64,000 nt of DNA from Sediminispirochaeta smaragdinae DSM 11293. Lineage in GTDB: Bacteria > Spirochaetota > Spirochaetia > DSM-16054 > Sediminispirochaetaceae. The position numbers were made by a program, and so were the translations under genes. Positions within the stretch are counted from its first letter, which is position 1. Each line of letters starts with the position of its first letter. The notes beneath the pieces are model-generated. The model worked only from the letters and a program-made list of their open reading frames with translations. It searched no databases and was not told where the DNA came from. Below, piece after piece: positions 1 through 64,000 of the stretch. The DNA is taken from positions 3,410,001-3,474,000 of the forward strand of contig NC_014364.1 of assembly GCF_000143985.1 (NCBI RefSeq), read 5' to 3'.

Positions 1-390
1 GTGCGCCGCAACCAGCTTCATCTCAAGCCCATGTGCATGGATTTTTTCCCTGCAGATATTGAATGCTTCCCGCTCCCGTTCAAGATTATGCTCATAGGTG
101 GCAAGATCCTGATCGTTCGCCTTACGAAGCACCTTGGGAGGAGGATCTTCGCTGCAACCAGGGCAATGGACAGGGCCAAGAACCTTTGCAAGATCCTTTC
201 CGTATCGGCTCGGCACAAGTACCATATCACCTATCGACAGTACCTCGGCATTATCAGCAAGACAGACAACCGTTTCGCTGGAATATGGGAATTTTACCAT
301 AACAGGAGAAACATTATCCTCCGCAATAGAGGATGCGGAGGCGTCCACCTCCGGCGCCCCTAGGGGCTCTTCAATATAATTATCGCTCAT
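1..390 (-). CDS. PSP1-domain protein (YaaT-like), 3' end cut off by the window
   Basis: The first 130 residues are present; the reading frame is open to the window edge, so the C-terminus is missing. After a low-complexity acidic leader (residues 1-28) comes a PSP1-type segment: 'VKFPYSSETVVC', then 'SIGDMVLVPSRYGKDLAKVLG', and a later helix ending 'GLEMKLVAAH'. The start ATG at 390 has an AGGAGG about 6 bases upstream. In Bacillus the PSP1 protein YaaT lies in one operon with yaaR, and here the gene just upstream is a yaaR homologue, which supports the call. YaaT-type proteins take part in Y-complex/RNase Y-linked RNA control and in sporulation; the role in spirochaetes is not established. 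Confidence 0.8.
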   Translation of the reverse strand, partial: MSDNYIEEPLGAPEVDASASSIAEDNVSPVMVKFPYSSETVVCLADNAEVLSIGDMVLVPSRYGKDLAKVLGPVHCPGCSEDPPPKVLRKANDQDLATYEHNLEREREAFNICREKIHAHGLEMKLVAAH

Positions 391-405
391 AGCGAAGCCT
401 CCTAA

Positions 406-912
406 TCATTGCAGCAGATCAACGAGCAGACCGTTGATTTCTTCAACCCGTCGAAGGAGTTCAAGCTGGGGAAGTTGATTGGCCAAAACCCCTGAAACCA
501 ATCGTTCCAACTTCTCATTGACGACTCGGATCAGTGTATACCGCTTTTGTTTTTTCATGGGGTTGATAAAACGGGCTCCCTCTATGGTTTCTGCTTCAAA
601 GGTGTAATGAACAATATATTGCAAAAAACAGGAAACAGCTCTTCGATACTCCTTAATCCGATCCATTGTCGGACGCTCCTTCAACCGTTCACCCAAGGTG
701 TGGACGTCATCCAACAATTCTTCAAGAGAAGTATTTTCAGCAGCGACAGCATAGGGGGCAAGAGAATCGACAGACACCTCATTCTCCGCTGTAACAACTT
801 CAAAAAACGAAGGAGAAGAAACCCGAGCATCCTTCGAAGAAGAACGGGTTTTTCGACGATTTCGCCCATTTCGCAGAGGAAATCCGCCGTTAAGAGAATC
901 TATCTTTGCCAT
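406..912 (-). CDS. YaaR family (DUF327) protein
   Basis: 168 residues. A basic, Ser/Arg-rich N-terminus (about residues 15-30) precedes an all-helical body matching the YaaR/DUF327 pattern: 'LLDDVHTLGERL', 'EYRRAVSCFLQYIVHYTFEAE' region, then 'KKQKRYTLIRVVNEKLERL'. Function is unknown in the family. It overlaps the 3' end of the bactofilin gene by 13 bp and is followed 15 bp later by the PSP1 gene, so these genes are probably translated from one message. The pairing of YaaR and PSP1 is also known from Firmicutes. Confidence 0.8.
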   Translation of the reverse strand: MAKIDSLNGGFPLRNGRNRRKTRSSSKDARVSSPSFFEVVTAENEVSVDSLAPYAVAAENTSLEELLDDVHTLGERLKERPTMDRIKEYRRAVSCFLQYIVHYTFEAETIEGARFINPMKKQKRYTLIRVVNEKLERLVSGVLANQLPQLELLRRVEEINGLLVDLLQ

Positions 913-1373
913 GATCCGGCATTCTCACCAACAGCCTCGCGTTTGGCATTTCGGATCGGATTATAGCGATCGATATCACGAGGCTTCTGATCGGATATCG
1001 GTATATCAGCTTCCGTCCGGCACCCTTCTTTTCCAAGAACGGTACAGGCTCCGTTTAGAATAACCCCCTCCTCTACGACCAATCGAGGAGTAGTAATATT
1101 GCCGATCACCATTCCGGAAGAGAGGACCACTACCTTTTCGGAAGAAACGATATCCCCCTTAAGGATACCACCGACAACAACGGTACCTGCAGTAATAGAG
1201 CACTCAGCCCTACCGTTCTTACCGATAAGAACTTTATCCGCAGCGTTGACAGCCCCCCGAAAATCTCCATCAATACGAAGAAGCCCATGTAAAGAAATAT
1301 CTCCGTCGAATCTGGTCCCTTCACCGACAAGAGAATTGATAAACACACCATCAAGATCTAAATAATCGCTCAT
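900..1373 (-). CDS. Bactofilin (polymer-forming cytoskeletal protein)
   Basis: 157 residues. The middle (about 15-115) is a right-handed beta-helix with the bactofilin spacing of short strands and turns: 'GEGTRFDGDISLHGLLRIDGDFRGAV', 'VLIGKNGRAECSITAGTVVVGG', 'LKGDIVSSEKVVVLSSG', quoted here as separate pieces of one domain. Both tails are short and polar, as usual for bactofilins, which polymerise without nucleotide and often anchor to the inner membrane. It lies 33 bp after an M23 peptidase gene. In Helicobacter, Leptospira and Caulobacter bactofilins work with such peptidases to set local wall shape, so a shape role in this presumably helical cell is a reasonable inference. Confidence 0.92.
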   Translation of the reverse strand: MSDYLDLDGVFINSLVGEGTRFDGDISLHGLLRIDGDFRGAVNAADKVLIGKNGRAECSITAGTVVVGGILKGDIVSSEKVVVLSSGMVIGNITTPRLVVEEGVILNGACTVLGKEGCRTEADIPISDQKPRDIDRYNPIRNAKREAVGENAGSWQR

Positions 1374-1406
1374 GAAATAAATTACCGCTTATTCGAAATA
1401 ACTATT

Positions 1407-2429
1407 TTATCGTAGATCGGATTTTACGTTTAAAAACCGTTCGGGGTCAACAACCTGACTTCCGATTCGCACTTCGAAATGGACATGAGGTCCAGTCGAC
1501 AATCCCGTATTTCCCATTGTCCCGATTTTCTGTCCCTGGGTAACTACATCACCCTCTTCAACATATACCGTATCCATGTGGGCATACTTCGTGGCAAAAC
1601 CATAAGGATGCCGAATCACCACATAATTTCCAAAACCCATCGCATCATACTTGCGCTCAACAACCTTTCCATTGGCAGCGGCCACGATAGGCTTACCCCG
1701 CCGAAAGGCGATATCGATTCCTTTATGGAGATACCATTGTCCGGTAAAAGGATGAATCTCGGGCCCAAAATAGTTGGTAATCCTTCCGACCCCTCCCTCG
1801 ACAGGCCAAAGGGTTGGAAGCTCCACAAGGAGATCCCCCTGACTCGACATAATATCGCTGACCCTCAGCAAATCATCACTTGACTGTTCGAGGAACTCAC
1901 GCAGAGAACGGAGCTCGGAAAGCTCACGACCGATGCCCTCGCTCTGTTCCTGGACGTCGAAAAAAGAACTTAAATCCCCTCCGTCCAGAACCGAAGCGGC
2001 CTTCACATCCCCCTTCACACCAAAGGTATTCATTGTCGTCTTAAGGGAAGCCTCGAAGGTCTTCGAAACCTTCTTCAATTCGGTGATCTCTTCACGTATC
2101 GCTTCAATATTCGACCTGGAGTCTTCAAGTGCCGTCTCTTTTTGATCTACAAGCCGGCTAAGTCCTGAAAAACGGGTACTAAACAGGAGGAAGGAAACGA
2201 CAACTCCGCCGAGAAGAAAGCCTGAAAAAATCAAAGAAAAAACCGAAACACGAAAATTGAAAATACTTTTTTCCGAATGGGGAATCAGCATGATGGTAAA
2301 ACGCTGCTTTCCGGTCTGATAGGCCTTTGCAAAGAAGCGACCGACCGCCTTAAAAATCATTCCAAAAAAAGCGAGAATGCGCCTTATAATTGTTTTCTCT
2401 GTCTTTTTATAATGATTTGCCGGTGACAT
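1407..2429 (-). CDS. M23 (LytM-type) metallopeptidase, membrane anchored
   Basis: 340 residues. A basic cytoplasmic stretch (1-45) is followed by one TM helix (about 50-72), a coiled-coil (about 75-185) and a C-terminal M23 domain (about 205-335). The zinc motifs are visible: 'HKGIDIAF' (HxxxD) and 'GPHVHFEVR' (HxH), with 'YAHMDTVYVEEGDVV' between. This layout (TM, coiled coil, LytM) matches periplasmic endopeptidases that cut peptidoglycan cross-bridges or activate other hydrolases. It is the first gene of the bactofilin-yaaR-PSP1 cluster and has a good promoter upstream at 2472-2500. Confidence 0.93.
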   Translation of the reverse strand: MSPANHYKKTEKTIIRRILAFFGMIFKAVGRFFAKAYQTGKQRFTIMLIPHSEKSIFNFRVSVFSLIFSGFLLGGVVVSFLLFSTRFSGLSRLVDQKETALEDSRSNIEAIREEITELKKVSKTFEASLKTTMNTFGVKGDVKAASVLDGGDLSSFFDVQEQSEGIGRELSELRSLREFLEQSSDDLLRVSDIMSSQGDLLVELPTLWPVEGGVGRITNYFGPEIHPFTGQWYLHKGIDIAFRRGKPIVAAANGKVVERKYDAMGFGNYVVIRHPYGFATKYAHMDTVYVEEGDVVTQGQKIGTMGNTGLSTGPHVHFEVRIGSQVVDPERFLNVKSDLR

Positions 2430-2471
2430 CTATGCTCCTTCCCCGCTGTCTGCAATACAATTAGTCAATTC

Positions 2472-2500
2472 AGACTACCATGGGCAAAAATAATTGTCAA
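2472..2500 (-). promoter_or_regulatory. Sigma-70 type promoter for the M23/bactofilin operon
   Basis: On the minus strand TTGACA (2495-2500) is 17 bp from TAGTCT (2472-2477), about 40 bp before the M23 start codon. It is back to back with the tatD promoter, with only 6 bp between their -35 boxes. Confidence 0.65.
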
Positions 2501-2506
2501 ATATAA

Positions 2507-2535
2507 TTGACGGCACCTACTCTTCATGCTACAGT
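2507..2535 (+). promoter_or_regulatory. Sigma-70 type promoter for tatD
   Basis: TTGACG (2507-2512), 17 bp, TACAGT (2530-2535). It lies inside the longest possible reading frame of tatD, which is one reason to place the tatD start at 2590. Confidence 0.6.
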
Positions 2536-2589
2536 TATAACAGTATATGTAAAATATACACAAACCACAATACTAACTGGAATCATTGT

Positions 2590-3363
2590 ATGCAGCTATT
2601 TGATACTCACGCTCACATCGGGCTGATAAATGAAGACCCGATCGAACAACTCATTATCGTACAGGAAGCGAAACAGTCAGGTGTTAAGCACATTGTGAGC
2701 ATCTGTAATAACCTTCATGACTTCTTCCAGGTATACCAAAACCTCTCCTCTGCGCCCCATGTCCTTCATAGTATCGGCGTATCTCCCTCGGAAGTTCAGA
2801 ATCCGGGGAAAGATTGGGAGCTAAAAATCGAAGAAGGGACAAAACTTGACCGTGTGGTTGCTATCGGAGAGATTGGTCTTGATTATTACCGCAAATTTGG
2901 TGATAGAGATTCTCAAATCGAACTCTTTGTGCGACAACTGGAACTTGCGGCCCGTCTGGATTTTCCTGTTATCATTCACAACAGGGAGGCTGGAGCCGAT
3001 GTTTTCGACATATTATCAGAAAAGCTTCCCCCCAAGGGCGGAATTCTGCACTGTTACTCCGAGAATTGGGAATATGCGAAAAAGGCGCTGGATCTGAACC
3101 TCTTCATCTCCTTTGCCGGAAATGTTACCTACAGAAACGCCAGGAATTTACAGGAAACGGCAAAACACATGCCCATCGATCGCATGTTGATCGAGTCGGA
3201 AAGTCCCTTTATGATTCCGGCGTTTTATCGTGGTAAGCGTAATAAACCCTCGTATCTCCATGCCACCGCGGAATTTCTTGCCGAGCTGCGCGGGCTCTCC
3301 CTTGAGGAGCTGAACGAGCAGCTGTACCGTAACAGTCTTACGGTCTTCGGTCTCTCGGAATAG
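2590..3363 (+). CDS. TatD family metal-dependent hydrolase
   Basis: 257 residues from the ATG at 2590; the frame is open upstream to 2494 but that part is not TatD-like and contains the promoter. The TIM-barrel metal ligands are visible: 'FDTHAHIG' at the N-terminus, 'AIGEIGLDYYRK', 'VIIHNREA', 'GILHCYSENW'. Near the C-terminus the usual 'ETDSPYL.P' reads 'IESESPFMIPAF', so the last metal-binding Asp appears to be Glu; 'RGKRNKPSYL' then follows as normal. TatD proteins are DNases/phosphoesterases of uncertain physiological substrate. dus follows 29 bp downstream. Confidence 0.92.
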   Translation: MQLFDTHAHIGLINEDPIEQLIIVQEAKQSGVKHIVSICNNLHDFFQVYQNLSSAPHVLHSIGVSPSEVQNPGKDWELKIEEGTKLDRVVAIGEIGLDYYRKFGDRDSQIELFVRQLELAARLDFPVIIHNREAGADVFDILSEKLPPKGGILHCYSENWEYAKKALDLNLFISFAGNVTYRNARNLQETAKHMPIDRMLIESESPFMIPAFYRGKRNKPSYLHATAEFLAELRGLSLEELNEQLYRNSLTVFGLSE

Positions 3364-3392
3364 GCACACAGCGGTGCCGTGACAATGGGATT

Positions 3393-4418
3393 GTGAAAAC
3401 CGATTGCTTATATCATCCGATCATCCTGCCCGGAGTGACAATTCCGGGCAATCTTTTTCTTGCACCCCTTGCAGGTATTACCGACAGGGGGTTTCGGCGT
3501 ATCTGCATCGAACACGGAGCCCCCTTCACCTATACGGAAATGGTAAGTGGGGAGGCGCTCGCCAGAGGGAACGCAAAAACCATAGCCCTGTTGAGGCGGG
3601 CGAAGGGTGAGAAGCTCCTTGGTGTCCAAATCTTCCTCTCAAGCCCGGAACAGGCAGAAAGGGCCCTCCCGGTCATTGAAAAGGCGGACCCGACGCTTAT
3701 CGATCTTAACTGTGGCTGCCCTGTCCCCAAGGTGGTAAAAACCGGAGCAGGAGCCGCTCTGATGCGTAGCCCGGAGACAATCTATCGGATTGTCTCATTG
3801 CTCTCCAAAAGCAGTTCCCGTCCCATAACCGTCAAGATTCGCACAGGTTGGGACAGCAAGACGATAAACTATCTTGAGGCTGCCCAGGCCTCGGAATCGG
3901 CAGGGGCCTCCATGATAACCCTCCACGGGAGGAGCCGCAGCCAGGGCTACTCAGGTAGTGCCGATTGGGACACCATTGCCGAACTGGTCCAAACAGTCAG
4001 GGTCCCGGTTATCGGCAATGGCGACGCCTTTTCCCCGGAAGCCGCAAAACGACTCCTTATGGAAACGGGATGTTCCGGGGTCATGTTTGCTCGAGGTGCC
4101 ATGGGGAACCCTTTCATTTTTGAACAAACAAGAAGGCTTCTGGAACACGATTCCACAGGCAAAATTCCTTCCGTCGCGGAGATCATGAAGGCAGCCTTAA
4201 CTCAGTTGCATTACACCATAGAGGAGAAGGGAGAACGGGTCGCCTGCAGAGAAATGCGAAAACAAATGACCGGCTATACCAAGGGGCTCGACGGCTCCGC
4301 GGCGCTTCGCCAAAGTATCGTGACCTGTGAAACCGAAGAAGATTATCGCAGGACGGTAGAGGACTATCTATCGCTAAGAGGAGAGTCCTCCTCCTCCACA
4401 CTTGACCTTGCCCCCTGA
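3393..4418 (+). CDS. dusB: tRNA-dihydrouridine synthase (DusB type)
   Basis: 341 residues, GTG start. It is an FMN-dependent TIM-barrel enzyme that reduces uridine in the tRNA D-loop. Visible motifs are 'LAPLAGITDRGFRRIC' at the N-terminus, the catalytic-cysteine loop 'DLNCGCPVPKVVKTGAGAAL', 'VKIRTGWDS', 'ITLHGRSRSQGYSGSADW' and 'VIGNGDAFSPEAA'. The C-terminal helical part with 'REMRKQMTGYTKGL' is typical of the DusB subgroup. A hairpin at 4503-4519 may end the transcript. Confidence 0.93.
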   Translation: MKTDCLYHPIILPGVTIPGNLFLAPLAGITDRGFRRICIEHGAPFTYTEMVSGEALARGNAKTIALLRRAKGEKLLGVQIFLSSPEQAERALPVIEKADPTLIDLNCGCPVPKVVKTGAGAALMRSPETIYRIVSLLSKSSSRPITVKIRTGWDSKTINYLEAAQASESAGASMITLHGRSRSQGYSGSADWDTIAELVQTVRVPVIGNGDAFSPEAAKRLLMETGCSGVMFARGAMGNPFIFEQTRRLLEHDSTGKIPSVAEIMKAALTQLHYTIEEKGERVACREMRKQMTGYTKGLDGSAALRQSIVTCETEEDYRRTVEDYLSLRGESSSSTLDLAP

Positions 4419-4502
4419 AGAGTGTTAGCGTTTCATCAATAGGTATTGTTTCAGAATAGATCATGCTACATAAGCACATGCCATTTCAGACAATCTCAGA
4501 TG

Positions 4503-4530
4503 AACGGCCTCAGGCCGTTTTCTGTTGTCT
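4503..4530 (+). terminator. Possible intrinsic terminator after dus
   Basis: A perfect 8-bp inverted repeat (AACGGCCT-C-AGGCCGTT, 4503-4519) followed by a T-rich stretch TTCTGTTGTCT. The loop is very short unless the stem opens by two pairs, and the T-run is broken, so termination would be partial at best. Confidence 0.4.
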
Positions 4531-4554
4531 GACAGCAATATGGGGAGGATGAGA

Positions 4555-5811
4555 TTGCGCGTACTAGTGTTGGGATCAGGTGCGAAGGAACATGCCGTTA
4601 CCTGGATGTTTTCAAAAAGTCACAGGATCTGTGGTTTGTATATTGCGCCTGGAAATGCGGGGACGAATGAACTGGGGGAGAACCTAAAGGGGATCAACCC
4701 GGCTGATCCCGAACAGGTAGCCGAGGCGTGCAGCCAGTGGAATATCGATTATGTCTTTTGCGGCATCGAGGATGCGCTTGAAAACGGGATGGTGGACCTC
4801 CTACAGAAAAGAGGAATTCCAACCTTCGGCGCGCCAAAGGCAACAACGAGATTAGAGGCGGATAAGGCCCACGGAAAAGCCTTCATGAAACGCTATGGAA
4901 TTCCTTCAACGGCAGGAACCCTTGTTACAAACGCTTCTGAACTGGAAAGGGCGATACAGGAAAACAGCGGTAGGCGGCTGATCATCAAAAAAAACGGTCT
5001 TTCGCGCTGGAAGGCAATGTTCGACTCCGATCAGCCGGAGAAGCTCCTTGAATATGGTTCGCAGCTTCTGGAAAAGGATTCAATCCTTCTTGAACAGTAT
5101 CATGTCGGTATAAGTCTTTCGATATTTGCCCTGACCGACGGAAACGGTTTTCTGGTTCTCCCTCCCTGTGCCGATTACAAGAGGGCAAAAGAAAACGATC
5201 AAGGCCCTGCAACCAACGGGATGGGTGCTATCTGCCCCGTTCCACCGGTAAGTAAGCAAACCATGGATCTTATACGGGATACCATCATCGGCCCCAGCTT
5301 CGAAGGATTAAAACAAGAGGGGCTTATGTACAAGGGAGTGCTCTTCTTTTCCGTCGTCCTCACTGCAGAAGGGCCCAAACTGATTGAATATCATGTCAGA
5401 TTCGGGGATCCGGAAGCTCAGGTGCTCTTTTCGTTGATCAAATCGGATTTCGGCAATGTGGTTGAGGCAATTGAAAACGAAACGATCGACAGCTTCCCTA
5501 TGCAATACAATGACAACTCTGCGGTAGGCGTAGTCATTGCCAGCGAAGGATATCCGGGAGAAACCGAAAAAGAGATTCCGCTTAAGCGGATTCCGGCCTT
5601 CCCGGAAAAAGAGACCCTCGTTTTTCATGGATCCACCCGGGTTGGAGAGAAAGGCGAAACACTTTCAACCAGCGGCCGCTGCTTTACCGTTGTGGGGCTT
5701 GGGAATAATATTGTCAATGCAAATACCCGTGCATACGAGGCGGTAAAACGTATTAGGTTCGACGGAGCCTGGTACAGAAACGATATCGGCAACGCTTTTT
5801 TTGAGGATTAA
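4555..5811 (+). CDS. purD: Phosphoribosylamine-glycine ligase-like protein (divergent PurD)
   Basis: 418 residues from a TTG at 4555: GGGGAGG (4542-4548) sits 6 bp upstream and the protein then begins 'MRVLVLGSGAKEHA', the normal PurD N-terminus. Family features include 'APGNAGT', 'FGAPKATTRLEADKAHGKAFM', 'GPATNGMGAICP', 'YHVRFGDPEAQV' and 'IASEGYPGE'. The order (N domain, ATP-grasp, C domain) and the length match GAR synthetase, step 2 of purine synthesis. The ATP-grasp loop, normally 'KADGLAAGKGV', instead reads 'KKNGLSRWKAMF', losing the glycine-rich part. It may be a true but divergent PurD or a paralogue with altered activity. It converges on rlmB with a 4-bp overlap. Confidence 0.8.
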   Translation: MRVLVLGSGAKEHAVTWMFSKSHRICGLYIAPGNAGTNELGENLKGINPADPEQVAEACSQWNIDYVFCGIEDALENGMVDLLQKRGIPTFGAPKATTRLEADKAHGKAFMKRYGIPSTAGTLVTNASELERAIQENSGRRLIIKKNGLSRWKAMFDSDQPEKLLEYGSQLLEKDSILLEQYHVGISLSIFALTDGNGFLVLPPCADYKRAKENDQGPATNGMGAICPVPPVSKQTMDLIRDTIIGPSFEGLKQEGLMYKGVLFFSVVLTAEGPKLIEYHVRFGDPEAQVLFSLIKSDFGNVVEAIENETIDSFPMQYNDNSAVGVVIASEGYPGETEKEIPLKRIPAFPEKETLVFHGSTRVGEKGETLSTSGRCFTVVGLGNNIVNANTRAYEAVKRIRFDGAWYRNDIGNAFFED

Positions 5812-6578
5812 TCACTCCACTGTTGGCGGCGGCATTCATACAGAAGGATGCCGCCGGCAACCGAAACATTAAACGAATCGATATGGCCTCGTGACGGGAT
5901 GGAGATAATTTCGTCGCATCGTTCTCGTACCAGCCTGCCGATTCCTCTTCCTTCCGCGCCAAGAACCATGGCGACCTTTCCCTTCAATGAAAAATTCCAT
6001 GCACTGCCTCCCCCCATATCGGCCCCATAGACCCAGAAACCCGCCTTCTTGAGGCCTTCGACGGCCCTCGGAATGTTGGGAACCACACTCCTTGGAACAT
6101 GAAGGCTGGCTCCAGCAGAGACCTTATCGACGACGGCCCCATCCCCGGCGCTTCGACGTTCTGGGAGCACCACAAGATCGACGGCAAATTGATCGGCACT
6201 CCGCAAAATAGCTCCGAGGTTCTGGGGATCGGTGATTCCGTCAAGCAGCAAAATCAGGGCCTGCTCCTCTCTTGTTGCCAGCTGCTGTAAAACTGTATCG
6301 AAATCACGATTTGTAGGTGGCTTCCTTCCTGAGGAAACAGCATCGGAAAGGAACAGCAGAACTCCGCGATGATCGACCCCTCCCGAGAGATCATCAAGCT
6401 CTTCCCGGCTTACATTACGAACCTTACATCCCTTTTGTTCCGCCAGCGCAATAAGGGCGGATATCCGCTTGGACTTGCCGGAAACCATGAGTTCGGCGCC
6501 CCGATGCCGCTTTTTCAACGCTTCTTCAATTGCATGAAAACCATAGATATGCTGCCGATCCATCATCTCCTTCCTCAC
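5808..6578 (-). CDS. rlmB: TrmH/SpoU family 2'-O-methyltransferase (RlmB-like)
   Basis: 256 residues. The N-terminal substrate-binding domain begins 'HIYGFHAIEEALKK'. The C-terminal SPOUT domain carries the three family motifs: 'GITDPQNLGAILRSADQF', 'AMVLGAEGRGIGRLVRERCD' and 'IPSRGHIDSFNVSVAGGILLYE'. This fits 23S rRNA G2251 2'-O-methyltransferase. The GTG at 6578 overlaps the upstream stop as GTGA, pointing to translational coupling; an internal ATG pair after AAGGAG is an alternative start. Confidence 0.9.
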   Translation of the reverse strand: MRKEMMDRQHIYGFHAIEEALKKRHRGAELMVSGKSKRISALIALAEQKGCKVRNVSREELDDLSGGVDHRGVLLFLSDAVSSGRKPPTNRDFDTVLQQLATREEQALILLLDGITDPQNLGAILRSADQFAVDLVVLPERRSAGDGAVVDKVSAGASLHVPRSVVPNIPRAVEGLKKAGFWVYGADMGGGSAWNFSLKGKVAMVLGAEGRGIGRLVRERCDEIISIPSRGHIDSFNVSVAGGILLYECRRQQWSD

Positions 6579-7024
6579 TGATCTTCCTCGCCGTACTTCG
6601 TTACCTTATCGACAACTCCATCGAAATCGGTATCTTGTCGCAGCTCTTCGACGTAGGCCCCATCTTTGATGAAGACCCAAATATCAAGCATACCATCACT
6701 GTTCGAATCAATCTCCCTCCGAAGCAGCTTCCCTTCCCCTCCATAGACGCAAAAATCGTCCATCTCTCCGTCACGATCGTAATCAAGCATCTCATAGCGC
6801 TTATTTCCGTCATGGTCGGAGATAACTATATAATCGATATTTCCGTCCCCGCTGGTATCAAACTGATCGGGAGGCACGCCGACCGGATCAGAAAGGGCAT
6901 GGTCACGGAATTCACGGACAGAGAGAAAAACATTATTTCCATCTTCTTGCCCTCTCTCTTCCGCATAGAGCGAGGGGGCATAGCATATCAACAGAAGAAA
7001 AAATAGAGTAACGAGGCTTTTCAT
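6575..7024 (-). CDS. Exported protein with four 25-residue Asp-rich (Ca-binding type) repeats
   Basis: 149 residues. Signal peptide about 1-21 ('LLLICYAPSLYAEE'). Four motifs of the type DxxxDGxxD lie exactly 25 residues apart: DTSGDGNID (56), DYDRDGEMD (81), DSNSDGMLD (106) and DTDFDGVVD (131). Between them each unit has an aromatic/aliphatic strand and a Gly turn, so the protein is probably a short stack of beta-hairpins held by calcium, like thrombospondin type-3 or EF-hand-like loops. No named family is recognised with certainty. Its stop overlaps the rlmB start by 4 bp. Confidence 0.75.
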   Translation of the reverse strand: MKSLVTLFFLLLICYAPSLYAEERGQEDGNNVFLSVREFRDHALSDPVGVPPDQFDTSGDGNIDYIVISDHDGNKRYEMLDYDRDGEMDDFCVYGGEGKLLRREIDSNSDGMLDIWVFIKDGAYVEELRQDTDFDGVVDKVTKYGEEDQ

Positions 7025-7078
7025 TGCATACGGCTCCTGCAGAGAGAAATCCTTTTAAGTATCGGAAGGAGATAAAAG

Positions 7079-7687
7079 CTAGTTAACAGATTCGTTTCCC
7101 CCGAGAAGAAATCGTAGTTCCTTGGTACGGTTCTTTCCCGAAAAACGAAACACATATTCCCCATCCTCCTGCTTTCCCTCAAGGAAAAGATGACGGTCGG
7201 CAGCAACGGGAAAAAAAGGAGTGGATGTTTTCAGTGAAGACAAACTCCCATCGAAAATTTCAAGAAAATTCTGCGAGGCAGACGCCATGGCAAACAGGAA
7301 ATGGCTGAGATCCATGACGACGAGGGCCGATTCAAGAGAAAAACGGAATTCGCCCCGGCTGGCACGTATGGAACAACGCAGAACGGCAAGAGCCGATAGA
7401 ATATCATCGGGCACATGGTACCCCTTAGCACGAGAGCGCTGCGGATCATAAAGAGTCGCAACGAGAGCATTATAGGTATCAAAAAGAGAAAAAAGTTCCG
7501 AGAGTTCATGGTCGACAATCCTCATCTGGTCATTCTTACAGCCTCCGTTTACGGTCAGATACGACCGTTGTACAGAGGCTGAAAGAATGTGTCCAAATCC
7601 AAGAGAAAGGAAACCAAAATTATCAAGCGTTCCAAACACCAAAAACCTACCGTAAAGATGAAAGAGATACCGGTTGCGGTGTCCCAT
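7079..7687 (-). CDS. Protein of unknown function, overlapping the 3' end of dnaJ
   Basis: 202 residues, not recognised. The ATG at 7687 has GAGGGGG 3-4 bp upstream and overlaps dnaJ by 41 bp in another frame. The first 40 residues are hydrophobic and aromatic ('[19 protein letters not shown]'), and the rest is mixed with a long helical middle ('[19 protein letters not shown]'). There is no clear signal peptide. Since it is translated from the dnaJ message its supply may follow heat-shock gene expression. A later start inside the overlap cannot be excluded. Confidence 0.6.
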
Positions 7688-8780
7688 TTTCCCCCTCTAT
7701 GTCGGCAAGCTCTTTAAGCAGCTGTTTGCTGCGCAGTGATAACTTTTTGGGAACTTCAATCATAATCTTAATGTACAGATCACCTTTTTTTGCATTGTTA
7801 TGAAGATAGGGAACACCTTCGTTTTTTATACGTAAAATTTTTCCATTTTGGGTCCCGGCCGGAATTTTAAGCTTCAGTTTTTTATCTTCAAGGGTCGAAA
7901 CCTGAATTTCGGAGCCGAGTGCAGCCTGCGTAAAGGAAATCGGAATTGCACAGTAGAGATCATTCCCATCCCGCTCAAAATAGTCATGGGGCTTAACGGT
8001 AATAAATACGTAAAGATCTCCGGCAGGGCCGCCGCCGGCTGCATTATCTCCCTGTCCCGGTATATTGATCCGCTTTCCACTTTCGATCCCGGGAGGAATT
8101 GTCACCTTGATTTTCTGCTGTTTTCGCAGCAATCCACTTCCGTGGCAGGCAGTACAAGGATTTTCAATGATGTACCCCTCACCGCCACAGGTAGGACATG
8201 GGGAAGCAATGGAAAAGAATCCGGAGCTCCGTCGAACCTGGCCGCTACCGCCGCAGGTTGGGCACACCTTTTTGCCGCTTCCCGAAGCTGTGCCAGATCC
8301 GCCACAGGTGGAGCAGGAGACGTTTCTGGTATAAGCGATCTCCACCTTTGTTCCGTAGACAGCATCTTTGAACGAAACCTCAAGGTTATAGCGAAGATCA
8401 GGACCACGGTTGGATCGCCGTTTTCGTCCGCCCTGAGACCGGCTCCCGCCACCTCCGAAAAAACTTGAAAAGATATCGCCGAAATCTCCAAATATATCTT
8501 CAAAATCGTGAAAAACAGTCGAATAGTCGTGGCCTCCACCACCTCCGTTCATGCCTTCCACACCGGCAAAGCCGAACTGATCGTAGGCCTGCCGTTTCTT
8601 TTCGTCTCCGAGAACCTCATAGGCTTCGGTAGCCTCTTTGAAAGAATCTTCGGCGTTTTTGTCTCCCGGATTCTTGTCGGGATGGTATTTTATCGCAAGT
8701 TTACGATAGGCTTTCTTTATCTCATCCTTGGAGGCCCCTTTCGGGACCCCAAGGACTTCGTAGTAATCACGCTTGGCCAC
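7647..8780 (-). CDS. dnaJ: Chaperone protein DnaJ
   Basis: 377 residues, GTG start. The J domain (1-70) has '[15 protein letters not shown]' with the HPD triad that stimulates DnaK ATPase. Next come a Gly/Phe-rich linker (about 75-120) and four zinc-binding CxxCxGxG units ([32 protein letters not shown]), followed by the C-terminal substrate-binding barrels with '[17 protein letters not shown]'. Full length for the family. It is 16 bp downstream of dnaK. Confidence 0.98.
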
Positions 8781-8796
8781 TGTCTAGGACTCCACT

Positions 8797-10746
8797 CTAT
8801 TTGTCGTTCTCGTCGTCGACAACCTCGTAATCAACATCTTCGACATTGCCATTGCCGGAAGCCTCGGAAGAGGAACCGGAGCCAGCTTCGTTACCTGTGC
8901 CCTGCCCGGACTCCTGGCTGGCGGCACCGGAAGCCTGGCCGGCCCCTGCCTGCTTATACACTTCCTCGGCAAGCTTGTAGGAGGCCTGTTTCAGCTCTTC
9001 AATCTTGCTCTTAATATCCGCTATATCTCCCGATTCCACGCTCTTTTTCAAGGCCTCGACGGAAGCATTGATTTTCTCTTTCTCGGACGTATCGACCTTA
9101 TCACCAAAATCCTTCAGACTTTTTTCGGTCGAATAAATCAGGGAATCGGCCTCATTGCGGACTTCAATCTTTTCCCGCTCTTTTTTATCCTCTTCGGCAT
9201 GGGACTCGGCATCCCGAACCATCTTGTTGATTTCATCTTCGGTGAGGCCGGAAGAGGACTCGATCCTGATTTTCTGTTCCTTGCCGGTGCCCAAATCCTT
9301 TGCAGAGACATGGACAATACCATTGGCATCGATATCGAAGGTTACCTCGATCTGAGGCACCCCTCGAGGGGCCGGAGGGATTCCGACAAGATCAAAACGA
9401 CCGAGGGTACGGTTTTGGCTTGCCATTTCCCGCTCACCCTGGAGCACATGCACGGAAACGGCAGTCTGATTGTCGGCGGCAGTCGAGAATATCTGGCTCT
9501 TGCGGGTCGGTATCGTCGTATTCCGCTCGATCAGTTTGGTAAAGACACCGCCAAGGGTTTCGATGCCGAGGGACAAGGGGGTAACATCGAGAAGCAGAAC
9601 ATCCTTCACATCACCGCCAAGAATCCCCCCCTGGATGGCAGCACCGATGGCTACTACCTCATCGGGGTTAACACCCTTATGGGGTTCACGCTGAAAGATC
9701 TCCTTTACAATCCGCTGTACGGCGGGGATACGTGTTGAGCCACCGACAAGAATAACCTCATCAATATCCGAGGGCGAAAGGCCTGCATCCCGTAAGGCAT
9801 CTGTACAGGGTTTACGAGTCCCCTCGATAAGCTCCCCAACCATCTGCTCAAACTTGGCTCGGCTCAGATTGTACTGCAGATGCTTCGGCCCCGACGCATC
9901 GGCGGTAATAAAGGGCAAGTTAATATCCGAAGACTGGGTGCCGGAGAGTTCGATCTTCGCCTTTTCCGCAGCCTCTTTCAGACGCTGAAGGGCCATCCGG
10001 TCCTGGGAAAGATCGATTCCGCTGTCCTGCTTAAAGCTCTCAATAAGCCACTCAATAATTCGCTGATCGATATTATCACCACCAAGGTGGGTATCACCAT
10101 TGGTCGACTTAACCTCAAAAACACCATCTCCCAACTCCAGGATCGAGATATCAAAGGTACCTCCGCCGAAGTCATAGACGGCGATCTTTTCATCCTTCCC
10201 GTCCTTTCCGAAACCATAGGAAAGGGCGGCTGCCGTCGGCTCATTGACGATCCGTTTTACTTCAAGACCGGCAATACGCCCAGCATCCTTGGTCGCTTGC
10301 CTCTGAGCATCGTTAAAATAGGCAGGAACGGTGATAACGGCTTCGGTAACAGACTCGCCCAGATAGTCTTCGGCCGTCTTCTTCATCTTTTGAAGAACAG
10401 CCGCCGAAATCTCCTGGGGAGAATATTCCTTGTCGTGAGCCATAACACGAACATCGCCATTGGAAGCCTCTTTCAGCTGATAGGGAACCATCTGGATTTC
10501 CCTCGGCACTTCGGAAAAACGACGTCCGATAAAACGCTTGATCGAATAGATGGTGTTTTCAGGATTGGTAACAATCTGGTTCTTTGCAGGCTGACCAACC
10601 AACCGCTCACCTTTTGCCGTAAAACCTACAATAGAAGGGGTGGTCCGCTGCCCTTCGGCATTTTGAATGACGATCGGCTCTCCGCCTTCCATTACCGCGA
10701 CACAAGAGTTTGTCGTTCCAAGGTCAATTCCGATGATCCGTCCCAT
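8797..10746 (-). CDS. dnaK: Chaperone protein DnaK (Hsp70)
   Basis: 649 residues. The N-terminal ATPase domain begins '[18 protein letters not shown]' and contains '[17 protein letters not shown]', '[18 protein letters not shown]' and '[14 protein letters not shown]'. The substrate-binding domain follows (about 390-505), then the helical lid and a Gly/Ser/Glu tail ending '[13 protein letters not shown]'. Every Hsp70 signature is intact. It is the middle gene of grpE-dnaK-dnaJ and refolds stress-damaged proteins with DnaJ and the GrpE nucleotide exchanger. Confidence 0.99.
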
Positions 10747-10807
10747 AGTGCATATCTCCTCTCTCTAATTATCTCGTATAAAAATATCGTATTCGGCCTT
10801 CGCCGTA

Positions 10808-11491
10808 TTATTCTTTTGCGGCCTCGTTTTGAGGCTCCTCCTCAGGCTTCTGTCCACCCTTTTCAGGGGCCGGCATGGCCACTCGTACCTTGGCATGACG
10901 AAGGACCCGATCATGGAGCATGTAGCCCCGCTGATAGTCCTCGACGACGGTCTGCACATCATAATCGGGGTTCGCTTCCATACCGATAGCCTCGTGAAGC
11001 TGAGGGTCGAATTCCTTCCCTACGCTCTCCATTCGCGAAAGACCATACTTTCGTTCAAGAACACCGACAAGCTGCTTCTCGATCATCTCGATACCCGAGT
11101 GAAAGCTCTCAAAATCTTTCGATTCATCGGAAGAACGAATGGCCCGCTCAAAATCATCAATAACGGTAATCAAATCCGAAATCAGACTTGAATTGGCATA
11201 TTTAATCGACTCTTCCTTTTCCCGAAGCATGCGCTTTCGAAAATTTTCGAAATCAGCCTGTTTACGAAGATAGCGATCTTTTAGATCACTATTTTCCGCC
11301 TCCAGCTCGCGAATCTTTGCCTCAAGATCGGAGCCCTGCTCTCCTACAGATGCTTCCGCCGAGGAAGGAGCGGATTCTTCCGTTTCTTCCCCCTCAGCTA
11401 TATTCGGTGTACCGTCAGTCTCTTGTTCCTCTGCTTCGGTACGCAACTGATCGTTTGCATCTTTTATATTCTGTTCATCATCTCTGGTCAT
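10808..11491 (-). CDS. grpE: Nucleotide exchange factor GrpE
   Basis: 227 residues. An acidic, disordered N-terminus (1-55) leads into the long GrpE helix ('LKDRYLRKQADFENFRKRM') and a C-terminal beta-domain with 'LSRMESVGKEFDPQLHEAI' and 'VEDYQRGYMLHDRVLRHAKV'. It releases ADP from DnaK. No hrcA gene lies upstream, and no CIRCE element (TTAGCACTC-N9-GAGTGCTAA) is seen in the 134-bp gap before it, so another mode of heat control is likely. Confidence 0.97.
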   Translation of the reverse strand: MTRDDEQNIKDANDQLRTEAEEQETDGTPNIAEGEETEESAPSSAEASVGEQGSDLEAKIRELEAENSDLKDRYLRKQADFENFRKRMLREKEESIKYANSSLISDLITVIDDFERAIRSSDESKDFESFHSGIEMIEKQLVGVLERKYGLSRMESVGKEFDPQLHEAIGMEANPDYDVQTVVEDYQRGYMLHDRVLRHAKVRVAMPAPEKGGQKPEEEPQNEAAKE

Positions 11492-11551
11492 GCGTAACCT
11501 CTATGATAAGTTGGTAACATATACTTTGATTTCGGCTTTACGGCCATCATT

Positions 11552-11581
11552 AAAATACTAAGCCCAGATGAAAGGCGTCAA
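11552..11581 (-). promoter_or_regulatory. Possible promoter for grpE-dnaK-dnaJ
   Basis: Minus-strand TTGACG (11576-11581) and TATTTT (11552-11557) with an 18-bp gap, or GTATTT with 17 bp. It is the best vegetative-type match in the 134-bp gap between the coiled-coil gene and grpE. Confidence 0.45.
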
Positions 11582-11625
11582 GCATTTTCACAAATGAAGG
11601 GAGGAAATATCAACAAGAGATAGAG

Positions 11626-14600
11626 TTATCTATTATTGGGAATCATCTCGAGGATAAGCTCGACCTCACCTCTGCTCAGCTTCGTTGCCCTGGAAATCTG
11701 ATCGACGGTCCACCCCTGCCGCGCAAGCCTGGAGACGAGCTCCCTGGCATTCATCCCCGGAGCCCCCCCCCGCTTATCACTTCCCGTCGCCCCATCGCTT
11801 TTCATGATGGATCCGAGCAGTTTCACCTGTTCCTGAGCCTGTTTGCTTACCTCTTCAAGACGGGTTTCGGTCCGGGCAAGCCACTCACGCGCCTTCTGCA
11901 ACTCGTCAATCCGCTTTTCCGAATCACTAAGGAGGGTATCGACCTTTTCGAGCTGCTCCATGGCATCCTCTGCCTTACGCTTGTTTATCGCCAGGGTATC
12001 GATACGACGACGCAATTCGTCGATCGTTTCCGGGAGCTCGAGCAATTTCGAATCGATCTCCTTAAGCTCCTTTTCGAGATCGGTCATTCGCTGGAAATTA
12101 CTGTCGACCCCTTCGATGGTGGAATCCATTACATCTCGCCGTTTCTCGAGACGTTCATAGCGCTGCTCGATCTCTTTTTCGAGATCCTCGAGGCTCCGAA
12201 GCCGCGCCTGTATAGACTGAAGCTCATCATGGCTGCCGGTCACCTGATCAAGCTTTACATCAACGGCCTGACTGATATTGATGAGCTTTTTAAAATCTCC
12301 CTCCATTTCCTCAAGCCGCTTTTTTTCGGCAAGGAAACGGTTAAGCCGGCCGTTCACCTCATCACCCAGCTTCCGAATCGACTGGAATTTCCGTTCGGTT
12401 TCACGAATCTCCTGGCTCTGTCCTTCGATTCTGTTGATTTCCACCTTGAGATCCTCAATCGTTTCCTGCAGCCCGATCTTCAGGGCGTCGGCACGCTCAA
12501 AGAGCTTTGTTTGGGCCAGAAACTGCTTTAAACGCTTATCAATATCCTGGAGCTGTGCATCGAGAGCACCGCTGTTCTCCTCAATTCGGCCCAGCAGCTT
12601 CTTCTGCATCTGCTCGACCTTATCCTTTGTATCGGCGCCGAAGGCCTTGAAATCCTTGATCCTTTCATCGATATCAGCCTGAAAATCCCTGTTACGTTTC
12701 TGTATCTCGATGGAAAAGTTTTCATAGTCACGATTAAAGTTGTCGAAAGCCGATTCGGTACGTTTACGCAGATCACCCTCGAACGCTAAAATGGTATCGG
12801 AAATTTCCTTTAACTCGTTCTTAAGGCGCGTGCGCTCCTCCTGAGTCTGAAGGATGAGGTCGTCACGCTGCGCCTCGAAATCACGCCTGAGGGCACCGAT
12901 ATTCTCCTCGGTCGATTTCTTCAATTCGCTATAGTCGCCGGAAAGCTCCCCTTTTGTCTCTTCGAGCTCCTGAAGTACCTTCTCCTGCCATCCGGAGAGA
13001 TCGCTTCTGGCACTCTCCATCATCTGGCTAAGCTCCACCTGCTTGGCTTCGACACCCTCGGAAATTTCTGTCAGCCGACTGGTAAGTTCCCGCTCCTGCC
13101 GCTTGATTTGCGACGAAACCGAACTATCGTAATCGCTGAACTCCTTCTGAAAGGCAAGGCGAGAACTCTCTTTTGCCTCGAGGATCTGATTCTTGAGACT
13201 CTCTTCAAGTCCGCCGAGGGCTTGCCCCGTAGTGTTCATACGCTCGCCGATTCGCTCCTGAAAAGCGGCGACCTGCTGCTCGAATTTTTCCTGCTGGGCG
13301 TATATCTTTCCCTGGAAGCTGCTCAAGCGCTGCTTCAAGTCATCGGCATATTCGATTTCCAGTTTCTGCCGACCGTTCTCTCCATTGGTACCCAGCTCTT
13401 CGAGGCGCATCTCCACATCCTTTTTCCACGCCTCGATGCGTTCATCCATCTGACCGGCCCTGCGCTGAAGATCGCCGAAAAACTCAGACTCAAAGACCTC
13501 AAGTTTTTCAGAAACATTCTGATAGGCCTGGTTCTTCAGCTGGTTAAGCTCCTCTTCAACCCCGGCTATGGCGCTACGGATTTCGCCGATCTCCGTATCA
13601 GCCCGTTCCTTTTCATCGCTGCGATAGCCGGCCATTTCATCCTTAAAGAGACCGAAATCATCCCGCACCCGGGAAGATACCCGTTCCATGGAGTCACGCA
13701 GATTGGCCTCAAGAGAATCGATATCGGCGCTAACCTCTTCGATCCTGGTAAACCGGTAGGAGACCTCCTCTTCCCAACTGGAAATTTTATCCTCAAGTTC
13801 GGTAAAGGTCTTCTCAATGGTATGCTCAAAACCTGCAAGCTTCTCTTCCTGACGCTGTTTGAGATCGGTGTCGAGGCGGCCGGAACGCTCGGTCAGTTCG
13901 TCAAGCTGTAGTGCGGCAGCGTCAGCCGTCTTTGTAAGCGCCTCGTAGCGATCATTAATCCCCTTCTCAAAAGCGCCTAAGCGCTGATCGACCTCCGATC
14001 GTGATTTCTCGGCTGCATTGGCCGTCGACTGGATATCAGCAAGTAGCCTCGACTCGGTTTCCTGCCGCTTTGCTTCGATATTTTTTCTAAGAAGTTCAAA
14101 GACCTCATCGTCAAGGTTTTCTCCGCGCTTGGCGGCCCTCTCGAGGGATTCCTGATAGGCCGATTCAATCGCCGACATCTCATCCCGAAAACGGGCAAGG
14201 CTTTGATTCAGCTGCTCCTGACCGCCTTGTAATTGTTGCAGAAAGAGATCGCCCTCTTTCTTTCGCTTTTCAAGTGTACCGCTCAGCCCTTCGTCGAAAC
14301 CGGCGACAAGAGATTCCCCGCGCTGCTCGGCCCGATAGAGCTGTTCATCAAGACCAGCCTCAATTGCCTTCATCGTCTCGGCCTCCATAGAGCTTCGACG
14401 ATCCTCAAGCCGGTCCAGCTGCTCAGTGAAACTGTGGATCCTGGTTTCGGCTTCCTCCACCTCTTTATGAACACCGGTAACGATCTGACGGGTACGCTTC
14501 AGCACCTCGGCACTCACCTTTCGCAAGGCCGTATCGTTTTCCTTTGTGAATTTTCCATTGATTTCGGGGATCTGTTTTTCCAGCTGGAGAATCCGAACCC

Positions 14601-15018
14601 CGGCCTCCTTCACCCGCTTGCCGACCTTATCGACAAATTCCGATTCCTCATGGAGACGCTTGAGATTCTCTTCGACCTGACCGGTCATGCGGCCCAGCTC
14701 ACCGAGTGTCTTGTCATACTCACTGATGCGTTCATGCACAAGCTCAATCTTCTCGGCCTTTTTCCCAAGCTCCTCTTCGATACCGACAATTCGCTTAAGG
14801 ATCTCTTTGCCGGTTTTCTGATGAACATCAAGATCGATGGCGAGATTCTTTACTTCCTGGGTCTTTCCATCCACAAAACCGTCCAGCTCGCCCTTGATCT
14901 TCTCCGAATAGCGCCGAATTTTGTCCAAAGAACGATTATTGCGGTCCATTTGCCGGTACAACGCCAGTACCAGCACCACAATCAAGAGGGTAATAACATT
15001 TCCCAATGAGAATACCAT
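11626..15018 (-). CDS. Giant membrane-anchored coiled-coil protein (SpiroCoCo type)
   Basis: 1130 residues. An N-terminal TM helix (about 5-21, 'VITLLIVVLVLALY') is followed by roughly 1000 residues of almost unbroken coiled coil, with Lys/Glu/Gln/Arg-rich heptads and nearly no Pro. A short linker with 'DKRGGAPGM' comes next, then a small C-terminal helix-turn-helix-like module ('GWTVDQISRATKLSRGEVEL'). This architecture matches a coiled-coil family known almost only from spirochaetes. It could act as a long tether or scaffold between the inner membrane and a cytoplasmic partner; the function is not known. It has its own promoter at 15045-15073 and lies just upstream of grpE. Confidence 0.8.
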   Translation of the reverse strand: MVFSLGNVITLLIVVLVLALYRQMDRNNRSLDKIRRYSEKIKGELDGFVDGKTQEVKNLAIDLDVHQKTGKEILKRIVGIEEELGKKAEKIELVHERISEYDKTLGELGRMTGQVEENLKRLHEESEFVDKVGKRVKEAGVRILQLEKQIPEINGKFTKENDTALRKVSAEVLKRTRQIVTGVHKEVEEAETRIHSFTEQLDRLEDRRSSMEAETMKAIEAGLDEQLYRAEQRGESLVAGFDEGLSGTLEKRKKEGDLFLQQLQGGQEQLNQSLARFRDEMSAIESAYQESLERAAKRGENLDDEVFELLRKNIEAKRQETESRLLADIQSTANAAEKSRSEVDQRLGAFEKGINDRYEALTKTADAAALQLDELTERSGRLDTDLKQRQEEKLAGFEHTIEKTFTELEDKISSWEEEVSYRFTRIEEVSADIDSLEANLRDSMERVSSRVRDDFGLFKDEMAGYRSDEKERADTEIGEIRSAIAGVEEELNQLKNQAYQNVSEKLEVFESEFFGDLQRRAGQMDERIEAWKKDVEMRLEELGTNGENGRQKLEIEYADDLKQRLSSFQGKIYAQQEKFEQQVAAFQERIGERMNTTGQALGGLEESLKNQILEAKESSRLAFQKEFSDYDSSVSSQIKRQERELTSRLTEISEGVEAKQVELSQMMESARSDLSGWQEKVLQELEETKGELSGDYSELKKSTEENIGALRRDFEAQRDDLILQTQEERTRLKNELKEISDTILAFEGDLRKRTESAFDNFNRDYENFSIEIQKRNRDFQADIDERIKDFKAFGADTKDKVEQMQKKLLGRIEENSGALDAQLQDIDKRLKQFLAQTKLFERADALKIGLQETIEDLKVEINRIEGQSQEIRETERKFQSIRKLGDEVNGRLNRFLAEKKRLEEMEGDFKKLINISQAVDVKLDQVTGSHDELQSIQARLRSLEDLEKEIEQRYERLEKRRDVMDSTIEGVDSNFQRMTDLEKELKEIDSKLLELPETIDELRRRIDTLAINKRKAEDAMEQLEKVDTLLSDSEKRIDELQKAREWLARTETRLEEVSKQAQEQVKLLGSIMKSDGATGSDKRGGAPGMNARELVSRLARQGWTVDQISRATKLSRGEVELILEMIPNNR

Positions 15019-15044
15019 ATTTCTCTCCCAGTTTATCCCCGATT

Positions 15045-15073
15045 ATTGTTACCCAGGAAGAGTAAGATGTCAA
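15045..15073 (-). promoter_or_regulatory. Promoter for the coiled-coil gene
   Basis: Minus-strand TTGACA (15068-15073), 17 bp, AACAAT (15045-15050). The -35 box lies in the last codons of the upstream HAD gene. Confidence 0.5.
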
Positions 15074-15735
15074 TTCAATCTCTCTTCCACCCAGCGCCGC
15101 AGCTCCGGATAACGGAAGAACGCAAAGTCGGCAATCCCCTTTTGCTCCCGAGAACGGGTCAAATAGGCCGTTCGCATCCCGACTCCTGCGGCTCCCTCGA
15201 TATCATACCGATAACTGTTCCCAACGTACAGGATTTCTTCCGGAGGCAAACCGAGAGCGGAAACCAGCCGGCGGAAAGGAAGAGGATCGGGCTTGAGGCG
15301 TCCGGAATCTTCGGAACAACATGCGATATCGATAAGATCGTCCACTCCGAGATAGGAGAGCTTCCGTTGAATCGGAAAATCACTGAGCACGGCAAGCTTC
15401 ACCCCGGACCGCTTGAAGGACAGGAGGGTCTCCCGAAGCTGGGCAAAGGGGCGGACCCCTCGAAATGAGCGTTCCCATACCCCGTAGAGATGACGATCAA
15501 TCTTCTCTGCCGCCTTCGTTTCCGAAAGTCGTCCACCAGAGGCGCGGGAAAGAAAGCGGGCCTGGGCCTGCCTGAAGCCTCCGTCGAAAGCCTTTTTTCT
15601 GATCTCTTTTCTCACCCTGCCGAAACGGAGAACCAGCATTGGATGAAAAAGAAAAGAGGGAAGGGAATGAAGATACATCCTGCGGTTCGGATAGAGGGTC
15701 CCGTCGATGTCGAAAGCAATAGCCCGAATCTGCAC
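15070..15735 (-). CDS. HAD superfamily hydrolase
   Basis: 221 residues. HAD motif I is 'AFDIDGTLYPN', motif II 'LAVLSDFP', motif III the Lys in 'SGRLKPDPLPFRRLV', and motif IV 'ILYVGNSYRYDIEGA'. The helical cap (about 20-95) places it in HAD-IA type phosphatases of small molecules; the substrate is not predictable. It follows tonB by 23 bp and is the last gene of the long operon. Confidence 0.88.
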   Translation of the reverse strand: MQIRAIAFDIDGTLYPNRRMYLHSLPSFLFHPMLVLRFGRVRKEIRKKAFDGGFRQAQARFLSRASGGRLSETKAAEKIDRHLYGVWERSFRGVRPFAQLRETLLSFKRSGVKLAVLSDFPIQRKLSYLGVDDLIDIACCSEDSGRLKPDPLPFRRLVSALGLPPEEILYVGNSYRYDIEGAAGVGMRTAYLTRSREQKGIADFAFFRYPELRRWVEERLN

Positions 15736-15758
15736 TATACCTACTCCAAGTCTTGCTG

Positions 15759-16763
15759 TTATTGGGTTCTGATAATAAGGCGGACCTTCCCTTTCACCGA
15801 AGAGCCATCTTCCGCCTCTGAAAACTTCCAGTTTCTTATGGCCTGTTTTATCACATTGTCCAATTCTGTGCTACCGGATGAGGAGACAACCTCGGGAAGT
15901 AGCGGCCGCCCGTCGGCAGGAAGGGTAAACTGGACCTCTACCATGACGGAGCTTCGTCCGCCAAGCATCTCCGGCTCTATCTCGGGTTTACTCCATGCAA
16001 GCAGCTTCCTGGTCTGGTCGCCCTCGAAGGTCACATCCGGCTCATCGACCGAAGCGTTATCCGTCCCCCCGGAAGAACCGGCCGAGGTCTGTCCCGAACG
16101 GCCACTTGAGGTGGCCTGATCGGCAATGGCCCCCAGCTTCTCCTCTACCGTACTGTCGGAGAGAAGCGGAGAAGCTGCCTTCTCATTTCCCTCGCCCGCA
16201 GTAGGAGCTTCCGCGTCCTCATCGGACCGGGAGAGGTCTGAGGTACTTCCTGCAGCCTCATCACCATAGACAATCTCCGAACCGGGAGACCAGTTATTGC
16301 GGACGACTTCAGGCTCGGGAGGGGCCTTGGGAGGTTCGGAAGAAGAGATGCGGGGAGCGGGGGCGGGCAACGGAGCGGCCGAGGCTGGAGGCTGAGAGGC
16401 TTGCTCCCTGCTTGCCCTAGGCTGCGGTTGTGCCGGAGTCTCAACTGCAGAAGCGCGGGGAGAAGTCTGCTTCGCGACTTCCGGGCGAGGAGCAGGCCGC
16501 TCAGGGGCCTTTTGGGGGGCAGGCACTATGGCTTCCGGCTGCGGTTCCGTTGCTTCTGGTTTTTCTACCTTTTCTACCTCCGAAGGCGTTACCGCTTCAG
16601 GCTCGGTAGGAAGAGGAGGAGGCAAAAGCACCACAGGGTCGAGCCGAAGGGTATCCGCTTCGGGAGACCAGTCGACAAGACCAAGCAGGAGGGCAAGTAA
16701 AAGATGCAGAGCCAGAGCGATCAGAAGGCTCACGCCAAGTCGCTCCCGGGAATCATACATCAC
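15759..16763 (-). CDS. TonB-family energy transducer
   Basis: 334 residues. One N-terminal TM helix (about 12-32), a long Pro/Glu/Ala/Ser-rich periplasmic spacer (about 38-210) and a C-terminal TonB-like domain (about 265-334) with 'SVMVEVQFTLPADGRPLLPEVV', here given in part, and 'LDNVIKQAIRNWKF'. This is the TonB/TolA plan: transmitting proton-motive force from ExbB-ExbD to an outer-membrane partner. The start overlaps the exbD stop by 4 bp (16760-16763). Because no plug-type receptor is nearby, the partner may be the barrel protein at 17794-19392. Confidence 0.88.
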   Translation of the reverse strand: MMYDSRERLGVSLLIALALHLLLALLLGLVDWSPEADTLRLDPVVLLPPPLPTEPEAVTPSEVEKVEKPEATEPQPEAIVPAPQKAPERPAPRPEVAKQTSPRASAVETPAQPQPRASREQASQPPASAAPLPAPAPRISSSEPPKAPPEPEVVRNNWSPGSEIVYGDEAAGSTSDLSRSDEDAEAPTAGEGNEKAASPLLSDSTVEEKLGAIADQATSSGRSGQTSAGSSGGTDNASVDEPDVTFEGDQTRKLLAWSKPEIEPEMLGGRSSVMVEVQFTLPADGRPLLPEVVSSSGSTELDNVIKQAIRNWKFSEAEDGSSVKGKVRLIIRTQ

Positions 16764-17164
16764 GGGGCATCATCCTTTGTTCGCAATGTTATACCCGTAA
16801 ACCCCTCGGTACGCAGCACATCGAGGAGCCGGACCATCAGACTGTAGCTTACCCCGGAGTCTCCTTCGATGATGACAGCCTTAATATCGTCCTGACTCCG
16901 GAGGGAGGCCAGCCCCTCCTTCAGATCCGCAAGAGCGTAACGGTCTCTGTTCAGGTAGATCTCATCTTCGGATACCACGGTAACAACGAGTCGCGTCATC
17001 ACCGCAGGCTCGGCAGTACTGGAACTTGGAAGCTCGATACTGATGCCGGGGGTCAGCAAAAAGGTGCTTGATACCATGAAAAAGATAACCAGCTGGAACA
17101 CCACATCGATCATCGGAACAAGATCGACGGTTGCCGTCGGTTTCAAACGTCTGCGAAAGGTCAT
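16760..17164 (-). CDS. ExbD/TolR family protein
   Basis: 134 residues. A short cytoplasmic N-terminus is followed by one TM helix carrying the conserved Asp of the proton channel ('VDLVPMIDVVFQLVIFFMV') and a periplasmic domain (about 50-134). It starts within the exbB stop codon and ends within the tonB start codon (4-bp overlaps on both sides), so the three proteins should be made in fixed ratio. Confidence 0.94.
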   Translation of the reverse strand: MTFRRRLKPTATVDLVPMIDVVFQLVIFFMVSSTFLLTPGISIELPSSSTAEPAVMTRLVVTVVSEDEIYLNRDRYALADLKEGLASLRSQDDIKAVIIEGDSGVSYSLMVRLLDVLRTEGFTGITLRTKDDAP

Positions 17165-17778
17165 CGTTCCTTCTCCGAACCACCTATAAAGAGAATCAGC
17201 TCGTTCACCCGGTTTTCCATTCTGATAATCATATGGTTTACCCTATTGACCAGATAATTATAAAAGGTGATGGCGGGAACCGACACCACGATGCCTGCTG
17301 CAGTGGTCAAAAGCGCTTCGGAGATACCGGTGGCAAGGAGCGATGGATCCCCCACAGCCCCGGAGGAGCCGAGAACACCGAACGCCTTGATATTTCCGGT
17401 GACCGTTCCGAGAAGCCCCAAAAGGGGACTGATATGGGCGATGGTTCCCAAACTCGTCAGGTAACGTTCGAGCTGAGGAATCTCAAGGTTTGCGGCCGAG
17501 GTAATTGCCTCCTTCATATCGGAGGTTGGGTAATCGCGATGCTCAATCCCCACCTTGATCAGGTTGGCGATCGGAGAGGGGTTGTTCTCACAAATATCGA
17601 TCGCCTCATCGTAATGGCCCTTTCCAAGTGTAGCCTTTAAGCGATTAATCAGCGACTCTTCATCAACCTTTATCTTTCTGAAAAAGAGCAACCGTTCAAT
17701 GATAATAACAGCGGCAAGAACACTCAGAATCATGATCAGAATCATGATGATTCCGCCTTTTTCAATCAGAACAAACAT
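17161..17778 (-). CDS. MotA/TolQ/ExbB family proton channel protein
   Basis: 205 residues with three TM helices (about 8-27, 95-120 and 140-165). The typical ExbB stretch 'LTSLGTIAHISPLLGLLGTV' and 'GISEALLTTAAGIVVSVPA' are present. It forms the inner-membrane proton channel with ExbD. The gap to the barrel gene upstream is 15 bp. Confidence 0.94.
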   Translation of the reverse strand: MFVLIEKGGIIMILIMILSVLAAVIIIERLLFFRKIKVDEESLINRLKATLGKGHYDEAIDICENNPSPIANLIKVGIEHRDYPTSDMKEAITSAANLEIPQLERYLTSLGTIAHISPLLGLLGTVTGNIKAFGVLGSSGAVGDPSLLATGISEALLTTAAGIVVSVPAITFYNYLVNRVNHMIIRMENRVNELILFIGGSEKER

Positions 17779-17793
17779 GTAGTTCCCCTTTAC

Positions 17794-19392
17794 CTATAAC
17801 GATATTTTAAGTTGCAGCGTCAACTGCGCTCCCTTCTCGATGAAGGGTCCAGTCCAGCTTCGCCCGCCTTCGATAAACGGTTCAAGGAGGTCTTCCCCTT
17901 CAACACTCATGACCATTCCCTCGGCAGCCCTCCATGCAAGAGAAAAACCGAGCCGCGGCATTGTTTCGTCCTCAAGAGGGTCCACCGAGATATCCGTACG
18001 CCCGATAAACAGCCCCTCGCGGTAGCTGTACTCCACATATCCAAGGAAACGACTTTCCGAGGCAAGGGGCTCCGGTTGGTCGTAAAACCATCCGCTCCAT
18101 CCGGTCCCAAGGGTGATCCCCGATGCCAGCTCCCAGAAGAGCGTCGCCCCCGTCGATAAGGCGTTTCCGCTGCGCTCTCTCCATTCGTAGGGGCCCCCCG
18201 AAGAAATTGCCGAAACGGAACCGACGGGAATGGGGAGTAAATCCCCTATCTGCAATTCCCAGGAGCCTCGGATACCGAATCCGCCGAAAGGGGTTAGCTC
18301 CACCGAACCCTCCCAAAACCACTGTTCCCGCAGGCTGGGAAGGAGGGAGGCATTCCAGAAGGGGAAAAGGGACCAGAGGTCGTACCACTGATCCTCCACA
18401 ACTCGAAACCCTCCGCTGGTATTGTAAGAAAGAAGATCCTTCCACGCACCATCCAGCCATATCGAAACAGGATAACGCATCTGGCCGGAAAAATCCCATC
18501 GCAGTCCCCCGGATACACCGATTTCCATGGATGCAAGTTTCGCCTCGGCAAGAAGTGATGTCGTCAGCCGGTTGTCGTCCTCATCATCGAAACCGTGATA
18601 GCGGTACGAAAGGGTTAAACGGGAAAGCAAGCTCTCGCCTTGGTAGGATCCGACAACGGAAGGATTAAGGACCGTCTCTTCACTCTCCCCCTGATACCCG
18701 GCAAAAAGATGACGAGTGTTACGATAATTACCCTCAAAACCGATATCGAAGCGCCCTTCTCCCGGGTATCGCAGATGACCGGAGGCGGCAGTTGACCTGA
18801 GAATAATCGAACTTGCATCATTCATCTTTCCCTGCAATCCCTGTTCGTTTTCAAGATAAGATCCGTCGAGCCCATAGTTCCAAACTCCGGAGCCTCCCTG
18901 GATATCTCCCTGCACCGTTCCCTGAAGCTGGTCCGTGCGATCAAAATAACCGGTGCCCGAAGCCTCCCCGCTATAGCCGTCGGTTCCGTCGTGGGCAAAA
19001 CGCAGTGAAAAACGGGGGCCCTCTCCCAGACGGTAGAGGGAGATATCACCGACAAGCCTATTGTTAATCCCTCCCCCGACAAGTGCCTCACTGAAAAAGT
19101 CGGCACCGGAATCGGAGCTGCCGATCTCGGTATCGGGGATATCGGCCATCACAGGAAGATCGAGGGAATCCTCACCGCTACTCTGGGGGGAGGGCAGGGA
19201 AAATTCGGGAAGAGGAAGTTCACGAGCCTCGGGAAGGGGGGCTCGTACATCCTCCGCCGCTTCGTCTTCGACCTCCAGGATAACCTCAGGTACAACCATT
19301 TCGGGTTCGTCGGGCCCAGTCAAAGCGGTTTGAGCAAAGAGGCCGATCGGCATGATGAATATCAGTGCAATGATTACGGCAGGTGTTTTCAT
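17794..19392 (-). CDS. Probable outer-membrane beta-barrel protein
   Basis: 532 residues from the ATG at 19392, which has GGAGGA 7 bp upstream and overlaps the TPR gene stop by 4 bp. Signal peptide about 1-21 ('ALIFIMPIGLFAQ'). An acidic Pro-rich linker (25-90) is followed by about 430 residues of alternating polar/hydrophobic segments rich in Gly, Trp, Tyr and Ser, e.g. 'RLTLSYRYHGFDD', 'GSWELQIGDLL' and 'FLGYVEYSYREGLF'. The last residues 'GAQLTLQLKISL' look like a barrel closing strand but end in Leu rather than Phe. No TonB plug domain is seen. Function unknown; context suggests it works with the TPR protein and Exb-TonB. Confidence 0.68.
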   Translation of the reverse strand: MKTPAVIIALIFIMPIGLFAQTALTGPDEPEMVVPEVILEVEDEAAEDVRAPLPEARELPLPEFSLPSPQSSGEDSLDLPVMADIPDTEIGSSDSGADFFSEALVGGGINNRLVGDISLYRLGEGPRFSLRFAHDGTDGYSGEASGTGYFDRTDQLQGTVQGDIQGGSGVWNYGLDGSYLENEQGLQGKMNDASSIILRSTAASGHLRYPGEGRFDIGFEGNYRNTRHLFAGYQGESEETVLNPSVVGSYQGESLLSRLTLSYRYHGFDDEDDNRLTTSLLAEAKLASMEIGVSGGLRWDFSGQMRYPVSIWLDGAWKDLLSYNTSGGFRVVEDQWYDLWSLFPFWNASLLPSLREQWFWEGSVELTPFGGFGIRGSWELQIGDLLPIPVGSVSAISSGGPYEWRERSGNALSTGATLFWELASGITLGTGWSGWFYDQPEPLASESRFLGYVEYSYREGLFIGRTDISVDPLEDETMPRLGFSLAWRAAEGMVMSVEGEDLLEPFIEGGRSWTGPFIEKGAQLTLQLKISL

Positions 19393-22283
19393 CTTCGATC
19401 CTCCAAGAGCTCCCGTCCCCGAAGTGTCCATTCGGAATCAGGGAAGGAACGTTCGATCTGTCTGACCATGGTCTGCGCCAGATCATGATCCCCTGCATCG
19501 GCGGCGACCTCCGCGGCACGATACAGGGAACGGGCCGAGGTATCCCCCTCTCCGCCCAAGGCTGCGGCATCAAGGAAGTGCTCGACGGCCTTCTTTGCCT
19601 CACCCTTTTCAGCGGCCATTTCGCCAAGCAGGTAATAGGCTTCGGCCGCCGGAGCGGGAAAACGATCCTTTTCGGCAACAACCTTCTCAAGAAGCGACTT
19701 CGCCTTCTCCTCCTGTCGGTCGTAACGATCGTAGTAGAGACGCCCAAGTTCGACCATCGCCTCCACTCCCTTCTTCGTTCCGGTAGATTCCTGTTCGATC
19801 GTCACCTGCAAGGCGGCTTCCCTGCTTCCCGTGCCCTGCAACATTTTGCCGAGGGTCTCTATTTCCCGTTCGGCATTCGCCTTTTTCGCAATATCAGGGT
19901 AAAAATCGAGAAGCTTAGTATACATGGCGATCGATTTTCGATACTCCCCCGCCTGACGATAAAGTTCGGCGCAGCCCTGTAAGGCCTCCGGATAGAAAGC
20001 GCTCTTCGGATGTTCGTCGATGAGTTTTTCCCATAGCAACACCGCCTGAAAAGGAGCAGCCTCCTTACGGGCGGCCAGGGCACCATAATGGAGACTTGCA
20101 TCGACAAGGGCTCCCTTGGGGAAACGAGTCCGGTAGAAATAGAAGGCCTCGCCTGCCTTGCGATACTGACCGGAAAGAAAAAGGAGCTCTCCGCGATTGT
20201 AAAGGGCGTCGCCGGCATAGGGACTGCTTTTAAACTGCTGCCACAGCTGATAATAGCTTCGAATGGCCTCCTCATCGTTGCCGTTGTTCTGCATCATCTG
20301 GGCATATTCGTAGAGAGCGTCGTCTGCATAAGCGGAACTTTTCTTGCCTGATAATTCCTGAAAGCCGGAGGAGGCCCGCCCGACATCTCCCGCCGCCGCA
20401 TAACTCTTTGCATACATGAAAAGCCCCTTCTCGGCCTCTGAACCCGACATTTGTCGACTATATTCGCCGAAGGCAAGGGCGGCGTCCTTGTACGAACCAA
20501 GGGTGTAGAGCGCCCAGCCCGAGAGGTAGCGGCTACGGGCACTTAGCTCATGGTCAGGATTATCGGTATAGACGGCCCGAAAAAAATCCACGGCCCGGCT
20601 GTAGGCACCGGTTCGATAAGCGGCCCAACCCGCATAAAAACGGGCATACGGGGTAATATCGTCGTCAATCTTTCGGGAAAGCATTCGGTCGAAGACATCG
20701 AGTGCCTGATCATACTCCTTGACGGCGACAAGAGAGAGTCCCAGTAGGTACTCTATCGATCGATTTTTTTCCTGATACTCCTTCAGGAGCGAGGGAGCAT
20801 CCGAAATAACCTGATGATACTCGCGGACCTGATAGTAAAGCCGCAAGAGGTCCAATCTGGCCTCAAGATCATCGGGTGCAAGGGGAATATACTCCTTAAG
20901 GCTTTCGATACTCGAGCGGTAATCCTTGAGCCCCATATGAATACGGGCCTTCAGCCGGAGGAGCGATCTTGTATTCTCTCCGGCATAACCGGAACGAAAA
21001 ATGTTATCCACAAGATTCAACGAGCGGGAAAGATGTCCCAGACGATATTCACAGTAGGCCCGGAGGTATTCGGCCTGATCACGATGAAGGGAATCGGGAT
21101 ATCGCCCAAGAAAGGTATCCAGCCGTCGGGTTGCAGCATCCCACTGCTCGGCATCGGAGAGGAAGAGCGCCAATGTGAATAGGAGTTCCTGGTCCAGGCT
21201 TCCCGAATCCTTTTCCCGCTCTTGGAGAATACGGATCGCATCGTCCCGATCTCCCTGATCGGCACGGATTCTCGCAAGATAGAGAGAGGCAAGATCAAGG
21301 CGATCAGCGTTGCCGGAAGTTCTTAAGACCCTCCGAAGGTTGGATTCGGCCAATTCCCTTGAGCCTTCATGAAACTGCTCGATGCCGGCCTGGAGAAGAA
21401 AACGATTCAGCATTTCCGGCCTCGAGGCAAGGGCGATCATGGCACGATCGAAAAGTTCGTTTTGCTCTTCCTCCATCCCAAGCTTTCTGTAGATCGAATA
21501 AAGCCGCTCATAGGCAGGCGCAGAGGTATCGGCAGGAGCGTCAAGAGAGGAAACATACCACGGAATGCTCTCCTCCTCTTCTCCCGAGCGGTACAGGGCT
21601 TCCGCCTTGAAAAATCCTAATCGTTGTTGCCAATCGGCAGAAAAGCGGGCGGGGTCCACCGGTTGAAGAAGGGCAAGGGCCTGGTCGACCTTCCCTGCCT
21701 CCAAAAGCAGGGAAAGAGCGAGAGAAAGGGTATAAGGAAATGCCCCATCGTCGGAAGAGAGACTGCCGAGGGATGCAACGGCGGCTTCAGCGGCCTTATC
21801 GGCATCGCCCAGCTTCTGATACGAGAGAGCGAGATAACGTCCGGCCTCGGCCTGCAACTGATCGGGGGAGGAAGCGAGGTAGGTAGCAAGGGCGGACGCG
21901 GCAGACTCGAAACGGTCCAGGGTAAAAAGAGCGACCCCTTTCCAAAAGGGAATGTAGCGCCGGAACCGGGTGGAAGCGTATCGCTTTTCGACACGCTCAA
22001 ACAGGGATAAGGCCTCTTCGGCCTTTCCTGTCCTGTAGAGGATAACGGCCCGGCGGAACTGGGCATCGGCAACATATTCCGATACCGGGTATTGCCGAAT
22101 CAGCTCCTCGTAGCGCTGAAGGGCAAAAAGATAGTCTCCCTTACGAAATCGGGTTTCAGCCTCGCGAAAAAGAGCAGAAGCTTCATCCTGTGCAGCAAGA
22201 CTTCCCATTGCCGTAAAGAAGCAGAGGAAAAGCAGGATCCATCGTTTATGAGAAAAAAAGGTATGTGACGATATCATAATCAA
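19389..22283 (-). CDS. Exported TPR-repeat protein (964 residues)
   Basis: Signal peptide about 1-32 ('ILLFLCFFTAMGSLAAQDE'). The rest is a long tetratricopeptide solenoid; units are visible throughout, e.g. 'RFRKGDYLFALQRYEELIRQYP', shown only in part, 'ALFLSDAEQWDAATRRL', 'WALYTLGSYKDAALAFGEYS' and 'LYRQAGEYRKSIAMYTKLL'. The pattern resembles periplasmic TPR proteins such as CpoB/BamD but is far longer, with perhaps two dozen units. It overlaps its neighbours by 4 bp at each end (ATGA), so it is translationally coupled to the NlpC-like gene and to the barrel gene. It probably acts as a periplasmic scaffold. Confidence 0.85.
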   Translation of the reverse strand: MIMISSHTFFSHKRWILLFLCFFTAMGSLAAQDEASALFREAETRFRKGDYLFALQRYEELIRQYPVSEYVADAQFRRAVILYRTGKAEEALSLFERVEKRYASTRFRRYIPFWKGVALFTLDRFESAASALATYLASSPDQLQAEAGRYLALSYQKLGDADKAAEAAVASLGSLSSDDGAFPYTLSLALSLLLEAGKVDQALALLQPVDPARFSADWQQRLGFFKAEALYRSGEEEESIPWYVSSLDAPADTSAPAYERLYSIYRKLGMEEEQNELFDRAMIALASRPEMLNRFLLQAGIEQFHEGSRELAESNLRRVLRTSGNADRLDLASLYLARIRADQGDRDDAIRILQEREKDSGSLDQELLFTLALFLSDAEQWDAATRRLDTFLGRYPDSLHRDQAEYLRAYCEYRLGHLSRSLNLVDNIFRSGYAGENTRSLLRLKARIHMGLKDYRSSIESLKEYIPLAPDDLEARLDLLRLYYQVREYHQVISDAPSLLKEYQEKNRSIEYLLGLSLVAVKEYDQALDVFDRMLSRKIDDDITPYARFYAGWAAYRTGAYSRAVDFFRAVYTDNPDHELSARSRYLSGWALYTLGSYKDAALAFGEYSRQMSGSEAEKGLFMYAKSYAAAGDVGRASSGFQELSGKKSSAYADDALYEYAQMMQNNGNDEEAIRSYYQLWQQFKSSPYAGDALYNRGELLFLSGQYRKAGEAFYFYRTRFPKGALVDASLHYGALAARKEAAPFQAVLLWEKLIDEHPKSAFYPEALQGCAELYRQAGEYRKSIAMYTKLLDFYPDIAKKANAEREIETLGKMLQGTGSREAALQVTIEQESTGTKKGVEAMVELGRLYYDRYDRQEEKAKSLLEKVVAEKDRFPAPAAEAYYLLGEMAAEKGEAKKAVEHFLDAAALGGEGDTSARSLYRAAEVAADAGDHDLAQTMVRQIERSFPDSEWTLRGRELLEDRR

Positions 22284-23620
22284 GGTCTCCGCAGCGTCGG
22301 TTCGAGACGAATTGCCGGCGGATCAAAACGTCGCTCGGCGGCAACCCGCACCAGATGAACATAAGCTATAGGATAGCGCGCAATGAACTGTTCAACAGGG
22401 GTTTCTTCCCCGCTTTCGAAAATGATCGTCTGAAGATCTCCCTTATCGTCGAGATAGGGAAAAAGAGCGGCAGTATGAAAGTACTCCCGTAAGGGAGGAT
22501 TGCCTTTCTGCTCATTTACCGCAAGCAGATAAAAATAACCGGCTTCCCGCACCGCAAGCTCCCAGGCGAGGCTATTCAGCCAGGAAACAGGATAGCCGAC
22601 ATCCTCCCTGTAGGGGTGAAAAGCAAGATCATCTACATTTACCTGATCCACCTGCGCATCAGGAAAGGTTATCCGCCGGTAAGCGAGGGCAAGATTGCGG
22701 GTCCAGTCGAGGCCGAAATAGGGATCACGTTGGGTTTCCAGCCCCGAGCTCCAGCGATTGCCGCGATCATCTCTTCGCTTTTTTAAAGCAGCAACCGAAA
22801 AAAGCTTCCCAGTACGCGGGTAGGCTATCCCGTCCACGATCCATTTCACAAAACCCGAGCAGTTGAGCCCCTTCTCGCCCGTCTGAGGGGAGCCGTCTCC
22901 GATAAAGATGTAATTACCGTTCTCATCGAGGACACCATCATCGCTATAATGGAGCCGAGGAAGCAAGGTCCTAACCACCGAAGAGAGCTCTTTCACGGGC
23001 CCTGAGGGAAGAGATTCGGGGTCGGGAAAATAGAAACTCCACTCCACATAGGCACTGCTGAGTTGCGCAATCTTCTCAAATGAACTACGGGCGACATCGG
23101 AGAGAGATAGGCTAAGGGGAACCTGCCGCTGAAAAAGCCGCCCCTGAAGATAGATGGAAAACTGAGAGGCCTCTCCGGAAGGGGCGGAAGTCAAATCGAG
23201 ATAGTTTTTTCCGTCCTCAGAAAGAAAAATTCTGATAGAAAGCAGCTCTTTCGTAAATCGATCTCGTTTGATGACCCAGCTACCCCTGCCCGGTCGCTCA
23301 AGGTCCCACTCATCACCGAAGGTAAAACAGAGCCACCGCTGCCCCGGCTCTTCCGGAATAAGGGAAAAAAAACGAACGGAGAGATCGTAGGCCGGTAATC
23401 GCCGTAGTTCATCCGCAGGCAGCAGCTCCGCATCAAGGACCTCCCGCCGGACGGCATCGTGTTCGGGGGGAGGAAGATAACGCCGGTAGGAACCTCCCCA
23501 ATCGTGAATTAGTTTGCCATCCGCAGGAAGCGCAAAAAGGCTCCCCAACGAAAGGCCGACACAAAGAAAGAGGGAAAAAGGGAGAATACCCATGTAATGT
23601 GACAGGATTTTACTCATCAT
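22280..23620 (-). CDS. Exported NlpC/P60-like (papain-fold) protein, unassigned
   Basis: 446 residues with a signal peptide (about 1-31, 'FSLFLCVGLSLGSLFA'). The N-terminal 200 residues are not recognised. At about 255-265 there is 'GLNCSGFVKWIVDGI', which matches the catalytic-Cys motif (D/N-C-S-G-F-V) of NlpC/P60 enzymes. A possible catalytic His is in 'REYFHTAALFPYLDDKGD' (about 395). If correct, this is a periplasmic cell-wall peptidase or amidase-like enzyme. It lies between a MerR regulator and the TPR gene, overlapping each by 4 bp. The NlpC/P60 call is my inference from the motif. Confidence 0.6.
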   Translation of the reverse strand: MMSKILSHYMGILPFSLFLCVGLSLGSLFALPADGKLIHDWGGSYRRYLPPPEHDAVRREVLDAELLPADELRRLPAYDLSVRFFSLIPEEPGQRWLCFTFGDEWDLERPGRGSWVIKRDRFTKELLSIRIFLSEDGKNYLDLTSAPSGEASQFSIYLQGRLFQRQVPLSLSLSDVARSSFEKIAQLSSAYVEWSFYFPDPESLPSGPVKELSSVVRTLLPRLHYSDDGVLDENGNYIFIGDGSPQTGEKGLNCSGFVKWIVDGIAYPRTGKLFSVAALKKRRDDRGNRWSSGLETQRDPYFGLDWTRNLALAYRRITFPDAQVDQVNVDDLAFHPYREDVGYPVSWLNSLAWELAVREAGYFYLLAVNEQKGNPPLREYFHTAALFPYLDDKGDLQTIIFESGEETPVEQFIARYPIAYVHLVRVAAERRFDPPAIRLEPTLRRP

Positions 23621-23982
23621 ATTTGAATATCGGAAACTTTCGGCTCGGACACAACACTTTCCAGCCTAAGGCGCTGCCTTGCAATCAAACGTTCAACCGT
23701 CAGCAACTCGCGACGCAAGGAGCGAATTTCCGCAACAGGAAAGCGGGAGGAGGCATCGATACCCTCCCAGATAGCCCGCCTCACCCCTTCAAGCCCCATC
23801 CGCCGCTTTTGAACCAGGTATCGAATGCGGAACAGGAGCTGCAGCTCATCGGTTGAGTAACGGCGCCTGCCGCCGGTATCCTTTTCGGGATGTAAGAACT
23901 CAAGTTCCCGCTCCCAGTACCTGAGGACGTGAGGACGTATTCCAAGAAGTTTGCACACTTCGCCGATGGAGTATCCATCCAC
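23617..23982 (-). CDS. MerR family transcriptional regulator
   Basis: 121 residues. The N-terminal winged-helix motif is clear: 'YSIGEVCKLLGIRPHVLRYW', followed by 'HPEKDTGGRRRYSTDELQLL'. The remaining helices (75-115) are short, and there is no cysteine-rich or large effector domain, as in the small HspR/MlrA-like regulators that sense no metal. Its stop overlaps the NlpC-like start by 4 bp, so it may control its own operon. Confidence 0.9.
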   Translation of the reverse strand: MDGYSIGEVCKLLGIRPHVLRYWERELEFLHPEKDTGGRRRYSTDELQLLFRIRYLVQKRRMGLEGVRRAIWEGIDASSRFPVAEIRSLRRELLTVERLIARQRLRLESVVSEPKVSDIQI

Positions 23983-24013
23983 TCTCCTCTTTCAACCTCC
24001 TTGCCTCTTAGCT

Positions 24014-25375
24014 TTATCGACGTTCTTTCAGGTCGATAATAACCGGTACCGAAGGGAAACCAAGCTCCTTCCTTATTTTGTTCGTCAAATAACTGATATA
24101 CCCAGGTGGAAAGCCTTTTTTCCTGTTCACAAACAGAAGGAATCGAACAGGCTCCACACCGACTTGGGTTCCATAGAGCACCTTAAAGTGCCCCCGCTTA
24201 CCCCGGGCCGGCTGATAATGTTCGCCCCACTCTTTGAGTTTATCATTAAAACGGGAAGTATCCACCCTTTTTGACATCTGCTTACGTACCGCATACACGG
24301 TAGAAAGCAACTTATCCACGCCCTCTCCGGTTTTAGCCGAAATCGGCACAAGAGGGGCAAAAGAGAGGACGGGAAACAAAAAGCGTACCCGGTCGGAAAT
24401 AGCCTGGATCATGTTTGGGACTTCCTGGAGGAGATCCCATTTGTTCAGCACCATGACAACACTCCGGCCGCGTTTTATGATCTGGCTGGTAATTTTTTTA
24501 TCCTGTTCGGAGAGACCTTCCTGGGCATCAATCATGAGCAAAACAACATGCGCTTCCTCAATGGCCGAAAGGGCACGGTTAACCGAATAGTATTCGATAT
24601 TCTCACCTACTTTTTTCTTCCGCCTGATTCCGGCGGTGTCCAAAATGGTGCAATTCATACCTCGATAGCTAAATGAACTTTCCACCACGTCCCTTGTCGT
24701 TCCCGGCAGGTCGGAAACGATGGAGACATCTCTCCCAATGAGACGGTTTGCAAGGGTGGATTTACCGGTGTTGGGCTTTCCGAGCAGAGCGAGGCGTAAT
24801 GAAAAGGAATCTTCAGCCTCAGCCTCTCTCGATTTCAACAGTTGGGCCTCCCCGAGGAAACGCAAAACAGCCTCCTCAAGCAGGTCTATTCCCAAACCGT
24901 GAGCGGCAGAGATAGCAATAGGTTCACCAAGCCCATAGGAAAGATAATTCCAGACACCGTTTTCCCGCTCTCTGTTGTCCACCTTATTAACTACAAGCAA
25001 AAGTTTATCGGAATAGGGGCGCAGGTATTCAATAAAGGTCTCATCCTCGCCGGTAACATCGGTGACATCCATGAGCAGGAGAATCAAATCGGCACGTTTC
25101 AGATAGGAAACACTCTTTTCTTTTACCTGCTCGTCGAGACTATCGCCTTCGACCTTAAAACCACCGGTGTCGACTATGGTAAGGGCATAAGGGTCGAGAA
25201 TCCATTCATGCTCAATGGAATCACGGGTAACTCCGGGGGTGGGATCGGTGATGGCTCGTCGTTTTCTGACAAGCCTGTTGAAAAGGGTCGATTTTCCTAC
25301 ATTCGGTCGGCCGACCACTGCAATGAGAGGCCTTCGGCCGGAACTATCAGGTGACTGCGAGATCGAAACGCTCAT
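24014..25375 (-). CDS. der: Ribosome assembly GTPase Der (EngA)
   Basis: 453 residues. Tandem GTPase domains: G1 'VVGRPNVGKSTLFNRLV' and 'LLGKPNTGKSTLANRL', G3 'DTGG' and 'DTAGI', G4 'NKVD' and 'NKWD'. The C-terminal KH-like domain follows ('KRGHFKVLYGTQVGVEPVRF'). It is essential for 50S subunit maturation. Its start overlaps the 3' end of ptsI by 29 bp. Confidence 0.98.
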   Translation of the reverse strand: MSVSISQSPDSSGRRPLIAVVGRPNVGKSTLFNRLVRKRRAITDPTPGVTRDSIEHEWILDPYALTIVDTGGFKVEGDSLDEQVKEKSVSYLKRADLILLLMDVTDVTGEDETFIEYLRPYSDKLLLVVNKVDNRERENGVWNYLSYGLGEPIAISAAHGLGIDLLEEAVLRFLGEAQLLKSREAEAEDSFSLRLALLGKPNTGKSTLANRLIGRDVSIVSDLPGTTRDVVESSFSYRGMNCTILDTAGIRRKKKVGENIEYYSVNRALSAIEEAHVVLLMIDAQEGLSEQDKKITSQIIKRGRSVVMVLNKWDLLQEVPNMIQAISDRVRFLFPVLSFAPLVPISAKTGEGVDKLLSTVYAVRKQMSKRVDTSRFNDKLKEWGEHYQPARGKRGHFKVLYGTQVGVEPVRFLLFVNRKKGFPPGYISYLTNKIRKELGFPSVPVIIDLKERR

Positions 25376-27092
25376 TCATCCAACTCCTCACATAACTGTC
25401 AATCTCTTTGTAAGATTTCATTTCCATGATCGTACCGACAAGCTCTTCCGCTTCACTCATGGAAACCGAGCGGATGATTTTCTTCACTTCGGGAATTCCG
25501 AAGGAACTCATACTAAACACATCCAGTCCGAAACCGAGCAAAATGACAGCCGCATAGGGATCCCCCGCCACCTCGCCACACATGGCGACGGGAATACCCG
25601 CATTGTGAGCATCTTCGATGATCCGCTTAAGGAGGCGAAGTACTCCGGGATGAAAAGGCTCATAGAGATAGGCAATCTTTTCGTTACCGCGGTCGACGGC
25701 GATAGTATACTGAATCAGATCGTTTGTTCCAATCGAGAAAAAATCAACTTTGCGCGCAAGGATGTCTGCGGTCAAAGCGGCAGAAGGAACCTCGATCATA
25801 ATCCCTACCGGGATATCCTCGGCAAAAGGGATGCTCTCTTCCCGAAGCTGCTGCCGACACTCATCCAAAAGCGCCAGAACATTTTCAAGTTCTTCAATGC
25901 CGCTGATCATGGGAAACATGATTCGGAGCCTTCCATGAACAGAAGCCCGCAGCATGGCCCGTAGCTGGGTCCTGAAAAGATCCTTTCGGGAAAGGCAGAA
26001 GCGAACGGCACGCCAGCCGAGTATCGGATTTTTCTCATCCAATCCAGCCATCCCGGGAATGACCTTATCCCCCCCCACATCCAGGGTACGGATGGTAACC
26101 TCCCCGTAGGGAGCCATCGCCTTAAGGACTCTAGCATAGGCATCGTATTGAACATCCTCAGAGGAATAGCCGCCCGGCTGCAGGAAAAGGAACTCGGATC
26201 GATACAAGCCTATCCCTTCTGCGCCGTGTGCAATGGCGGATTCGGTCTCTTCGGGTACCTCGATATTAGCCTTCAGAACAATTCGTTTACCGTCTCTGGT
26301 TTCGGCCGGTAGTTCGTTCAAGGTTAAAAGTTCGACTTCGCGTCGCTGCCAGGCCCTTATACGCTTTTCATAAGCGGCAAGCGTCCGCTGATCAGGCTTA
26401 AGCAGCACGACTCCCGAGGTACCGTCTATGATGATCGTATCTCCGGTAGCGGCACTGCTGCTTATAGAGGAAAGGCCCAGCACTGCGGGAATCTCAAAAG
26501 AACGAGCAAGAATGGCAGTATGGCTTGTCTTGCCTCCTGCATCCATTGCAATTCCTTTTACCGACTGTTTGTTCATGGCCAATGCATCGGAAGGCAGAAG
26601 ATCGTGGGTAACCAGGATCACCTCCTGGTCAAGATCAGAGAGATTGATCCGATCCCGGTAGAGTAGATGATTGTAGACCCGCTTGGCAACATCACGAATA
26701 TCGATGGTTCGCTCGCGTAAATAGGTATCTGCGGAATTCTCGAGAGGTTCCACAAGTTGATTAATGGTCGTATAGAGCACCCATTCGGCATTCAATAGCT
26801 GAGAGCGGATACTTTCTTCGATGCGCTTTGTAAATTCCGGATCACTAAGCATCAAAACGTGGGAATCGAGAATTTTACTCTCTTCCTTTCGCATGGTCAG
26901 AGAAGCCTTGGCCTGAAGGTCCCGTATCTCCTCAGCAGCCTTCCCCGCAGCCACGAAAAAACGTTCGAGTTCCGCATCCACCTGATCTGCGGAAATAGTA
27001 TATTTAGGGATCTGACCGGCATCATCGACGTATAGAAAAACCTTTCCAATAACAATACCGGGGCTGGCAGATATGCCTTTGAACGTTTTCAT
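25347..27092 (-). CDS. ptsI: Phosphoenolpyruvate-protein phosphotransferase (PTS enzyme I)
   Basis: 581 residues from the ATG at 27092; the upstream open frame is not homologous and contains the promoter. The canonical N-terminus 'MKTFKGISASPGIVIGKVFL', the phospho-His site 'GGKTSHTAILARS', 'IRTLDVGGDK' and the PEP-binding C-terminal barrel 'FFSIGTNDLIQYTIAVDRGN' are all present. It transfers phosphate from PEP to HPr. A TTGACA-17-TATAGT promoter places the transcript start only about 4 bases before this ATG, and no Shine-Dalgarno is seen, so the mRNA is probably leaderless or nearly so. No HPr or EII gene is in the window, so a regulatory PTS is possible. Confidence 0.95.
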   Translation of the reverse strand: MKTFKGISASPGIVIGKVFLYVDDAGQIPKYTISADQVDAELERFFVAAGKAAEEIRDLQAKASLTMRKEESKILDSHVLMLSDPEFTKRIEESIRSQLLNAEWVLYTTINQLVEPLENSADTYLRERTIDIRDVAKRVYNHLLYRDRINLSDLDQEVILVTHDLLPSDALAMNKQSVKGIAMDAGGKTSHTAILARSFEIPAVLGLSSISSSAATGDTIIIDGTSGVVLLKPDQRTLAAYEKRIRAWQRREVELLTLNELPAETRDGKRIVLKANIEVPEETESAIAHGAEGIGLYRSEFLFLQPGGYSSEDVQYDAYARVLKAMAPYGEVTIRTLDVGGDKVIPGMAGLDEKNPILGWRAVRFCLSRKDLFRTQLRAMLRASVHGRLRIMFPMISGIEELENVLALLDECRQQLREESIPFAEDIPVGIMIEVPSAALTADILARKVDFFSIGTNDLIQYTIAVDRGNEKIAYLYEPFHPGVLRLLKRIIEDAHNAGIPVAMCGEVAGDPYAAVILLGFGLDVFSMSSFGIPEVKKIIRSVSMSEAEELVGTIMEMKSYKEIDSYVRSWMNERFDLAVT

Positions 27093-27102
27093 CGCAGCTA
27101 AA

Positions 27103-27131
27103 ACTATACGGAGTTTTGGCTTCGGTGTCAA
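27103..27131 (-). promoter_or_regulatory. Strong sigma-70 type promoter for ptsI, almost on the start codon
   Basis: Minus-strand TTGACA (27126-27131), 17 bp, TATAGT (27103-27108). The expected start of transcription is near 27096, four bases before the ptsI ATG (27092). Confidence 0.75.
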
Positions 27132-27165
27132 ACCAAGGGCAATTGATGCCGATAGATAATGTACT

Positions 27166-27939
27166 ATGGCACGTAAAAAAAACAGCTCATTAGGCTGTCT
27201 CTTCTGGATAGCATTAATTTTACTGGCACTCGTGATCTTCCTTTTCAGCAGGGAACGAATCAGTTCCGTTCTGGAAACAACAGGATTTGACACCCTTTTG
27301 AAGACGGTACAAAAGGACACAAAGGAGCCAGAGGTCAAGCGCATCTCCCCTGAGGAAGAAAAGCCGCCGGCCGAAGAAAGGCCGACCCCAGAGCCTTCCG
27401 AACAAGCCCAAGAAAAGCCAAAGGAACCGGAGGTCATTGAAAAAGAACTACCGGTTGAAAAGCTGGACGAACCGGAACAGGAAAAGCCGGAAGAAAAGCC
27501 TCTCGTGGAACAAAAACTTCGGACCTCGATTCTCTACTTTGTGATAGTAGGCGATTCAGGGGAAATCGCCCTTCAACACGTGACAAGGCCCGTCTATTAC
27601 GAATCCTCACCCTTGACAAGGACCTTGGATGCACTATTGAAGGGGCTGACGACGGCAGAATTAAACAAAGGAATGATTTCTTTGATCCCCGAAGGTACAG
27701 CGCTACGATCCGTTATGGTAAGAAACGGGGTCGCGTACGTAGATTTCTCCGAAGCCTTCACCTTTAACGAATTTGGTGTCGAGGGCGCGAATGCGGCACT
27801 GAAACAGATAGTCTATACCGCAACGGAATTTTCCACCGTCAAGTCGGTTCAAATCACCATCAATGGCAAGAAAAGGGACTATATCGCCACGGAAGGGCTT
27901 ACCATTGCGAACCCCATCGGCCGGGACTCATTCAAATAG
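27166..27939 (+). CDS. GerMN-domain protein, membrane anchored
   Basis: 257 residues. One N-terminal TM helix (about 10-28), a Glu/Pro/Lys-rich linker (45-120) and a C-terminal GerMN domain (about 125-245) with 'PLTRTLDALLKGLT', 'LIPEGTALRSVMVRNGVAYV' and 'KSVQITINGKKRD'. GerMN domains are named from spore germination protein GerM but occur widely in envelope lipoproteins that touch peptidoglycan. It is transcribed away from ptsI and its last 8 bp overlap the end of the convergent tlyA-like gene. Confidence 0.85.
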   Translation: MARKKNSSLGCLFWIALILLALVIFLFSRERISSVLETTGFDTLLKTVQKDTKEPEVKRISPEEEKPPAEERPTPEPSEQAQEKPKEPEVIEKELPVEKLDEPEQEKPEEKPLVEQKLRTSILYFVIVGDSGEIALQHVTRPVYYESSPLTRTLDALLKGLTTAELNKGMISLIPEGTALRSVMVRNGVAYVDFSEAFTFNEFGVEGANAALKQIVYTATEFSTVKSVQITINGKKRDYIATEGLTIANPIGRDSFK

Positions 27940-28708
27940 GAGGATCAAAGCGAGGCGGTGCAACATCACCTTGATGAATCAAGAGGACAATCTCCCTGTT
28001 CCCTTTTTTTCTACCAGGAACAGGAGATTCGATTGCCGCAGCAGTTGCAACACCCTCTTCGGAGAGTCGCTTCTTCAGCTCGTTGAGCAAATATCGCCGT
28101 TCATCGTTATTTCGGACCACACCGTCGAAAAGGCAAGCACGCTCCCCTCCGTTAAGCAAACCGGAAGCCCGTTCAAACTGCGGCTTAAAAAGCACAAGTC
28201 CCCAACCGAGTCTGGTGAGCGCAAGGATCTTAGAAGCGGCCCCCCTGAGGGAACGGAACGACAGATCGGCAACAGCAGCATCCGGTACAGGATTTAGGGC
28301 CTCAAGCTCCATGATGTTGGTACGTTCATGGACGATAACCCGGGGATCGTTCCGCAGGGAGTAGGCAAGCTGATTATACCCAACGTCGACGGCATGGACT
28401 ATGGAGGCACCACGGGATAAGAGACAGTCGGTAAATCCCCCGGTAGAGGCCCCCGCATCGACGAATATTAATCCCGTAACATCAATACCCAGGCGACGTA
28501 TTGCCTCCTCCAGCTTCTCCCCGCCCCGTGAAACAAAACGACGGACGCGAAAGGCAGGGACGCTGTCGACAGGCACCAAGTGTTTCGGATCGCTGATCCG
28601 CTCTTCAGCGATAAAAACCTCACCGCAGACAATACGGGCATAGAGATCATCAGCATCAAGATCGGGATATCGCTTTTTCAATAATGCGAGAAGCGGAATT
28701 CGTTTCAT
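27932..28708 (-). CDS. TlyA family rRNA 2'-O-methyltransferase / S4-domain protein
   Basis: 258 residues from the ATG at 28708 (a TTG at 28717 is the alternative; neither has a clear Shine-Dalgarno). An N-terminal S4 RNA-binding domain (about 1-60, 'YARIVCGEVFIAEERISDPK') precedes a FtsJ-like methyltransferase fold with the AdoMet motif 'FVDAGASTGGFTDCLLSRGA', then 'DLSFRSLRG' and 'VLFKPQFE'. In mycobacteria TlyA methylates C1409 (16S) and C1920 (23S) and sets capreomycin sensitivity. It follows the ymdB-like gene directly. Confidence 0.92.
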   Translation of the reverse strand: MKRIPLLALLKKRYPDLDADDLYARIVCGEVFIAEERISDPKHLVPVDSVPAFRVRRFVSRGGEKLEEAIRRLGIDVTGLIFVDAGASTGGFTDCLLSRGASIVHAVDVGYNQLAYSLRNDPRVIVHERTNIMELEALNPVPDAAVADLSFRSLRGAASKILALTRLGWGLVLFKPQFERASGLLNGGERACLFDGVVRNNDERRYLLNELKKRLSEEGVATAAAIESPVPGRKKGNREIVLLIHQGDVAPPRFDPPI

Positions 28709-28717
28709 TGAATACAA

Positions 28718-29512
28718 TTAGACAAGAGAATGCTTTACCACCCGTTCAATCGACAAAGCCTTTCCCGAAGCAGCATCAATCTCAATCTTGACACCCTGAA
28801 TAGCAGCGGGAGTATCAGAGACCTCCATTCGCAAAGGCATCTGTGTTGCCGAACGACGAAGAGAGATTTCCATGTCGCAGCCGATAACACTGTCAACAGG
28901 ACCGGTCATGCCAATATCGGAGATATAGGCCGTGCCTTTGGGATAGATTCGTTCATCGGCGGTCTGAACGTGGGTATGGGTCCCGGTAACCGAGGAGACC
29001 TGGCCATCGAGATAACATGCAAGTGCCTCCTTCTCTTCCGGAGCCTCGGCATGAAAATCCACCAAGATAACCTTAGTCTTTTCACGAAGCTTTCGTACCA
29101 TGTCAGCACCGATCCGAAAAGGACAATCAAGATCGCCCATTCTAAGCCGACCCTGAAGGTTAAGCACACCGACCTTTACCCCTTTGACCTCGACAATACA
29201 ACTCCCGTGCCCCGGAACCCCGGGCGGGTAGTTTCCGGGACGAAGCATCCGTTCCTGGCTGTCGAGAAAGGGAAGAATTTCACGCTTCTGCCATATGTGA
29301 TTACCGGAGGTAAGGACATCGGCACCGGAAGCAAAAAGCCTGTCGGCGATCTCGGGAGTAATTCCGAAACCGTCGGCGGCATTCTCACCGTTCACGACCA
29401 CAAGATCGGCCCGGTACTCCTTTGCAAGAGATTTCAATCCAACAAAAAGAGCCCTGCATCCCGGCTGGCCGAAGACATCACCGAGAAGCAGGACCGTAAT
29501 CTTATCTGGCAT
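28718..29512 (-). CDS. YmdB-type metallophosphoesterase (TIGR00282 family)
   Basis: 264 residues. Metallophosphoesterase motifs: '[15 protein letters not shown]', '[12 protein letters not shown]', '[15 protein letters not shown]', '[14 protein letters not shown]' and '[17 protein letters not shown]'. In Bacillus, YmdB hydrolyses 2',3'-cyclic nucleotides and its gene lies next to rny. The same order is kept here: its start overlaps the RNase Y stop by 11 bp, so the two act together in RNA turnover or in signalling from its products. Confidence 0.95.
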
Positions 29513-31031
29513 ATTCCACTACCCGTGTCTCACGGATGATAGTCACCTTGATTCTTCCGGGATAACGAAGCTCAGCCTCGATTTTCTTGGCGATATCTTT
29601 CGCCAGTTCCTTGGCCCGATCATCATCCACAGACTCATGGTTCACCATAATGCGCAGCTCACGCCCAGCCTGGATTGCATACGCCTTTTCAACCCCCTCA
29701 AAGCTTTCGGAAAGCTGTTCAAGGTTTTCCAAGCGTTTGATGTAGTTATTGAGGGTTTCCCTTCGTGCACCGGGCCTTGAAGCGGAAATCGCATCGGCGA
29801 TTTGAACAATAACAGACTCGACACAATTTGGTTCCACATCGTTATGGTGGCTGAGAATCGAATTAATAACCCGCGGATCCTCCCCAAGCTTGCGAGCCAA
29901 CTCCGCTCCCAGCTCGGCATGGTTACCGTCGCTATCGGTCTCAATCCCTTTCCCAATATCATGCAACAAACCACCCCGTTTGGCGATCTCCCGATCCGCA
30001 CCGATCTCCGCGGCAATCATTCCGGCAAGAACAGCTACCTCTTTTGAGTGTTTGAGCACATTCTGACCGTAACTGGTCCGATAGTAGAGCCGCCCCAGGG
30101 CCCGTATGGCCTCTTGGTTGAGATTGTGAATACCGAGGTCAAAGAAGACCTTTTCTCCCTCATCAAAAATAATCTGATTGATCTCTTTCGTAACCTTAAG
30201 CACGACCTCTTCTATTCGGGCAGGATGGATCCTCCCATCCTGAATAAGTCGTTCGAGAGCAACCTTTGCAATCTCCTTCCTGATGGGATCAAAACAGGAA
30301 ATAACAACAGCCTCGGGAGTATCATCGATGATGATATCCACCCCCGTTAAGGTTTCAAGGGTCCGGATATTCCGCCCCTCGCGACCAATGATCCGCCCCT
30401 TCATCTCATCGTTGGGCAGACTGACGGAACTAATTGTCACATCGGAACTGACATCCGTTGCGATCCTTTGAATCGAGGTTACGATAATATCACGTGCCCG
30501 CCTCTCGGCAAGCGTCTGAGCTTCCTGCTCAATCTTATTTATGAGGACCTGCGCATCATGACGGGCCTCACTTTCCAGAGACTGAATAATAAGCTGCTTC
30601 GCTTCGTCGGACGAAATTCCCGCAACCCTTTCAAGCTCTGCCTTCCATTTCTGTTCCTCCTCATCGAGGAAAACTTCTCGTTCCCGTATCTTACCGTCCC
30701 GGTCTGCAAGCCTCTGTTTCTGGATATCCAGATCAGACTGCTTTTTTTCTAGATTTTCTTCTTTCTGCAGCAATCTCCTTTCCAGTCGCTGCAACTCATT
30801 TCTTCTTTCACGGAACTCTCGTTCCTGCTGATTTCTTTCCCGAAGTAGTTCATCCTTTGTCTCAAGAATCAACTCCCTACGCTTTGCTTCAGCTTCTTTG
30901 ACTGCCTCTTGCTTTACCCGTTCAGCTTTCTGTTCAGAAGAAGAAAGCTGGAATCTGGCATACAGCCATCGTATTGTCCAACCTAGAATCAAACCGGAGA
31001 CGGGGAGAACGATTGCCAATACGACAGTCAT
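29502..31031 (-). CDS. rny: Ribonuclease Y
   Basis: 509 residues. An N-terminal TM helix (about 4-24), a long coiled coil (30-185), a KH domain with '[20 protein letters not shown]', and an HD domain with '[15 protein letters not shown]' and '[11 protein letters not shown]'. It is the membrane-bound endoribonuclease that starts mRNA decay. Its own promoter is at 31061-31089. It is the first of rny-ymdB-tlyA. Confidence 0.98.
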
Positions 31032-31060
31032 TAGACTCCTCCTACTCCAGATTACCGCTT

Positions 31061-31089
31061 ATAGTAAGGATAACCTACCCAGTTGTCAA
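31061..31089 (-). promoter_or_regulatory. Sigma-70 type promoter for rny
   Basis: Minus-strand TTGACA (31084-31089), 17 bp, TACTAT (31061-31066), in the 59-bp gap after the Glu-rich gene. Confidence 0.7.
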
Positions 31090-31090
31090 G

Positions 31091-34000
31091 CTATAGCTGT
31101 TTTAGCTTCGAAACAACCGATTCAATACCCGCTTCTGGTTTTCGTAAACTTACAAAAAGGTATGAGGCTTTTCTCTCATAAACAACGGGAATAAAAACCA
31201 TTCCCTTTGCATAGCGACGATCATCCTCACACATCTTCTCATGAAAATAAGAGGAATGTTGTGCTCCCGAAGTAAAGGTGGCAAACAGATGTTTTGCAAA
31301 CACCTCTGCTACGATTGGTTCGTTATGATCAAAACGAAATGTCTCAAGGCTTTTTTTATTAAAGCCGACCGAATAATCGATCTCCCAGTCCGTCTCCGTT
31401 TCAACAAGGAGCGCCGCATACATGGCTCCCAGCTTCTGGGATATTTTCATGAGGGCCTTCATCAGGCCGATGGTTCCGGATTTAAAACGGGAAAGGTATC
31501 GGTCTAAAAGAAAGCTGGTATCATCGAAAAGCGAGACCGCTTCGGGTAGAGCCGTAAGATCATCATCTTTATGAAACTCCCCTCCCGCTTCTTCCACGAT
31601 ATCGTCGAACTCGGGAATTACGACCTCACCGCCAAACAGTGAATCGATACCGCCTGTCGACACAGAGGACTCATGACTACTGTCGGGAGCATGGCGACCA
31701 TCGGCAAGAACTTCGCCCACCAGAGCCCCAAGCTCGTCGTTCTTGCGGGTAGTACTTCTCACAAGTGAATCGGCGATTTGAAACACCCCATCCTCCAAAG
31801 CGATGGCATTCTTTTCCCTATCATCGGCCTTGCTCAAATCACCAAGGTAATAAAGCCGTAAGCGTTTGTCTTCCTTAAGCTGCCAAAAATCGCCTTTCCC
31901 CGGTTCCGAAACAAGCTCTTCAAGCTCTCCGACCTCTTCCAACTCCTCTATCTCTTCAAGTTCCTCTATCTCTTCAAGCTCTTCGGGTTCTTCAAGCCCT
32001 TCCAGATCGGCAGCCTCTTCCATCTCTTCTTCAGGCAGATTCTTGAAATCACCATGTTTATCCGACAAATCGGCCATACTACCATTCTCCCTTCCACCGC
32101 TCTTCTCTTCTCCGACCGCTTCCAGAAAACCGAGTACCGGTTGATAGGAAAAGGCTCCTGCATACATACGGGTCCGGTCAAACGGTATGGGTTCTCCCGA
32201 AACATACTCCAACTCAGAGGCCTCGGCATCATTTCTGGCTACCAGCTCAAGAAAGTCCAGAACCTCTCCATCCTGGTCGCCATCGGATATGGGGCCACCT
32301 ACTTCTGAAAAATAAGTGTCCTCCAACTGAGATTCCAACTCTTTTCGAGCAAATATCTTCTCGCGTTCTCCAAAACCAGACAAGTTTTTCAATTCCGTGA
32401 GCAACAGTGACTCTCGCTCCGAAACTACCGTATCTTCCGGTTTTTCAGCGTTAGTGGTTTCTTCTAGTATTTCCCGGGTCTCTTCGAGCTCCGCTGCTTC
32501 CTCGAGGGCTTCCGGCTCCTCGAGTTCGGCAAGCTCTTCCACCTCTTCGGGTTCCTCGGCTGCCTCAAGCTCTCCAACCTCTTCGAGATCCTCTGCTTCC
32601 TCGAGGACTTCAGGTTCTTCCAGCTCGGCAAAGGCCTCTGGCTCTTCGGCTGCTGCGGAGGATTCAGGTTCTCCCGTTCCCTCAAGTTCGGCAAGCTCTT
32701 CCACCTCTTCAGGTTCTTCGGCCGCCTCAAGTTCCCCGACCTCTTCAAGCTCCTCCACTTCCTCGAGGGCTTCCGGCTCCTCGAGTTCGGCAAGTTCTTC
32801 TACCTCTTCAGGTTCCTCGGCTGCTGCGGAGGATTCAGGTTCTCCCGTTCCCTCAGGTTCGGTAAGCTCTTCTACCTCTTCGGGTTCCTCGGCCGCCTCA
32901 AGCTCCCCGACCTCTTCGGGTTCCTCTGCTGCCTCGAGCGCTTCCGGCTCCTCGAGTTCGGCAAGCTCTTCTACCTCTTCGGGTTCCTCGGCTGCCTCAA
33001 GCTCCCCGACCTCTTCGAGATCCTCCACTTCCTCGAGGGCTTCCGGCTCTTCGAGTTCGGCAAGCTCTTCCACCTCTTCGAGTTCCTCGGCCGCCTCAAG
33101 CTCCCCGACCTCTTCGGGTTCCTCTGCTTCCTCGAGGGCTTCCGGCTCCTCGAGTTCGGCAAGCTCTTCTACCTCTTCGGGGTCCTCGGCTGCCTCAAGC
33201 TCCCCGACCTCTTCGAGTTCCTCCACTTCCTCGAGCGCTTCCGGCTCTTCGAGTTCGGCAAGCTCTTCCACCTCTTCGAGTTCCTCGGCCGCCTCAAGCT
33301 CTCCGACCTCTTCGGGTTCCTTTGCTGCCCCCACACCTGCACCTTCAGGCGCGACAATCCGACCATCGTTGTCAGCGCTATGGGACACAGGAGTCGAGGA
33401 GCGAGACGAAGCAGCATCTCCGACGGTCCCCCTCCCTACGGCACGCTTATGTGCTCCAGCAGGGGCCGAAGTGCCGGAGTCGATCTGACCCGAGGCAGCC
33501 CCCAATTCAAGAATTTTACCTACAACCGCTTCAAGATTGCTGATATCGACCTTTCCGGGCAAAGCCGGTGCACGATCGGCGATGTGGCGATCAATAACAG
33601 AAAAGATTTCATTCCAGCCCGACTCTATCAGCCGATCAACCTCTTTCTCATCCTCAGGCTTCAGCTTGCCGAGACCGGCACGGATACCCTTTTTCACCTC
33701 ATCCTTTCGATTCTCGACATCACGATGCCATCGATCCCAATCAAGCTCATCCTTGCGTTCAAGATACTCGCGAAGAAACTGAATTTGAAACCGTCTGACC
33801 CGTTCAGACAGGACAAGGACCTTATCTTGCCGTAGGTTAAAAAACAAAAAGAAAAGGAGAAACAGGGAAAAGAAGGTTGCTAAGACCAAAATAATCTTCA
33901 GGGAAGGCTGCAGACGAAACTCAGCCGTATCGATAAAAAAACCCACACGCCCGAAACCGTCGGAAGGGGTCGTGAAAAGATAAAAGCCCTTTCCAGCCCC

Positions 34001-34795
34001 ATCACTCCACACCTCTCGGTCACGATTATCCGCTTCAGACCAGGTAAACTCATCGCTCCAGCTCCCGTTCCCATCGCTATCGCCATCGGAGAAAGCATCG
34101 AAAAGATAGCCTCCGGCAACAATACGAAGCGATTCCGACGGATCAAGAGCCCCGGCACGAATCAGAAAACGCTCAAGGTCGCGGACCGAAACATACCAGA
34201 AGGCATTCCCCCGCATCCGGCCATCAGCATCAGTCACAGGAAGCGAATAGCGAAACTCCTTTGAATCGGGGAGAAAACGGAGCTCCACATCTGTGCCGCT
34301 CCGTTCGGGAGCATCCGAATCTCCAGCGGAAGGCTGGGGAGAAAGCAAAATCCCCTCAGATTCTGAAGCAGGCAAATCCCGAAAAATCGTTTTGTAGCGT
34401 CCGCTTCGCTCAACATCATCATCAAAGGTACTGAAATGAACCCGCCGCTGATCGTCGACAAAACGAATACCGACGATACCGCGATAGCTATCGCGAAAGG
34501 TATCGATCAGATTTCGGATCGAAAAGATCGTTTCCTGATCCCAATTCGGCGAATAAATCGCCCCTGCATCAAAATCCGACAACACATTACGAAAGCGATC
34601 TACATTCTCATTATGGTAGGAAGCGACCTCCGCCCGTTTAAGGGCAAGCTCCTTATGCACTGACTCGGTGACCCTGACATCAAAATAGCGCGCCTCAATA
34701 AAAGAAAAAAAACCCGAATACGCCACAAAGGCAAAGGCGGTAGTGAGGAGAATCGTTAAGAGTAAACTCAGCGCGATCTTTTGTATATGTGTCAT
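31091..34795 (-). CDS. Large two-TM sensor-like protein with Glu-rich repeats and a C-terminal GAF-like domain
   Basis: 1234 residues, family not recognised. An N-terminal TM (about 6-28) and a second TM (about 297-319, 'ILVLATFFSLFLLFFLFF') bracket a periplasmic domain of the size and layout of a Cache-type sensor. A cytoplasmic helical segment (330-440) follows. Residues about 488-770 are a very acidic array built from a 33-residue unit with the core 'EEVGELEAAEEPEEVEELAE'; a shorter version recurs at about 927-968. Near the C-terminus (about 1085-1225) 'LMKALMKISQKLGAMYAALL' and 'VFIPVVYERKASYLFVSLR' look GAF-like. There is no kinase, cyclase or HAMP motif. The cytoplasmic acidic array may be a flexible spacer or a cation/protein binder; this is inference. 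Confidence 0.7.
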   Translation of the reverse strand: MTHIQKIALSLLLTILLTTAFAFVAYSGFFSFIEARYFDVRVTESVHKELALKRAEVASYHNENVDRFRNVLSDFDAGAIYSPNWDQETIFSIRNLIDTFRDSYRGIVGIRFVDDQRRVHFSTFDDDVERSGRYKTIFRDLPASESEGILLSPQPSAGDSDAPERSGTDVELRFLPDSKEFRYSLPVTDADGRMRGNAFWYVSVRDLERFLIRAGALDPSESLRIVAGGYLFDAFSDGDSDGNGSWSDEFTWSEADNRDREVWSDGAGKGFYLFTTPSDGFGRVGFFIDTAEFRLQPSLKIILVLATFFSLFLLFFLFFNLRQDKVLVLSERVRRFQIQFLREYLERKDELDWDRWHRDVENRKDEVKKGIRAGLGKLKPEDEKEVDRLIESGWNEIFSVIDRHIADRAPALPGKVDISNLEAVVGKILELGAASGQIDSGTSAPAGAHKRAVGRGTVGDAASSRSSTPVSHSADNDGRIVAPEGAGVGAAKEPEEVGELEAAEELEEVEELAELEEPEALEEVEELEEVGELEAAEDPEEVEELAELEEPEALEEAEEPEEVGELEAAEELEEVEELAELEEPEALEEVEDLEEVGELEAAEEPEEVEELAELEEPEALEAAEEPEEVGELEAAEEPEEVEELTEPEGTGEPESSAAAEEPEEVEELAELEEPEALEEVEELEEVGELEAAEEPEEVEELAELEGTGEPESSAAAEEPEAFAELEEPEVLEEAEDLEEVGELEAAEEPEEVEELAELEEPEALEEAAELEETREILEETTNAEKPEDTVVSERESLLLTELKNLSGFGEREKIFARKELESQLEDTYFSEVGGPISDGDQDGEVLDFLELVARNDAEASELEYVSGEPIPFDRTRMYAGAFSYQPVLGFLEAVGEEKSGGRENGSMADLSDKHGDFKNLPEEEMEEAADLEGLEEPEELEEIEELEEIEELEEVGELEELVSEPGKGDFWQLKEDKRLRLYYLGDLSKADDREKNAIALEDGVFQIADSLVRSTTRKNDELGALVGEVLADGRHAPDSSHESSVSTGGIDSLFGGEVVIPEFDDIVEEAGGEFHKDDDLTALPEAVSLFDDTSFLLDRYLSRFKSGTIGLMKALMKISQKLGAMYAALLVETETDWEIDYSVGFNKKSLETFRFDHNEPIVAEVFAKHLFATFTSGAQHSSYFHEKMCEDDRRYAKGMVFIPVVYERKASYLFVSLRKPEAGIESVVSKLKQL
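31890..32015 (-). repeat. Short Glu-rich repeat array in the sensor-like gene
   Basis: Tandem 9- to 18-base units coding for 'LEEIEELEEIEELEEVGEL'. It reuses the vocabulary of the larger array 500 bp upstream, separated from it by non-repetitive sequence. Confidence 0.7.
32480..33330 (-). repeat. Tandem array of 99-bp Glu-rich coding repeats
   Basis: The marker block TCCCCGACCT and its variants (seen on the plus strand) begin at 33300, 33201, 33102, 33003 and 32904, exactly 99 bp apart. Further copies start at 32733 and 32571, where insertions coding for 'GTGEPESSAAA' lengthen the unit. Each unit encodes 33 residues. Copies differ by scattered, mostly in-frame changes, so the array is older than a fresh duplication. 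All length changes are multiples of three. Confidence 0.9.
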
Positions 34796-34855
34796 GGATG
34801 CGACTCTACCTATTCTATCGGCAGATTATTCTTCGGCTTTAAGGCGAACACATGC

Positions 34856-35152
34856 CTAATGCTCATCGGAAAAAAGCTTAGAAAATGCACGTTTTGCATC
34901 CTCCCCGCCCCTTTCGTCTTTTTTGCCCAAGGCCTCTGTTCTTTTTACCTCGGGAGCAAAAAAACCACAAAAATTGGCCCTATCTTTTTCCCTGACCGGT
35001 TCATCGATCCGCTCCCGGCAATCCCATTGCAAGCCCTTCTCATAAAATCTGCAATTCAGACAAACCTTTGCCTCTTTGCCACAATGAGTGCAGGAGGTGG
35101 AACGTCCTATCTTTTCCGGCAGGATCGCACCACAAGCGTAACAGCGTGCCAT
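34856..35152 (-). CDS. Small zinc-ribbon protein
   Basis: 98 residues from the ATG at 35152, with GGGAGG 6 bp upstream. Paired cysteines CYAC (4-7), CTHC (20-23) and CLNC (30-33), plus two later Cys in 'WDCRE' and 'NFCGFF', suggest two zinc sites. The C-terminus is charged and helical ('RAFSKLFSDEH'). It is probably a nucleic-acid or protein adaptor; no partner can be named. A TATAAT-like -10 lies at 35175-35180. Confidence 0.7.
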   Translation of the reverse strand: MARCYACGAILPEKIGRSTSCTHCGKEAKVCLNCRFYEKGLQWDCRERIDEPVREKDRANFCGFFAPEVKRTEALGKKDERGGEDAKRAFSKLFSDEH

Positions 35153-35262
35153 AGCAACCTCCCTAGATATTTTTATTATAGTACCCGAAAAGTCTAAAGA
35201 GGTGTAGATTTTCCAGGCGTCTGTGGGCCGCTTCGCCCCCTGACGCAGGGTCCGAGGCAAAA

Positions 35263-36021
35263 CTATCTACCGCTGATCAAATCATCCATGGTGAAAAAGC
35301 CGGATGTCTTTGTCACAATGTAAGCGGCCGCCTTCATAGCGCCTGCGGCAAAAACCCTTCGGCTGTACGCCGAATGGGAGATAGTGATTACCTCATCGAT
35401 TCCGGCAAAAAGGACATCATGTTCGCCGACAATCGTCCCCCCCCGTATGGCATGGATGCCAAGCTCCGAAGCCTCCCGTTTTTTGGCGCTTTCACGTCGT
35501 CCAAAAACATAATGAAGCTCACCGTCCCGCGCCTCATTGACCGAATCTGCCAGGGCAAGAGCCGTACCGCTTGGCGCATCCTTTTTCTGGTTATGGTGCT
35601 TTTCGATAATCTCAATATCGAAGGCGTCCCCTAAGGCTTGGGCAGCCTGGGCAGCAAGCTTTCTGATGAGATTTATCCCCAGAGACATGTTTGCAGCCTG
35701 AAAAACGGGCGAAGTTTCAGCAAGCGTCTTCAAGGCAGTCATATTCTCATCGCTGAGACCAGTTGTGGCGACAACCACCGGCACATGTCGTTTTTGTAAA
35801 AAAGAAATCATGGTGGGAACAGCCTCGGCCCCTGAAAAATCTATTAAGACATCGGCATCGACATCACACGCCTCGAGGCTTTCAAACACGGGAAAGGGCT
35901 CCGCATTGATCCTTCCCTTCGGATCTATACCGGCAACGATCCGATCCTTTTCCCTCTCGGCCACAATCGTCGCCATCATGGCTCCCATTCTTCCGCCCGA
36001 ACCGTTCATGATAATATTCAT
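35263..36021 (-). CDS. dapB: 4-hydroxy-tetrahydrodipicolinate reductase
   Basis: 252 residues from the ATG at 36021 (GGAGG 7 bp upstream). The N-terminal Rossmann motif 'IIMNGSGGRMGAMM' and the catalytic/substrate motif 'IIEKHHNQKKDAPSGTAL' are intact, as is 'GIHAIRGGTIVGEHDVLF'. The enzyme makes tetrahydrodipicolinate for lysine or diaminopimelate. It is not clustered with other dap genes here. No lysine riboswitch core was recognised in the 340-bp gap upstream. Confidence 0.96.
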   Translation of the reverse strand: MNIIMNGSGGRMGAMMATIVAEREKDRIVAGIDPKGRINAEPFPVFESLEACDVDADVLIDFSGAEAVPTMISFLQKRHVPVVVATTGLSDENMTALKTLAETSPVFQAANMSLGINLIRKLAAQAAQALGDAFDIEIIEKHHNQKKDAPSGTALALADSVNEARDGELHYVFGRRESAKKREASELGIHAIRGGTIVGEHDVLFAGIDEVITISHSAYSRRVFAAGAMKAAAYIVTKTSGFFTMDDLISGR

Positions 36022-36362
36022 AATCAGCCTCCATGAGTCTTTTGTACACTTCCTTACTATACCGTGTAAGCGGCACCTGCGTATAGGATATGGAAAAAGA
36101 TGCCGCATGTAATGCAACAAAAAAGAACAGTTGATAAAAAAATTCTTTTAAAAGCGTGTATTTACGTTTAGTATACAAAAGAGCGGGAGCACATTCGCCG
36201 ATCGATCCGACTCTGGTAAGGGATGGTTCGAAGGCAGAAGGCTCCCGCTCTTCTTTCAGGATAATCCTATTGAAAAAAGAAATCAAAATAATCGGGGATA
36301 AATATCGGGAAAAAAGTACGTCATGTGTACAGGCATCCCAATACCATCCTTGCAGATTCCTG
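36022..36362. other. 341-bp intergenic region with a structured element
   Basis: It lies between the SIS-domain gene (whose 3' end is at 36363) and dapB, both on the minus strand. It holds no convincing ORF. Near 36322-36334 the minus strand reads GTACacatgacGTAC followed by six T, a weak terminator for the sugar operon. A TATAGT box at 36057-36062 could be the dapB -10. The middle contains the 12-bp inverted repeat described separately. Confidence 0.5.
36179..36252. repeat. Perfect 12-bp inverted repeat spanning 74 bp
   Basis: AAGAGCGGGAGC (36179-36190) pairs exactly with GCTCCCGCTCTT (36241-36252), with a 50-nt interior. Read on the minus strand the right arm ends in TTTTG. It could be a small structured RNA, an attenuator or a protein site. 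It does not fold as a tRNA. Confidence 0.6.
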
Positions 36363-38126
36363 CTAGATTATGCCATGTAAACGCTCCAGCGCATCGATCA
36401 CCGGAGAAGTGGTCGTTTGCCCGCCCTCTTTTAGGAATTGATCCCGAGCAAGCATCGAAAGATGCAATTCGTTACATGCTTCGGCATAAGGGATGCCGGT
36501 AAGCTGTGAAATAATGCGACTTCCCCGATCAATCAGTTTCTTGTTGGTGGGATCAAGCTGAACCATCCAGTTTCCCTGTATTCTCCCGAGTATCCCCATG
36601 GTTGCGGTACTAACGGTATTCAAGACCAGTTTCACTACCAGATGGTGCCAGAGGAAGATGGGGCTATCAGGCAGACTCATAGGGAGAAGAACCTCTTCGC
36701 CTCCTTTATAGCTCCTTTTGCTCCCTATCCTGAGGAGATCACCGTTCCAAGGAGTATCAGGATTCTCATCTCCTATGACAATCTGCAGAAACCAGTACGG
36801 TTCCCTTTCCTTTCGGCTGGGATCATGCTCGCAACCGATAAGGTATCTGGCGATTTCTCCGGTCCCCAAGGAGGGAGGCTCTTTACAAAGATACGGGGGG
36901 GCATCCATGGCCTTGTAATCGTCTCCGCTCCAGTCAAGCCCTCGGGGTTTACGCCGCAACATGGAAAACCAGGCCTCGGCACTCGTACGACGGGGATCCT
37001 TGGCATATGCCCAAGAAACAGGAGCCGATTCGTCATCAGCCGGACGGAAAGGAGGCAGCATAAAGGTGGGTGAGCGCTCGCTCGTATCGCAAAAAATATC
37101 CAGCAAAAAACGGGAAGCCAGATAGGTCACACGACCTCCCTCTTTATAGATTTGGCATTCTTTACCAGCCCAATAGGCCATAGCCTCTCCACACGCCTGG
37201 GACTCCAAACTCTGAAGAAGGGAAGCAAAACGATCCGCTTGTCCCATGCGATCGAATTCCTTATGTCCTTCACCGGCGGTGAGAAGAGCCTCTTCCATTG
37301 CAGATCCGACCACCATCATCTCCAGAGTGGTGGCCTGCATTCGTGTAGAACCGGAAAGGGCCATAGGACCGCTAAAAAGATCGATAACATGAAGATCGGG
37401 GTGCTTAATCAGCTTTCTCGATCTATCTATCCTGGACTCGAGAAGGGAAGAAGGATTGCTAAAAACCAGAAAAACGTTCCCTCCCCGGTCAAGGGCCTCT
37501 TCTGCAGTACCCAAAACCGATGAAGTTTCGCCTCCCTCGGTAATTGCAATCAAGACATCCCCCCGGGAAAAATGAAGCTCAGCTATTTGACGCCTTCCAA
37601 AGGTCGCGAAATCTTCAAAGTTTTCAACGGCCCGAATCAGGGCACGATCACCACCTGTCATGACGCTACAGCACTGATTGGCCTTTTGTAAAAAGGGATT
37701 GTCGGTTTCGGAGTGCTGGGCCGCTTCGCCTGGTAAGGCACCAGCACGGTCCTCCCAGTACTGACGCCACATCTCTTCCAGCATCACGGCCAGTCGGCCG
37801 GTACTGCCGCAGCCGGAAAAACAGAGTCTGCCCTTTCCTGAAACAACCGAGGCAAAGGCCTCTACCAACCGTTCATAGGAATCTGAATAAAAGGTCCGCC
37901 GAGCAACCGGCGGCAAATCTCCATCCACTTTTTGCAAAAGGCGTATCCCAGCAAGCGGATCCAGCTGTACCGTATGACTAAAATTCCTCGTATAAGGATG
38001 AGCCTGTTCGGTCGGCAAATATCCTAAGTGGAACTGCTCTTCCTCTGATACAAAACGGTCGGCCATCTTTCTGGCATCCCGCAAGATTTGATCATTTTGG
38101 GTACATTGATAATAGTTCGATGTCAT
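36363..38126 (-). CDS. SIS-domain protein of the MurQ/GckR type
   Basis: 587 residues from the ATG at 38126 (GGAG 6 bp upstream), just after the HAD stop. The first SIS domain has 'CFSGCGSTGRLAVMLEEMW', 'DVLIAITEGGETSSVLGTA' and 'SGPMALSGSTRMQATTLEM'. A second SIS-like part near the C-terminus has 'VKLVLNTVSTATMGILGRIQ' and 'QLDPTNKKLIDRGSRI'. These are MurNAc-6-P etherase (MurQ) motifs, but the protein is twice as long as MurQ and has two SIS units, like animal glucokinase regulatory protein (GckR). It is the last gene of the sugar ABC operon; the likely substrate is a sugar phosphate. Confidence 0.85.
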   Translation of the reverse strand: MTSNYYQCTQNDQILRDARKMADRFVSEEEQFHLGYLPTEQAHPYTRNFSHTVQLDPLAGIRLLQKVDGDLPPVARRTFYSDSYERLVEAFASVVSGKGRLCFSGCGSTGRLAVMLEEMWRQYWEDRAGALPGEAAQHSETDNPFLQKANQCCSVMTGGDRALIRAVENFEDFATFGRRQIAELHFSRGDVLIAITEGGETSSVLGTAEEALDRGGNVFLVFSNPSSLLESRIDRSRKLIKHPDLHVIDLFSGPMALSGSTRMQATTLEMMVVGSAMEEALLTAGEGHKEFDRMGQADRFASLLQSLESQACGEAMAYWAGKECQIYKEGGRVTYLASRFLLDIFCDTSERSPTFMLPPFRPADDESAPVSWAYAKDPRRTSAEAWFSMLRRKPRGLDWSGDDYKAMDAPPYLCKEPPSLGTGEIARYLIGCEHDPSRKEREPYWFLQIVIGDENPDTPWNGDLLRIGSKRSYKGGEEVLLPMSLPDSPIFLWHHLVVKLVLNTVSTATMGILGRIQGNWMVQLDPTNKKLIDRGSRIISQLTGIPYAEACNELHLSMLARDQFLKEGGQTTTSPVIDALERLHGII

Positions 38127-38127
38127 A

Positions 38128-38760
38128 TTATTCTCCGCTCGCTGTTTTGGTGTTTCTTTCATCAAGGATTTTTAGGGATACCAGCTGCTGTAAGAGATCT
38201 TCAGCAGAACGATAAAGAACGGCATGCACTCCGATCAGCGAGGCGGCCTCGACATTTTCTTTCAAATCATCGGTAAAAAAAGCCTCTCCGGGCTGTACCT
38301 GCTCATTTTCAAGAATGCGGCGATAGAATTCCGGATCCGGTTTGCTGACCCCCATCAGATGAGAAGGATATACCTTGTCAAAAACAGCATAATCGCCATT
38401 TCGAAGATGAATTTTATAATGGGAATCGATTACATTGGTGCCGCAGATTATCCGCATACCAGCAGATTTTAATCGTTTAAGAATACGAAGAGTGGGATCA
38501 TGCAGCCGCGGAGCAAAAAATTTCCCAAACCGGCTATGCTGACTATCAGGCGGTCGCTCTCCGGTACAGAGTGTATAGAGATCCCAGATTTCTTTTTCAC
38601 TGATTTCGCCCCGGCCATGTCGATGAATGGCATCAGCCAGACGGGAACCAATCTCCGCAAAGCTGTTTTCTTGTCGACCAAGCCATGCCATGAGCTGCGG
38701 GGTAACATTATGATTCCTAATCACAACGCCGCCCATATCAAAGATGCATAATCTAATCAT
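38128..38760 (-). CDS. HAD-IA family hydrolase (sugar-phosphatase type)
   Basis: 210 residues. Motif I is 'LCIFDMGGVVIRNH', where the second Asp of DxD is replaced by Gly as in the GlyGly-type HADs (YihX/epoxide hydrolase N-domain group). Motif II is the Thr in 'IICGTNVID', motif III is 'GVSKPDPEFYRRIL' and motif IV 'EAFFTDDLKENVEAA'. YihX-like members act on alpha-glucose-1-phosphate and related sugars. It sits between a permease and the SIS gene, which fits sugar-phosphate handling. Confidence 0.87.
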   Translation of the reverse strand: MIRLCIFDMGGVVIRNHNVTPQLMAWLGRQENSFAEIGSRLADAIHRHGRGEISEKEIWDLYTLCTGERPPDSQHSRFGKFFAPRLHDPTLRILKRLKSAGMRIICGTNVIDSHYKIHLRNGDYAVFDKVYPSHLMGVSKPDPEFYRRILENEQVQPGEAFFTDDLKENVEAASLIGVHAVLYRSAEDLLQQLVSLKILDERNTKTASGE

Positions 38761-38771
38761 AGAGGTAATTT

Positions 38772-39629
38772 TTACTCCTTCCCTGCCGAGTACATACCAC
38801 TTCCCTGTAAAAAGTACTTCGACAAGCTAAGAAACATCACAACAATGGGAAGGCTGGCAAGAACGGCCACAGCCATCATAGCTCCCTCATCGGAGTATTT
38901 CTCTTCGGTAAATTTGACAATGTAGGTGGGAATCGTCTTCATCTTTTCTTTCTGAGCCAGAAGCAGGGGCCATAACAAATTATCCCACTGCCCCCGAAAA
39001 CTGAGAATTGCGGCGGTGGCAATGGCAGGGGTACTGTTTTTGAAAACAATCCGCCAGAAAATTCCTAATTCTCCCAGGCCATCGATCCGTCCCGCGTCAA
39101 GAATATCGTCGGGGAAGGTCATGAGATACTGGCGCATCTGAAACAGGCCAAATGTGTTGAGGACAAAGGGCAGAACCAATCCGGCATAGGTATTCTGCAG
39201 CCCCAGCTTTACTGCGGTTATGTACATGGGAATCATGATTGCTTCAAATGGGATCATCATCCTTCCCATGATGATAAGAAAGACAATATTTCTCCCTCGA
39301 AAGCGGAATTTGCTCAGACCATAGCCAGCCAAACATGAAACCATTACCGACAGGGTAGCCGTGGTGCTGGCAACGACAACAGAATTTAAAACATTTCGCA
39401 GAAAGATGAAGCTGTGATCATTTCCTGCGACGGCCCGATAAAAGTTTTCCAGATAGATCCGACTTGGTATCCAGCGATATGGCATGGAGAAAATTTCCGA
39501 GGAAGGCATGAATGAAGCGGAAAACATGAAAGCAATGGGCATCAAAATTGCCAGCAAAATCAAGACAAGGAAGATATTGATTATATAGTTGATCACCCGG
39601 TTAAGGGGAGTGTTATTTCGCAAAAACAC
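38772..39629 (-). CDS. Carbohydrate ABC transporter permease (MalG/CUT1 type)
   Basis: 285 residues, GTG start with AAAGGAG 7 bp upstream. Six TM helices; the EAA loop that contacts the ATPase is 'DAGRIDGLGELGIFWRIVF'. The N-terminus and the 'MPYRWIPSRIYLENFYRAV' segment are typical of MalG-like permeases. It pairs with the permease directly upstream. Confidence 0.95.
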   Translation of the reverse strand: MFLRNNTPLNRVINYIINIFLVLILLAILMPIAFMFSASFMPSSEIFSMPYRWIPSRIYLENFYRAVAGNDHSFIFLRNVLNSVVVASTTATLSVMVSCLAGYGLSKFRFRGRNIVFLIIMGRMMIPFEAIMIPMYITAVKLGLQNTYAGLVLPFVLNTFGLFQMRQYLMTFPDDILDAGRIDGLGELGIFWRIVFKNSTPAIATAAILSFRGQWDNLLWPLLLAQKEKMKTIPTYIVKFTEEKYSDEGAMMAVAVLASLPIVVMFLSLSKYFLQGSGMYSAGKE

Positions 39630-39641
39630 AAGCGTGCTCCT

Positions 39642-40541
39642 TTAATAAACCGTGACATCCTTCTCTGACGATTTCATCCGAACCAGCGTCAAGCTCATCA
39701 TGACCAGAAAAAGGAGAACGCTCATCACGCAGGCATGGCTTATCTTTAAATCCCGCATGGCGGTATTGTAGATATTGAGCGTTACGACATCGATAGGTTC
39801 TAACGGTGCCCCTCGTTGTGTAAATAGATATTGGGTCGAAAATGACTTCAGAGAATTCAGCATAGTCACGATAGTGACCATCATGGTAGTGGGACGCAGT
39901 AGGGGTAATATAATATGGCGGATGGTCTGCATAGCGCTTGCACCGGCAATGGTAGCGGCTTCGAGAATCGATGTTGGTACTTTTGCAATGCCGGTAACAT
40001 AGATAATGGTGAAATAGCCAATATACTTCCAGATATAAATGGTTATAGTAGAAAATCGTAACATCCCAGTATTGGTAAGCCAGTTATGATCCACCCCCGG
40101 CGTTCGGAGAAAAAAATTGACAACACTGTTTCCAATCCCTCGGGGATCGAAGATCAGCATCCAAATCAGGGCAGCAACAACCGAAGAAAGTACAGCAGGA
40201 GTATAAAACAACAACTGCAGAATTTTCTGATGCCTCCGCCTTGTGGTGACAATCAAACCGAAAATCAAAGAAAAGAGCGATAAAGGAATAAAGGCCCCCA
40301 GAGAAAAAATGGCTGTCGCTTTCATGGAATTCCAGAATCCGGGGGAACTCAGCATGTATGAGTAATTTTTTAGGCCGACAAACTTAGGAGGACGCAGGGA
40401 AAGCAGTTTGATATTGAAAAAGGTGTTATAAAAGGCATTCAACATGGGATACAGGGAAAATATGAGAAAAAGCAGCAATGCAGGTGTAACGAAGACATAT
40501 CCCCAGCGGGCTTTTTTCTTTTCGATACCGATAGATTTCAT
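39642..40541 (-). CDS. Carbohydrate ABC transporter permease (MalF/UgpA type)
   Basis: 299 residues from the ATG at 40541 (a GTG one codon earlier is possible). Six TM helices; the EAA loop is 'EAATIAGASAMQTIRHIILP'. The first helix has 'YVFVTPALLLFLIFSLYPML'. It forms the channel together with the MalG-type partner. No ATPase gene lies in this operon, so a shared MsmX/MalK-type ATPase elsewhere is expected. Confidence 0.95.
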   Translation of the reverse strand: MKSIGIEKKKARWGYVFVTPALLLFLIFSLYPMLNAFYNTFFNIKLLSLRPPKFVGLKNYSYMLSSPGFWNSMKATAIFSLGAFIPLSLFSLIFGLIVTTRRRHQKILQLLFYTPAVLSSVVAALIWMLIFDPRGIGNSVVNFFLRTPGVDHNWLTNTGMLRFSTITIYIWKYIGYFTIIYVTGIAKVPTSILEAATIAGASAMQTIRHIILPLLRPTTMMVTIVTMLNSLKSFSTQYLFTQRGAPLEPIDVVTLNIYNTAMRDLKISHACVMSVLLFLVMMSLTLVRMKSSEKDVTVY

Positions 40542-40611
40542 CACATAGTCCTATAAAATGAAAAGCATTGGAAGGAAGACCTCCAATGCTTTTGTGTATT
40601 ATTGAAAACCA

Positions 40612-41922
40612 CTATTCCGAATCGATGATGTCCTGTACTTCTTTACGGAATTTACTCAAAACCACGGCAGGATCCTCCCCCAAAACCATGGCGGACTCGA
40701 CAGCTGCTTTGAATTTGTCATTAATTGCTGCGCTACTTTCGGCATAATATACCAAATGAGCTTTCTGCATATCACGAGCGAAAACATCGGAATAAGGAAT
40801 GGCCTTGAAGGTATCCGAATTCAGTAAGGAATAGGTGGGCTGAACAAGATTTACACGCGAAAGATACTCTTCGGAATGGGTAAGCATGAAATCGACAAGT
40901 CGCCAAGCCCATATCTGGCGGGCAAGGGGAATCTGCCCATTTACCAGATAGTAATGGCAGGCAATTGCTCCGGCCACTTCTTTCTTGGCGTTCTGCCACT
41001 GTGGGAAGGGAACAATCATCCAGTCATTGCTCTCAAAGAAGTCGGGATTCGCCGTTTTCATACGTCCCTGCTGGTAGAGCCCGCTGTCACTCATCGCTAT
41101 TTCATTATCATTGTTATCAAAAACCTTGCGAGCGGCAGTATAGGTCGGCCCGCCCAAATTTTTTCCGGTAGGCCCCCACTCTTTCATGTACCGAAAAAGC
41201 TGCAGCCACGCTTCATCTCCTATAATGGCTCTCTTTCCGTCTTCACTGATGAGCCTACCGCCCAGCTGTTCAACCATGGGAAGGAACTGCATGGTATAAG
41301 AAGGATAACGAAAATCATATCCCCGACGTGTAATGATTTCACCATTCCGTAAAACCAGTTTTTCAGAAAGAGACATGACATCTTCCCAAGTTTTGGGATA
41401 GTCTTTCTCTGGGTCCAGCCCTGCATCTCGAAAAATACTTTTATTGAGATACATACAGAAATTGGTATATTCAAGAGGTAAGCCGTATATTTCTCCGTTA
41501 AGCTCAACCGCTTCCAGTGCACCAGGGATGTATCGACTTCTTACACTCTCCAGTGTTTTTTCTCCAATCCATTCGGGATCCAGGGAGGAAGCCCGTCCCT
41601 GAACGACAAACTGACGAATAACCGACTGACTCTGATTAAAAATGTCGGGCCCCTGATCCGCCGAAAAAGCAACAGTCAGAATTTCGCGCATCTTGGTTGA
41701 AGGATAGGTCTGATAGTCCACACTCACGTTGGTGTGCTGCCTGCAGAACTCTTCAATCAACTCGGCCTCCAAAGCCTTTCTGTTTACATCTTCATGTGTC
41801 CAGAGCGTCAAGGTTACAGGATCTGACAGATTCACGGTTGCAGCCTCCTGACTACCTTCGGCAAAGACATACATTCCTGCCAGTAATAAAACAGCCAGGC
41901 ACAACAAAACAAATCTTTTCAT
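40612..41922 (-). CDS. Extracellular sugar-binding protein of the ABC importer
   Basis: 436 residues with a signal peptide (about 1-21, 'LCLAVLLLAGMYVFA') and a mature end 'EGSQEAATV', a style common in Spirochaeta binding proteins. The family-1 fold is recognisable: 'VTLTLWTHEDVN', 'FSADQGPDIFNQ', 'YGLPLEYTNFCMYLNKSIF' and 'WEDVMSLSEKLV'. There is no lipobox Cys, so it is soluble in the periplasm or kept by an uncleaved signal. The ligand cannot be predicted. GGGGGGAG precedes the ATG. Confidence 0.93.
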   Translation of the reverse strand: MKRFVLLCLAVLLLAGMYVFAEGSQEAATVNLSDPVTLTLWTHEDVNRKALEAELIEEFCRQHTNVSVDYQTYPSTKMREILTVAFSADQGPDIFNQSQSVIRQFVVQGRASSLDPEWIGEKTLESVRSRYIPGALEAVELNGEIYGLPLEYTNFCMYLNKSIFRDAGLDPEKDYPKTWEDVMSLSEKLVLRNGEIITRRGYDFRYPSYTMQFLPMVEQLGGRLISEDGKRAIIGDEAWLQLFRYMKEWGPTGKNLGGPTYTAARKVFDNNDNEIAMSDSGLYQQGRMKTANPDFFESNDWMIVPFPQWQNAKKEVAGAIACHYYLVNGQIPLARQIWAWRLVDFMLTHSEEYLSRVNLVQPTYSLLNSDTFKAIPYSDVFARDMQKAHLVYYAESSAAINDKFKAAVESAMVLGEDPAVVLSKFRKEVQDIIDSE

Positions 41923-41942
41923 GATCTCCCCCCTTTATGTTT

Positions 41943-41960
41943 GTTGTAATTTCTACTAAC
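41943..41960. promoter_or_regulatory. Possible ROK-repressor operator at the ABC operon
   Basis: An imperfect dyad, GTTGTAATTTCTACTAAC, sits over the expected transcription start just downstream of the -10 box. Its reverse complement resembles a site over the ROK gene's own promoter (43098-43117). Sharing is seen in the sequence; binding is inference. Confidence 0.4.
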
Positions 41961-41961
41961 C

Positions 41962-41990
41962 ACTTTATTCGGGGATAGAAAATTCGTCAA
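41962..41990 (-). promoter_or_regulatory. Promoter of the sugar ABC operon
   Basis: Minus-strand TTGACG (41985-41990), 17 bp, TAAAGT (41962-41967), about 40 bp before the binding-protein gene. Confidence 0.65.
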
Positions 41991-42029
41991 GCCTTCTTTT
42001 TTCGGCTTTCATGGAAATGGTGTGAAACC

Positions 42030-43091
42030 TTACTGAGCATCAAAAAAGCTTGCAGAGAGGGGGAAGGTCAAAGAGGAAAAAAGAAAACCGACCGCTGCAT
42101 ATGCAGCTCCGGCGGCAATGTTGTCACTACCGGCATCCAAGCGACTGACGATAACCGGGGAATCCCGATCGGCCCCCTTTCGGCTCATGTGATGAAGGAT
42201 GGATCTGTCAAGCCGGTCCAAGACCGAAGTGGCATCGCCTCCGAGTACTATTTCATCAACCCCGGAGATATTGGCAGCCAGTGCGAAAGATTGCCCTAAG
42301 GTATCGATATAGTGTGCCAGCTTTTCCTCATCATCCAAAACCGGGGGTTTCAATAAATGGGTGATTGTTCGTCCGCGAATCAATTGATTTCCTATAACAA
42401 GCCCTGCACCAATTCCAATTTCCTGAACGGCATTTCGGGGATGATATCGGACTTGTACTAAAAGGATATCCTTTTGTTTTCGCCTTCCCGCCTCTCGGAG
42501 GACACTGGCCTGAGCATCATTGATCACGGTTATGGGCACCGCAAGCACCTTTTCCAGTGGTTCAGCCACGGGAAGCGGACATTCTATGCCCAGAGCATCG
42601 GAAAGAAGGATATGTTTTCTTTCTTCATCCACCACCCCGCTGGCACCAACTCCCAAAGTAAGAAGCCCTTGCCTACCTTCGTATGCCGCCCCGACAGAGC
42701 GCTGAAATCGGGATGTTTCCACCGCAAGAGAGTCTATAAGCCGGGGACCATAATCTTGTATGGGAATGGTTCGTTCCCCCATATAGCGGCCGCACAAATC
42801 GACTGCTATAAGGTTCATATTAGGGAAGGTAAGCTCCACACCTATGCTGTAGGCATATCCCGGCAAAATACGCAGCAGTACCGAGGGGCGGCCACCGCGA
42901 GGACCGGTAGAATCATTTGAAGTTTGTTCTATGATCCCAAGTTCCACCATTTGATCGACCATATAGCCTACGGTGGAACGGTCAAGTCGTAACTCACGGG
43001 CAATATCGGCTCGACTTCGATTGGGACGAAGCCAAAGCGATTCGAGTACCTTGATAAAATTATCTCTTCGTAATCTATTTTTCACAATCAT
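42030..43091 (-). CDS. ROK family transcriptional repressor
   Basis: 353 residues from the ATG at 43091; a TTG at 43109 would add six. The N-terminal winged helix is 'SRADIARELRLDRSTVGYMV' and the C-terminal ROK/ASKHA domain has 'LGVGASGVVDEERKHILLSD', 'VITVINDAQASVLREAG' and 'IGIGAGLVIGNQLIRGRTI'. The zinc-binding CxCxxxGC segment of sugar kinases is absent, as in some pure regulators. It sits upstream of, and in line with, the sugar ABC operon that it very likely controls. Confidence 0.92.
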   Translation of the reverse strand: MIVKNRLRRDNFIKVLESLWLRPNRSRADIARELRLDRSTVGYMVDQMVELGIIEQTSNDSTGPRGGRPSVLLRILPGYAYSIGVELTFPNMNLIAVDLCGRYMGERTIPIQDYGPRLIDSLAVETSRFQRSVGAAYEGRQGLLTLGVGASGVVDEERKHILLSDALGIECPLPVAEPLEKVLAVPITVINDAQASVLREAGRRKQKDILLVQVRYHPRNAVQEIGIGAGLVIGNQLIRGRTITHLLKPPVLDDEEKLAHYIDTLGQSFALAANISGVDEIVLGGDATSVLDRLDRSILHHMSRKGADRDSPVIVSRLDAGSDNIAAGAAYAAVGFLFSSLTFPLSASFFDAQ

Positions 43092-43097
43092 CGGTTT

Positions 43098-43117
43098 GTT
43101 AGCATACAAAATTCAAC
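43098..43117. promoter_or_regulatory. Possible ROK autoregulatory operator
   Basis: GTTAGCATACAAAATTCAAC overlaps the ROK -10 box and the first codons. It aligns with GTTAGTAGAAATTACAAC (reverse strand) at 41943-41960, sharing GTTAG, AAATT and CAAC. Confidence 0.35.
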
Positions 43118-43143
43118 ATAACGGATGCAGCTTACTATATCAA
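43115..43143 (-). promoter_or_regulatory. Promoter for the ROK gene
   Basis: Minus-strand TTGATA (43138-43143), 17 bp, TATGTT (43115-43120). The transcript would start near 43108, leaving at most about 17 bases before the ATG. Confidence 0.5.
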
Positions 43144-43185
43144 GGCGGATAATAGATCAAGGATAGAGGGAAAGGATAAAAAAAA

Positions 43186-43299
<114 letters not shown>

Positions 43300-43348
43300 A
43301 ATAAAAACAAAGCTTATTCACAAAGGTGGAAAGGATTACATGATAATA

Positions 43349-46331
<2,983 letters not shown>

Positions 46332-46436
46332 TATTATCTTGCAATCCTTCCCTATCAGCTATATGACTCCTCGCCTTATAGCTCCCCTGTTAAAGATCAA
46401 TGATTACCCAACGTAAAATAGCCGGGTAATCGTATG

Positions 46437-46510
<74 letters not shown>

Positions 46511-46586
46511 AATCAGAGAAAAGAGGGAAAGGAAGAAGTACCGACGCGTTAGCTCAAAGGATCAGAATGATCTTATCTTTCTTATC

Positions 46587-48129
<1,543 letters not shown>

Positions 48130-48136
48130 AGTATGT

Positions 48137-48156
48137 TCAACATCCGAAGATGTTGA
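48137..48156 (-). other. UUCG-capped hairpin just upstream of 16S
   Basis: TCAACATC-TTCG-GATGTTGA, an 8-bp perfect stem with a UUCG tetraloop, ends about 8 nt before the mature 16S. It could guide processing of the pre-rRNA. Confidence 0.6.
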
Positions 48157-48290
48157 CTTCTTACTTATAAAAAGTCCTTATCCCAACCCGTTTTCGCTCG
48201 CGTCGGATACTTTTCTTCCCTTCCCTATTTCCTCTGACAAAGATCCTTTCTCACTCATAAAAGTTCCTCACTCTCATGAGCGTGACGCCA

Positions 48291-48319
48291 GTTGTACCAA
48301 ATCTCCTCAACCTTGTCAA
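48291..48319 (-). promoter_or_regulatory. rRNA promoter P3
   Basis: Minus-strand TTGACA (48314-48319), 17 bp, TACAAC (48291-48296). Confidence 0.65.
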
Positions 48320-48373
48320 GCAACCTTTTCAAGTTTCTTGCCGGTCAGGCATTGAACACAAAGGCAATCGCCA

Positions 48374-48394
48374 CCGATGTTTTTCAAACATCGG
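48374..48394 (-). other. 9-bp hairpin between rRNA promoters P2 and P3
   Basis: CCGATGTTT-GAA-AAACATCGG, a perfect 9-bp stem with a 3-nt loop, in the P1/P2 transcripts upstream of P3. It has no T-run, so it is not a terminator. Confidence 0.55.
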
Positions 48395-48400
48395 AAAGTC

Positions 48401-48429
48401 AGCATATCAGCTCGTGGTTTCAGTGTCAA
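48401..48429 (-). promoter_or_regulatory. rRNA promoter P2
   Basis: Minus-strand TTGACA (48424-48429), 17 bp, TATGCT (48401-48406). Confidence 0.7.
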
Positions 48430-48499
48430 CTGCAACGAAAGTGATTTACTGTCTTCACCGACCTGATGGTCAGCGCCTTTTGTTTCGGCGACGTTGGCA

Positions 48500-48528
48500 A
48501 CTATATCTATCTGAGCTATTTATGTCAA
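48500..48528 (-). promoter_or_regulatory. rRNA promoter P1
   Basis: Minus-strand TTGACA (48523-48528), 17 bp, TATAGT (48500-48505). It is the closest to consensus of the three. Confidence 0.75.
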
Positions 48529-48559
48529 CCATTCTGTAAAAAGTTCATGAAAAGAAACA

Positions 48560-50695
48560 TTACCGCCCCTCTTTTTCCCGAAAAGAGAAATGCACAAAAG
48601 CCCGTTCGAGTTTACTCCGCAAGGAAGTGTCAAATGAAAAATCTCTAATAATGGAAATCATACGATGAAGGGCAAGTTCCGGCCTTTTCGGTAAGGATCC
48701 GGCCGCATTACGCATCAGAAGATGGTAGTAGCGCATCTCCCACTCACGAATCACACGGGAAAGATAATGTGGAGCAATCATGGCCTCAGGGAAATTCGCC
48801 AAAGAACGCCGGAGTTCATCGTCAAGAAGTAGCGACTTCAGGCTTTTCGCCATGGCACCCACATTTTCTGAGGGAACAACCATACCGTTCACACCGTCAT
48901 GGATCAACTCGGGAACAGCCCCCTCATTAACGACGACACAGGGAAGGCGGTTCACCAGAGCCTCCAGAATGGAAATTCCCTGCGTTTCGGTCCGAGAAGG
49001 AGAGGCAAAGAGCTCACAGGCGCCAAAAACACCCGAAGCAACAAGCTCCTTTCGTTCCATCTTCCCGGTAAAAATGATCGCCTCCGACGAGGGAAGAGAG
49101 GCCGCAAGACTCACGAGCTCTTCCCGCTCCGGACCATCACCGATGATGAGCAATCTGGCATCCTGAACAGCAGGGTAGATTCGGTCAAAAGCCTTTATAA
49201 GTATCGGTACACTTTTTTCCGTTGCAAGGCGGCCAATATAGAGGATAGTCCTCCCCTTCAAACCGAACCGTTTTTTGAATTCATCGGCCCGGCTGTTATC
49301 GAAATCTCTCGGATCTATCCCATTGGAGATGGTTATGACATCACTCTCGCAACCATTCTCCTGCAATAGCCTTGCGGTGACCCGGGAAGGTGCCACCACG
49401 AGATCAGAGGCATTATTAAAATAGTTGCAGAACTTCCACACCGTTTTTGCTTCGATCTTTATCAGCCCTTTAAACATATGCTCGTAATAGGCAGGATCGC
49501 TGATAAGCGTATGAAAGGAAAACACAACAGGCAGTCCCAGGCGCCTTGCAAAACGAATTCCAAGGAAGGAGACAAGCGTGGGTGTCATAGCGTGTACAAT
49601 ATCGATGTTGCATTTCCGAAGTATTCGATACACGCTGTAGTCGTAGGGCGCCACCCAACGAAAATCTTCATAAAAGTTCGCAGGAATCGACGGAATCAGG
49701 TGTACATCCACATTTTCATGTGAATAGTCCGGCCGTTTCCGATGGGCTGGGGCAAAAATCAGCACATAATGCCCCCGCTCCGCAAGGTTCTCGGCAAGTT
49801 TCATAATTGAAGTGACTACGCCATTGACCTGAGGTAAAAAAGAATCGGTAAAAATCGCGATACGGAGTTGGTCTCCGCTTACGGGCACACGTTTTCTTCG
49901 TCCGCTACCTCGCCCCTCCCGCAAAAGTGCTCCGATGATTTCGGCGAAACCTTCTCCACCCCGTTTCGAAGCCGCCCAGGCGGGTAGATGGCGCATCAGA
50001 TGGGCAAAATCAGCGATGTTACCGACCCCAAACGAGTGAGGGAAAAAGGCAAACATCGGTTCATCATTTGGAGAATCCCCACAAAATACCGCAGTCTGCT
50101 TTAATTCAGCCTCATCGATACCGTATCGGTACTGCATAAAGGCGGTAACCATGGAAAGCTTGTCGTAAGATCCGAACCAGCAATTGACATGAATCGAGCT
50201 GATCTTCGCGACCGCCCCAAAACGTTCACAGACCTGTTTTATCTGCTCGGCGGCTTCGAGCCCAAGATCGGGAGGATCTTCCCGAAAATCGATGGCGAGA
50301 TCGTATTTACGGCAAAATTGATCACGGGCGACCCTACTCCCCGGGACCTCTTTCAGCACGGCTTTCCGCACCTCTGCGAGACGGGATGTCAGGTCTTCAT
50401 CGGCGATCGAAGGATGGGTATAGGTACGGATGGAACCATCTGTGGTACGATAGTAAACAAAGGCCCCATTTTCGCCGACCACTGCATCTACCGGCCACTG
50501 CCGGATAATGAGATCGCACCATCCTGCGGGACGGCCGGTAACAGGAATAACGGAGATACCCGCCCTGGAAAGCCTCCAAATCGCCTCATATGCATCGGCT
50601 GTTACACGGCCGTCGGTTGTGACCGTATCGTCTATATCGGTAAAGAGAAATCGCAGTGAAATCGATTCGGTACGAAAAGCTGCAAGGTTTTGCAC
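48560..50695 (-). CDS. HAD phosphatase - GT4 glycosyltransferase fusion
   Basis: 711 residues; GTG start with GGGAGG upstream. The N-terminal part (about 12-265) is a HAD-IIB phosphatase (sucrose-P/mannosylglycerate-P phosphatase group): 'FLFTDIDDTVTTDGRV', 'ISVIPVTGRPAGW' and 'VFCGDSPNDEPMFAFF'. The C-terminal part (about 280-680) is a GT-B glycosyltransferase of family 4: 'FTDSFLPQVNGVVTSI', 'ISNGIDPRDF', 'LLIIGDGPEREEL' and the EX7E motif in 'SRTETQGISILEAL'. The fusion suggests that one protein makes a phosphorylated sugar product and removes its phosphate. It follows pgsA by 19 bp, so a glycolipid or compatible-solute role is possible. Confidence 0.88.
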   Translation of the reverse strand: MQNLAAFRTESISLRFLFTDIDDTVTTDGRVTADAYEAIWRLSRAGISVIPVTGRPAGWCDLIIRQWPVDAVVGENGAFVYYRTTDGSIRTYTHPSIADEDLTSRLAEVRKAVLKEVPGSRVARDQFCRKYDLAIDFREDPPDLGLEAAEQIKQVCERFGAVAKISSIHVNCWFGSYDKLSMVTAFMQYRYGIDEAELKQTAVFCGDSPNDEPMFAFFPHSFGVGNIADFAHLMRHLPAWAASKRGGEGFAEIIGALLREGRGSGRRKRVPVSGDQLRIAIFTDSFLPQVNGVVTSIMKLAENLAERGHYVLIFAPAHRKRPDYSHENVDVHLIPSIPANFYEDFRWVAPYDYSVYRILRKCNIDIVHAMTPTLVSFLGIRFARRLGLPVVFSFHTLISDPAYYEHMFKGLIKIEAKTVWKFCNYFNNASDLVVAPSRVTARLLQENGCESDVITISNGIDPRDFDNSRADEFKKRFGLKGRTILYIGRLATEKSVPILIKAFDRIYPAVQDARLLIIGDGPEREELVSLAASLPSSEAIIFTGKMERKELVASGVFGACELFASPSRTETQGISILEALVNRLPCVVVNEGAVPELIHDGVNGMVVPSENVGAMAKSLKSLLLDDELRRSLANFPEAMIAPHYLSRVIREWEMRYYHLLMRNAAGSLPKRPELALHRMISIIRDFSFDTSLRSKLERAFVHFSFREKEGR

Positions 50696-50714
50696 AAGCC
50701 TCCCTTAGCCTTTT

Positions 50715-51311
50715 TTAGACCTTACTAGTCCCACCGGAACGCTCCAAGATAACGACCGTCCTCACATAGGTAAGAAAGGAAGCCACCGAAGCAAAAGCGG
50801 CAATCAAAAAGATAACAAGGCTGATATTACGTAGGGTCGGCAGTGCCCCCGAAGAGGGAGAAAGACGTTCGGTAAAGATGGTCGCCAATCCGATAATTCC
50901 CGAAAAAGCGTAAAAGACCGCCTTGATCTTTCCCCATATCGACGCAGCCATCACAAAACCCTTCTTGATCATGTACATGCGGAGAAAGGTGATGGCAAGT
51001 TCCCGGTAGATAAGGATGACAAAGATCCATACAGGCATCAAGCCTACTGCAGAAAAACAAATAAAGTAGGTCATCCGACTAAATACATCGGCAAAGGGAT
51101 CAAGAACCTTTCCTATGTCGGTTACAAGATTTCGGGATCGGGCAATATGTCCGTCGAGCACATCGCTGGCTTCAATGCCGAGAAAAATCACAAGAAGTAC
51201 AAAAGCCGAAACCATCTCCCATCTCCCCGTCCAGACAGGCAGAAAAAAAACGATAAAATAAAGTGGAGAAAGGATAAGCCGAAAAACGGTCAATTTGTTT
51301 GGTAAATTCAT
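50715..51311 (-). CDS. pgsA: CDP-alcohol phosphatidyltransferase (PgsA type)
   Basis: 198 residues, about five TM helices. The family signature DG-x2-AR-x8-G-x3-D-x3-D is seen in 'DVLDGHIARSRNLVTDIGKV' continuing to 'LDPFADVFSR'. The best fit is CDP-diacylglycerol-glycerol-3-phosphate phosphatidyltransferase, the first committed step of phosphatidylglycerol synthesis; other CDP-alcohol enzymes share the motif. It has its own promoter at 51318-51346. Confidence 0.87.
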   Translation of the reverse strand: MNLPNKLTVFRLILSPLYFIVFFLPVWTGRWEMVSAFVLLVIFLGIEASDVLDGHIARSRNLVTDIGKVLDPFADVFSRMTYFICFSAVGLMPVWIFVILIYRELAITFLRMYMIKKGFVMAASIWGKIKAVFYAFSGIIGLATIFTERLSPSSGALPTLRNISLVIFLIAAFASVASFLTYVRTVVILERSGGTSKV

Positions 51312-51317
51312 ACATTG

Positions 51318-51346
51318 ACATTAGTTTTTACAAAACGTTTCGTCAA
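51318..51346 (-). promoter_or_regulatory. Promoter for pgsA
   Basis: Minus-strand TTGACG (51341-51346), 17 bp, TAATGT (51318-51323). Confidence 0.6.
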
Positions 51347-51363
51347 TCCCATGGGGACAACAG

Positions 51364-51651
51364 TTACAAGTTAATCACTTCCTGCCTAAGGAAACGACGC
51401 TCCTCCGGTTTGCGAGAAAAACTGTACAGATGATGGTATCCACTGCGAAGACGCTTTCTAATCCGCGTCCGGATCATTCGCTCTTTCTCTTTCCCAGTGC
51501 TGAACACGTATTCACGCTCACGTCCTGCTCCGGGTGCATTCCCCCACAAAATGGAAAGAGAGTACGGGGAAAAAAGGTTTCCCTGCCGATCATGGAGGGT
51601 ATAGTATCGTGTCCTTCCGGACCGGTCGGCTTTATACAAGACAACAATCAT
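51364..51651 (-). CDS. Small WGR-like domain protein
   Basis: 95 residues from the ATG at 51651. The body 'GRTRYYTLHDRQGNLFS', then 'LSILWGNAPGAGREREYVF' and 'TRIRKRLRSGYHHLYSF', follows the WGR pattern (a Trp-Gly-x motif, a basic turn, then K/R-x-x-GY). In other bacteria WGR domains bind nucleic acid. It is the last gene of the thrS operon. The start is uncertain: the frame is open further upstream inside the membrane-protein gene, and no good Shine-Dalgarno is visible. Confidence 0.5.
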   Translation of the reverse strand: MIVVLYKADRSGRTRYYTLHDRQGNLFSPYSLSILWGNAPGAGREREYVFSTGKEKERMIRTRIRKRLRSGYHHLYSFSRKPEERRFLRQEVINL

Positions 51652-51655
51652 TGTT

Positions 51656-52417
51656 TCATCTATCGGCAGGCAGAGATCGAATATCAACCACAAAGCGATC
51701 GGCTTTTTTGAAAACGTAGACGCCATACTGCTCTAGCGTTCGAGCTTCGGCGGATTCAGAGAGCTCGGAGGATAGAGACCATAGTCTCAATCTTGTCATC
51801 ATCCTGGCAGCGGGCGACGAAAACGGCACAGGGGCATCGACGTCTTGCGAAGTAACAAAACCTGTGGAAGGCAGAAAAAAAAGGCGGGGATCGGACCTCA
51901 GCCGACGATAGGGGATATATATCCGCCCATCATCAAGACGGAAGAGAGCGGAGCGAAGGAAGCCGCCTGACAAGAGATCAACATCAACGGTTTGTTCGGT
52001 AAGACGAATCAGGCGAAACTCGCCTAACACCCTTCCGTCGGCAAGAGGAAACCAGCCGTCAAGATCATGGTAAAGCTGAAGGCTGAAGATGAGAAGCAGG
52101 GCAAGCAGAAGAGGAAGCAGTACCTGCCACCCCAACCGAACGAGCATCCCGAGGGCAAAAACAGCAAGACAGAAAAAGAGCAGAGACTTGTCCCACAGCA
52201 CCTGAGGCAGAGAAACAAAAAAGATGGCGCATAGCAACGATACGGCGGCAAGGATAAGAAGAAAGAGTGAAAGCGTAATCGAGATGTGCCCGTTTTTTCG
52301 TCCTGAAAACCGCCGCAACAAGGCCGCCGGAAGGATTCCGACGGCGCATCCGAAGAAAAAAGAGGCAAAAAAGAGCCAGGTATAAATATTTTCTGCAACA
52401 AGCGTGCTATAGCCCAT
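51656..52417 (-). CDS. Membrane protein of unknown function
   Basis: 253 residues from the ATG at 52417, which overlaps the carboxypeptidase stop by 11 bp. Four probable TM helices occupy the first 110 residues ('WLFFASFFFGCAVGILPAAL', 'LSLFLLILAAVSLLCAIFFV' and others). A soluble domain of about 140 residues follows, with 'LADGRVLGEFRLIRLTEQTV' and 'LEQYGVYVFKKADRF'. No family is recognised. Confidence 0.7.
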   Translation of the reverse strand: MGYSTLVAENIYTWLFFASFFFGCAVGILPAALLRRFSGRKNGHISITLSLFLLILAAVSLLCAIFFVSLPQVLWDKSLLFFCLAVFALGMLVRLGWQVLLPLLLALLLIFSLQLYHDLDGWFPLADGRVLGEFRLIRLTEQTVDVDLLSGGFLRSALFRLDDGRIYIPYRRLRSDPRLFFLPSTGFVTSQDVDAPVPFSSPAARMMTRLRLWSLSSELSESAEARTLEQYGVYVFKKADRFVVDIRSLPADR

Positions 52418-53885
52418 ACAAACCAGTATACTTCTCCTCGAGGTATCTGGCAAAGTAAGAAGCTTGTACCGGCTCTCCGCTTACCGATGTCATAAGCTCA
52501 TTCGCCGTACGGGCCGCCCCATGGCGATACACCTTTTCCGTCAACCAGGAAAGCGGCACATGAAAGTGTCCTGCAGCTATCTGCTCATCAAGGTCAGAGA
52601 CCTCCTTTCGCAGAGCGGCAAAAAGCTGGGCACCGTAAAGATTCCCCAGGGCATATGTAGGAAAGTAACCAAAGGCCCCTCCGGACCAATGGGTATCCTG
52701 CAGCACACCCACGGCATCTGTTTCAGGCCGGAAGCCCAGAAGCTCTTCACTGAGGGTGTTCCACGCCTCGGGAAGATCACGTAAAGACAGATCTCCAGAA
52801 AGCATCTTTCGCTCAAGCCGATAGCGCAGAACAATATGCAATCCATAGGTGACCTCATCGGCCTCCGTACGAATATCCGAGGGCCTCACCTTATTCACGG
52901 CAAGCAAAAAACGCTCAAACGGAACGGAAGAGAGATTTTCGGGGAAAATCTCCTGCAATCTGGGATAAAAATAACGCCAGAAGGCAGCACTTCTTCCGAT
53001 GATATTCTCCCAGGTTCGTGACTGCGATTCGTGGATTCCGTGACTGCTGCCCTGCCCCAGGATAGTGCCGACATACGAGGGAGCAACCCCCTGCTCATAG
53101 AGGGCATGACCGGTCTCATGGATTGTTCCGAAAATGGCCGTTTTGAATGCCCCCTCATCATACTTCGTGGTTATACGAATATCGTCGTCACCGGGACGGA
53201 TGGTAAAGGGATGCACGGATTCGGCAATCGTTCCGCGGGAAAAATCAAAGCCCATCGCTTCGGATACCTCACGGGAAAAACGACGCTGCCCCTCCTCGGG
53301 ATAGTGGAGGAAGAGAAAACTATCGTCGACAGCTTTTTTATCGAGAATCCTGGCCAGTAAGGAGGAAAGAAAGGAGCTCATCTCGTCGAAAAGACGGTCA
53401 ACGGTGGAACTTTTCATCCAGGGCTCATACTCATCCAAAAGTGCATCATATCGATCATCTTCCCAGCCGATGGCGTCGGCCTTTTCCCGAGTCAGCTTCA
53501 AGAGCTCTTCAAGGTAGGGCCGAAAGGCTTCATAGTTGTTCTCCTGTTTGGCATGACGCCAGGCAAGCTGGCCTGTGGTCTGTTGTTTGGCCAATTCCGT
53601 CACCAGCCGCCGGGGAAGCCTCACTGCCCGATCGTGCTCCCTCCGCAGCATTCTGACCAGCGGGTCGGAGGTATCAGCCCCTTCGAGAAGCGAAGCCATT
53701 TCCTCTCCGGCTACCCTGTCGTGAACCATTCCTTCGATAAGCGATATCTGCTCGGCACGACCGGTGACCGCCTTTGGCGGCATACCGGTCTCCTGGTCCC
53801 AGGATAGAAGCTGAGCGATCGAATCAAGGTTTCTGATTTCTCGATCCAGGTCTTGCAACTGTGTATATGGTTCATTATGGGTCAT
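52407..53885 (-). CDS. M32 family metallocarboxypeptidase
   Basis: 492 residues. The zinc motif 'FGTIHETGHALYEQGV' (HExxH) is followed by the third ligand in 'GIHESQSRTWENIIGRS', and the N-terminus has the usual 'LLSWDQETGMPP'. It matches thermostable carboxypeptidase 1 (Taq type) in length and motifs. It releases C-terminal residues from peptides in the cytoplasm. Its ATG overlaps the thrS stop (53882-53885), so it is under the same T-box. Confidence 0.95.
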   Translation of the reverse strand: MTHNEPYTQLQDLDREIRNLDSIAQLLSWDQETGMPPKAVTGRAEQISLIEGMVHDRVAGEEMASLLEGADTSDPLVRMLRREHDRAVRLPRRLVTELAKQQTTGQLAWRHAKQENNYEAFRPYLEELLKLTREKADAIGWEDDRYDALLDEYEPWMKSSTVDRLFDEMSSFLSSLLARILDKKAVDDSFLFLHYPEEGQRRFSREVSEAMGFDFSRGTIAESVHPFTIRPGDDDIRITTKYDEGAFKTAIFGTIHETGHALYEQGVAPSYVGTILGQGSSHGIHESQSRTWENIIGRSAAFWRYFYPRLQEIFPENLSSVPFERFLLAVNKVRPSDIRTEADEVTYGLHIVLRYRLERKMLSGDLSLRDLPEAWNTLSEELLGFRPETDAVGVLQDTHWSGGAFGYFPTYALGNLYGAQLFAALRKEVSDLDEQIAAGHFHVPLSWLTEKVYRHGAARTANELMTSVSGEPVQASYFARYLEEKYTGLYGL

Positions 53886-55639
53886 ACATTTTCCTTTGAA
53901 GCGATAATCTTCAGGGTCTGAGCGATAAACTCATCAAGGGCAAGACCATTAACCTGTTCGCCGTTTCGTTTTCTCACCGATACGCTTCGGCTTTCCTGTT
54001 CCTTTTCACCCAGAATCAGCATGTAGGGGATCTTCTCTTTCTGGGCATTGCGTATCTTTGCATTCATTCTGCTGTCCGAAAGATCGACATCCGCACGAAG
54101 GTCATGGCGGCGAAGCTCGGTTTCAACCGATTTTGCATACGCTTCAAAGGCAGGAGCCACGGGAATCACCTGGACCTGGACAGGAGAAAGCCAGACAGGA
54201 AAGGCCCCGCCGTAGTGCTCAATCAGCACCCCAAAAAAGCGCTCAATAGAGCCAAGTAAGGCACGATGCACCATGTAGGGCTGCTTTTCCTTGCCGTCAT
54301 GATCGACAAAGGTCATGCCGAAGCGCTTGGGTTCGTTGAAGTCGAACTGAACCGTTGAGAGTTGCCACGAACGGCCGAGGGCATCTTTTACCTTCAAATC
54401 GATCTTCGGACCATAGAAGGCACCGCCTCCTTCATCAACCTCGTATGCAAGCCCCTCGGCCTCAATTGCCTTTTGCAGTGACGCTTCGGCCAGTTTCCAC
54501 TGTTCCGGATCGCCCACAGCCTTTTCGGGCCTGGTGGAGAGATAGGCCTGAATATCGCTAAACCCGAAGGCTCGCAGCATATGGAGGCTAAAGCGCAGCA
54601 CCTCCAGGATTTCGTCCTCCACCTGTTCAGGGGTGCAAAAGATGTGGGCATCGTCCTGGGTAAAGCCCCTTACCCGCATGAGACCGTGAAGGGTTCCGGA
54701 CTTTTCATAGCGATAGACGGTACCGAGTTCCGCCCAGCGAAAGGGCAGTTCACGATAAGAGTGCTTATTGGTTTTATAGATCATGATATGGAAGGGACAG
54801 TTCATCGGCTTGGCATAGTAGTTGGCCTTATCCATCACCATCTCGGGATACATCCCCTCGGCATAAAAATCGAGGTGTCCAGAGGTCTCCCATAGCCAGG
54901 ATTTTCCGACATGAGGGGTATAGAGCAGCTCATAACCGTTCTTAAAGTGCTCATCCTTCCAAAAGGTTTCGATCTGGTGCCTGATTCTGGCCCCCTTGGG
55001 GTGCCAATAGACCAATCCCGGACCGGCCTCCTCGTGAAGGCTGAAAAGATCGAGTTCCCTTCCCAGTTTTCGATGATCCCGCTTTTCCATCTCTTCCAAA
55101 TGCTTCAGATAGAGACGAAGCTCCTTGGGATTCTCCCAGGCGGTTCCGTAGATACGGGTAAGCATGGGGTTGGTTTCCTTCCCGCGCCAATAAGCCCCGG
55201 CAATGGAAAGGAGCTTAAAGGCCTCGGCATTCAGATCGGCGGTATTTTCCACATGGGGTCCCCGGCAGAGATCGGTAAAGCTATCCTGCGAATAGAGGGA
55301 CACCTCTTCACCTTCGGGAATCGCCTTCAAAAGTTCGACCTTGTACTGCTCGCCCTTACCGCTGAAGAGTTTTTCAGCCTCTTCCCGACTAATGACCTTT
55401 CGCTGAAAGGGATGCTTTCCCTTGATGATATCCTTCATTTTGGCTGATATCTTCTCAAGATCATCGTTTGCCAAAGGTTTTGGAAAGTCGAAATCATAGT
55501 AAAAGCCGTTTTCAATGGCGGGGCCGATAGCCACTTTTGTTCCGGGGAAAAGATCCACGACAGCCTCGGCCATAACATGGGCCATAGAGTGGCGAATTCT
55601 GTGCAGTTTTTCTTCCTGGGATAATCCTTGCAACGACAT
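53882..55639 (-). CDS. thrS: Threonyl-tRNA synthetase lacking the TGS domain
   Basis: 585 residues from the ATG at 55639 (AGGAGG 7 bp upstream). The frame continues upstream through the T-box, but that part is regulatory. The protein starts at the N2 editing domain ('HSMAHVMAEAVVDLFPG' with HxxxH, and 'CRGPHVENT'). The class II core has motif 2 'FRWAELGTVYRYEKSGTLHG', the zinc ligands ('MNCPFH', 'DDAHIF', 'VHRALLGSIERF') and the anticodon-binding domain. The TGS domain (about 60 residues in E. coli) is absent, as in Borrelia. Confidence 0.97.
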   Translation of the reverse strand: MSLQGLSQEEKLHRIRHSMAHVMAEAVVDLFPGTKVAIGPAIENGFYYDFDFPKPLANDDLEKISAKMKDIIKGKHPFQRKVISREEAEKLFSGKGEQYKVELLKAIPEGEEVSLYSQDSFTDLCRGPHVENTADLNAEAFKLLSIAGAYWRGKETNPMLTRIYGTAWENPKELRLYLKHLEEMEKRDHRKLGRELDLFSLHEEAGPGLVYWHPKGARIRHQIETFWKDEHFKNGYELLYTPHVGKSWLWETSGHLDFYAEGMYPEMVMDKANYYAKPMNCPFHIMIYKTNKHSYRELPFRWAELGTVYRYEKSGTLHGLMRVRGFTQDDAHIFCTPEQVEDEILEVLRFSLHMLRAFGFSDIQAYLSTRPEKAVGDPEQWKLAEASLQKAIEAEGLAYEVDEGGGAFYGPKIDLKVKDALGRSWQLSTVQFDFNEPKRFGMTFVDHDGKEKQPYMVHRALLGSIERFFGVLIEHYGGAFPVWLSPVQVQVIPVAPAFEAYAKSVETELRRHDLRADVDLSDSRMNAKIRNAQKEKIPYMLILGEKEQESRSVSVRKRNGEQVNGLALDEFIAQTLKIIASKENV

Positions 55640-55660
55640 ATAATCCTCCTGTATAGCGAT

Positions 55661-55720
55661 AAAAAAACCCCGAACTTCACGCCCCTTCCTGCATGCAGGT
55701 AAGGACGAAAAGCCCGGGGC
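55661..55720 (-). terminator. Conditional terminator of the T-box leader
   Basis: The 3' arm TTCGGGG followed by TTTTTTT (55661-55667) pairs with a CCCCGG block (55714-55720) that also forms the antiterminator helix. This is the usual mutually exclusive arrangement. Confidence 0.75.
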
Positions 55721-55980
55721 CCTTCGCGGTTCCACCTTACTTCCGTTTCGATCTTTTTCACTTCGATCAAAACGGCACTTCATTGATCCGTTAACGCCGG
55801 AAATACGGCAGAACATACTTGAAGAGAATCTACAGACCCCTTCGTTCCGTCTGCGGCTCAGGAGGGGTTTTCACGAAGGACCGACAGGAACCTTTCAGCC
55901 GGCGGGCAATAACAATATACCCGACAGGGTCCCCTCTCTATAGGTCAAGCCACTTTCGCTACTCGTCTCCATCAACGCCT
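55661..55980 (-). promoter_or_regulatory. T-box leader (tRNA-Thr-sensing riboswitch) of the thrS operon
   Basis: Minus-strand features in order: a stem I start with GATGGAGACGAGTAGCG; a likely specifier ACC within GTGAAAACCCC (55864-55874); the T-box block GGTGGAACCGCG (55725-55736) followed by AAGGGCCCCGGGC; then a terminator stem closing CCCCG..CGGGG before seven T (55661-55667). Together these match the T-box consensus. When uncharged tRNA-Thr binds, the antiterminator forms and thrS, the peptidase gene and the two downstream genes are read. The specifier assignment is tentative. Confidence 0.9.
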
Positions 55981-55989
55981 TATGTATAG

Positions 55990-56018
55990 AATATGCTGTT
56001 TTCTCCGCCGACTGTCAA
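55990..56018 (-). promoter_or_regulatory. Promoter of the thrS operon
   Basis: Minus-strand TTGACA (56013-56018), 17 bp, CATATT (55990-55995). The -35 box lies over the stop codon region of the upstream hydrolase. Confidence 0.65.
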
Positions 56019-56815
56019 GAAGAAGGATCGAGGGAGGCGAGAAAGGGGCTTACAAAGCGAAAAAAGGCATCGGGATTGTCGACCTGGACCCAATGGCCGG
56101 CATTGGGGACCTCGATAAAACGAGCCGAGGGGAACAGTGACAGGGCCGCTTTTCGCTGCCCGTCGTTCAGATACGAAGAGCGCTCTCCGGCGAGAAAAAG
56201 TACAGGCAGGGACGAGGGGGCCGCACCCTCCCCTACCGAAGCGGCGATATCATCGAGATGGGTCCTGATCGAAGCAAGGTTCAAACGCCAGAAAAAATGC
56301 CCATCCTTGTCCCGGCGCAGATTCTGAAGGAGAAAGGTACGTACCCGCCGGTCCCCAATGGATGCGGCCAGCCTTTGATCAGCCTCTCCCCTGCCGTGTA
56401 TGCCCCCAAGATCCAGAGAGCCCAGGGCCTCAACAATGGTGGTAAAACGGTGTTGGTAAGCGTCGGGGCCGATATCCGCGACAACAAGGCCACGAACGAG
56501 GGAGGGATAATCGAAGGCCAGTTGCATAACGACCTTTCCCCCCATGGAGTGGCCGAGAAACATGGCCTGTTCGATGCCCAGAGCCCTACAGGTTTCGGCA
56601 ACATCGGCGGCCATGACCTGATAATCAAGGGCCTCTTCATGGCCGCTCTCTCCGTGATTACGGAGATCGAGGGTATAGACATCGCGTAGATCAGAAAGCC
56701 GCTCTGCCATCCGTCTCCAGTTTATCCCCGCGCCAAAGAGTCCGTGCACAATAATCAAAGAGCAGCGAGCACAAGAAGAATCGGAACAGGGATATTGTAC
56801 ATGAGAGAGGATCAC
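56015..56815 (-). CDS. Alpha/beta-fold hydrolase
   Basis: 266 residues, GTG start overlapping the upstream stop by 4 bp (GTGA). The oxyanion 'IIVHGLFGAGINWRRM', the nucleophile elbow 'FLGHSMGGKVVMQL' (Ser) and the catalytic His in 'VPNAGHWVQVDNPDAF' are visible; the Asp is probably that in 'VVADIGPD' or in the cap region. It resembles YbfF/PHYKPL-type esterases. Substrate unknown. Confidence 0.9.
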   Translation of the reverse strand: MILSHVQYPCSDSSCARCSLIIVHGLFGAGINWRRMAERLSDLRDVYTLDLRNHGESGHEEALDYQVMAADVAETCRALGIEQAMFLGHSMGGKVVMQLAFDYPSLVRGLVVADIGPDAYQHRFTTIVEALGSLDLGGIHGRGEADQRLAASIGDRRVRTFLLQNLRRDKDGHFFWRLNLASIRTHLDDIAASVGEGAAPSSLPVLFLAGERSSYLNDGQRKAALSLFPSARFIEVPNAGHWVQVDNPDAFFRFVSPFLASLDPSS

Positions 56816-57198
56816 GAATTGCCAGCCTTTCGGGACCAGACAGCGGCAAAGGCATTGGGAGCATTACGATTCATGTTCGAGATCCGTTCCTCCTTTTCCT
56901 CCAGTCGAAGAAGAAGCGATCCAAACAATAGCCCCTTTTTCGGCACCAGCTGCAGGACAGCATCATCGGAAAAGCTTAACAGCTCAAGCCCGGTAATCGG
57001 ATTGGCACTCACAAAGAACCACCCACCGGACATAAGAAAGATAAGCCAACGCTTTCCCCTGAATACACCACCGGAAGCAGCGAGGAGTTCACCATCGGAA
57101 GGAAGCACCTGGGTAAGATGCCGATATTCCAATCGGTGTCTGAAAGAGTCGTAGAGTCCAAGTTGGCTCAAACGTTCTGCAAGATATAATCCATCCAT
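56812..57198 (-). CDS. Small protein with a bacterial PH-like (YokE-type) domain
   Basis: 128 residues. Short N-terminal helices ('LAERLSQLGLYDSFRHR') precede a beta-rich PH-like part: 'PSDGELLAASGGVFRGKRWL', 'GWFFVSANPITGLELLSF' and a C-terminal helix 'RISNMNRNAPNAFAAVW'. Function unknown. Its start codon abuts GAGGAG and the predicted transcription start, so the message may be leaderless. Confidence 0.65.
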   Translation of the reverse strand: MDGLYLAERLSQLGLYDSFRHRLEYRHLTQVLPSDGELLAASGGVFRGKRWLIFLMSGGWFFVSANPITGLELLSFSDDAVLQLVPKKGLLFGSLLLRLEEKEERISNMNRNAPNAFAAVWSRKAGNS

Positions 57199-57204
57199 CT
57201 CCTC

Positions 57205-57233
57205 ATCCTACGATTCATCGTTCACAGGGTCAA
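57205..57233 (-). promoter_or_regulatory. Promoter for the PH-like/hydrolase pair
   Basis: Minus-strand TTGACC (57228-57233), 17 bp, TAGGAT (57205-57210). The expected transcript start is at or next to the ATG at 57198. Confidence 0.55.
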
Positions 57234-57246
57234 GGAAGAGAGACAC

Positions 57247-57275
57247 TTGTATCGCTTTGCAGATGGCGATATTCT
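57247..57275 (+). promoter_or_regulatory. Possible promoter for the racemase-family gene
   Basis: TTGTAT (57247-57252), 17 bp, TATTCT (57270-57275), about 35 bp before the chosen start at 57311. Confidence 0.4.
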
Positions 57276-57310
57276 TCCTCCCAGAGAAAAAAACGGAAAG
57301 GAGAGCCGTC

Positions 57311-58129
57311 ATGCAGGAAGGATCAGCAAACAAACGAGGAGCCATCATCATAGGGGGAGGAGTCGGTCCCATGGCCGGCGTGAAGCTACACGAAAAGATC
57401 ATCACTTTCACCATCACTGACGGAAGCGACCAGGACCATCTGGATCTGATCCACCTCTCACGATCACGACTCATTCCTGACCGTACCCGGTTTCTTCACG
57501 ACCTTCAGGGGCCCAATCCCGGCACGGTCATGGCAGAACTTGTCGCATCTGCGGTAACAGCATTTCAGCGTCCGGAGGATCAGATGCCTGTGTCTCTGGC
57601 AGCAGGGGTTCCCTGCAATACCTTTCATGCGCCACTAGTTTGGAACGCCTTTACAAAACAACTTGAGCAGTTACACGCTGCCGTCAAGCCAGTTCACATG
57701 CTCGACCAGACGGTTGAAGAGCTTAGGCAGCGATTTGCCCCGGGGGCACATGTCGGCATTCTCTCGACCATCGGGACAAAGGAAAGCGGGGTATGGAGAA
57801 ATGCGATCCAAGAGGCCGGCTTTATTCCTCTCGAAACCGACCAGATGTGGACAGAGAAGGTTCATGGGGCGATCTACGACCACAGCTGGGGTCTTAAGGC
57901 AAAAAGTCCGGCCTCCGGGAAGGCAAAGGCAATGCTACAGGAAGCGACAGAATACCTCATTAATAAAGGGGCCGATGCTATCATTCTCGGTTGTACCGAA
58001 ATTCCCCTTGCACTCCGGGAAGGGCCTTTTCGAAACGTGATGCTGGTGGACCCGGTAAGCTCCCTTGCGCGGGCGCTTATTAGGACGGCAGGAGCAAAGA
58101 GCAGCCCCTTTCTCAAGGCCTCTTATTAG
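57311..58129 (+). CDS. Aspartate/glutamate racemase family protein
   Basis: 272 residues from the ATG at 57311 (AAAGGAG 7 bp upstream). The two catalytic cysteines are in 'AAGVPCNTFHAP' and 'AIILGCTEIPLALREG', the N-terminus has 'IIGGGVGPMAGVKLHEKII', and 'GILSTIGTKESGVW' starts the second lobe. The family includes aspartate racemase (YgeA/RacX types) and some broad-specificity amino-acid racemases. It is monocistronic between divergent and convergent neighbours. Confidence 0.9.
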   Translation: MQEGSANKRGAIIIGGGVGPMAGVKLHEKIITFTITDGSDQDHLDLIHLSRSRLIPDRTRFLHDLQGPNPGTVMAELVASAVTAFQRPEDQMPVSLAAGVPCNTFHAPLVWNAFTKQLEQLHAAVKPVHMLDQTVEELRQRFAPGAHVGILSTIGTKESGVWRNAIQEAGFIPLETDQMWTEKVHGAIYDHSWGLKAKSPASGKAKAMLQEATEYLINKGADAIILGCTEIPLALREGPFRNVMLVDPVSSLARALIRTAGAKSSPFLKASY

Positions 58130-58168
58130 TATACATAGTGTCCGGAATCGTGGTGGTAAACGAAGAGA

Positions 58169-58978
58169 TCAGGAAGCTATGGCTCCTACCCCCTCCAAAA
58201 TATGATGCGGGCGATAGGCAAAGCTTTCGGCTCTCGAAAGATCGGTCACTCCGCTAAGCACGAGAACCGTCTCTATTTCGCTCTCAAGCCCCGATTTAAT
58301 GTCGGTATCCATTCTGTCCCCTATAATAACCGTCTCTTCCCTGCGCGATTCAAGCCGTTTAAGCGCACTGCGCATCATCAAGGGGTTGGGCTTTCCGATA
58401 AAATAGGGTTCAGCCTCGGCTGCAAGAGCAATGGGGGTAATGAGGGCACCTGTGGCTGGCGCGATTCCCCGCTCGGTAGGCCCGGTCAAATCGGGATTTG
58501 TGCCGATCAATCGAGCCCCACCCCGCACCAAAGAGACCGCATGAAACAGTGTCTCGGTGTTGTAGTTCCGGCTCTCGCCAACGACAACATAATCGGGATT
58601 AATATCATTCATGGCATAACCGACCTCGTAAAGCGCATTGATCAGTCCTGCTTCTCCAATCACATAAGCGGAACCTTCGGGCTTCTGCGAGGCAAGAAAG
58701 CTTGCGGTTGCCAGAGCGCTGGTATAAAAATGCTCAGGACCAACATCAACCCCCATCCTCGCAAGCTTCTGATGCAACTCCTTGGGGGAACGCTCACTCG
58801 AATTGGTAAGAAAAAGAAAGCGTTTGTTCTCCCGTTGCAACCAGGTAATAAAGCGATCGGCTCCATCGAGAAGCCTATTCCCATGGTACAAAACACCATC
58901 CATATCACAAATAAAGGCAGATTTGGTCCGAATCCGTTCAAGACTATCCTGCAGCGTATCAATCGCCTCGTCACTCAT
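58169..58978 (-). CDS. HAD-IIA phosphatase (NagD-like)
   Basis: 269 residues from the ATG at 58978, overlapping the nitroreductase stop by 8 bp. Motif I 'FICDMDGVLYHGNRLLDGA', motif II 'FLFLTNSSERSPKEL' and motif III/IV 'FIGKPNPLMMRSALKRL' and 'VIIGDRMDTDIKSGLES' are those of NagD/AraL-type sugar or nucleotide phosphatases, with the C2a cap between. Substrate unknown. Confidence 0.92.
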   Translation of the reverse strand: MSDEAIDTLQDSLERIRTKSAFICDMDGVLYHGNRLLDGADRFITWLQRENKRFLFLTNSSERSPKELHQKLARMGVDVGPEHFYTSALATASFLASQKPEGSAYVIGEAGLINALYEVGYAMNDINPDYVVVGESRNYNTETLFHAVSLVRGGARLIGTNPDLTGPTERGIAPATGALITPIALAAEAEPYFIGKPNPLMMRSALKRLESRREETVIIGDRMDTDIKSGLESEIETVLVLSGVTDLSRAESFAYRPHHILEGVGAIAS

Positions 58979-59534
58979 CGAAATACCATCCGTTTTTTGA
59001 AACAAGATCTTCCACGGCTCTTCGCTCCTGTCTGCTTGACTCCAAAACAAGATGTTTTTCCGAAAGATGGCTGTCGTCTCCGGGATAGCCCACAACCACA
59101 ATGGTGATCAAAATGTGCGATTCGGGTATCTTGAGCCCCTTTTTCAGCTGGGTGTCGGAGAAACCCGCTATGGGATGGGCCACAAGCCCCTCGGCCACAG
59201 CCTGAAGCTGAAGATTCATAACAGCCATTCCCGTATCAAAAAGCGCATAGCTTCTTCGATCTTCCAAATCGCAATCGAAGGTGGGATCCGTCACAGCAAG
59301 AAGGTACAAGGGAGCCTTCTTTGCCCAGTAGTTTCCTCCGGAAAGGGACTGTCTCACCACAGATAGTGCAGGCTCCTCATCAGCGATAACAAAACGCCAG
59401 GGTTGTTTATTGGCGCAGGAAGGGGCAAGAAGTGCGGCCCTCGCAATCCGTCGCTTCACATCCTCGGGCACGCCCTGTTCACCGATGGCACGGAACGCCC
59501 GTCTCTTTTCAATTTCACTAACGATTTCTGCCAT
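58971..59534 (-). CDS. Nitroreductase family flavoprotein
   Basis: 187 residues from the ATG at 59534; an ATG at 59543 is the alternative but abuts its Shine-Dalgarno. The FMN contacts are typical: 'RRAFRAIGEQGVPEDVKRRI', 'LLAPSCANKQPWRF' and 'AHPIAGFSDTQLKKGLKIPE'. It is short, like NfnB/YdjA-type members. It reduces quinones or nitro-compounds with NAD(P)H; the natural substrate is unknown. It lies 12 bp after ispH. Confidence 0.9.
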   Translation of the reverse strand: MAEIVSEIEKRRAFRAIGEQGVPEDVKRRIARAALLAPSCANKQPWRFVIADEEPALSVVRQSLSGGNYWAKKAPLYLLAVTDPTFDCDLEDRRSYALFDTGMAVMNLQLQAVAEGLVAHPIAGFSDTQLKKGLKIPESHILITIVVVGYPGDDSHLSEKHLVLESSRQERRAVEDLVSKNGWYFDE

Positions 59535-59546
59535 GATATCCATCCT

Positions 59547-60398
59547 TCAGAGCGCCTTTAAAGCAGCCTCTACGTCAAAAATAATATCATCCGGAGTAGA
59601 AGCCCCGGCCGTAATCCCGATGCTCCGGTAATCCGCCATTTCTGACACGATCCCACGAGCATCCTCAATATGCCATGCCCGAGAGACAAGTCGCAAGGCG
59701 GCCTCATATAATCGGCGTGTATTTGAACTGTTTTTTCCACCGACGACCACAATTGCCTCCACCTCGGAGGCAAGTTCCTCCAAAGCCTTTTGTCGCGTGG
59801 CAGTAGCAGGACAAATTGTGTTGTACCGAGCAAAGGAAAATCCTCGCTCATCACAACGCTTTTCAAGAAGAGAAGATATTTCTTCAAAAAGAGGCAGGGA
59901 AAAGGTAGTCTGGCTTATCAAAAGCACAGGTCCGGAGGGCTCAAAGGATTCCACATCCATCCGGTTGTTGAGAACCGTAACCCCCTCTCCATAGCTGCTT
60001 ACCGCAATCACTTCCCCGTGCTCCCGGTCACCGGTCATACAGACCGTTTCTCCTCTTTTACAATAGTCGTGAACGATCTTCTGGGATTTTCCGACGCGGG
60101 GGCAGGTACCGTCGTACACTGCATATCCGGCTTGCCTCACCTGGTCGGAAACACTTTTTGGCACACCGTGGGCCCGGAAGACGACCCGATCACCGTCCTG
60201 CAGTTCCTCAAGGCTGTGAACAACGACGACACCGCGCCTTGCTAAGGAATCAAGTACGATGGAGTTATGAATAATGGGACCGAAGGTAACAACACGCCCA
60301 TCCCCTTTCTCGGCAAGGGCCTTTTCAACAAGATCGAGAGCGCGGCGTACACCAAAACAGAAACCCATTGTTTTTGAAAGTACAATCTTACGATTCAT
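59547..60398 (-). CDS. ispH: 4-hydroxy-3-methylbut-2-enyl diphosphate reductase
   Basis: 283 residues from the ATG at 60398 (a TTG three codons earlier is possible). The three cysteines of the 4Fe-4S cluster are in 'MGFCFGVRRALDLVE', 'DGTCPRVGKSQKIV' and 'NTICPATATRQKAL'; 'RAHGVPKSV' and 'GGKNSSNTRRLYE' are also diagnostic. It catalyses the last step of the MEP pathway, making IPP and DMAPP, so this organism makes isoprenoids by that route. Confidence 0.97.
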   Translation of the reverse strand: MNRKIVLSKTMGFCFGVRRALDLVEKALAEKGDGRVVTFGPIIHNSIVLDSLARRGVVVVHSLEELQDGDRVVFRAHGVPKSVSDQVRQAGYAVYDGTCPRVGKSQKIVHDYCKRGETVCMTGDREHGEVIAVSSYGEGVTVLNNRMDVESFEPSGPVLLISQTTFSLPLFEEISSLLEKRCDERGFSFARYNTICPATATRQKALEELASEVEAIVVVGGKNSSNTRRLYEAALRLVSRAWHIEDARGIVSEMADYRSIGITAGASTPDDIIFDVEAALKAL

Positions 60399-60412
60399 CG
60401 TTTTCAATATAC

Positions 60413-60442
60413 AAAAAAAAGCCCGCCCCGACAGGAGCGGAC
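60413..60442 (-). terminator. Intrinsic terminator after secF
   Basis: GTCCGCTCC-TGTC-GGGGCGGGC (9-bp stem, two GT pairs) followed by eight T (60413-60420). Good stem and T-run, placed between secF and ispH. Confidence 0.9.
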
Positions 60443-60453
60443 CATCATTTACG

Positions 60454-61809
60454 CTATTTTTTCCGTTTTTGCTGTCGTTTACCTTTCAGCTTTCTATCGG
60501 CCTTTGGGATCTCAACCGGTCCGGAAACAAGTTCGGACGATTCCTCACCCGCAGTCGAAGATTCGACCGACAGTGCGGCGCCTCCCTTTGTCCCGGAAGC
60601 CGGGGCATGAGAACCAAGCTTTTTAGCCTTTCGCTTATCCGAAGCCCGGGTGATTCCAAGTAACACAGGACTGGCGATAAAGATCGAAGAATAGGTACCG
60701 ACCACAATACCGACAATCAAATTGAGGGCAAAATCCTTAATTGCACCCGTACCGAAAAAGTAAAGGGCGAGAACAGCCAACAAGGTTGTGAGACTGGTCA
60801 TCAAGGTTCTGCTCAAAGACTGTGTAATACTGGTATCGATAATCACATCCATGGGCCGGTCCTTCATCAAGCCCATATTTTCACGAATCCGGTCGAAAAC
60901 GACGATCGTGTCGTTAAGAGAGTAACCGACAATGGTAAGAACCGCCGCTATGGTGGTCGTCGAGACCTCCAGCCTGAACACACCGATAAAGCCAAGCATG
61001 ATCAGAACATCATGGACCAAGGCGGTAATCGACGAGATGGCGAATCCGAACCGAAACCTGACCCAAATATAAACGAGAATAAGTACCAGGGCAAGAATCG
61101 TCAAACTAACAGACTGGCTTGCAAGATCCTGGCTGAACCGGGGGCCGACATAATCGGACTGCTTTACCACGGCAGTACCATCGCCAAAGGCCTTTTCGAG
61201 GTCTAAAACAATCTTCTTTTCGTAGGCATCCTTATTTCCACCCGCCGGATCGGCGATTCTCAGCAGGAATTCCTGACGGGAAGGATCCCCGACTACCTGG
61301 ACCTGAGGATTATCAAAGGTGGCTAAAGCATCTCGAATCTGATTTATTTCAACGGCCGACTCAGTGCCATCCGGGGAAACATTGACTCCCTGCGCCTCAG
61401 TCGAAAGCGAGAGGGGAAAATCAAGACCCGTAGCAATGGTCGAGGGCCGGGCGGAAGGCCGCTGTGCAGAGGCGGTAATACCGTCTATGCCGTTCAACAC
61501 ATCCGCAAGAGCCTGAATGGTCGAATAATCGGCAAGAGGAAACCGATGCTTTGTGACCCCCTCATCACCACGAACCTCCAGAACTGCGGTACCACTGTTG
61601 ATATCGAGGGTGGCCGCCCCGGAACCGGTATACGAAAGCGTAAAACCCACAGGAGCAATCTGTACCCGCTGGCTTAATCCCGCCTGAAAATCAATACCAA
61701 GATTAAAACCGCCCAAGGAAATCGTGCCGACAATACCGGCAAGAATCAGGGACAGGGAGACTACAAACATGAGGTACCGTATTTTGGTAAATCGTACTAC
61801 TTTGGTCAT
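60454..61809 (-). CDS. secF: Protein translocase subunit SecF
   Basis: 451 residues. TM1 ('LMFVVSLSLILAGIVGTISL') and 'GFNLGIDFQAGLSQRVQI' are followed by a long periplasmic part (about 40-210, larger than in E. coli) and five further TM helices with 'VGYSLNDTIVVFDRIRENM' and 'ALYFFGTGAIKDFALNLIVG'. The C-terminal tail is a basic, Lys-rich cytoplasmic extension. It couples the proton gradient to late steps of Sec export. Its ATG overlaps the secD stop by 4 bp. Confidence 0.97.
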   Translation of the reverse strand: MTKVVRFTKIRYLMFVVSLSLILAGIVGTISLGGFNLGIDFQAGLSQRVQIAPVGFTLSYTGSGAATLDINSGTAVLEVRGDEGVTKHRFPLADYSTIQALADVLNGIDGITASAQRPSARPSTIATGLDFPLSLSTEAQGVNVSPDGTESAVEINQIRDALATFDNPQVQVVGDPSRQEFLLRIADPAGGNKDAYEKKIVLDLEKAFGDGTAVVKQSDYVGPRFSQDLASQSVSLTILALVLILVYIWVRFRFGFAISSITALVHDVLIMLGFIGVFRLEVSTTTIAAVLTIVGYSLNDTIVVFDRIRENMGLMKDRPMDVIIDTSITQSLSRTLMTSLTTLLAVLALYFFGTGAIKDFALNLIVGIVVGTYSSIFIASPVLLGITRASDKRKAKKLGSHAPASGTKGGAALSVESSTAGEESSELVSGPVEIPKADRKLKGKRQQKRKK

Positions 61810-63533
61810 CTGATCCTCCAGCCGATACTCAGTTTTTTCACCTTCAGTTGCTCAATGCCGAAGTCGAAGATGAGTCTGGAGACGAACAAAGCGGTAAACA
61901 TGGAACTGACAATACCGACAGCCAAGGTGTTTGCAAAACCCTGAACAGGCCCGCTACCAAGCTGACTGAGGACCAATGCAGCGATAAAGGTTGTAATATT
62001 GGCATCCATGATGGTCCAGAACGCCTTTCTGAAACCCGCTTTGGCCGAAGCCTCCGGCGTCTTTCCAAGACGATACTCTTCTTTGATACGCTCAAAGATA
62101 ATAACATTGGCGTCGACCGCCATACCAACCGTCAGAATCAAACCGGCGATACTGGTAAGGGTAAGGGTAAGGTTAAAGGCCGAAAGGATCGACACCATGA
62201 TGACCAGGTTCAAAATCAAGGCAATATCGGAAACAATCCCGGCAACCTGATAATACAGAAGCATGAAAATAATGACCAGGATAAAACTCAAGGTAATGGC
62301 CTTCAAACCTTGACGAACCGAGTCCTCACCAAGACTTGCGCCGACGGCCTGCTGGTTGTTGATTTTCAAATCAACCGGCATTGCCGCTGTTCTCAGAACC
62401 AGGGCGAGATCGTTTGCCTCTTTTCGGTCAAAGCCGCTCATCTGGACACGCTCACGAATCGGCTCGTTGATTACCGCCATCGATTTGACCTTGTCATCCA
62501 TTAAAATGGCAAGCGTCCCTTTCTGGTTTGTGCTTGTCAACTGAAAGAAGATCTCGCCACCCTCCTGATCAAGGGTAAAATTGATGACAGGCTTGCCTGT
62601 AACAGGATGATTTCCAACGGTCGCATTCTGGATGTGACTCCCGTCAAGGCCGACTTCTTCGCGAACAACAACCCAGCGCCTTAGCTGATCGATACCGTAA
62701 CTATCTTTTTCATAGAATCCGCGAACAATATAGCCGGCCGGAACAAAATCGGGAGTAATGACATGCCCCTGATCATCGTAGGCCTTTGTGGGATTCTGCT
62801 GAAAGTACTGCACGACCTTCTGGCTCAGTTCCTGATCGACAATATGGAAACTTAAGGAGCCCTTACCCATGAGGAACGAGTTTACTCGCTCGGGATCGGC
62901 CGCACCGGGAATATCTATATTGATCTGGTTCGTTCCCTGCTGACGAATCTGAGGCTCGGTCACACCAAATTTGTCGATTCGGTTGTTGAGGATCTCCATG
63001 GCCCGCTGTACAGCCTGGTTTTGATCATCCACCGTTGGGGGATGTCCGAGACGCTTCTCAAGGCTGTCGAGATCGGCTTCGAGCAGGATACTCATACCGC
63101 CGGAAAGGTCGAGGCCGAGTTGCAAGACCGACCCGCCCTCATCTTTCAGATCAAACAACTTGGTCCGATAGTATCCTTCGATTGCTGAGAAAGCCGCCTC
63201 TTCGGTATTAAACCCCTTCAAAAGGGTTGAGACTGTCCATTTAGACGGAAGGTCCCTGCCGTCGAGCTTGTAGTGCTCCTTAGCAATCGGTATCAGATAA
63301 GCATATTTTTCGGGAACAGCGTCCGAACCGGACGCCGCGACCAGGGATTTCAATTCTCCAACAGCTTTTGCCGCCTGGCCTCTGGCATAAGCCTGAATCT
63401 GCTGCTTGCTTCCGGCTGCGAGTTCTTTCTGCGCCTGCGGAACCATAAAGTACCACTCGAACGTGGGGTACAGAAAGACCCCGCATACGACAAGTACCAG
63501 CAGCACAATGAATAAACGTGAACGTTTGCTCAT
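61806..63533 (-). CDS. secD: Protein translocase subunit SecD
   Basis: 575 residues. An N-terminal TM (about 7-27), a large periplasmic domain with 'LGLDLSGGMSILLEADL' and 'VTEPQIRQQGTNQINIDIPG', then five TM helices including 'GMAVDANVIIFERIKEEYRL'. Length and motifs are typical. It works with SecF and YajC. Confidence 0.98.
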   Translation of the reverse strand: MSKRSRLFIVLLVLVVCGVFLYPTFEWYFMVPQAQKELAAGSKQQIQAYARGQAAKAVGELKSLVAASGSDAVPEKYAYLIPIAKEHYKLDGRDLPSKWTVSTLLKGFNTEEAAFSAIEGYYRTKLFDLKDEGGSVLQLGLDLSGGMSILLEADLDSLEKRLGHPPTVDDQNQAVQRAMEILNNRIDKFGVTEPQIRQQGTNQINIDIPGAADPERVNSFLMGKGSLSFHIVDQELSQKVVQYFQQNPTKAYDDQGHVITPDFVPAGYIVRGFYEKDSYGIDQLRRWVVVREEVGLDGSHIQNATVGNHPVTGKPVINFTLDQEGGEIFFQLTSTNQKGTLAILMDDKVKSMAVINEPIRERVQMSGFDRKEANDLALVLRTAAMPVDLKINNQQAVGASLGEDSVRQGLKAITLSFILVIIFMLLYYQVAGIVSDIALILNLVIMVSILSAFNLTLTLTSIAGLILTVGMAVDANVIIFERIKEEYRLGKTPEASAKAGFRKAFWTIMDANITTFIAALVLSQLGSGPVQGFANTLAVGIVSSMFTALFVSRLIFDFGIEQLKVKKLSIGWRIR

Positions 63534-63578
63534 ACGTTAAACTCCGGTAGGGATTTGTCTTTTTGACAGGGAAAGGTC

Positions 63579-63947
63579 TTAGGCGTCCTTCTTGGATGAA
63601 GAGGCCTCTTCCTTACCCTGTTCAACTACTGTAGATATCGCACTCTTGGTAAACTCGAGCTTGGTATTATCGTCCACCTTCAAAACAACGGTCTGATCCT
63701 TGACGGAAACAACAGTTCCGCGAATTCCGCCGATACTGACCACCCGGTCTCCCTTCTTTAAGGCCTCAAGCATCCGTTTTGCATCTTTCTGCTTCTTATT
63801 CTGAGGACGAATGATCAAAAAGTAGAAAATCAGAATAACGAGCCCAAAAGTGACGAATGTCGTCATCATCTGTCCGGAACCACCGCTGGCTGCGGCACCC
63901 TCCGGAGCTCCCATCAATATGGGTAAATTAGCTAACATCTCCATCAT
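63579..63947 (-). CDS. yajC: Preprotein translocase subunit YajC
   Basis: 122 residues. One TM helix (about 28-48, 'TFVTFGLVILIFYFLIIRPQ') is followed by the YajC signature 'QNKKQKDAKRMLEALKKGDR' and 'VVSIGGIRGTVVSVKDQTVV', and an acidic/Lys tail. It is the first gene of yajC-secD-secF; the region upstream to the window end (63948-64000) holds no gene that I can see. Confidence 0.96.
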   Translation of the reverse strand: MMEMLANLPILMGAPEGAAASGGSGQMMTTFVTFGLVILIFYFLIIRPQNKKQKDAKRMLEALKKGDRVVSIGGIRGTVVSVKDQTVVLKVDDNTKLEFTKSAISTVVEQGKEEASSSKKDA

Positions 63948-64000
63948 AGAAAACGCACCTTTTCATGTTGATTTCGAAAAAACGTACCACGGATACTCAG

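Follow-up and report, generated by a model that had tools for sequence, protein, structure and literature searches.

In the accepted picture of TonB-dependent transport, TonB pulls the plug of an outer-membrane receptor by means of the receptor's TonB box. Receptor barrels that lack their plug have been described as well. According to the parts of the reports available, FpvAI without plug has deficient binding and uptake and regains part of its function when a plug is provided in trans (PMC10994204), and SusC Bt1763 lost its plug in vitro, a loss which its authors think is non-physiological (PMC7782687). Here, we describe a cassette of five genes, TPR–barrel–ExbB–ExbD–TonB, which many spirochaetes carry and in which a predicted receptor-type barrel without plug is encoded together with its own motor. 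The absence of an earlier account of it as one spirochaete system, claimed by a sequence-only reading of the locus, is in line with our literature search, as far as the accessible texts go.

The window analysed comprises 64,000 nucleotides of Sediminispirochaeta smaragdinae DSM 11293 (NC_014364.1, positions 3,410,001 to 3,474,000), and all positions given here are counted within it. Seven ORFs on the minus strand, from a MerR-type to a TonB-type gene, were confirmed with the coordinates first assigned to them. Their tight spacing had been described as five overlaps of the ATGA type and one gap. A 4-base overlap can indeed be read at five of the six junctions, but it is of the ATGA type at only three of these (MerR/NlpC-like, TPR/barrel and ExbB/ExbD). 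ExbD/TonB overlap by GTGA and NlpC-like/TPR by TTGA, where an ATG six bases further would give a 2-bp gap; the sixth junction, barrel/ExbB, is a gap of 15 bp. The TPR/barrel overlap requires the second in-frame ATG of the barrel gene (19392), which opens the signal-peptide-like sequence, and a start at the ATG at 19431 would lengthen the overlap to 43 bases. When genes are called by a simple greedy rule, overlaps of 4 bases can be read at 5/6 junctions within the stretch and at 3/31 other co-directional neighbours in the window (Fisher p 0.0007). The co-directional run extends beyond the seven genes, with a Der GTPase gene 31 bp upstream and, downstream, a HAD gene at 23 bp followed by a coiled-coil gene at 51 bp. 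Among relatives the overlaps vary: 4 bases are possible at TPR/barrel in 13/24 cases, at ExbB/ExbD in 10/21, at ExbD/TonB in 5/21, at NlpC-like/TPR in 2/13 and at barrel/ExbB in 0/22.

The comparison with other genomes reduces the seven genes to five. The proton motor, the TPR protein and the plugless barrel do belong together as proposed, but the MerR and NlpC-like genes are mere neighbours, since some loci have the five-gene block and lack these two, and others have these two and lack the block. Depending on the genome, the block is present or absent between the NlpC-like gene and the HAD/coiled-coil pair, and seven loci without cassette have the HAD gene directly after the NlpC-like gene. 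In families outside the class of the window organism, the block is found without NlpC-like and HAD/coiled-coil neighbours, and the MerR gene is not called beside most cassettes. At the base locus, the MerR-family HTH protein (23617..23982, minus strand, 121 aa) reaches 68.4 bits with Pfam MerR_1, the HAD-family hydrolase (15070..15735, minus) 74.9 bits with Pfam Hydrolase, and the coiled-coil protein (11626..15018, minus) 376 and 286.6 bits with NCBIfam SpiroCoCo_C and SpiroCoCo_N. The NlpC-like assignment of the sixth protein (22280..23620, minus, 446 aa) holds as a likely fold, probably papain-like and DUF1460-like, from a modest structural match. Its AlphaFold2 model (pLDDT 88) matched 2im9 best in VIA (Z 9.1, 175 residues, 3.9 A), and the best matches, which include DUF1460, amidase and NlpC entries, cover residues 206-433 at Z 9.1, 7.9, 7.5 and 7.3, values below 8 being common according to the tool's own note. 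Neither Foldseek at E 0.001 nor Pfam returned a match. Cys254 and His382 are putative catalytic residues; in the alignment the Cys is present in 29/42 rows and the His in 30/42.

Conservation of the gene order in Spirochaetota, which had been suggested as a check, was confirmed. The barrel was found in 62/296 genomes of the phylum, in 48 of them strongly. A cassette-type ExbB is present in 47 of these 48, adjoining the barrel in 40 and lying apart from it in seven, all of which belong to families outside the class of the window organism. The TPR gene lies next upstream of the barrel in all 24 mapped loci and in two further ones (L168 and L169), and the two genes stay paired in four genomes (G001, G074, G060 and G053) in which the motor lies elsewhere or was not found. 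In one genome (G046 of family f18, locus L167) and in the stretches of families f30, f40 and f47, the gene call shows no TPR gene next to the barrel.

The barrel gene (17794..19392, minus strand) encodes 532 aa with a signal-peptide-like start, and the whole protein has no match in Pfam or NCBIfam. Its AlphaFold2 model shows 22 transmembrane strands, counted by hand, which form a predicted plugless barrel of the TonB-dependent-receptor type (residues 99-532; 17797..19098, minus). The best 50 PDB matches listed by Foldseek (best E 5e-13) and the best 50 listed by VIA (best Z 21.8, 383 residues, 3.4 A) were all TonB-dependent transporters, judged by their titles or by the known identity of the entries. 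An hhalign comparison of the barrel family with 26 plug-containing receptors gave 98.8% over 421 columns with a score of 142, compared with 43.7 for the reversed control and less than 25 for two unrelated profiles. In receptor L191 the alignment begins at residue 221, just behind the last plug strand, which ends near residue 213. According to model and profile comparison, the barrel is thus of the fold and the lineage of a TonB-dependent receptor.

A plug domain (PF07715) was not matched by Pfam in any of 24 members of the barrel family. The distance from the N-terminal box to the first strand is 51-68 residues in these members (51-57 in 22 of them), whereas the Pfam plug model has 107 positions, and each of the four plugs encoded by the same genome lies within a receptor frame of 669-710 aa. 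The plugless outer-membrane barrel of the sequence-only reading is therefore well founded: it is predicted to be 22-stranded and has no plug in 24 members. As to its being an ordinary TonB-dependent receptor, which that reading had set against its own view, one half applies, namely the receptor-type barrel, but the missing plug makes it no ordinary one.

A wide plugless barrel, as modelled by AlphaFold2, next to a TPR gene in every mapped locus brings to mind the TPR-barrel pairs that export alginate, PNAG or cellulose. TPR protein and barrel would then make up a channel for exit through the outer membrane, with TonB gating or powering it. We regard this as improbable: the structural matches listed are receptors, the barrels of known TPR-barrel exporters are smaller, and among labelled neighbours no recurrent extra gene besides those of the base locus accompanies the block.

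Near the mature N-terminus, the barrel protein carries a short peptide conserved in the family alignment, MVVPEVILEVED (residues 32-43; 19264..19299, minus strand), which resembles a TonB box. It is joined to the first strand by a Pro/Glu-rich tail of low confidence (residues 44-98; 19099..19263, minus), pLDDT being below 50 for residues 14-95. The box of the family was found at the TonB-box position after the signal peptide in 8/44 plug-containing receptors of related genomes. All eight belong to family f3, in two subfamilies by eye, and three of their genomes have no non-flagellar motor besides that of the cassette. In the window protein, the peptide differs from the classical TonB box, and the family's box is absent from all four receptors of the same genome. 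Deeper relatives of the barrel have forms such as REDIVVEG and LVLPDVKVEG, which are near the receptor boxes DIIVVTG and VIVVTG of this genome. These observations suggest that the peptide is a putative TonB box. The earlier proposal of a Tol-Pal-like machine rather than a receptor system does not stand as worded, because the barrel is of receptor type and keeps a TonB-box-like peptide.

All three motor components were recognised on the minus strand. ExbB/TolQ (17161..17778, 205 aa) reaches 108.8 bits with Pfam MotA_ExbB (cut-off 22.9) and is of a cassette type, with 42-70% identity to 21 cassette relatives and 26% to a different ExbB encoded in this genome. ExbD/TolR (16760..17164, 134 aa) reaches 93.8 bits with Pfam ExbD (cut-off 25.4), and the motif P[ML][IL]D[VI][VI]FQL contains its transmembrane Asp, which is kept in 21/21 cassette members examined. 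The TonB-like transducer (15759..16763, 334 aa, GTG start) has a transmembrane helix with His20, a Pro/Ala-rich stretch and a C-terminal TonB_C domain (Pfam 26.3 bits, cut-off 24.6; TIGR01352 28.6 bits, cut-off 27.1). The helix His, present in the window protein, is found in 12/21 aligned rows and is absent in all seven f3 rows and two others. The NCBIfam equivalog cut-offs are missed by ExbB (ExbB 58.1 bits vs 206.2, exbB2 72.9 vs 135.35, TolQ 98.3 vs 221) and by ExbD (47.7 bits vs 152.95, 47.0 vs 123.45, TolR 65.4 vs 127.3). The TPR protein (19389..22283, minus, 964 aa), with a signal-peptide-like start and with TTG, or else the ATG at 22277, as start codon, is recognised by Pfam TPR models, and its repeats match NCBIfam YbgF at 174.6 bits (cut-off 90.1) and BamD at 98.3 bits (cut-off 81.4).

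The client of this motor can be approached by genome-level counts. Of 14 cassette genomes, ten have no non-flagellar motor other than that of the cassette, and in four of these ten no plug-containing receptor was found. As the other six do have a normal receptor, the motor is not exclusive to the barrel, and these receptors must use it if they are TonB-dependent. Such a finding would suit an ordinary nutrient Ton system with a degraded or accessory barrel. This explanation appears very unlikely, considering that the barrel gene is conserved as an open frame in families both within the class and beyond it, that no plug-containing receptor was found in 10/48 barrel-positive genomes, and that TPR protein and barrel stay together in the four genomes with the motor elsewhere or not found. 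Eight genomes with a cassette-like ExbB and no detected barrel were checked, and six of them also had no detected plug-containing receptor; either this type of motor can therefore serve a different client, or these genomes have a divergent barrel.

The same 10/48 genomes would agree with a force machine of the Tol-Pal kind, in which TonB holds the tail of the barrel, the TPR protein links to other parts of the envelope and the outer membrane is drawn inwards at the expense of the proton motive force, without transport. There is no plug to move, the tail is of nearly constant length, TolQ and TolR are the top NCBIfam scores of ExbB and ExbD, and the TPR protein exceeds the YbgF cut-off. TolB_N had no match in the window organism and none in 13/15 cassette genomes, two being weak matches just over the cut-off, so the place may be free. 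However, the patchy distribution of the barrel does not resemble that of a general system for envelope maintenance, its wall is of the transporter type, and an open 22-stranded pore would be a costly tether. We consider this machine rather doubtful.

We favour, at a probability of about 60%, a dedicated Ton system that serves a naturally plugless receptor barrel, with the TPR protein probably in the place of the plug. ExbB-ExbD would be the proton-driven motor and TonB the periplasmic arm. The barrel would descend from a TonB-dependent receptor that lost the plug and kept the TonB-box-like peptide on a tail of about 55 residues, which TonB would bind and pull. The TPR protein, a putative contact partner of the barrel by gene neighbourhood, would lie at the periplasmic opening and take over from the plug, closing the pore and being moved or released when TonB pulls. 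The deficiency of plugless FpvAI counts against the dedicated Ton system, as do the non-classical box, the loss of the helix His of TonB in f3, the top scores of the motor subunits with TolQ and TolR, the normal receptors in six single-motor genomes, the barrel-negative genomes with a cassette-like ExbB, and the chance that the tail, modelled with low confidence, may fold into the barrel. In the cassette, nature has conserved a receptor barrel that has a box and no plug, and so separates these two elements. As no plug is built in, whatever TonB does in the cassette is not the removal of a built-in plug, and the effects that TonB can have by pulling are here open to a natural test. The barrel would also be a client for a motor without other visible client in several spirochaetes. 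As a candidate family of outer-membrane barrels, it is an addition to the little that is understood about the outer membranes of this phylum.

Compared with known systems, the cassette shares with ExbB-ExbD-TonB and its transporters the motor and transducer domains, the 22-stranded barrel and a short peptide near the mature N-terminus; it differs by the missing plug, the non-classical box and a single block that also holds a dedicated barrel and a TPR protein. With Tol-Pal (TolQRA-TolB-Pal-CpoB) it has in common the ExbB/TolQ- and ExbD/TolR-type motor, a TPR protein and no plug to move. However, the TolQ/TolR cut-offs are missed, TolB_N is mostly undetected in cassette genomes, and the partner is an integral barrel instead of TolB/Pal. 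The Agl-Glt machinery of Myxococcus, in the text available, likewise combines a TolQR-like motor, a TonB-like transducer and TPR and outer-membrane proteins in gene clusters, but its transducer GltG has an FHA domain and the complex includes other Glt proteins (PMC3169522). The cassette TonB has no FHA match in Pfam and reaches 18.2 bits with the NCBIfam AgmX/PglI tail, below the cut-off of 40. From PVC bacteria, too, vWA/TPR/TolQR-like clusters are reported, which are uncharacterised PMF motors that include a TPR gene. Their transducer is of the vWA type, and the text available mentions no receptor-type barrel; the string 'spirochaet' is absent from its main text (PMC12204202). Plugless FpvAI and SusC Bt1763 are similar as receptor barrels without plug, but they are, as reported, a laboratory mutant and an in-vitro loss, whereas the state of the cassette barrel is natural and conserved (PMC10994204, PMC7782687). 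The rescue of FpvAI in trans is at the same time, from what is reported, an earlier case of a plug that comes as a separate protein (PMC10994204). Taken further, and only tentatively, the cassette could be a third kind of proton-driven trans-envelope machine evolved from Ton, in which TonB pulls a barrel that lost its plug and kept the handle, via a tether of fixed length, and the TPR superhelix serves as exchangeable gate or periplasmic scaffold; such a machine would either do mechanical work on the outer membrane or conduct something too large for a plugged receptor.

The seven open reading frames named by the sequence-only reading are all present on the minus strand of the window in the order claimed, from the MerR gene (23617-23982) to the TonB gene (15759-16763), within a genome that is a single contig of 4,653,970 bases (window, bases 3,410,001-3,474,000). 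A 4-base overlap is possible at five of the six junctions and the sixth is a 15-bp gap, as had been proposed; however, the overlaps are not all ATGA, since one is TTGA and one GTGA besides three of the named type. Only 3 of 31 other co-directional neighbours in the window allow such an overlap (Fisher p 0.0007 versus the stretch), and on this pattern translational coupling within the stretch is plausible. The co-directional run extends past the seven genes, with a Der GTPase gene 31 bp upstream and, downstream, genes for a HAD hydrolase (15070-15735, minus strand) at 23 bp and for a SpiroCoCo coiled-coil protein (11626-15018, minus strand) at 51 bp. Consensus scans of the locus found 13 promoter-like sites (shuffles 9.5, sd 3.0) and 20 terminator-like sites (shuffles 21.0), counts which permit no decision. 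The promoter-like site that scores best there (11/12) lies at 27131-27103 on the minus strand. A PtsI-like ORF (25347-27437, named from its sequence) runs, as listed, into an ORF on the plus strand with a Germane domain (27166-27939); the real start of the PtsI-like gene therefore probably lies inside the listed frame.

A search of 296 genomes of the phylum matched the NlpC-like protein in 111 and the barrel in 42. Gene maps were drawn for 59 fetched stretches, hand-picked among the matches with the Borrelia-like genomes (family f5) and the Treponema-like family f3 thinned, so that fractions from them are not population frequencies; both likenesses are judged from genome size and content. On these maps TPR, barrel, ExbB, ExbD and TonB form one block, which in several genomes sits between the NlpC-like gene and the HAD and coiled-coil genes. 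The proposed conservation of gene order across Spirochaetota thus holds for these five genes and fails for the membership of MerR and the NlpC-like protein. A seven-gene unit was rejected on two grounds: the NlpC-like gene directly precedes HAD and coiled coil in Borrelia-like and other genomes (seven loci go from NlpC-like to HAD with no cassette between, including three Borrelia-like ones), and in the fetched stretches of families f20 and f38, outside the class of the window's organism, neither NlpC-like nor MerR accompanies the five genes. MerR and the NlpC-like protein, being separable from the block in both directions, are best described as a base locus that the block enters or leaves. 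In f18 and f31, TPR and barrel are paired and the motor is absent from the locus. The MerR profile also matched long proteins in f7, f11, f18, f31 and f44, which are not simple MerR genes and were disregarded. The SpiroCoCo gene often stays beside HAD and NlpC-like, with the cassette present or absent, and in three Borrelia-like loci it reaches roughly double the length (2162-2399 aa); a literature search under the name SpiroCoCo gave no paper.

The NlpC-like protein (22280-23620, minus strand) had been called wall-hydrolase-like. Its predicted model (pLDDT 88) gave no Foldseek match at E 0.001, whereas among the VIA rows listed its C-terminal domain is closest to DUF1460/NlpC-type entries (Z 9.1, 7.5, 7.3), which makes a papain-like fold likely; VIA rows that match the first half of the protein instead (Z 5.1 or less, OspA and TarM among them) were set aside. 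Cys254 and His382 are both present in the window protein. Among 42 relatives aligned (of 49 called proteins) the Cys is found in 29 and the His in 30, and 12 of the 13 rows without Cys, mostly from f3, also lack the His. In f3 itself the Cys is absent from 11 of 13 rows, both residues from 10 of those 11, while three Borrelia-like rows retain both. Judged from these residues, the same locus holds active and probably dead forms of a putative enzyme.

The barrel gene (17794-19392, minus strand, 532 aa) was predicted by the first reading to encode a plugless barrel within a set unlike a nutrient receptor system; the absence of a plug is borne out, but the barrel itself resembles those of receptors. 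In the AlphaFold2 model the barrel spans residues 99-532 with pLDDT mostly 80-96 (residues 14-95 are under 50), and the predicted secondary structure gives 22 strands when 236-242 and 245-251 are taken as one. The best 50 of 224 Foldseek matches (E 0.001 or better) are TonB-dependent transporters, as are all among the VIA matches listed (50 rows), some by their titles and others by the identity of the protein. For BtuB the Foldseek E is 5e-13, and VIA superposes 383 residues at 3.4 A (Z 21.8). Profile alignment points the same way: in hhalign the wider barrel set matched 26 plug-containing receptors, drawn from the 44 of the box test described below, at 98.8% (score 142, 421 columns), and a narrower set at 98.5% (336 columns). 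Against the score of 142, a reversed profile reached 43.7 (a local match of 105 columns) and two unrelated profiles stayed under 25. The alignment sets barrel residue 100 against residue 221 of L191; in that receptor the last strand of the plug, GVINIIT, finishes at 213, so the match opens directly behind the plug. A sequence search of solved structures with the barrel profile gave three matches at chance level (E 0.05 to 0.23), Pfam on 24 barrels three families with one member each, taken as chance (E 0.049 to 0.38), and NCBIfam, for the window barrel only, no match.

An ordinary receptor whose plug escaped detection is ruled out by length, Pfam and profile alignment: from the box (the peptide VVPEVILEVED) to the first strand there are 51-68 residues, with 22 of the 24 members at 51-57, compared with 107 positions in the Pfam plug model. 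Pro (12.6%) and Glu (13.9%) are abundant in this tail. A plug supplied by a separate gene was likewise rejected, as the four plug matches of the organism's own genome all sit in long receptor frames. A whole-genome profile search also caught two frames in genome G212 (21-25 bits), which by eye look like plug-containing receptors.

What is retained in front of the barrel is a short peptide (residues 32-43), the best-conserved N-terminal segment, reading IVLPxVxLEIED in many members and IxLPEVTTVxSG in many of f3. Divergent forms include IDLSPERTAVEV in f17, IVLPDVKIVIEG in f30, IVLPDTPIVIED in f40, IILPDPEITIED in f47, LVLPDVKVEG in f53 and REDIVVEG in f32. A profile built from the peptides of 24 barrels was scanned over 44 plug-containing receptors, with 200 self-shuffles each. 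These are 44 of 59 plug matches; 11 others lacked a locus, and four (L255, L256, L260 and L278) were left out as fragmentary or uncertain at the start. Eight receptors matched at p 0.01 or less, per receptor and uncorrected across the 44 tests, and all eight matches start directly behind the signal peptide: IVLPEVTTYIPA, IRLPEVTTYIPA, IILPEVTTYIPA, ILLPEITTYIPA, ITLPQVTTYIPA, ISLPEIVTYVSA, VELPHIITVVPS and LELPGITTTIRR. They come from eight f3 genomes and fall by eye into two subfamilies, six related receptors and two others. By the same scan the barrel-type box was not found in the other 36, including the own genome's four, which read ISVVVTANR, DIIVVTG, VIVVTG and NIVVAGTR at the box position; SusC Bt1763 has DEVVVTG there (PMC7782687). 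An f3-only profile gave 9 of 44 at p 0.015, where the match in L277 lies inside the protein and was not scored as a box. The occurrence of the same peptide in eight plug-containing receptors is the strongest evidence that the barrel peptide is a putative lineage form of the TonB box. One f3 subfamily of plug-containing receptors (L207:6925-8901; relatives in L213, L216, L217 and L275) carries IxLPEVTTYIPA or a close variant at its N-terminus; for G284, G287 and G273 no non-flagellar motor other than that of the cassette was found.

With positive calls set by eye at barrel scores of at least 230 bits and ExbB scores of at least 225 bits, the 296 genomes include 48 with the barrel, 59 with a cassette-type ExbB and 47 with both. 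The two genes are adjacent in 40 of the 47 and apart in 7, and since the rows of the ExbB profile come from barrel-adjacent loci, save one canonical row that inflates canonical ExbB scores, the adjacent cases are partly given by construction and the separated ones are not. Among seven genomes of f18, f31 and f44, six have a cassette-type ExbB away from the barrel; it scores 235-266 bits, the next-best ExbB of those genomes at most 134, and ExbB, ExbD and TonB lie together in all six fetched stretches. Only one barrel-positive genome, G074 (730 contigs, 85% completeness), lacks a cassette-type ExbB. The ExbB without a strong barrel is seen in twelve genomes; three show partial barrel matches (G252, G081, G027), and G147 carries, two genes upstream, a 530-aa ORF with an N-terminus that looks related by eye. 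A genome-collection scan with narrow patterns from the f20 and f38 barrels picked up 9 loci, whose titles name Spirochaetes, Spirochaetota or Spirochaetales. In L170-L174 and L189 (f2, f4, f3) a cassette-like ExbB lies mostly beside TonB and ExbD, and no plugless barrel was detected. In the TonB alignment 12 of 21 rows have a His in the transmembrane helix; that residue is Trp, Tyr or Cys in all seven f3 rows and two others.

Fourteen cassette genomes were typed for motor family, and ten contain no member of it besides MotA and the cassette ExbB. A plug-containing receptor is lacking in four of the ten (G262, G215, G256, G253); in three more it bears a barrel-type box, and in the last three a box that looks classical. 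Receptors that coexist with a sole cassette motor imply that this motor can serve normal receptors, and some receptor-free genomes leave the plugless barrel as the one receptor-type client found; 10 of the 48 barrel-positive genomes gave no plug match. Counting against this, a plug-containing receptor had been predicted wherever the motor occurs and the barrel does not, but of eight such genomes checked only two have one and six lack it; one of the eight, G191, has an ExbB of 211 bits, under the 225-bit line.

In the literature covered, which excludes preprints and most subscription journals, no description of the five-gene block was found, in line with the first reading, and no natural plugless receptor is described. 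We propose that TonB would bind the N-terminal peptide of the barrel and pull the tail. A plugless 22-stranded barrel should leak, so that something must close the pore; the TPR protein would be the first candidate because it is encoded next upstream of the barrel. This position is kept in 24 of 24 mapped loci, plus L168 and L169, and a TPR gene stands beside the barrel also in f28 and f41; none was called beside it in G046 (L167) or in the fetched stretches of f30, f40 and f47, and the G067 barrel sits at a contig end (L166). As to function, we put import or a gated conduit first, ahead of export and mechanical tethering. An engineered parallel is plugless FpvAI, which alone is deficient in binding and uptake and regains partial function with the plug as a separate chain (PMC10994204). 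The sequence-only reading had likened the system to Tol-Pal. By membership the cassette is not Tol-Pal: a TolB_N search gave no match for the own genome and none for 12 of 14 others, and the motor subunits miss the cut-offs of TolQ (98.3 versus 221) and TolR (65.4 versus 127.3). The equivalog cut-offs of ExbB and ExbD are missed as well, and TolQ and TolR are the models that score highest for the two subunits; the cassette may still work in a Tol-Pal-like manner.

Follow-up and report, generated by a model that had tools for sequence, protein, structure and literature searches.

T-boxes are usually viewed as a device of Gram-positive bacteria, apart from a scatter of outliers. The threonyl-tRNA synthetase gene (thrS) of the spirochaete Sediminispirochaeta smaragdinae lies behind a leader with the hallmarks of a T-box, and the locus raises the questions of whether this leader attenuates transcription in response to threonine supply and how a spirochaete came to carry it. 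We analyzed the leader within a window of 64,000 nucleotides (the whole stretch of DNA under study), in the complete genome, and across 393 sampled Spirochaetota genomes. We put at roughly 93% the probability that the leader at 55984–55698 is a canonical class I T-box for threonine that attenuates transcription, and that an early ancestor of the Spirochaetia already had a T-box-thrS unit, which was inherited within the class and repeatedly lost. The elements of the leader are as follows:

55990..56018, minus strand: promoter-like site TTGACA-17-CATATT, a consensus match only (1 found versus a shuffle mean of 0.3)
55698..55984, minus strand: T-box leader comprising stem I, a linker, stem III, and the antiterminator, from the RF00230 match
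55866..55868, minus strand: specifier codon ACC (Thr) in the specifier loop of stem I, context GAAAACCCCTCCTGAG, from the Rfam alignment; the same context occurs in nearly all spirochaete thrS leaders
55740..55778, minus strand: stem III hairpin (CCGUUUUGAUC ... GAUCGAAACGG), model structure from the RF00230 match
55699..55740, minus strand: antiterminator GUAAGG-[UGGAACC]-GCGAAG...CUUUUCGU-CCUUAC, which is the lowest-energy fold while the transcript is short (−18.4 kcal/mol)
55731..55734, minus strand: UGGA of the T-box bulge, complementary to the U73 + CCA end (5'-UCCA-3') of tRNA-Thr
55661..55719, minus strand: intrinsic terminator, a long GC-rich hairpin followed by U7, whose 5' arm includes the 3' arm of the antiterminator (−35.2 kcal/mol alone)

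A cmscan search under an E-value threshold matched the leader to the full RF00230 model (model positions 1–219) at 55984..55698 on the minus strand, with 86.3 bits and an E-value of 2.6e-19. This score is just below the Rfam gathering score of 93 for the family, so that a default Rfam scan misses the leader; run on the window, such a scan returned rRNA and tRNA entries only and no T-box. In the whole 4,653,970-base single-contig genome the leader is the sole RF00230 match. Its fold is more stable than those of all 100 dinucleotide shuffles (z −3.4), and stem I contains the AGUA and AGAGA motifs. The earlier note had called a T-box here from a GGTGGAACCGCG block, the stem I motifs, the terminator and the TTGACA-17-CATATT site, all of which are present where it placed them; the RF00230 search that it proposed gave a significant match, though under the gathering score, and folding showed the alternation whose absence, like the absence of a model match, it had counted against a T-box. 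The −35 element of the promoter-like site and the stop codon of the alpha/beta-hydrolase gene upstream overlap, and the site (56018–55990) places the predicted transcript start about where the T-box model begins.

Stepwise folding indicates that the antiterminator is the optimal structure until the 3' arm of the terminator emerges, at which point the terminator becomes far more favourable (−42.4 kcal/mol for the 84-nt fragment that includes it). The pairing of the antiterminator arms is conserved: the arms are complementary at 9–10 of 10 pairs in 61/62 spirochaete thrS leaders as compared to 11% of shuffles of the downstream sequence; in real and shuffled sequences alike, the 3' arm was placed where it paired best. 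Within the first three pairs both sides change together, for example from T-A to C-G and from A-T to G-C. A terminator overlapping the antiterminator arm was found in 41/62 of these leaders. The three tRNA-Thr genes of the S. smaragdinae genome (GGU, UGU, and CGU) all have the discriminator base U73, and therefore the bulge 5'-UGGA-3' pairs fully with 5'-UCCA-3'. The leader combines a significant covariance match, a fitting specifier, a UGGN bulge complementary to the cognate tRNA, mutually exclusive antiterminator and terminator, and a synthetase gene behind it, which are features of a class I T-box.

From these elements we infer a transcription start, tRNA binding, a response to charging, and an operon extent. 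RNA polymerase would start near 55984, and stem I would read the GGU anticodon of tRNA-Thr via the ACC specifier. When the tRNA-Thr is uncharged, its UCCA end would pair with UGGA (55734–55731) and hold the antiterminator, allowing read-through into thrS, the M32 peptidase gene behind it, and perhaps the genes that follow. When the tRNA carries threonine, this pairing would be blocked, the terminator at 55719–55661 would form, and transcription would stop at U7.

It is extremely improbable that the leader is a chance resemblance or a decayed T-box. Its score is under the curated gathering threshold, but the E-value is 2.6e-19, every functional nucleotide is intact, a congener with a 99% identical ThrRS (L041) also carries a T-box, and the element is conserved across 62 genomes; conservation and complementarity already contradict this reading. 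We also consider it very unlikely that the leader acts on translation, by controlling ribosome access, with the hairpin before thrS incidental. This idea draws on relatives that have no terminator and that carry a GUAC by the ribosome-binding site able to pair with the bulge, and a translational T-box has been proposed for actinobacterial ileS (Seliverstov 2005, PMC1262725), a possible parallel only for some of the terminator-less spirochaete relatives. The window's leader, unlike the ileS T-box, has a strong terminator with U7 and shows no sign of pairing with the Shine-Dalgarno (SD) sequence: the variable base of its UGGN is A, it has no GUAC, pairing of its core with the SD is no better than in cross-controls (z −0.1), and we found no sequestered SD replacing the terminator. 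Transcription attenuation is the reading that we retain for this leader.

The relatives with GUAC have a bulge that departs from the usual rule. As TBDB reports (PMC7778990), pairing between the variable base of UGGN and the tRNA discriminator is usual in T-boxes, Trp being an exception with G-U. U73 is present in tRNA-Thr(GGU) in 56/56 spirochaete genomes examined, whose T-boxes have as variable base N 20 times A, 7 times G, 28 times U, and once C. Half of the T-boxes therefore face a U-U mismatch while the specifier is still ACC, and co-variation of the bulge base with the discriminator across spirochaetes was rejected because U73 is constant while N varies. This combination offers a natural test of the need for discriminator pairing. 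A GUAC lies beside the SD in 18/32 leaders with N = U and in 0/32 others (Fisher p = 2.6e-7, with kinship ignored); tree-aware contrasts comprised too few pairs for significance. Among the f8, f4, and f13 genomes of the tree set, GUAC occurs in 12/15 with a T-box and in 0/7 T-box-less relatives, and GGAGGUAC occurs also in a few T-box-less genomes. GGUACC can pair with GGUAC, and the fold predicted for one leader (L020) connects the T-box core with both the SD and the start codon. Several N = U leaders have no terminator and some have one. A tentative and rather doubtful explanation is that in f8, f4, f13, f19, and one f3 genome, but not in the window's leader, the UGGUACC bulge serves as an anti-SD strand against the GGUAC/GUACC that overlaps the thrS ribosome-binding site. 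Charged tRNA would then leave the bulge free to block translation, and uncharged tRNA would occupy it. If true, this would account both for the departure of N from the discriminator rule and for the missing terminators in several leaders. Part of the class may use translational control; shared lineage could also explain the GUAC pattern.

The genes behind the leader are:

53882..55639, minus strand: thrS, threonyl-tRNA synthetase of 585 aa (TIGR00418, E 3e-225; Pfam tRNA_SAD, tRNA-synt_2b, and HGTP_anticodon)
52407..53885, minus strand: M32 (carboxypeptidase Taq) peptidase (PF02074, E 2.1e-168), whose start overlaps the thrS stop
51656..52453, minus strand: probable membrane protein of the same gene run, with no Pfam match above cut-off
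51364..51726, minus strand: 120-aa ORF, weakly WGR-like (PF05406, E 0.11, 13.1 bits, below the cut-off of 22)
50715..51311, minus strand: CDP-alcohol phosphatidyltransferase, pgsA-like (PF01066, E 1.1e-32)

The likely thrS start is the ATG at 55639, located behind AGGAGG; a 644-aa ORF was rejected as thrS because its start falls inside the leader. No TGS domain is among the Pfam matches of the ThrRS. The arrangement described in the earlier note, a T-box before thrS with an M32 gene directly downstream, agrees with the overlapping stop and start and with the M32 Pfam match. Its membrane protein also stands, though it belongs to no Pfam family, and its WGR-like protein is reduced to a weak resemblance below cut-off. 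An M32 gene is found behind thrS in 18 T-box loci of the class, and also at L078, where it is 683 nt away; none was found directly downstream of thrS in about 15 T-box genomes. In four family groups (f2, f12, f14, and f17) there are T-box-less genomes that likewise have M32 behind thrS, and this linkage without a T-box weakens the proposal that M32 is part of the T-box unit. M32 is an old neighbour of thrS, and its co-control by the T-box may just reflect its position. That the peptidase releases amino acids, as the note suggested, is a guess. Similar-looking ORFs (judged by eye) to the pgsA-like neighbourhood lie behind thrS in T-box-less spirochaetes too. Elsewhere in the window, a complete, ordinary 16S-tRNA-Ile-23S-5S rRNA operon occupies 43187–48129 on the minus strand.

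RF00230 matches were identified in 72/393 sampled Spirochaetota genomes, 71 of these 72 belonging to the window's class; the match exceeds the gathering score of 93 in 25/393 genomes. A survey of spirochaete thrS leaders and trees, as the earlier note had proposed, placed a T-box before thrS in 62/393 genomes and its synthetases in a single Spirochaetia clade. These thrS T-boxes span 13 family-level groups of one class (f1, f3, f4, f6, f7, f8, f11, f12, f13, f18, f19, f20, and f21). Nearly all of their leaders share the specifier context GAAAACCNCTCC..GAG, hence ACC, as found with a simple text pattern that was not matched in that form in a few (e.g. L040, L052, L053, L063, L066, L070, and L074). 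Its presence in 13 family-level groups, with a matching synthetase clade, makes the threonine T-box an established feature of spirochaetes. T-boxes are missing from many other genomes of the class, for example in group f5 and most of f3. In the T-box-less relatives, including the closest (G256, 76% identity), no T-box motif was found within 700 nt upstream of thrS, and the class is a good case for studying the loss of the system.

The ancestry of the unit was examined with a tree of 103 ThrRS sequences (a quick run of IQ-TREE with SH-aLRT support only, no bootstrap; few Firmicutes included). Nearly all Spirochaetia ThrRS, including every T-box-bearing spirochaete thrS of the tree, fall into one clade (SH-aLRT 96), which also contains one long-branch proteobacterial sequence. 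The window's ThrRS nests within this clade and not among the few Firmicutes in the tree. The presence of the T-box-bearing ThrRS in a single clade points to ancestral inheritance within the class and not to a Firmicutes donor. Parsimony among the spirochaete sequences gives 13 T-box changes, a count that alone cannot separate gain from loss. The simplest and most likely reading is that the class had one ancestral T-box-thrS unit that was lost repeatedly. The earlier note had offered transfer or wider ancestry: wider ancestry is borne out by the 62 genomes, 13 groups, and one ThrRS clade. The data do not support a recent transfer or one from Firmicutes.

An older acquisition of the T-box-thrS unit by a lineage or by the class from another phylum, such as the Anaerolineae (Chloroflexota) or Firmicutes, is quite possible though on the whole unlikely, and it rivals only the ancestry part of our interpretation. 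The nearest ThrRS outside the spirochaetes are those of two Anaerolineae (L081 and L084) with a T-box motif containing UGGA before their thrS, and Spirochaetota outside the class are almost without T-boxes (one genome, and not before thrS). Against this, the spirochaete ThrRS form their own supported clade, which would put any transfer, in either direction, no later than the base of the class; the support joining the Anaerolineae is only 87, and no Firmicutes sequence, few of which were sampled, lies near the spirochaete ThrRS. The Anaerolineae belong to another phylum, their likeness rests on the motif and not on detailed leader structure, and they have no M32 gene behind thrS within 0.4 kb (L081) or 3 kb (L084). 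Chloroflexota could have been partners in a very ancient exchange; inheritance within Spirochaetia from an early ancestor is the reading we prefer. One further ThrRS frame (G007:C12:6377-8074) has a single internal TAG in an otherwise full-length match, possibly an error or a recoded stop.

In its architecture the leader resembles the class I transcriptional T-boxes (RF00230) before thrS in Bacillus subtilis and further Firmicutes, with stem I and specifier, UGGN bulge, and an antiterminator/terminator switch before thrS. It differs in its spirochaete host, in being the one T-box of its genome instead of one of many, in a ThrRS without TGS, and in the M32 gene behind. In Firmicutes, few synthetase genes are under T-box control as regularly as thrS, and the phylum table of the same study lists T-boxes in 0/6 Spirochaetes (Wels 2008, PMC2494555). 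We found no description of spirochaete T-boxes in the open-access literature. A prior listing in Rfam or TBDB is possible, and with 25/393 genomes above the Rfam cut-off, automated annotations of some may already carry the T-box label.

Several T-boxes were observed before genes other than thrS, with gene names in part assigned by eye. In group f9, one (L006, T-box at 1501–1782) has an apparent UAC (Tyr) specifier before a tryptophanase/tyrosine phenol-lyase-like gene (named by eye). Further f9 T-boxes with an apparent UAC specifier (L002, L004, and L005; L003, L075, L076, and L077) stand before a sodium-symporter-like gene, and before an AMP-ligase-like gene that has a folP-like gene behind it (all named by eye). 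Of the T-boxes at L035 and L045, one lies before the gene of an ABC-transporter binding protein and has UGG (Trp) as its apparent specifier, and the other lies before a trpB-like gene. Variant TTTGAGTGGTACCGCGGG T-boxes precede a helix-turn-helix/cupin/AMP-ligase-like gene in group f12 (L010, L049, L065, and L069). The sole T-box found outside the class (L067, genome G030) lies before an aminotransferase-like gene that is followed by a PEP-carboxylase-like gene.
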